Shown here: piece after piece, positions 1-21,275 of the stretch | Numbering within the stretch: the stretch's first letter is position 1 | Layout of the letters: each line of letters begins with the position of its first letter | Virus record (IMG/VR): IMGVR_UViG_3300046009_006298 | Coordinates: 1 to 21,275 of that record | Source: a virus | Reading direction: 5' to 3' (one strand) | Length of the DNA stretch: 21,275 nt | The notes under the pieces: generated by a model | Database searches by the model: none | Told to the model about the DNA's origin: nothing | The model's input: the letters and a program-made list of their open reading frames with translations, nothing else | Made by a program: the position numbers and the translations under genes

Positions 1-1
1 T

Positions 2-1228
2 TGGAAGGAGATCCGAACCGACCGGCGTGTTGCCGCTTTGCCTGGACGTGTGCTGGAAGTGCCAGAGCTAAAACTGAGCGGCAACCACTTCGCTAAGGGG
101 CGTGCTACCAGCGACAACCACGGCAAAGGCACGGAGCGGGTACAGGGCCAACATGGTAAGTACCTCATGTTCATTGTTGATGAGGCGGAGGGCGTGGCTG
201 ACTTCGTATTCGACGCCATCGAATCCATGACAAGCGGCGGTATTGCCATTGTGTTGATGCTGGCAAATCCCCGCACGCGCACCAGCAAGTTTTACAAGCA
301 GCGTAGCCGGCCCGATGTAGCCAACTTTCAGATCTCGTGCGTGTGGCATCCCAACGTGTTAGCCGACCGGGAAATTGTGCCGGGAGCCGTGCGGCGTGAG
401 TATGTCGAGAACATGACGCGTGAGCATTGCGAGACTGTGACCGAACACAGCGCTGATCACCACACGTTTGAGTTACCGTGGCGACCAGGTGTGATTTACA
501 AGCCCGATGCGGAGTGCATGTTCCGTGTGCTAGGGGTGGCGCCGGCTAACTTGTCCGAACGGGCATTCGTCACGGCTGGGCGTTACGAGGTGGCCTGTAA
601 GCGCCCAGCTACGTCAATTGAGCCAGAGGTTGCACGAATCGGCATTGACGCTGCCCGCTATGGTACAGATGCCGGCACGATCTATTGTCGCCACAATGGA
701 CGCATCTGGCGGCACGCTGCTATTCAGGGGCAGGACACCAACGCTTATCGTGATTCGTTATTCGTTCTGTGTGAGTGGCTGGTGACGCAAGGCGCTAGGC
801 GGCTTGACCTGCGTGTTGATGGCGGTGGCGGCTTTGCGGGCGGTATCATTGACCCGTTGCGGCGAGATCTTGCATTCAGGGCAATGTTTGAGACCATTCG
901 CCTAGTCGAAGCTAATTTTGGCGGGTTGCCACGGAATGAAGAAAAGTATGCCAATCTAGCAACGGAAATGTACGCCGAAGCCGCCGAAACACTGCTAGGG
1001 TATGTCGTTGTCAATCCGTCGCCATTATTAGAGGAGGACCTTACCGACCGGTTATTTGAGTTTGTTGGCAAGGCCGGGCGGACGGTGCGCAAGCTTGAGG
1101 ATAAAGACATTTTTCGCAAGCGTCACGGTGGGCGGTCGCCGGATGATGGCGACGGATTTGTTTTGGCGGCGGCGCCTGACCATATATTCAGAGTTGTTGA
1201 TGCAGCGGCCCTGGTTGATTTTGCGTAG
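2..1228 (+). CDS. Phage terminase large subunit, 5'-truncated
   Basis: This is the DNA-packaging motor: an ATPase that pumps phage DNA through the portal, plus a nuclease that cuts the concatemer. The frame is open from the left edge, so the Walker A half of the ATPase lies outside the window. Walker B is visible as the hydrophobic strand LMFIVDEAEGV, with its catalytic Asp-Glu encoded at about 179-184. The C-terminal RNase H-like nuclease shows GIDAARYGTDAG (from about 641), RVDGGGGFAGG (from about 811) and a terminal DDGDGFVLAAA (from about 1142), the usual spaced metal-binding acidic residues. It sits just ahead of the portal gene, the standard packaging order. The TTG at 38 could be read as a start, but the upstream frame codes for terminase-like sequence (WKEIRTDRRVAALPG), so truncation is the better reading. 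Confidence 0.93.
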   Translation, partial: WKEIRTDRRVAALPGRVLEVPELKLSGNHFAKGRATSDNHGKGTERVQGQHGKYLMFIVDEAEGVADFVFDAIESMTSGGIAIVLMLANPRTRTSKFYKQRSRPDVANFQISCVWHPNVLADREIVPGAVRREYVENMTREHCETVTEHSADHHTFELPWRPGVIYKPDAECMFRVLGVAPANLSERAFVTAGRYEVACKRPATSIEPEVARIGIDAARYGTDAGTIYCRHNGRIWRHAAIQGQDTNAYRDSLFVLCEWLVTQGARRLDLRVDGGGGFAGGIIDPLRRDLAFRAMFETIRLVEANFGGLPRNEEKYANLATEMYAEAAETLLGYVVVNPSPLLEEDLTDRLFEFVGKAGRTVRKLEDKDIFRKRHGGRSPDDGDGFVLAAAPDHIFRVVDAAALVDFA

Positions 1229-1235
1229 GAGCGTA

Positions 1236-1460
1236 ATGCAGACTATCACACTACAGGCAAGCGTGGACGCAAACGGCGTCATGCGTATTCACAGCATAGA
1301 CGGGCAACCGTGCGATATGGTGGCGATTTCAGCCGGCGACGCGGAGACGGCCTACCGGCTATCCATGAGCATGGCGCAATACTGGCGCAAGGCGATGGGC
1401 ATGGAACCATTGCCAACGGGCAAGCAATTAAAAAAGGCGGCGTATGGGCATCATCGATAG
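1236..1460 (+). CDS. Small unknown protein between terminase and portal (74 aa)
   Basis: I do not recognise this 74-residue protein. The start at ATG 1236 is chosen because TAGGAG lies just upstream and the frame follows the terminase stop by 7 bases. A longer reading of the same frame from 1056 would lie inside the terminase nuclease and has no ribosome site. The N-terminal half (MQTITLQASVDANGVMRIHS) looks like short beta strands. The C-terminal half, with AETAYRLSMSMAQYWRKAM, looks helical, and the tail is basic (KQLKKAAYGHHR). The 3' end overlaps the portal start by 17 bases, so the two are probably translationally coupled. The position suggests a small head or packaging accessory protein, but that is only inference from context. 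Confidence 0.72.
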   Translation: MQTITLQASVDANGVMRIHSIDGQPCDMVAISAGDAETAYRLSMSMAQYWRKAMGMEPLPTGKQLKKAAYGHHR

Positions 1461-3936
1461 AATTGCAGAGCGGTTTGGGTATCGCAAGGCCGACGACCGT
1501 GTGCAGGCGGACTGGCTGCGTGTCATGGCGGACAGTGAGCAATACAACATTCCGGATCGGACGCTGCCACAGGCGCAGAGCGATTTGTATAATCGGCTGT
1601 CCTGGGTACAAATGGCGATCTCCGTCGTTGCGCAGGACGTTGCGCTGACGGCGTTCGATGTTGCCGAGTTGAAGCAGGAAAAAACCGAACACATCGTCAA
1701 TCACCCGTTCGAGTTGCGATTGCGCCACCCCAACCCGTCAATGTCGCGCTTTGAGTTTTTGGAGGCTACCGCCAGTTATTACCGTCTTACTGGTAATGCC
1801 TTCTGGTGGCTGAATAAGACCAGCGAGACAGCAGAACCGGACGAGATTTGGGTGATTCCCACGCACATGGTAAAGCCTATTCCCGATGGCCGCATGTTCA
1901 TTCGCGGCTATGTCTACGAAAATGACGGAACTGAAATTATTTTACAGCCGCACGAAGTTGTGCATTTTAAGCGATTCAACCCCACGAATCCGTTTTGGGG
2001 GTTGTCGCCCATCGAGGCTTTGGCGACTGTTGCCACTGGTGACATGGCGATGCAGAAGTGGAACACTAACTATTTCGACAAGGATAACGCGAAGGCGCCG
2101 GGGGCGCTGGCATTTGCTGACGCCATCGAAAACGACGCCTGGGAGAAGATTAAGGCGGATGTCAATAGCAAGCACGGCGGTGTCCGTCGCCAAATGATGA
2201 TGCTGCGCAATGTCGGCAAAGGCGGCGTCCAGTGGATCAACATGGCGTTGTCGCAACGCGATATGGAGTTTTTGGCGGGACGCGAGAAAAACAAGGAAGA
2301 GATTTTTGGCATCTACGCGCCTGGGCTGGCATCTGTGCTGGCTGTCAATGCCACCGAGGCCAACAGCAAAGCGGGCAAGGCGACATTAAAAGAGTATGGT
2401 GTATGGCCGGCGTGTGTTGCCATTGCCGAGAAAATCACGAATGATGTTCTACCTCTCTATGGCGAAAATCTTATCGGAACGTTCCAGGACGTGCGCATCG
2501 CTGATCGTGGAATGCAATTAGCCGAGCAAAGCGCCGCTGAACGACTGCAAACAATTGATGAGTTGCGGCAGACGTATTACAACTTGATGCCACTGGCCGA
2601 TGGACGCGGTGAACGATTATTGTCAGAGCCGGTGCAATCGGCACCCGCTCAACCGGACACGAGTAGCCAACAGACACAATTGTCGCAAGTCTACCAGTAT
2701 CAGGTTACGGCTGGCATTGTGACGCGTGAAGAGGCGCGTGCGGGGCTGGGATTGCCACCGTTGCCACAGCCGCCGCCATCAGAGTATAAAGCCAAATTCG
2801 AGGCCATCGCCGCCGGCAAGGCGCTGGGCGTGCCGGTAGAAGCGATGTTTACCCTGATGGGGTTGCCGACCGATTTACTGCCAGTGGAAAACACCATCAC
2901 TGTTGCGCAACCCCGGCAACTGATGGCGCCACAAGATGAGCCGACGCAGGACGCGCCGCCCGACCAGGCTTTAGAAGTTGGCGACGATATGCGCCAGCAG
3001 GAAGCTAAAGCCTATCGCAAGTGGCTCAAGCGCAAGGCAGATCGCCACTGGTCAGCATTCAAAGCAGCCTACCTCACGCAAGGCGAATTAGAGAGCATCT
3101 ACGCCGAAGTGCGCCAGGGGGTCGCACCTGAAGAAAATTTTTTCGTGACTGGGAAAGCTACCCGTGACGACGATATGCCGGGGGCGGATGGTAGCGACGC
3201 TGAACGCGAGGCGCTAGAGAACAAGCACGCCAAGCGCCTTTACGTTGCGTTTCAGACGGTGTTGCTGAAAGTAGCGCCAGAGAATACCACCACAAGCAAT
3301 GTGACGGTAGATAAGGCCATTGAGCGCTGGCGCGATAATCGCAATATCGTGCGTGATGCCCTGGTGGACATGCTCACCGATGGCGTGTTGTTGGGCGCTG
3401 ATGTGGGCCAGCGCCAGGTGGAATATCTGCTTGGCGTGACAAAGGCCGTCAGCGTGACCGGTGTTGACTGGGATATGATCAATGTCAACGCTTTGCAATG
3501 GGTGACAGGCGGCGGCCAGCTTGGGATAGGGTTGGGCGACGGTTATGCTAACGCATTACTCGACACGATGACGCAGACGACAGAGAATGCGCTGCGTACT
3601 ATCTTTGGTGAGTGGATTCGCAATAACTTGAGCTATCGCCAGTTGGTGCAACAGTTGGATAGGACGGCGCTTGGCAGGCTGCGCGCCGAGATGATCGCGA
3701 CCACGGAGATTACTAGAGCCTATGCCGAGGGCAACCGGGCCGCATGGCGAAATAGCCGAATCATCAAGAAAATGCGCTGGCAGGCTGTGGGTGATGAGCG
3801 CACCTGTCCGCAATGCGGGCCGCTCAACCAAACCACCGCCGATGTTCAGGCAGGTTGGGCCGGCGCTATGCCACCGCTGCACCCGCGCTGTCGTTGCTGG
3901 TTGACACCCGTTCCAGTTGTAGAGGGCTTCGATTAA
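1444..3936 (+). CDS. Portal protein fused to Mu F-like minor head protein (830 aa)
   Basis: The N-terminal part (about residues 1-420) is an HK97/SPP1-type portal: YNRLSWVQMAISVVAQDVA, YYRLTGNAFWWL, the HEVVHFKRFNP strand, GLSPIEAL, and FGIYAPGLASVLAVNATEANSK, which is typical of portals. The portal is the dodecameric ring through which DNA enters the head. After a Pro/Gln-rich linker (about residues 390-530), the C-terminal part (about 560-830) matches the Mu gpF/SPP1 gp7 head-morphogenesis family: a helical EMIATTEITRAYAEGN stretch, then C788-P-Q-C791 and PPLHPRCRCW (810-819), whose Cys and His look like a metal-binding knuckle. In many phages these are two adjacent genes; here there is no stop between them. 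Known portals of this type run about 400-500 residues, so 830 fits a fusion. The gene starts inside the upstream small gene. MuF proteins are internal head proteins, so the fusion would place one copy on each portal subunit. Confidence 0.9.
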   Translation: MGIIDRIAERFGYRKADDRVQADWLRVMADSEQYNIPDRTLPQAQSDLYNRLSWVQMAISVVAQDVALTAFDVAELKQEKTEHIVNHPFELRLRHPNPSMSRFEFLEATASYYRLTGNAFWWLNKTSETAEPDEIWVIPTHMVKPIPDGRMFIRGYVYENDGTEIILQPHEVVHFKRFNPTNPFWGLSPIEALATVATGDMAMQKWNTNYFDKDNAKAPGALAFADAIENDAWEKIKADVNSKHGGVRRQMMMLRNVGKGGVQWINMALSQRDMEFLAGREKNKEEIFGIYAPGLASVLAVNATEANSKAGKATLKEYGVWPACVAIAEKITNDVLPLYGENLIGTFQDVRIADRGMQLAEQSAAERLQTIDELRQTYYNLMPLADGRGERLLSEPVQSAPAQPDTSSQQTQLSQVYQYQVTAGIVTREEARAGLGLPPLPQPPPSEYKAKFEAIAAGKALGVPVEAMFTLMGLPTDLLPVENTITVAQPRQLMAPQDEPTQDAPPDQALEVGDDMRQQEAKAYRKWLKRKADRHWSAFKAAYLTQGELESIYAEVRQGVAPEENFFVTGKATRDDDMPGADGSDAEREALENKHAKRLYVAFQTVLLKVAPENTTTSNVTVDKAIERWRDNRNIVRDALVDMLTDGVLLGADVGQRQVEYLLGVTKAVSVTGVDWDMINVNALQWVTGGGQLGIGLGDGYANALLDTMTQTTENALRTIFGEWIRNNLSYRQLVQQLDRTALGRLRAEMIATTEITRAYAEGNRAAWRNSRIIKKMRWQAVGDERTCPQCGPLNQTTADVQAGWAGAMPPLHPRCRCWLTPVPVVEGFD

Positions 3937-3975
3937 TCGTAGTATAGACACGGTTGATGTCTGGAAGAGGGTTGT

Positions 3976-4377
3976 ATGATCGACATTACCTTTCGCGACC
4001 GCACCGACCTACACCGCATCGACATGCAGGACATCATGCACGATGGCGTCGAAGCTGTATGCGCCCACCTGGTTGACCACCTGGGCAATTACACTCTGTA
4101 CGCGCCGCCATCCGTGCCGACGTACACACGTACCGGCGACCTGGGGCGACACTGGACGTTTGAGATTAGCACGTCCACGAATGCCGTTACCGGCGTGCTT
4201 GGCAATGCTGTACGGTCACGTAGGGGCAATCGGGCCTATGGGCCGTATGTTATGGGGCCGGAAGATCAGGCGGAGCAACACCGGGGCAGATGGCCTACAA
4301 CGGATGACATTGCCGACCAGCAAGAGCCAACGGCGCGGCGGCTGTTTGAGGCGGTGGTGAGTAGGCGAATAACCTAA
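3976..4377 (+). CDS. HK97 gp10-like head-tail/neck protein (133 aa)
   Basis: A 133-residue protein with features of the HK97 gp10 family: an N-terminal strand-turn-helix (MIDITFRDRTDLHRIDMQDI), then a conserved middle with YTRTGDLGRHWTF and the AYGPYVMGPEDQAEQHRGRWPT motif, and a C-terminal helix. The phrase 'TGxLgrSw..., YgpyV.....Qa.~H.grW.t' is typical of this family, whose members act in the head-tail connector or tail completion region. Its place between portal and capsid is unusual, since gp10-like genes more often follow the connector genes. The ribosome site is GAAGAGGG before ATG 3976. The 39-base gap upstream holds a small AGACA/TGTCT hairpin (3950-3966) that is probably not significant. 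This is the last gene before the first RNA element. Confidence 0.72.
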   Translation: MIDITFRDRTDLHRIDMQDIMHDGVEAVCAHLVDHLGNYTLYAPPSVPTYTRTGDLGRHWTFEISTSTNAVTGVLGNAVRSRRGNRAYGPYVMGPEDQAEQHRGRWPTTDDIADQQEPTARRLFEAVVSRRIT

Positions 4378-4407
4378 AAACTCACTATAGCATTTTTGCA
4401 AAAGTTG

Positions 4408-4416
4408 TGATATACT
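4408..4416 (+). promoter_or_regulatory. Candidate extended -10 promoter upstream of capsid leader
   Basis: TG-A-TATACT is a good match to a bacterial extended -10 element (TGnTATAAT). No good -35 hexamer lies 17 bases upstream (ATAGCA at 18 bases is poor), but extended -10 promoters can work without one. A start would be expected near 4423, about 14 bases before the RNA element, making an untranslated leader of about 100 bases for the protease-capsid gene. The region (4378-4436) is AT-rich compared with its surroundings. No equally good box is seen before the second RNA element. Confidence 0.4.
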
Positions 4417-4436
4417 GAACGCAACAAAATATCTTA

Positions 4437-4510
4437 AACGTCTAACCGTCTTACTTGACCAGCGGCGTAATTAGATCGGAGAAATCCGGTTTGGTTACGC
4501 CGCTTTTTTT
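4437..4510 (+). ncRNA. Structured leader RNA element, copy 1 (before capsid gene)
   Basis: This is the first of two related elements. In order: the box AACGTCTAACCG (4437-4448); a small hairpin closed by G4448-C4459, T4449-A4458 and C4450-G4457 with a 6-base loop; the box CCAGCGGCGT (4459-4468); an 18-bp hairpin (4462-4479 with 4486-4503) capped by AGAAAT (4480-4485); and seven T. Copy 2 (10452-10518) has identical boxes and an identical hexaloop, while both stems differ in sequence and keep pairing. For example, T-A at 4449/4458 becomes C-G. The 5' CCGT (4446-4449) could instead pair with GCGG (4462-4465), giving an alternative fold that would compete with the terminator. It lies 17 bases before the start of the protease-capsid fusion. 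It may be a terminator, an attenuator or a translation/antitermination leader. I do not recognise a named family. Confidence 0.7.
4462..4510 (+). terminator. Intrinsic terminator-like hairpin, copy 1
   Basis: GCGGCGTAA (4462-4470) pairs with TTACGCCGC (4495-4503). The stem continues through nine more pairs, some G-T, to an AGAAAT loop, and is followed by TTTTTTT (4504-4510). By form it is a strong Rho-independent terminator. Only 16 bases separate the T-tract from the next start codon, too few for a downstream promoter, so termination here would cut off the capsid gene unless it is partial or regulated. Confidence 0.7.
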
Positions 4511-4526
4511 GTTCATTTTTCTAACT

Positions 4527-7433
4527 ATGGCTGATTCATTTGTACCACCGCAAAACGTTCGCAGCGCCGCCCGCCGCGGGCTTGACCTCCGAAAAGAGTG
4601 GGGGCGCGGTGGCTTGTCTAATGCTGAAGCCAGCGAACAGGGCATTGGCAGCGGTGTGCAACGGGCGACAAATTTGGCGAATGGTGACGCTGTGAGTTTG
4701 GACACGATCCAGCGCATGGCTAACTTTTTCAGCCGCCACGAGAAGAACCGAGGCGCTGGTGAAAAAGAAGGCGACGGTGGCCCAACCGCTGGTTACATTG
4801 CCTGGCAACTTTGGGGCGGCGATGCTGGGCGAACTTGGGCGAATCGCATTTTACGAGAGCAGGACGAAGGCATGAAGGCAGGTAATCGCAACAACCGAAG
4901 CGACCGGCAACGGATTCGGGATATGCGCAAGGCGGCGCAATCTATTGTCTCTACGTCAATGGAACTTGAGCCAAATGAAACGGACGAAGCGCCCACCGTT
5001 CCCGACTACGTAGATCGCACCGCCAAGGCCGGAATGGACGCGCCAAACTACCGATCCGCCGATGGTGACAAATCGTGTGGGATGTGCAAAGCCTATAGCG
5101 ATGGCATGTGCAAGGCGCACGGCTTTGCGACCGGTGACGATATGGTTTGCGATGACTACGCTGATGGCGAGGGTGAAGGTGGTGTGACAGTTGAAATCGA
5201 AGTGAGCGGGGCGGCGAAGGGATTTGATTTAGACGCCACCGGATCGCAACCGCTGATCATCGGTATGGTGCGTGCCATCAAATCCGATGGCGAATGGGCG
5301 CTTGAAGTGCTGGGCGTGCCGTTTGGCGGCCCAAACGGCGGCAAGGACAGCGACGGCGAATATTTCAGCCAGAAAACGAACATCTATGCCAAACAGTATG
5401 CCACCGTGCCAGCGGTCTACTACCACGGCTACGACGAAACCGGCCACCCGTCCAGTGAACCGCAGTTTATCGGCATGGCAAAGTATGACCGTACCGACAG
5501 CAAAGGCCATTGGTTCAAGGTCATCTTGGATAAGGCGAACGATTATGCCCAGCGCGTCTGGAATGCCGCCAAGCAAGGCATTGCTCGCGCTTCATCTGGC
5601 AGCATCACACACTTGGTGCGCAAAGAGCGCGACGGCCACATTACCCACTGGCCGGTTGCGGAATTGAGCATTTTTGATGCCGTGGGCAAGCGCCAACCGG
5701 CGAACCAATACGCCGTTGCGTTGCCCGTACTTAAATCAGTTTATGCCCAGGCGGGTTTGACCCTGCCTGATGACATATTTACCGACTCTGCGCAGACGCC
5801 AGAGGATGCAGCTATAGGTGGCGACCGTACATCGTCACAAGGGCGGGCATCGGCAAAAGCGAATGGGACGGACACTCAACAAGACATTTCTACAGGAGTT
5901 ACGAAGATGGAACAGAATCAGATTGCAGAGCTTGTTGCTCAGTCTGTCAATGTGGCATTCGCCCAGCGCGACGCCGCCGCAAAGGCCGAGGCTGATCGCC
6001 AAGCCGAGATTACGAATGCGGCCAAGAGTGCCGCCGATGCCGCCGTCAAGGCCACCCGTGAGGCGATGCAAGCCGAACTGGATGCCGCCAAGAGCGCCGC
6101 AGATGCTGCTAAGGCTGAAGCCGCCGAAGCCCGCCGCCTGCCTGGTGGTGCGCCGCATGTTGCCAAGTTTGATGCCAAATACGATGGGTTATCCATCGAA
6201 GACTTGGCGTTTATGTCCGGCGTACTGAACAGCGCCAAGGGTATGCGTATCGACGGGCGCGAGAGTTCAGGCACTTCTGATGGGTTGCGCCGTGCGCTTG
6301 CCATTCGCTTGCTGGATTCCGCCGAGGGCAAAGACGCCGGCTACAATGCCGCCAAGAGCGCTATGCCTGATGCCGTTAAATCCATGAAGGCGAATGAGTT
6401 GAACTACTCAACGCTTTCCAGTTTCGGTGACGAGTGGATCGGCGTGACCTACAGTACCCAACTTTGGGACAAGATTCGTCTGCAAACTCAGATTGTCAGC
6501 CGCATCCCCACCGTGATTGTGCCGCAGGGCAGTGAATCCATTGTGATTCCGGTCAACACCACCAGCCCGACCTTCTACAAGGTTGCGCAGGCGACCGCTC
6601 AGGATGCGAACCCTGGCCGTGTTACCCCGACTGTGACCACCAGCCGCATGGGGACGACCAACAAGACGTTGACCGTTTCCAAGCTGGGCGCCGCTGTCAA
6701 CTATTCCGGCGAACTTGAAGAAGATTCGCTCATCCCGTGGATTGCCGAACTGCGCCGCGACCTGATCGCGGAAGGCGCCGAGGTGCTGGAACATGTGGTC
6801 ATCGACGGCGACACCGCCACCGGCGCCACAACCAACATCAATGACATCGGTGGCACCCCTGCCGGCAATGAGGCGTTCCTGCTGTTCGACGGCTTCCGCA
6901 AGTTGGCGCTTGTGACCAACACTGCCAACAGTCGCAGCGCTGGTACGTTGACGATTGAGGACTACCTGGAAACCATCAAGTTGATGGGGCTGGGTGGGAA
7001 GAACGCCGTCGATAAAAGCCGCGTCGCTTTTATTCTCGATATGTTCACGCACTGGAAATCGCTGGAACTGGCCGAACTCAAGACGCAGGATGTCTACTCG
7101 ATGCCAACCATCGAAGAGGGTCTGTTGCGCCGTATCTACGGCCATGACGTGCTTGTGACCAACAACATGCACCGTGCCAACCAGGATGCCACTTATGGGC
7201 TGAAGGCGAATACTGCCGGCAAGGTTGACTTGGATACCGCCAGCAATAACACGACCGGCAGCATTCTGGCCGTGCGCTGGGATCAATGGCGCCTGGGTTA
7301 CAAGCGCAACTGGACGTTTGAAGTTCAGCGCGACGCCATCAGCGACAGCACAGTGATTGTCGGCATGATGCGCGTTGGTATGGTCTACCGGGACACGGAA
7401 GCCAGTGCGATTTCTTACAACGTCACGCTGTAA
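4527..7433 (+). CDS. Prohead protease - scaffold - major capsid protein fusion (968 aa)
   Basis: Three head functions lie in one frame. Residues 1-110 form a helical domain (VRSAARRGLDLRKEWGRGGL ... GYIAWQLWGGDAGR), a motif set I associate with phage head genes but cannot name with certainty. Then comes a four-Cys cluster (C184, C187, C195, C208), possibly metal-binding. Residues about 220-430 are an HK97-type prohead protease with likely catalytic His300 (VYYHGYDE) and Ser356 (ARASSGS). Residues 461-550 are an Ala/Lys/Glu-rich coiled coil, like the scaffolding delta domain. Residues about 620-968 are an HK97-fold capsid protein (LSSFGDEWIGVTYSTQLWDK, VTVSKLGAAV-like strand, LEHVVIDGD, MRVGMVYRDTEA). 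Start ATG 4527 is chosen because the upstream in-frame TTG 4455 lies inside the terminator hairpin. ATG 4527 has no Shine-Dalgarno, only a T-rich tract, so full-length product may be scarce. An internal start at 5907 is described separately. Confidence 0.87.
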   Translation: MADSFVPPQNVRSAARRGLDLRKEWGRGGLSNAEASEQGIGSGVQRATNLANGDAVSLDTIQRMANFFSRHEKNRGAGEKEGDGGPTAGYIAWQLWGGDAGRTWANRILREQDEGMKAGNRNNRSDRQRIRDMRKAAQSIVSTSMELEPNETDEAPTVPDYVDRTAKAGMDAPNYRSADGDKSCGMCKAYSDGMCKAHGFATGDDMVCDDYADGEGEGGVTVEIEVSGAAKGFDLDATGSQPLIIGMVRAIKSDGEWALEVLGVPFGGPNGGKDSDGEYFSQKTNIYAKQYATVPAVYYHGYDETGHPSSEPQFIGMAKYDRTDSKGHWFKVILDKANDYAQRVWNAAKQGIARASSGSITHLVRKERDGHITHWPVAELSIFDAVGKRQPANQYAVALPVLKSVYAQAGLTLPDDIFTDSAQTPEDAAIGGDRTSSQGRASAKANGTDTQQDISTGVTKMEQNQIAELVAQSVNVAFAQRDAAAKAEADRQAEITNAAKSAADAAVKATREAMQAELDAAKSAADAAKAEAAEARRLPGGAPHVAKFDAKYDGLSIEDLAFMSGVLNSAKGMRIDGRESSGTSDGLRRALAIRLLDSAEGKDAGYNAAKSAMPDAVKSMKANELNYSTLSSFGDEWIGVTYSTQLWDKIRLQTQIVSRIPTVIVPQGSESIVIPVNTTSPTFYKVAQATAQDANPGRVTPTVTTSRMGTTNKTLTVSKLGAAVNYSGELEEDSLIPWIAELRRDLIAEGAEVLEHVVIDGDTATGATTNINDIGGTPAGNEAFLLFDGFRKLALVTNTANSRSAGTLTIEDYLETIKLMGLGGKNAVDKSRVAFILDMFTHWKSLELAELKTQDVYSMPTIEEGLLRRIYGHDVLVTNNMHRANQDATYGLKANTAGKVDLDTASNNTTGSILAVRWDQWRLGYKRNWTFEVQRDAISDSTVIVGMMRVGMVYRDTEASAISYNVTL
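5893..5909 (+). promoter_or_regulatory. Internal ribosome binding site and start for scaffold-capsid
   Basis: CAGGAG (5893-5898) stands 8 bases before an in-frame ATG (5907-5909), inside the protease-capsid fusion and exactly at the junction between the protease's trailing linker and the coiled-coil scaffold. It is much better than the site at the gene's own start. Confidence 0.7.
5907..7433 (+). CDS. Nested scaffold-major capsid protein (508 aa, internal start)
   Basis: Same frame as the protease fusion, beginning at residue 461 of it. The product would start MEQNQIAELVAQ, carry the coiled-coil scaffold (about its residues 1-90) and then the HK97-fold shell domain, without the protease. Nested, in-frame expression of a scaffold from a protease gene is known in lambda (C and Nu3); here the capsid protein itself is included. 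A head needs hundreds of shell subunits and few proteases, so an internal start with a good ribosome site explains how one frame could supply both. HK97 gp5 likewise carries an N-terminal delta domain that the protease removes. The cleavage point cannot be fixed by eye; it should lie between the coil (ends near 6150) and the shell start (near 6380). Confidence 0.68.
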   Translation: MEQNQIAELVAQSVNVAFAQRDAAAKAEADRQAEITNAAKSAADAAVKATREAMQAELDAAKSAADAAKAEAAEARRLPGGAPHVAKFDAKYDGLSIEDLAFMSGVLNSAKGMRIDGRESSGTSDGLRRALAIRLLDSAEGKDAGYNAAKSAMPDAVKSMKANELNYSTLSSFGDEWIGVTYSTQLWDKIRLQTQIVSRIPTVIVPQGSESIVIPVNTTSPTFYKVAQATAQDANPGRVTPTVTTSRMGTTNKTLTVSKLGAAVNYSGELEEDSLIPWIAELRRDLIAEGAEVLEHVVIDGDTATGATTNINDIGGTPAGNEAFLLFDGFRKLALVTNTANSRSAGTLTIEDYLETIKLMGLGGKNAVDKSRVAFILDMFTHWKSLELAELKTQDVYSMPTIEEGLLRRIYGHDVLVTNNMHRANQDATYGLKANTAGKVDLDTASNNTTGSILAVRWDQWRLGYKRNWTFEVQRDAISDSTVIVGMMRVGMVYRDTEASAISYNVTL

Positions 7434-7445
7434 TAGGAGGTTGCT

Positions 7446-7823
7446 ATGTCTGCATTGTACAACCTGAAAATGGGTAGCACCGATAGCAGTGACGTTAGTC
7501 GGGTCGTGGAAGCCATCAGCACGAATGGGGCTGTTAGTATTCCCGCCCGTGGCGAGAAGACCGTCTACATCACCAAGGGCAGTGGTGGAGCCTACATTTT
7601 GGCCGCGCCTACCTCTGGTACTCATGATGGCGTGCGCATCACGTTCATGAGTACCACGGCTTTTGCTCACACCGTCACGGTCACCACTATTGGCACGAAC
7701 GATGGCGGTACGGCCAGCGATGTCGGTACGTTTGGCGCGGCAAAAGGCAATAATTTTACCGTTGAGGCGTATGCCGGTGACTGGTGGGTTGTTGGTACGC
7801 CGGTAGGGATCACATTCGCCTAA
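7446..7823 (+). CDS. Putative capsid decoration protein (125 aa)
   Basis: A 125-residue, glycine-, threonine- and valine-rich protein with no charged helices, predicted to be all beta. It contains KTVYITKGSGGAYILAAPT, GVRITFMSTTAFAHTVTV and a final NNFTVEAYAGDWWVVG strand pair, a pattern often seen in phage surface or head-decoration beta-sandwiches. It has one of the best ribosome sites in the window (TAGGAGG before ATG 7446) and lies directly after the capsid gene, where decoration proteins usually sit and where high expression is needed. There is no recognisable catalytic motif. A small fibre-like domain or head-stabilising protein are alternatives. Confidence 0.6.
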   Translation: MSALYNLKMGSTDSSDVSRVVEAISTNGAVSIPARGEKTVYITKGSGGAYILAAPTSGTHDGVRITFMSTTAFAHTVTVTTIGTNDGGTASDVGTFGAAKGNNFTVEAYAGDWWVVGTPVGITFA

Positions 7824-8035
7824 TGCTGATTCAATTCAGTCGCGGCTATCGCGGCAAACTCACGCGAGAGATATTTTACGAAGCTGGTACTATTATCGAA
7901 TTCGATGATGGTGCGGCGGCAAATATCGTTGCGGAGGGCGCCGCGATAGTCGTGGAACCACCAACAGAGGAACCACCGGTAGAGGATGCGCCCAAGCCGA
8001 AGCGCGGGCGCCCCAAGAAAACTGCCGAGGAATAA
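7823..8035 (+). CDS. Small protein with C-terminal AT-hook motif (70 aa)
   Basis: The start ATG 7823 overlaps the previous stop (TAATG), so the gene is probably coupled to the decoration protein. Residues 1-42 form a compact beta-like unit (MLIQFSRGYRGKLTREIFYEAGTIIEF would be strands 1-3). Residues 43-58 are a Pro/Glu-rich linker (VVEPPTEEPPVEDAP). The end is PKPKRGRPKKTAEE, with the core R-G-R-P of an AT-hook that binds the minor groove of AT-rich DNA. Small proteins of the form 'beta unit plus acidic linker plus basic tail' recur in phage head regions, but I know no experimentally fixed role. The basic tail might contact packaged DNA or an acidic partner; that is inference. Confidence 0.68.
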   Translation: MLIQFSRGYRGKLTREIFYEAGTIIEFDDGAAANIVAEGAAIVVEPPTEEPPVEDAPKPKRGRPKKTAEE

Positions 8036-8038
8036 CGC

Positions 8039-8620
8039 ATGACCGCCTACTGCACACCGGGTGACGTGCGCGACGCGGCACGGCTTGACATTGCCAGCAC
8101 CAGCATGGATGCAGGCATTACACAGTTGATCGCCGCCGTGTCGCAACGGCTAGATCAACTGCACAACCTGCCGGCGGGCGGCTTTGCCGTAGCAGCGGAT
8201 ACTACTCGCTACTATGGCTACGACGCCATCCATCGCGGGCGGCTACATCTGGACGCGCCTTGCTTGTCCGTGACCACATTGACCAACGGTGATACGGTTA
8301 TCATTCCGTCTAACGCGTACCGATTGCATCCACGCAATGAGCCACGCAAGCACACCATAGAGTTAGTCAGCAGCGCGGGGTACGCCTGGGGGTTCTATGA
8401 TGATGGCGAAATCATCGTTGTCGGCAAGTTTGGCTACTCGCTGACCGTACCTGACAACGTTGCTGAGGCGTGCGCCATGTGGGCGGGATGGTTGCTGAAG
8501 CGCTATCAAAGCGCGTTGCAGGATGCCACCGCCAACCAGGAAATGGGGCAGCTTGTTTATAGTGAGTCTATCCCGAAACAGGTATTGGCGTTGCTACGAC
8601 CGAGGGGGCCAAGCTTATGA
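8039..8620 (+). CDS. Head-tail connector (adaptor) protein, gp6-like (193 aa)
   Basis: The N-terminus (MTAYCTPGDVRDAARLD...ITQLIAAVSQRLDQL) is the helical beginning typical of HK97 gp6/SPP1 gp15-like adaptor proteins: 'Y.tp.dvr...' followed by a helix that packs in the ring. The middle (residues about 50-130) is beta-rich (TRYYGYDAIHRGRLHLDAPCLSVTTL, YAWGFYDDGEIIVVGKFGY) and longer than in HK97 gp6. The C-terminal helix (VAEACAMWAGWLLKRYQ) is again typical, since adaptors end with a helix that inserts at the portal. The adaptor ring extends the portal and docks the tail. It begins 3 bases after the AT-hook gene and overlaps the next start as ATGA. Confidence 0.75.
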   Translation: MTAYCTPGDVRDAARLDIASTSMDAGITQLIAAVSQRLDQLHNLPAGGFAVAADTTRYYGYDAIHRGRLHLDAPCLSVTTLTNGDTVIIPSNAYRLHPRNEPRKHTIELVSSAGYAWGFYDDGEIIVVGKFGYSLTVPDNVAEACAMWAGWLLKRYQSALQDATANQEMGQLVYSESIPKQVLALLRPRGPSL

Positions 8621-9036
8621 GTCTAGACGCTGCCATTGATGGCCTGCGCACAAGGCTGGCAACCATGACCGGGCTGACACGCACCTACGCCGATCCGCCT
8701 GAAAGCATCAGCGAATTTCCATCGCTGATTGTTTATGGCACCGGTGGCGTGATGTACTATACCGCGTCCGGCGGTTACAGCTTGCACCGGCTGGTAGCTG
8801 ACATCTACCTGGCGCGTCAGTATCTACCCGAAACGGTAGACGCTGCCAAACCCTGGCCGGATCGGGCTTTCGCCGTGCTGAAAGCCGATCAAACGCTGGG
8901 CGGCGCTGTGTCTCATATCGTGTGGGATACCACCGGGGGACAGGGGCTGAACTACCGTTTCTTGCCGCTACAGTACAACACGACTACGTTGTTTGGTGTG
9001 CGGATTGAGGTTACAGTCAAGGTAAACGAGTCGTAA
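8617..9036 (+). CDS. Putative tail terminator / head-tail joining protein (139 aa)
   Basis: A 139-residue alpha/beta protein: N-terminal helix (LDAAIDGLRTRLATMTGL), then TYADPPESISEFPSLIVYG, an amphipathic central part, and a C-terminal beta strand pair (TTTLFGVRIEVTVKVNES). The pattern 'helix - PP.s..e.Ps.iv - long beta strands' resembles lambda gpU/HK97 gp10-downstream tail terminators, which cap the tube and join it to the head. Position between the connector and the tail-tube region agrees. I see no catalytic motif. It could instead be a stopper-type connector protein; the assignment rests on fold pattern and order, not on a diagnostic motif. Confidence 0.58.
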   Translation: MSLDAAIDGLRTRLATMTGLTRTYADPPESISEFPSLIVYGTGGVMYYTASGGYSLHRLVADIYLARQYLPETVDAAKPWPDRAFAVLKADQTLGGAVSHIVWDTTGGQGLNYRFLPLQYNTTTLFGVRIEVTVKVNES

Positions 9037-9527
9037 TGCACGACGCTTCATTCCGTGAGATGGCACGCATCCTGAAAACATGGCAAGGCAATGTCCCCCA
9101 TGTGCTTGACGTGGGTAGCGCTGACGTTAATGGCACCTATCGCCCGATTGCCAACTATCTGGGGTGGCGCTACACGGGCTTGGATGTGGCCGCCGGCCCC
9201 AACGTTGACATTGTAGCGCCCGATCCGTACCGGTTCCCGATTGATGATAGCGCCTATGACATCGTGATCAGCGGTAGCACGATGGAGCATGTACAGGCCA
9301 TTTGGCTGTGGGTTCCTGAGTTGGTGCGAGTACTGCGTCCTGGCGGTATGCTGGCGATCATCACGCATACCAACTACCCGTTGCACAGGTTTCCGGTGGA
9401 TTGCTGGCGCATCATGCCCGATGGAATGTCATACCTGTTTGATGCAACCGGCAAGCTGAAGAGTTACGATATTCGCATGTGCAACGAAACCGACATTAGC
9501 GGGGTGGCGTACAAATGCGCGTCCTGA
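9036..9527 (+). CDS. Class I SAM-dependent methyltransferase (163 aa)
   Basis: A compact Rossmann methyltransferase of the methyltransferase-11 type. Motif I is VLDVGSADVNG (residues 23-33), the SAM-binding glycine loop. GLDVAAGPNVD (48-58) carries the acidic residue that binds the ribose. YDIVISGSTMEH (74-85) is motif IV, and LRPGG (100-104) is the post-motif typical of small-molecule and sugar methyltransferases. HRFPVDCWRIMPDG (117-130) is a signature I know from methyltransferases found near sugar genes, rather than from DNA methylases; no DNA-methylase (D/N)PP(Y/F) motif is present. The protein is short, lacking most of a C-terminal half. It is coupled to the tail gene upstream (TAATG) and overlaps the glycosyltransferase by 13 bases. 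The substrate is unknown; a sugar put on the virion by the neighbour is the natural guess. Confidence 0.82.
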   Translation: MHDASFREMARILKTWQGNVPHVLDVGSADVNGTYRPIANYLGWRYTGLDVAAGPNVDIVAPDPYRFPIDDSAYDIVISGSTMEHVQAIWLWVPELVRVLRPGGMLAIITHTNYPLHRFPVDCWRIMPDGMSYLFDATGKLKSYDIRMCNETDISGVAYKCAS

Positions 9528-10168
9528 CCTACGTGCCACTAAATCCAACACAGCCACGCCTACACCCTCTCACCGCCGCCAGCATCGACAATCTAGTGTG
9601 GCCCGCCGCTATGCCGGTGGTGTACGGGCGCAACGATTCGCCCAATCGCATGGGTAAGTTTTACGACCTGTGCGACAAACACAACCAGGCGCGGGCAATG
9701 CTGCTGCAAGGTGGCTACGATGCGCTGTTGCTGGTGGAGGCGGATATGGTGATACCGCCCGATGCGTTGCAAAAGTTAGCGGCGCTAGATGTGCCGGTCG
9801 CCTATAGCCTGTATGTCAGCCGTGGTACGCCGCACGAGTGGCTGGCGTTGACCAGTCTCACCACCGATAGTCACGCTTTTGTTAGTGATGACGTTGCACA
9901 GGCACGGGCATGGTGGGGAACGCCAACCGAGAGCGCCGGGGTAGGCATGGGCTGCACGTTGATCCGCCGGGATGTGCTGGCAAAAATCGCCTTTCGCCTG
10001 GACAGGTTCGGCACAAACGCTGACGATTGGGCGTTCGCCCTGGATTGCGCCGCCTATGGGGTGCTACAGGTGAGCCACTGCGGTGTTGTGTGCGGCCACA
10101 TTGATGGCGATGCGGTGTTGTGGCCTGATGTGGACGCACCTGGATTGCTGAGGAAAGAGAAGTTATGA
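9515..10168 (+). CDS. GT-A-like glycosyltransferase (217 aa)
   Basis: The order of motifs fits a family 2-like GT-A nucleotide-sugar glycosyltransferase. An N-terminal strand (MRVLTYVPLNP) is followed by a helix with NQARAMLLQGGYDALLLVEADMVIPP, where E75-A-D77 is the DxD-like metal/nucleotide site. GVGMGCTLIRRDVL (142-155) is the acceptor-side loop, and N168-A-D170-D171-W supplies the likely catalytic acid pair ahead of a helix. No transmembrane segment or signal peptide is seen, so it acts in the cytoplasm. It overlaps the methyltransferase at its start and the next gene at its stop (ATGA), so it is embedded in the structural operon rather than loosely inserted. Virion protein glycosylation by phage enzymes has been reported in some actinobacteriophages; capsid, decoration or tube protein would be candidate acceptors here. 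Confidence 0.78.
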   Translation: MRVLTYVPLNPTQPRLHPLTAASIDNLVWPAAMPVVYGRNDSPNRMGKFYDLCDKHNQARAMLLQGGYDALLLVEADMVIPPDALQKLAALDVPVAYSLYVSRGTPHEWLALTSLTTDSHAFVSDDVAQARAWWGTPTESAGVGMGCTLIRRDVLAKIAFRLDRFGTNADDWAFALDCAAYGVLQVSHCGVVCGHIDGDAVLWPDVDAPGLLRKEKL

Positions 10169-10422
10169 ACACAGACATTGTCTACAAATACATCGGCAAC
10201 GGCGCTTTCGTGGTGGCTGATGTGCCAGTGCCGGCTCGCGACATTGCTGAATGGGAAGCCATGTTGTCGCCGGCACTGAAGGCGGCCATTGAGGCAAACA
10301 TTGCCAACGCGCCGGGGAGTTGTTTCGAGCGCGTGGAAGCGCCGCCACCGGTGACAACCACGAAGACGAAGGCGAGTGCCGTGCCGGTGGTTACGCCTGA
10401 ACTAGCGGCCACGGCTGAATAG
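10165..10422 (+). CDS. Small unknown protein before the tail-tube gene (85 aa)
   Basis: A short protein of a type I have seen near phage connector and tail genes but cannot name. It starts MNTDIVYKYIGNGAFVVADVPVPARD, a two-strand beta start followed by 'PARD(I/L)', then a helix (EWEAMLSPALKAAIEANIANAPG) and a low-complexity Pro/Thr/Ala tail (VTTTKTKASAVPVVTPELAATAE). The start overlaps the glycosyltransferase stop as ATGA. It is the last gene before the second RNA element, so it may end a transcript. No function should be assigned from the sequence. Confidence 0.7.
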   Translation: MNTDIVYKYIGNGAFVVADVPVPARDIAEWEAMLSPALKAAIEANIANAPGSCFERVEAPPPVTTTKTKASAVPVVTPELAATAE

Positions 10423-10451
10423 GTTATTGCCGCTCTAATTACATAAATCGC

Positions 10452-10518
10452 AACGTCTAACCGCCCAAGTGGGCCAGCGGCGTGTGAGTCTAGAAATAGG
10501 CTTGCACGCCGCTTTTTT
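10452..10518 (+). ncRNA. Structured leader RNA element, copy 2 (before tail-tube gene)
   Basis: Same order as copy 1: AACGTCTAACCG (10452-10463, identical 12 bases); a small hairpin G10463-C10474 through C10466-G10471 with AAGT loop; the box CCAGCGGCGT (10474-10483); then a 15-bp hairpin (10477-10491 with 10498-10512) with the same AGAAAT loop (10492-10497), and six T. The inner stem next to the loop is AGTCT/AGGCT here against AGATCGG/CCGGTTT in copy 1, so pairing and the loop are kept while the paired bases changed. CCGC (10461-10464) can pair with GCGG (10477-10480) as an alternative to the terminator stem. It ends 23 bases before the tail-tube start. No convincing promoter lies just upstream. 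Confidence 0.7.
10477..10518 (+). terminator. Intrinsic terminator-like hairpin, copy 2
   Basis: GCGGCGTG (10477-10484) pairs with CACGCCGC (10505-10512), followed by seven inner pairs and an AGAAAT loop, then TTTTTT (10513-10518). Form is that of a strong Rho-independent terminator. Again the tract is too close to the next start for an independent promoter in between. Confidence 0.7.
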
Positions 10519-10526
10519 GTTTCTAT

Positions 10527-10531
10527 GGAGG
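10527..10531 (+). promoter_or_regulatory. Ribosome binding site of tail-tube gene
   Basis: GGAGG lies 10 bases before ATG 10542 and is the site that decides this start. It sits inside a five-codon frame (ATG 10525, stop TAA 10540-10542) that reads MEDFK and overlaps the tail-tube start as TAATG. Confidence 0.75.
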
Positions 10532-10541
10532 ATTTTAAGTA

Positions 10542-11773
10542 ATGGCTACATACTCACCTTATTCCAATGCTAAGGTGCAACTGGGTTTGATCTGATCGTG
10601 GCCCAGTATAAACCCTTTCTGATTGACTTGAACGCTGAAACGCCAACAAGGGGCAAGCAAACGAAAGTTGTGCAGCCTGAGAGACTAAGTGAGAGGGCGC
10701 CGAAAGGCGATGCGATAGTCCGACCATACGCGAATAGAAGCGTATGAAACTAGCAGAAATGACTAGTTCGCAATATTTGTTGACAAAACAAGTATTGAAG
10801 CAACAAAAAGCGCGAATCGACAGCCGGAACCGCCGTCGCGGCATCTACAGTTTGGCGCGGCCCCTTCTCTATGATTGAGGATGCCCGCGAGCGCACAATC
10901 GTGGAGGAGCAAATCGGCGCCTTCGTCCAGGCAGAGCGAAGCTACGATTCGCTCATCTCTGCCCGTTGGTCACAGCCAGCAACGCCGCTCACCTACGAGC
11001 AAGTCTGTCACATTCTGGAAGCGGGTGTCAAGACCGTCACGCCCAGCGGCACCGGCGCCGTGAAAACGCGTGTCTACAACTATCCATTTTCGGGCACATC
11101 GGTCAACACGATCAAGACCTACACCATCGAAACCGGTAGCGCCACGGTGAGCGCCGATGTGTACGAGATGGAAATGGCGTTCGTGGAAGACTTCGAGTTC
11201 TCTGGGGCGTTCGGGGAAGCCTGGACGATGCAGAGTAACTGGGTGGGTCGCCAGATGACCGGCACCACGTTTACCAGCTCTCTGACGGCACCGACCGTCA
11301 ACGACTGCCTATTTAACCAAACGCTGCTGTACATCGACGCCAGCGGTGGCACCATCGGCACCACGCAGAAAAGCGGCGTGTTGACGGCGGCCAGTATCAA
11401 AGTAAAAACTGGCTTGATGCAAGTGCCGGTCGGGGACGGGCATCTGTACGCGGTTGACTACAAGTGGACGCAGCCTGAGATCACGTTTTCTCTCACAATG
11501 GAATTAGAAGACGCCAGTATTGTGGCGGCAGAGCGTGTCATCTATCGCGCCAACGGCACGCGCCTGCTTCGCCTCAAGGCTTCGCCGTCTGCCTCGCTGC
11601 AATTCCAGGTTGACATGGCGGCCAAGTACGACAGTATCAGCGACTACGAAAACAGCGACGGCAACACGACCGTCACGTTTGAGGGACACGGCGTCGCAAG
11701 CAGCGCTGACAGCCTGGCGCTGACTTTTACCATCCTCAATAGCGTTGCCGCTTTAGGGTCAGGGGGCCATTAA
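10542..11773 (+). CDS. Major tail tube protein, split by a group I intron (335 aa after splicing)
   Basis: Coding parts are 10542-10586 (15 codons) and 10811-11773. The exons join in frame to give KVQLG/RESTAGTAVAAS, where the slash marks the splice; this restores the 'lGrEstaGTaVaAt' N-terminal motif common in phage tail-tube and related virion proteins. Starting at 10871, the first ATG after the intron, would lose 35 residues and the motif. The mature protein is rich in Thr, Ser and beta strands (VYEMEMAFVEDFEFSGAFGEAWT, EITFSLTMELEDASI, LRLKASPSASLQFQVDMAAK, GNTTVTFEGHG), fitting the tube fold, and lies just before the tail chaperone pair and the tape measure. Tube subunits are made in hundreds of copies. 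Without splicing the ribosome meets TGA at 10593-10595 and makes only 17 residues, so the intron is essential for tail production. The homology assignment rests on motif and position. Confidence 0.83.
10587..10810 (+). ncRNA. Group I self-splicing intron, 224 nt, no endonuclease
   Basis: All key elements can be drawn. P1: exon CTGGGT (10581-10586) with GCCCAG (10601-10606), ending in the required U-G pair at the splice site. P10: CGTG (10597-10600) with CGCG, the first four bases of exon 2. P3: CCCTTTC (10613-10619) with GAGAGGG (10691-10697). P4: TTGaCTT (10623-10629) with AAGCAA (10655-10660), one bulged A. P7: GACTA (10683-10687) with TAGTC (10716-10720), in the usual 'GAGACTA...ATAGTCC' setting. 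P8: CGCC/GGCG with a GAAA loop (10698-10709). P9: CATACGC/GCGTATG (10725-10746), then two further hairpins (10748-10768 and 10771-10797). The last intron base is G10810. P5 and P6 (perhaps AAC-GAAA-GTT at 10660-10669) are less clear. An in-frame TGA 9 bases into the intron stops ribosomes before the core, as in known phage introns. Confidence 0.92.
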
Positions 11774-11775
11774 TC

Positions 11776-12102
11776 ATGAGCTTTTTAGCAGAGCAAACCA
11801 AGATCGTTGACGTGGGCGGTGGCAATACCGTCACCGTGCGCAAGATGACATTCGGCACGCGTCAGCGCATTCTGAGCAAGCACACAAAGTTAGATGTGCG
11901 GGCGCAAGACGTGACCATTGACCAGGCTATGCTGCGCTTTGATCAATTGCGGCTGAATATCGTGTCGTGGGCTGGCCCAGACTTTGACGGCTATCTCGTC
12001 ACCGACGAGAACATCGAACGGTTGCCGCCTGACATTGCCGATCAACTGTTGGGCGAGATTGACGAGTTCAACACCATCTCTGAGGACGAAAAAAAAGCAT
12101 AG
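11776..12102 (+). CDS. Tail assembly chaperone, first frame (lambda G-like, 108 aa)
   Basis: A small acidic protein located between tube and tape measure, the universal site of tail assembly chaperones, which coat the tape measure during tube assembly. Start ATG 11776 follows the tube gene by two bases. It begins with beta strands (TKIVDVGGGNTVTVRKMTFGTRQRIL) and continues as a mostly helical body (ITIDQAMLRF-like segment, DIADQLLGEIDEFN). The reading frame ends at TAG 12100 directly after a run of eight A. A -1 slip on that run leads into the next frame. No sequence family is certain by eye; the assignment uses position, size and the frameshift arrangement. Confidence 0.72.
   Translation: MSFLAEQTKIVDVGGGNTVTVRKMTFGTRQRILSKHTKLDVRAQDVTIDQAMLRFDQLRLNIVSWAGPDFDGYLVTDENIERLPPDIADQLLGEIDEFNTISEDEKKA
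12089..12096 (+). other. Slippery A8 tract for -1 programmed frameshift
   Basis: Reads GAA-AAA-AAA-GCA-TAG in the first chaperone frame. Eight A in a row (12089-12096) lie one codon before the stop. A -1 slip continues as AGC-ATA-GAG-CAG-GGC-ATG, which enters the second chaperone frame without meeting a stop. A GAGG sequence at 12082-12085, 3 bases upstream, could act as an internal ribosome-anchoring site. The fused product would be about 185 residues. Confidence 0.7.
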
Positions 12103-12110
12103 AGCAGGGC

Positions 12111-12332
12111 ATGAACCGCACCATCATCGACGGGGTTCCCTCTCCCATCGGTGGGCGCTATGCAGTGGAGATCACGGTGTGTGAGCAGATGGGCTGGACG
12201 TATGCCGATCTGCTGAACACACCGGCGGACATGGTAGACGAGATTGTGATTCGGCTCAACGCACAAGGCAAAGCCGATCGCCAGCGGCAAAAAGTGCAAG
12301 AGCAGAAGAGCAAGAGCAAGGGCAAGCGGTAA
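12111..12332 (+). CDS. Tail assembly chaperone, second frame (lambda T-like, 73 aa or frameshift tail)
   Basis: This frame is open from the slippery run through to 12332. It can begin at ATG 12111, but AGGG stands only one base before the ATG, a poor ribosome site; translation as the -1 extension of the first chaperone frame is more likely. It has a typical short chaperone tail fold (ICEQMGWTYADLLNTPADMVDEI-like helices, with ITVCEQMGWTYADL visible) and a very basic Lys/Gln-rich C-terminus (KVQEQKSKSKGKR). The T-type extension in lambda binds the tape measure. It ends as TAATG on the tape measure start. As in lambda GT, only a fraction of ribosomes would shift, making a small amount of the fused protein. 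Confidence 0.68.
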   Translation: MNRTIIDGVPSPIGGRYAVEITVCEQMGWTYADLLNTPADMVDEIVIRLNAQGKADRQRQKVQEQKSKSKGKR

Positions 12333-15300
12333 TGGCAAGCAAATTAGAACTGTCGGTCATCGCAAAGAATCAAGCATCGGCAGTGCTTAGACAGATCGGC
12401 GGCGACATTGCCGGGCTAGGCAGACAAGCAACATCGGTAAGCCAGCAACTTAAAGGCATGGGGCAGGGTATGACCAGCATCGGCACTGGCTTAACGGCTG
12501 GCGTTACAGCGCCGGTGCTGGGAGTGGGGCTGTCATCCATCAACGCCGCGGCGGATATGGAACAACTCGATATTGCATTCACCACGATGTTGGGCAGTGC
12601 CAGCGAAGCAAAAAAGCTTATGGAGGACTTGACCAAGTTTAGCGCACAGACACCGTTTGAAATGCCCGAAGTGGTAGCGGCGGGGCGGCAACTGTTGGCG
12701 TTTGGTATCGAGGCCGAAGATATTGAAACAACGCTACGCCAGTTAGGCGACGTGGCCGCTGGCGTAGGTGCGCCAATTGGCGATCTGGCTTATTTGTATG
12801 GCACGGCAAGCGCCAGCGGGCGATTAATGACCGTAGACATTAACCAGTTTGCCATGCGCGGTATTCCCATCATTGGCGCACTCGCTCAAGTAATGGGGGT
12901 TGCCGAGAGCCAAGTACGCGACATGGCCGCCGAGGGCGAAATTGGCGCTGAGGAAATGAAACAAGCGTTTGCGCTCATGGGTAGCGAAGGCGGCAAGTTT
13001 GCGGGCCTGATGGCGGCGCAGAGCCAAAGCGTCAAGGGTTTGTTCTCTACCGTCAAAGACAACGTGGGGCAAACGCTCACGGTCATCGGCAACCAAATCA
13101 TCGAGACTTTTGATTTAAAGCGCTTGCTTGGGGATGCCATTGTTTATCTTGAGCAGATGCGCAACATGATCACCGACCTGGCGAAGAATAATCCGGCGCT
13201 GTTCAAAATGGCTATCGGTTTCGGCGTGGTGGCCGCTGTTATCGGGCCGGTTGTCCTGGGGCTGGGCATGGCAGCAACAGCGGTGGGGATGGCATTACCT
13301 GCGCTTTCGGTGCTGGGTGGCGTACTGTCTGGACTGGCGCTACCCTTTGCGGCGGTAGGAGCGGCGGCGGTAGCGCTGTACTATGACGTGGGCGGTGTGC
13401 GTACACTGTTGACCGACTTTGGCAAAGGTGCGTTCGATTCGCTACTTGCCAAACTGCCAGAGGTGCAAGCCATCGGCGCTGATGTTGCGGAGTCTATTGG
13501 CAATGTAGTTACGGCCATTCAAGACTTTCTTGCCGGCGCTGACATAAGCGCAGCGACCACGACGCTAACGCAATCATTTACAGGTGTAAAAAATGCGCTA
13601 GGTGAATTGTTCACCGGTGATATTGGTATCAGTGAATTTGCGTCAAAGATTTCTGATGCCGTATCTGGCATTCCCGCAATGGTAAGCAGCGTGTTTGCTG
13701 GCGCTGATTTTTCCGCCATGAAAGGCGAAATCATAACGGCGCTAGGTCTGGACAATGTGTCATTTGACCTAAGCGCATTGCAGACCAACATATCAACCGC
13801 CATCGGTAGCATTGATTGGTCGCAAGTTGCAGCGCAATTCAACACACTGAAAGACAGTGTTGGCACGGCGCTGAACTCGGTACGGGACGGGGTACTATCT
13901 AGCCTAACGGCAGCGGTCAACGGCATTGATTGGTCTGCCATCAGCCTGGATTTTGCCGGGATGATTGACAGCGTTACGTCCACGATTAATGGTATTGACT
14001 GGTCGCAGATCAGCATAGAGGACATTGGACTAGCGCTGGCCGGTGTTGTTATGCCGGTGTTGACTAATTCCATTCGTGGCATTGTTTGGGTGCTTAATAG
14101 TGATAGCTGGTCAGGACTAACGGCATCCGTGAAAAGCGCCCTGGCATCAATTGAGTGGGGCGAAATTGGGCAAAGCCTATCAGGGCTAGGCGCCGCTGCT
14201 ATTGATGCCGTCACCGGTCTTGACTGGTCAACAATCACAGGCGCATTTGAGTCATTGCGATCCAGTGTATCAAGTACTATATCAGGACTTGACTGGTCAA
14301 CTGTAACAGGCGCCTTTGGGACATTGGTGTCAACGGTTACTGGTGCGCTGTCCAGTATTGATTGGTCAACCGTTGCAACTGAATTTAACTCATTAAAAAC
14401 CAGTGTGGTTACAGCAATATCGGATATTGACTGGACAGCCGTTGCAACTGAATTTAACTCATTAAAAACCAGTGTGGTTACAGCAATATCGGATATTGAC
14501 TGGGCGGCCGTTGCAACTGAATTTAACTCATTAAAAACCAGTGTGGTTACAGCAATATCGGATATTGACTGGGCGGCATTATCTACCACTTTTGAGTCTC
14601 TAAAAACAAGCGCGCTAAATGCCTTATCCGGCATTGACTGGTCTGGTGTATCAACCGGTTTTACAGCACTAAAAACATCTGTCGTAGACACGGTATCCGG
14701 CATTGACTGGTCTGGTGTATCAACCGGTTTTACAGCACTAAAAACATCTGTCAGTACGGCGATTGCCAACATCGATTGGGCCGGAATAGCGCAAAACCTA
14801 AACGGGTTAGCAGCCGCTGTATCAGCGGGAGTTTCAAGCATTGATTGGTCAGGCGTATCAAGTGCTTTTGACGCATTAAAAACAACGGTATCAAGTACAT
14901 TAACTGGCATCAACTGGTCGGAGGTGTTGCAGAATTTTGTAGCATCCGCCAACACACTGCGGGACAATCTGATCCAGTCGCTTGCCGACAAAATCAACGG
15001 CATTGATTGGTCTGCCATCAGCCTGGATTTTGCCGGATTCATCAATAAAATCGCGTCCACGATTAGCAGCATTGACTGGTCGCAAGCGGTTGTCAACGTT
15101 GCTGGATTCATCAGCAGCATTTCCAGCAAGATCAGCAGCATTGACTGGTCGCAGATCAGTGTAGGTGCAATCGGCGCCGCGCTAGCGGCAGTGGTTGCGC
15201 CAGCGCTAACAGCAGGCATCGCCGGCATCGCTTGGGTAATCAGCAGCGAAAATTGGGGCAACCTCCTTAGCGCCGTTACCGGTTCGATAGCCGAAATTGA

Positions 15301-17128
15301 TTGGGGGCCAATCGGGGAAGCCTTCGGTAATTTAGCGACAGCCGTTGTTGACAGCGTTACCGATATTGATTGGTCACCGATCAATTTCGCGTTCGGGAGC
15401 TTGGTAACGTCCGTTGAAAATGCCATTACCAACCTGGATTGGTCGAGCGTTTCAGCGCCATTCTACGCGCTCAAGGATTCCATACAGAACGCAGTAGATT
15501 ATGCTTTGTCCACAATTTCGTTTGGTTTTCTTGGAGGCGGTTCGCCACCGCCACCGCCACCGCCGCCAACAAAAACAAACGCATCCGGCACCAAGTCCTT
15601 TGAAGGCGGTCTGACCTGGGTCGATGAACGTGGCGCGGAATTGTTTCGATTTCCGGACGGGCAATGGGCAATGGGCAGCGACAAGGGCGCCCATCTCATG
15701 GATCTACCCAAAGGCACCGAGATTTATAGCCACGAAGACAGCAAGAAAATGCTGGGCATGGGTGGATTAACGCCCATCGGCCAAAACGCCGATGGCACCA
15801 CCACAGCAGCCACAGTAGCGCCAACGGGCAACGGCAATGTGTTCTCCGCCATCGCTTCTGCCGCCAACAATTTTGTCAAAGCGGGCGACAAACTGGGCAA
15901 GGCCGGCCAGGTCATTAGCGATTCGATGAAAGACCTAGAGGCCAACCTGCGCAAAGTGCCGGGGGTGTTTGGCGCGAGTCAAGTCACTGAGCAACAGATG
16001 AAAATGGGCGCGCTGGGTGTACCGCAAAACTTTGCTGATGACTGGTTGCGCCGCTTGACTGACGAGGTGGTCAACGGTGTGAACTGGGAAGGCGTGGACA
16101 TTAAAGACGCGGCGCTGCGGGCTGGGCTTGATCCTGGCTTGCCCGCCGAGGCCATCCTGGAACTTGTTACACAAAAATGGAATGACAAGAGCCTGTTCGC
16201 CAACGCTGCCAACCTGGATTTAATCAATCAGGATGCCATCAAACAGGCACTAGAGACACAAGCGCAACAGGCGGCGGGTGAGCAGAATCTACTCAATCTG
16301 TTTGGTGTCACGCCGGAACAAGCACGCACGGCGGGCGCGGCCACCGGAACAGCGGCAGGCGGTGGGATGCTAACCGGCATTACACAGAGCCTCACAGGTA
16401 GCGGCGCGGGTCAGCAGGTAGCAACCAGCATCGCAACCGGCGTCACGCCCGAATCAATAGCGCCGGTTGGCGGTTCGGTTGTATCTGCGCTGGCGACGGA
16501 GCTAGGCAAAGAGGAATATGGCGTGCAGATGGGGGCGGCGCTGGCGGGGCTGTTCACCGGCTATCTGGACAAAGCCGACGCTTTTGTCGATGTGGCACAG
16601 CGCATCATGAGCAAGATTGCAGCACAGTTCAGCAACGTGGGCGCCCTAGACATGGTGGCGCGCTTCGTTGAGTCATTCCGTGCGCAACTTGGATCAAAGG
16701 ATGCCATTTCATCCCTGACGGCAGTTGGTGAAAAGATCCTAGAGCTTGTCTTTCGTGGCTACCTGGACGAGTCACTGCGCCGCAATTGGGCAGAGGGTGT
16801 CAACGCCAAGGGCGACACATCCAATAAACAAGGCGGCCAAAGCACCACGAACCAGGGCAGCGGCAGCAATACGAATACGCCACCAACCACAGCAGGCAAT
16901 GCCATCGGCACAAGCTCCTGGCGGGGTGGTATGACGTGGGTCGGTGAGACGGGGCCGGAGTTGGTCAGCTTGCCACCACGGACACGAATCTTTAATCCAG
17001 CCGAATCAATGGCCCTTGCGGGCGGCGGCGGCGATGTGTACGTAACGGTCAACGCCACCGTAAGCAATGCAGTCGATGTTGAGCAACTAGCCTATCGCGT
17101 AGTCGATGTAATCCGAAAGCGACGTTAA
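12332..17128 (+). CDS. Tape measure protein (1598 aa)
   Basis: The longest gene in the window. Residues about 1-260 form the conserved tape-measure N-domain (GDIAGLGRQATSVSQQLKGM, then AADMEQLDIAFTTMLGSASEA, FSAQTPFEMPEVVAAGRQLLAFG, TVDINQFAMRGIPII). Residues about 290-350 are strongly hydrophobic, probably membrane-crossing helices used when DNA enters the cell. Residues about 490-1050 are some 21 copies of a 23-residue repeat with core IDWS. An eight-proline linker lies near residue 1072. The C-terminal part has the motif GGxTWVxExGxEL twice (near residues 1092 and 1531), a known tape-measure feature. The protein sets tail length at about 1.5 angstrom per residue, so near 240 nm if not trimmed; this is inference. 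No lysozyme or peptidase motif was seen. Overlaps the chaperone stop as TAATG. Confidence 0.93.
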   Translation: MASKLELSVIAKNQASAVLRQIGGDIAGLGRQATSVSQQLKGMGQGMTSIGTGLTAGVTAPVLGVGLSSINAAADMEQLDIAFTTMLGSASEAKKLMEDLTKFSAQTPFEMPEVVAAGRQLLAFGIEAEDIETTLRQLGDVAAGVGAPIGDLAYLYGTASASGRLMTVDINQFAMRGIPIIGALAQVMGVAESQVRDMAAEGEIGAEEMKQAFALMGSEGGKFAGLMAAQSQSVKGLFSTVKDNVGQTLTVIGNQIIETFDLKRLLGDAIVYLEQMRNMITDLAKNNPALFKMAIGFGVVAAVIGPVVLGLGMAATAVGMALPALSVLGGVLSGLALPFAAVGAAAVALYYDVGGVRTLLTDFGKGAFDSLLAKLPEVQAIGADVAESIGNVVTAIQDFLAGADISAATTTLTQSFTGVKNALGELFTGDIGISEFASKISDAVSGIPAMVSSVFAGADFSAMKGEIITALGLDNVSFDLSALQTNISTAIGSIDWSQVAAQFNTLKDSVGTALNSVRDGVLSSLTAAVNGIDWSAISLDFAGMIDSVTSTINGIDWSQISIEDIGLALAGVVMPVLTNSIRGIVWVLNSDSWSGLTASVKSALASIEWGEIGQSLSGLGAAAIDAVTGLDWSTITGAFESLRSSVSSTISGLDWSTVTGAFGTLVSTVTGALSSIDWSTVATEFNSLKTSVVTAISDIDWTAVATEFNSLKTSVVTAISDIDWAAVATEFNSLKTSVVTAISDIDWAALSTTFESLKTSALNALSGIDWSGVSTGFTALKTSVVDTVSGIDWSGVSTGFTALKTSVSTAIANIDWAGIAQNLNGLAAAVSAGVSSIDWSGVSSAFDALKTTVSSTLTGINWSEVLQNFVASANTLRDNLIQSLADKINGIDWSAISLDFAGFINKIASTISSIDWSQAVVNVAGFISSISSKISSIDWSQISVGAIGAALAAVVAPALTAGIAGIAWVISSENWGNLLSAVTGSIAEIDWGPIGEAFGNLATAVVDSVTDIDWSPINFAFGSLVTSVENAITNLDWSSVSAPFYALKDSIQNAVDYALSTISFGFLGGGSPPPPPPPPTKTNASGTKSFEGGLTWVDERGAELFRFPDGQWAMGSDKGAHLMDLPKGTEIYSHEDSKKMLGMGGLTPIGQNADGTTTAATVAPTGNGNVFSAIASAANNFVKAGDKLGKAGQVISDSMKDLEANLRKVPGVFGASQVTEQQMKMGALGVPQNFADDWLRRLTDEVVNGVNWEGVDIKDAALRAGLDPGLPAEAILELVTQKWNDKSLFANAANLDLINQDAIKQALETQAQQAAGEQNLLNLFGVTPEQARTAGAATGTAAGGGMLTGITQSLTGSGAGQQVATSIATGVTPESIAPVGGSVVSALATELGKEEYGVQMGAALAGLFTGYLDKADAFVDVAQRIMSKIAAQFSNVGALDMVARFVESFRAQLGSKDAISSLTAVGEKILELVFRGYLDESLRRNWAEGVNAKGDTSNKQGGQSTTNQGSGSNTNTPPTTAGNAIGTSSWRGGMTWVGETGPELVSLPPRTRIFNPAESMALAGGGGDVYVTVNATVSNAVDVEQLAYRVVDVIRKRR
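14372..14578 (+). repeat. Three tandem near-identical 69-bp units in tape measure
   Basis: Units start at 14372, 14441 and 14510, each beginning GTTGCAACTGAATTTAACTC and differing at only a few bases (ACAGCC against GCGGCC). Each encodes 23 residues including ATEFNSLKTSVVTAIS and DIDW. The near-identity of synonymous positions says they were copied recently. Confidence 0.95.
14630..14752 (+). repeat. Second pair of 69-bp repeats in tape measure
   Basis: Fifty-four identical bases starting GGCATTGACTGGTCTGGTGT occur at 14630-14683 and 14699-14752, the same 69-bp period and phase as the upstream triplet but different sequence. A separate copying event within the same array. Confidence 0.93.
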
Positions 17129-17131
17129 CAA

Positions 17132-18397
17132 ATGCCGCACGCACTCAGTTTGACCGATGGCACGACAACCGTAAGCTTATCGACAAGCGGCGTATTTCTT
17201 ACGCAGTACACGCCCAGCGCGCCAAGTGTTACCGGTGCGCCCAATTACGACTATGAAACCATCACCGAAACTATCGAAATGATGCCGTATGCGTCCAGTA
17301 CCAGCACATTACAGGCAATCGTTAATAGCATTGATCTTCTACTGGAAGAGGCACGGCTACGGCAGGAAAGAAACAGCGAACCGCGTGTCTATCTACAATA
17401 TCAGGTAGATGGTGAATCGGACACCTACCGCAGCGAGATCCTTTACGGTCACCTGGAACTTGGTGAAAATGCGATGGCGGTCTGGGGTAACTATCAAGTA
17501 CCAACACGCCTGTACATCACACGTCGCCCCTGGTGGGAGGGGCCACGGACAGAGCTATCAATCAGTACCAGCGGAAACAGCGCCGGTACAGGCGGCAAGC
17601 CGATCACCAACACCGCGGCCAACTGGATTCAAATGGCAAGCACGCAGGTTGGCGGGGTACTGCCTACGCCGATTGAATTGCTGCTGACAAACAACGGCGG
17701 CAGCGGTGTTGGTTATCGAAATTTCTACATAGGCACCAACGCCACTAGTGGCGCCAGCCTAACACACAACTATAGCGGCGGGTCGGTGACACTGAGCCTA
17801 GTCAGCGGCATTTACACAGGACAGATTACCATTGCACTATCGGCAGCAAATATGGCGCTGACGAAGGGCAAACCGTTTCGGATTCTAACGCGCTTCACCA
17901 CACAAACGGCCAGCGTTTACTGTAAGCCGATCCTAAAGGACATCAACAACCTGATGACGCTTGTTGAGGGCGACGAGCAATATATGCCGGTAGCATCCGC
18001 CGGCACAAGATGGGTTGACTTCGGTACGCTGCCACTGCCGCCTGGCGGCTACTCAACATCGTGGACAGATACGAATCTGAATTTTTATTTTCGGGCCGCG
18101 TCCGCGGCGTCGCTCACGATCAACGTTGCACGCCTATTGCCAATGGACAGCTACCAGTACATCGTGCAGCGTGGTTTTACCGTAGGGGCCGGCGGGGTAA
18201 TGACGTTTGACAATATCGAAGGGCTGTACCACCAGGCGGGGCAATCCATTTATTCGGTGCGCACCGAAAAGCCGCTGATGATTTTTCCGAACGCAACACA
18301 GCGTATCAATATCATGTTCGATGAAGGATCGTCCTCGGACACGGCGAAAACGCTCAGTGTGCAGGCATTCTACCGCAAGCGGAGATTAACGATCTGA
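17132..18397 (+). CDS. Putative distal tail protein (421 aa)
   Basis: First gene after the tape measure, the usual site of the distal tail (Dit) protein that forms the ring to which the hub and fibres attach. N-terminal residues 1-150 have the beta-rich look of that family: LTDGTTTVSLSTSGVFLTQYTP, ETITETIEMMPYASSTSTLQAI, IDLLLEEARLRQE, VYLQYQVDGESDTYRSEILYGHL and ITRRPWWEGPRTEL, a phrase typical of this kind of tail protein. Residues about 170-421 are a second beta-sandwich region (TYHNYSGGSVTLSLVSG-like; NFYFRAASAASLTINVARLLP), possibly a carbohydrate-binding-like insertion as in enlarged Dit proteins. Dit of SPP1 is about 250 residues, so this is longer. There is no strong ribosome site, but the start is only 3 bases after the previous stop. 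Name given on order and pattern. Confidence 0.65.
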   Translation: MPHALSLTDGTTTVSLSTSGVFLTQYTPSAPSVTGAPNYDYETITETIEMMPYASSTSTLQAIVNSIDLLLEEARLRQERNSEPRVYLQYQVDGESDTYRSEILYGHLELGENAMAVWGNYQVPTRLYITRRPWWEGPRTELSISTSGNSAGTGGKPITNTAANWIQMASTQVGGVLPTPIELLLTNNGGSGVGYRNFYIGTNATSGASLTHNYSGGSVTLSLVSGIYTGQITIALSAANMALTKGKPFRILTRFTTQTASVYCKPILKDINNLMTLVEGDEQYMPVASAGTRWVDFGTLPLPPGGYSTSWTDTNLNFYFRAASAASLTINVARLLPMDSYQYIVQRGFTVGAGGVMTFDNIEGLYHQAGQSIYSVRTEKPLMIFPNATQRINIMFDEGSSSDTAKTLSVQAFYRKRRLTI

Positions 18398-20376
18398 TGG
18401 TCTACGCAAAGCTCTACGATACGGGACTAAGCGAGGCACCGTTTACCGGCCTTCAACTGATTGTGCAGCGGTATTCGGCGGCGGCCATCGGTGGCAGTGA
18501 ACAGGCCGAGATTGAGGTGGTCGGCACAGATGAGCTTATCCGTGAGGTGCATCGGTGGCTAGGCTACTATGTGGTAATCTTCAACGACAACAGTAACAAA
18601 GTTTGGTTTGGCCGCGTCACGCAAACCACTACGCGGCGAGGCGGTCGCCAGTTCACACGCAGCCTTGACGAGATGGCAAACCGAATCGCCGTCTCCTATA
18701 GCTACAACGACGCCAACGGCAACGCCAACAACGCTGTCACCGGCTGGGCTGATGATGCCGATAGTCAATTGCGCTACGGCGTAAAAGAGCAGTTGCAGAG
18801 CCAGGGCGACGCCACCACGGAGATTGCCGAGGCGCTGCGTGATAATGCGCTTGACTTGCTATCAATGCCGGTCAAGGCGGTGTCATTTGGCGGTGGCGGG
18901 CAAACCGGCGGATCTCTGCTGTGTCGGGGTTTGTGGCACACAACGGCATGGCGTGTTTTTAATCAGCCGGGTGGACTGATTGCCAACGATGTGAGCGGTA
19001 CAGTAGATCACCTGCTAGGCTGGGGCTTTACATCTGCCACTGTGGGTTTTGACGCCACGGAAGACCGTATCCACGACATTAGTGCGCGCCTGGAAGACCT
19101 GCGCGGCGATGATCGGATCATTGTGTCGGGCGCCACCAACGCCGGCAACAATGGTACGTTTACGATTGCCGCGACCACCAACGTAGAACCGGACAGCTAC
19201 ACCGGCACCGACATTCGCTTTGAACTGTCTGACGATGTGTTCAGCACCAACAGCGGCTTTGGCTTCGTGCAGTCCGCCGAGATGATCAAGATCAGTGGGT
19301 CAGCAGTAGCCGGTAACAATCGCTACTATTTTGCAAAAGACGATGTGGCCGCCGATCACATCACAGTTAATCCAGGAGTCACCGCATCAGCCGCAGGGTC
19401 AACTGTGACTGTTGAGCAGGGCCATAGCATTGCCATAACAGGATCGTTGACCACGGAGTTTCCAAGCGCCACCGTAACGCTTACAGCCCTGGGGACGCTG
19501 GTAGCGCAGTCGTTCACCATGCCGGTTGACGTGCCATTCCTGGTGGCGGAGGTTCTTGTTCGCGTCAAGCGTGTTGGCACGCCGGCGGACTCGCTGACGG
19601 TTGCCATCCGCACAAATAGCAGCGGCAGTCCAAGTGGTACAACACTAGACAGCGTAAACACGCTTGGATCAACGCTGACCGAAGATATGGACTGGCTCAA
19701 ACTATCATTCAGCGCCACAGTAGCGTTGAGCTACGGCACGACCTACTGGCTTGTCATTAGCCGCACGGGGAGCAATGATCCGGTCAATTACTATATGGTC
19801 GATTTATCCGAAGACCTCACCTATGTCGATGGCGCGTTCAAGCTGTGGAATGGGTCAGCCTGGGCTAGTCGTTCGCCGGATGTTGATATGCCGTTCCAAA
19901 TTTGGAGCCACCGCGAAACCACCAACCAGATCAGCGATATGTTGACCACGGCAGGTCAATTTTTTGCCGTGCAGGATATTCAGACAGCCAGTGGGCGCTA
20001 TAGTCGCCAGTATCGGGATGGAAACCAAACCGCACAAGCCGAACTGGAAACATTGCTACAAGCGGGCAGGGCCAGCGGGCGGCGCTTTCTGTCAAGCGTA
20101 ACGCCGGATCGGGTGGTGCATGTGTACGAAGAGCCTGTCTACGACAGCGTATCGACACCGCTACTAAACGAAAACATGGAAATCCTGAATGCCGATGGGG
20201 TGACACCGTGGGAGCCTGGCAAATTACCGGCTGGCATGTGGCTGACATTAACCAACGAATTGCCTGACGATTCTGATGTTTTTATCGAGCGCGCCGAATA
20301 TGACGCCGTAAACCGAGCCTATACAGCGCTGGAACCCAAAGGCGCACCGAATCCGTGGGACGTGGTGAAACTTTGA
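18397..20376 (+). CDS. Putative tail hub / tail-associated protein with inserted beta domain (659 aa)
   Basis: The start overlaps the previous stop (TGATG). Residues about 1-180 look like a hub start (MVYAKLYDTGLSEAPFTGLQ, AEIEVVGTDELIREVHRWLGYYVVIF, VWFGRVTQTTTRRGGRQF), the beta-barrel unit with 'v....G.v..' typical of Tal/hub proteins. Residues about 360-520 form a jelly-roll module: AQSFTMPVDVPFLVAEVLVRVKR, the phrase SLTVAIRTNSSGSPSGTTLD and GTTYWLVISR. This is a pattern of choice-of-anchor-like or galactose-binding-like domains, and may be used to bind surface sugars. Residues about 520-659 return to hub-like sequence (QISDMLTTAGQFFAVQDIQT, RRFLSSVTPDRVVHVYEEP). So the likely layout is a hub split by a surface-binding insertion. 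No peptidase or lysozyme motif was seen. Confidence 0.6.
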   Translation: MVYAKLYDTGLSEAPFTGLQLIVQRYSAAAIGGSEQAEIEVVGTDELIREVHRWLGYYVVIFNDNSNKVWFGRVTQTTTRRGGRQFTRSLDEMANRIAVSYSYNDANGNANNAVTGWADDADSQLRYGVKEQLQSQGDATTEIAEALRDNALDLLSMPVKAVSFGGGGQTGGSLLCRGLWHTTAWRVFNQPGGLIANDVSGTVDHLLGWGFTSATVGFDATEDRIHDISARLEDLRGDDRIIVSGATNAGNNGTFTIAATTNVEPDSYTGTDIRFELSDDVFSTNSGFGFVQSAEMIKISGSAVAGNNRYYFAKDDVAADHITVNPGVTASAAGSTVTVEQGHSIAITGSLTTEFPSATVTLTALGTLVAQSFTMPVDVPFLVAEVLVRVKRVGTPADSLTVAIRTNSSGSPSGTTLDSVNTLGSTLTEDMDWLKLSFSATVALSYGTTYWLVISRTGSNDPVNYYMVDLSEDLTYVDGAFKLWNGSAWASRSPDVDMPFQIWSHRETTNQISDMLTTAGQFFAVQDIQTASGRYSRQYRDGNQTAQAELETLLQAGRASGRRFLSSVTPDRVVHVYEEPVYDSVSTPLLNENMEILNADGVTPWEPGKLPAGMWLTLTNELPDDSDVFIERAEYDAVNRAYTALEPKGAPNPWDVVKL

Positions 20377-21275
20377 TCAAGCCAGAAGAAATTCCAACAC
20401 TCTACCAGAAACTAAAATCACACATCGCGCGTGATTTTCGACCATCCACAATTACACAAACCATCATCGGTGGTGGCGGGGCAACATCGTTTAGCGCGCT
20501 AACCGGCACAATTGCTAATGCGCAGGCACCGCAATTCCTCCTACGCGATGGTACACGATCTTTGACCGGCAGTCTATCCGTTGATAGTGGCGTAACTATT
20601 GACGGTGTGGATATTAGCGCCCACGCCGCCGATCCGAACGCACACCACGCGCAGCAGCATAGTATCACCGGTAGCGACCACACTATCAGCGGGGCGGCCT
20701 TGTCGCTGGTGGGGGCGACAGCCACAAACACACTGGGGCTGATTACGCCGTCCAGCAATCCAGGCACCACCGAATCGGTACTGAAGGCGACAAGCGGGCT
20801 TTTGACGCTGCCGAACTTTACCGCTACTACAGGGATGACGACGCCACTACTGACGGCCAGCACAAAGGTGACCACGCCCCTGATCGATACGGCCAGCGGA
20901 AATTTAACACTAACGCCAGTCGGCGGCACGGTGGCCGTATCGGCGGCGCTTACAGTCGGTACTACTGCCACCATTACCGGCGTAACCAGCATCGCCAGCG
21001 GCAGTGTGGGCGCGCCGGGGTTAACGTTTACCGGTGACACCAACACCGGGCTTTACCGCAGCGGAGTAGACGCCTACAGCCTGGTTGCTGGTGGCGCGGC
21101 GATTATCAATGTCGGCGCGACGGGGGCCGGTGTTAATGCCGCCTACGACAACACGGCAGCACTCAAAGTGCAGTCGGTTGCCAACGATGACATCACGCTT
21201 TTCCTCAAACAGAAGAGCGGGCAGACGGCGCGCATGTGGCGGGTGGAAGACAGCGCCGGGCAGGAATTGTTTTCT
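20373..21275 (+). CDS. Tail fibre / receptor-binding protein, 3' end outside the window
   Basis: An open frame of 301 codons runs off the right edge. The start TTG 20373 overlaps the hub stop as TTGA, and no better start is nearby. N-terminal residues 1-35 are the attachment part (IKPEEIPTLYQKLKSHIARDF). Next come a Gly-rich hinge (TIIGGGGATSFSAL) and LLRDGTRSLTGSLSVDSG, then VDISAHAADPNAHHAQQHSI and a long Thr/Ala/Ser-rich run of short repeating beta turns, which is typical of trimeric fibre shafts. FTGDTNTGLYRSGVDAYSLV (about residues 219-238) is a well-known signature of phage fibres and spikes, just ahead of the tip or chaperone domain that would lie beyond the edge. It is the last gene here and would set host range. 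Confidence 0.82.
   Translation, partial: MIKPEEIPTLYQKLKSHIARDFRPSTITQTIIGGGGATSFSALTGTIANAQAPQFLLRDGTRSLTGSLSVDSGVTIDGVDISAHAADPNAHHAQQHSITGSDHTISGAALSLVGATATNTLGLITPSSNPGTTESVLKATSGLLTLPNFTATTGMTTPLLTASTKVTTPLIDTASGNLTLTPVGGTVAVSAALTVGTTATITGVTSIASGSVGAPGLTFTGDTNTGLYRSGVDAYSLVAGGAAIINVGATGAGVNAAYDNTAALKVQSVANDDITLFLKQKSGQTARMWRVEDSAGQELFS

Follow-up and report, generated by a model that had tools for sequence, protein, structure and literature searches.

Organization of the leader copies

The window, a stretch of 21,275 nt from the virus record IMGVR_UViG_3300046009_006298, contains two leader copies at positions 4437-4510 and 10452-10518, which occupy the gaps ahead of the capsid and tail-tube genes, respectively. 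The capsid gene is a fused gene, the N-terminal part of which was unmatched in many relatives. The gene behind copy 2 matched neither Pfam nor PHROG, and its "tail tube" label rests on its position and on the call of an earlier sequence-only note on this DNA. The features of the two leaders and of the genes behind them are as follows.

4388..4416, + strand: promoter of the capsid leader, TAGCAT - 17 nt - TATACT with an extended -10 (TGATATACT); read from the sequence, with a matching site in relatives
4424..4432, + strand: +1 box ACAAAATAT, 7 nt past the -10, family consensus AYYRAATAR; read from the sequence
4438..4442, + strand: copy 1, 5' strand of the putative antiterminator stem P1, ACGUC; fold of the shortened transcript
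4448..4459, + strand: copy 1, hairpin P2, GUC-UUACUU-GAC; folding
4464..4468, + strand: copy 1, 3' strand of P1, GGCGU, which also lies within the 5' arm of the terminator; fold of the shortened transcript
4461..4510, + strand: copy 1, intrinsic terminator with a 20-bp stem, GAAA loop and T7; terminator scan and folding
4527..7433, + strand: capsid gene, 968 aa, head domains and a Phage_capsid C-terminal part; Pfam PF05065, phrog_10
10438..10446, + strand: box of copy 2, ATTACATAA, without a good -10 ahead of it; read from the sequence
10453..10457, + strand: copy 2, 5' strand of P1, ACGUC; fold of the shortened transcript
10463..10474, + strand: copy 2, hairpin P2, GCCC-AAGU-GGGC; folding
10479..10483, + strand: copy 2, 3' strand of P1, GGCGU, common with the 5' arm of the terminator; fold of the shortened transcript
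10476..10518, + strand: copy 2, intrinsic terminator with a 17-bp stem, GAAA loop and T6; terminator scan and folding
10542..11773, + strand: gene behind copy 2, split by a 224-nt insert at 10587-10810; comparison with the relative L001

The earlier note had described two copies with exact boxes and with stems that differ in sequence and stay paired, and both points were borne out. Box AACGTCTAACCG was found exactly at 4437 and 10452 and box CCAGCGGCGT exactly at 4459 and 10474, within a 32-nt block of 81% identity, and the P2 stem showed a true double change between the copies (GUC/GAC versus GCC/GGC). A lone 12-mer or 10-mer would not be remarkable; it is the paired boxes at fixed spacing, together with a stem of 17-20 bp and a T-tract in both copies, that are. 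The reported AGAAAT hexaloop proved to be a GAAA (GNRA) tetraloop closed by an A-U pair, which is a G-U pair in the first loop (GGAAAT) of the close relative L001, and this loop was not conserved in the wider family. Covariation of the terminator stem, which had also been put forward as evidence, proves by itself nothing past a terminator.

Folding gave a short hairpin and a strong intrinsic terminator in both copies, that is, a GC-rich hairpin followed by a U-tract, with uninterrupted stems of 20 and 17 pairs in the terminator scan. Compared with shuffled sequences, the whole leaders had z values of -6.8 (copy 1) and -5.8 (copy 2), and the terminator stems alone had values of -8.5 and -7.6.

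The insert in the gene behind copy 2 (10587-10810) contains no ORF and was absent from L001, and its excision restored the reading frame (GRESTAGTAVAAS). It shows group I-like features, namely a T at the end of the 5' exon, a G at the end of the insert and a GACTA/TAGTC pairing; an Rfam search with it gave no match.

Leaders before the capsid genes of related phages

When viral contigs were searched for exact matches, none outside the window's own lineage (L001-L005) came up. Both copies were present in L001, with small changes that left the stems paired. Searches with the capsid yielded about 150 loci, some of them in assemblies of Anaerolineales and other Chloroflexota, so the hosts of these phages are probably Chloroflexota. 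No relative was detected by tblastn with the window capsid against 50,697 GenBank phages.

A strong terminator, in most cases with a T-tract that fits T4-8 N1-3 TT, stood close ahead of the start codon in about 40 distinct capsid leaders. Under one uniform rule applied to 100 non-redundant contigs, viral and Chloroflexota prophage, a terminator lay just upstream of 30 of the 86 capsid genes and of 9 of the 930 other ORFs (Fisher p 4e-27). Of these nine ORFs, the one in L140 is similar to the N-terminal part of the same capsid region, so the contrast is more likely to be under- than overestimated. No such leader stood before roughly half of the related capsid genes. Many relatives thus had what is expected of an attenuator, namely a terminator close to the promoter within the leader of the gene under control. 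The proposed preference for both capsid and tail-tube genes was upheld for the capsid; no tail-tube copy turned up outside the window, L001, L002 and L004, all of the window's lineage, among contigs of relatives that are mostly fragments.

A covariance model was built from the leaders of the window, L001, L045 and L142 and searched against 1.08 Mb, with matches taken up to E 10. It gave 13 further same-strand matches (E 0.01 to 7.5), each weak and with a score largely driven by the terminator, so that their location is what counts: 12 of the 13 lay in capsid leaders. The earlier note had proposed such a search of relatives; homologous leaders were present in many phages, and the leaders that the model recovered were almost exclusively those of capsid genes. 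On ten whole genomes or records, the model found the known place in L045 only. A strong GC-rich hairpin directly 3' of the capsid gene of L106 (4767-4839) also scored with the model and is probably an ordinary hairpin between the capsid and the next gene.

Promoter and +1 box

The earlier note had remarked that the leaders leave no room for a downstream promoter. Its account is corrected here in that copy 1 has a promoter upstream (4388-4416), and only copy 2 is without an obvious one. Copy 1 reads TATACT-GAACGCA-ACAAAATAT, and copy 2 keeps the box-like ATTACATAA. The equivalent place in relatives carries TTGCAT/TTGACA - 16/17 nt - TANNNT, and in many of their leaders an extended -10 promoter is followed, 7-8 nt past the -10 and at about +1 to +9, by the box AYYRAATAR.

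When both strands of 1.07 Mb were searched, the strict pattern TANNNT-N7/8-AYYRAATAR had eight matches. Every one was on the gene strand and had a terminator behind it, with a start codon a further 12-24 nt on. Seven preceded a capsid gene and one (L050) an ORF for a membrane-protein-like product of 93 residues. The mirror of the pattern had three matches, none with a terminator, and the relaxed pattern was found at 21 of 84 versus 7 of 115; the pattern was derived from these very leaders, and these counts measure its specificity rather than an independent discovery. The box pattern was not enriched in six Chloroflexota genomes (10 matches versus about 20 for a control pattern).

Three roles considered for the box were set aside: pairing with the U-tract, which fits the window alone; the end of a leader peptide, for which there was no consistent ORF; and a -10-like pause site, for which the register is wrong.

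The L050 unit (676-773), with full promoter, box and terminator, lies near a peptidase-like region, and its surroundings are perhaps a lysis cassette. In L163 (about 1560-1680), from the phage of L084, a strong terminator lies within about 80 nt of a separate promoter-like site and has no gene immediately after it; this may be a small RNA.

Putative antiterminator pairing in the leaders

The element P1-AGAG-P2-P1', in which the outer stem P1 and the inner hairpin P2 are separated on the 5' side by an AGAG bulge, was found in 12 of 49 leaders, compared with a mean of 1.2 and a maximum of 3 in shuffled leaders; these leaders are not all independent (L051 and L130, for example, are similar) and the motif was noticed before testing, so the counts are a guide and not a strict probability. 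The AGAG form thus occurs in only about a quarter of the leaders. Representative units are AAACGCC-AGAG-GCCUACCAAGGC-GGCGUUU (L043), GAAUGCC-AGAG-GCCCCAACGGGC-GGCGUUC (L084/L101), GGGUCGC-AGAG-AUCGAGAAGAU-G-GCGGCUC (L060) and CUGCU-AGAG-...-GGCAG (L074). Other bulge sequences occurred at about the level of the shuffles, except for CAGA, which overlaps AGAG, and, to a weak degree, GAGA and ACAG.

In 9 of the 12 AGAG leaders, the 3' strand of P1 starts 1-5 nt inside the 5' arm of the terminator, which makes P1 and the full terminator mutually exclusive. A separately defined antiterminator test was positive at p<0.05 in 9 of 40 leaders (Fisher p 0.013). A general test of the pairing energy of the arm against shuffles was weak (mean z -0.49, 33 leaders), and the motif-specific tests were used instead.

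For the window, the earlier note had proposed that CCGC or CCGT competes with the terminator by pairing with GCGG. When transcripts cut before the 3' arm were folded, the best competitor was instead ACGUC, which paired with GGCGU around P2 in both copies. Taken alone against shuffles, this P1 was not significant (z -0.58 and 0.09), and a strict P1-linker-P2 search missed it; its putative role is assigned by analogy with the AGAG leaders. The idea of a leader that switches between terminator and antiterminator is supported in its place before the capsid gene and, as a shared-arm antiterminator, reaches significance in a subset of the leaders, and it is not carried by the window's P1 alone. The two boxes hold both strands of P1 and the internal loop UAACC/CAGC, which would explain their identity between the copies. 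This internal loop was also found in L045 and L142/L052 (GCC-ACC-...-AGC-GGC), giving the window type, with its UAACC.../...CAGC loop, four clear members (the two window copies, L045 and L142), two of which are paralogues. The window copies are a short variant of the wider leader family.

The AGAG/terminator pattern, which is exact and narrow enough for divergent copies to escape, was absent from the 199 host-class genomes searched. In L071, non-capsid ORFs are preceded by three leaders (at 966, 1488 and 3647) whose CCAGAG unit and terminator are nearly the same, which indicates reuse of the module within one genome.

The AGGAUA/GAAAAG domain

Six leaders (L046/L122, L054, L070, L076, L139 and L024/L110) contained a larger domain, built around an AGGAUA/GAAAAG internal loop, with the order P0 - AGGAUA - P1a - (ACAGG, AGAG or CAUAGG) - P1b - P1a' - GAAAAG - P0'. 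Its three helices were paired across the six members with changed pairs and one mismatch, in P1a of L070; the pairs were counted by script in a hand-set structural register, and no formal covariation statistic is claimed. An alignment of the short modules (A4, A5) with MAFFT ignored the structure and was set aside.

A descriptor of the domain without P0 had seven non-redundant matches in 1.07 Mb, and capsid leaders made up five of these. Narrow motif scans of 2.9 million viral contigs added L184 and L233 as members, the remaining matches being mostly coding sequence without a terminator. Promoter, box, domain, terminal unit, terminator and head genes were all present in both, and folding gave the same topology. 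L233 is a leader of the capsid family. L184 has a different capsid and an unfused head-gene order, its leader standing before ORFs for a 210-aa, a protease-like and a capsid-like product (gene identities judged from sequence).

With the pattern AGGATA...ACAGGCCCGG in viral contigs, only two matches, both known members, were genuine. The exact and narrow AGGAUA pattern had four matches in the 199 host-class genomes, which were judged to be chance from the matched letters alone.

Comparison with known RNA elements

As the earlier note had found no described family to place the leaders in, so Rfam searches at permissive thresholds with the window, the relatives and the new members gave chance matches only, riboswitches and the T-box included, and no description of such a leader was found in the open-access literature. 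The T-box antiterminator is built of an outer helix, a 5'-side bulge and an inner helix, and its outer helix competes with the terminator. The phage leaders have the same plan and the same predicted competition, but the T-box bulge is UGGN, which matches the tRNA acceptor, whereas the phage bulge is AGAG.

The leaders targeted by ANTAR proteins (AmiR/NasR/EutV) are similar in having tandem small hairpins, the second of which overlaps the 5' part of an intrinsic terminator, and stabilization of this second hairpin leaves a shorter terminator split from the U-tract (PMC3369936). In the hairpin loops of ANTAR targets A1 and G4 are critical, whereas the phage leaders have a conserved AGAG in the 5' bulge and variable hairpin loops. 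The P2 loops (UUGAAU, UACCAA, UUACUU, AAGU and others) do not follow the rule of A1 and G4 in two hairpins, so ANTAR membership is not supported. A search for ANTAR proteins was negative in all 15 contigs, with the control set equally silent. In the RAT systems of BglG/SacY/LicT, too, an antiterminator stem excludes a terminator just ahead of the regulated gene (PMC3369936); these systems serve sugar-catabolic operons through a defined RAT element and a PTS-controlled protein, unlike the phage leaders, which precede virion genes and have AGAG/UAACC loops. In both LicT/RAT and ANTAR control a protein stabilizes a hairpin that removes part of the terminator (PMC3369936), and by analogy they may be taken as the nearest worked examples.

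Proposed function of the leader

The anatomy of the leader, its recurrence and its position before capsid genes, with the P1-terminator overlap of a subset, are observed computationally. They suggest, with a probability of roughly 0.6, that the element serves late (virion) genes as a transcription-attenuating leader, which would be off by default and freed by some factor, presumably late in infection. A strong sigma-70-like promoter would initiate a short leader RNA with the conserved box at its 5' end, one or more units of stem, 5'-side bulge and hairpin in the middle, and a strong intrinsic terminator that closes it at most a few tens of nucleotides ahead of the start codon of the capsid gene. 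P1, the outer stem, would in the last of these units take the base of the 5' arm of the terminator and so exclude the full terminator. The predicted stability is about -30 kcal/mol for the terminator and about -6 to -14 kcal/mol for the arm pairing of P1. The terminator being far more stable, termination is the expected default, and P1-bulge-P2 would need stabilizing for the capsid to be expressed. A factor (a ligand, or a protein of phage or host origin) would hold P1-bulge-P2 and leave a shorter terminator detached from the U-tract, and the polymerase would then enter the capsid gene. In the window phage, the unit would have been duplicated ahead of the tail-tube gene.

Part of the same evidence could be read as control of the Q type, in which the promoter and +1 box would load a phage protein, the polymerase would then ignore the promoter-proximal terminator and the RNA hairpins would matter little. 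The promoter and box are indeed the most regular parts of the leaders, and the order of promoter, short leader, terminator and late genes is the layout of lambdoid pR'-tR' (PMC6606751). Q, however, depends on promoter DNA and on a pause signal resembling a -10, and inspection of the AYYRAATAR box revealed no -10-like pause hexamer NANNNT in register. Moreover, copy 2 and L098 have the box and leader without a good -10, the Q family searched for (Phage_antitermQ, PF06530) was found in none of 15 contigs, mostly fragments, with a positive control, and the conserved RNA structure of these phages, with its bulged hairpins overlapping the terminator and its several cassettes, would be left unexplained; we consider Q-like control unlikely. 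Rather improbable is a cis-acting RNA of the put type, in which the leader itself would bind RNA polymerase and, unaided by a protein, make it resistant to this terminator and to those further on. A structured RNA right after the promoter, with tandem bulged hairpins in several phages, recalls HK022 putL, which stands right behind its promoter; put RNA is about 70 nt long, has two stem-loops and passes distant terminators via the zinc-binding domain of the RNAP beta' subunit (PMC9378689). But put elements belong to early operons and share no strand with a terminator, and the P1-terminator overlap favors local switching.

The complete promoter-terminator units are also of the size of small RNAs, so they could be genes for a trans-acting RNA of 70-150 nt, with read-through into the capsid gene as leakage. 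There is a precedent in the prophage RNA IsrK, which is reported to act both as a small RNA and as a messenger RNA, with two isoforms (PMC4825925). The terminator, however, lies within tens of nucleotides of a start codon, mostly that of a head gene, copy 2 has no good promoter, and the putative small RNA differs greatly in sequence among the phages, all of which make this a quite improbable reading. Least probable is an ordinary terminator or insulator, or a 5' hairpin stabilizing the mRNA, with no switching. Although the terminator supplies most of the conserved signal of the window copies and looks typical, with a GNRA loop and a long GC-rich stem, a plain terminator is hard to explain between a promoter and the gene of the most abundant protein, and it predicts neither the box nor the AGAG units nor the AGGAUA domain.

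For the attenuating leader, the arrangement shared by many related phages suggests a common on-switch for particle production. More tentatively, and with the odds against it, the leaders may represent a new class of phage RNA switch, in which reusable modules of stem, AGAG bulge and hairpin, single or in tandem and some within an AGGAUA/GAAAAG domain, would have spread across phages with different capsid genes as a common on-switch of virion genes read by one conserved reader, be it a phage protein, the capsid itself or a small ligand. The timing of structural genes in Chloroflexota phages appears to be unstudied, and a shared leader with a built-in terminator before the capsid genes offers a directly testable mechanism and a handle on the missing regulator. 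Such a switch would take phage antitermination past the paradigms of N, Q and put, and as a new RNA family the leaders could mark the late promoters of uncultured phages.

Other structural genes of the window

Two further structural genes were observed in the window. The gene at 1444-3936 is a fused one, a portal with a Mu F-like head domain. The tape-measure gene contains head-to-tail repeats of 69 nt (23 residues, motif ..DW...) at 13800-15500, and the identity of the repeats reaches 96% at 14287-14769.
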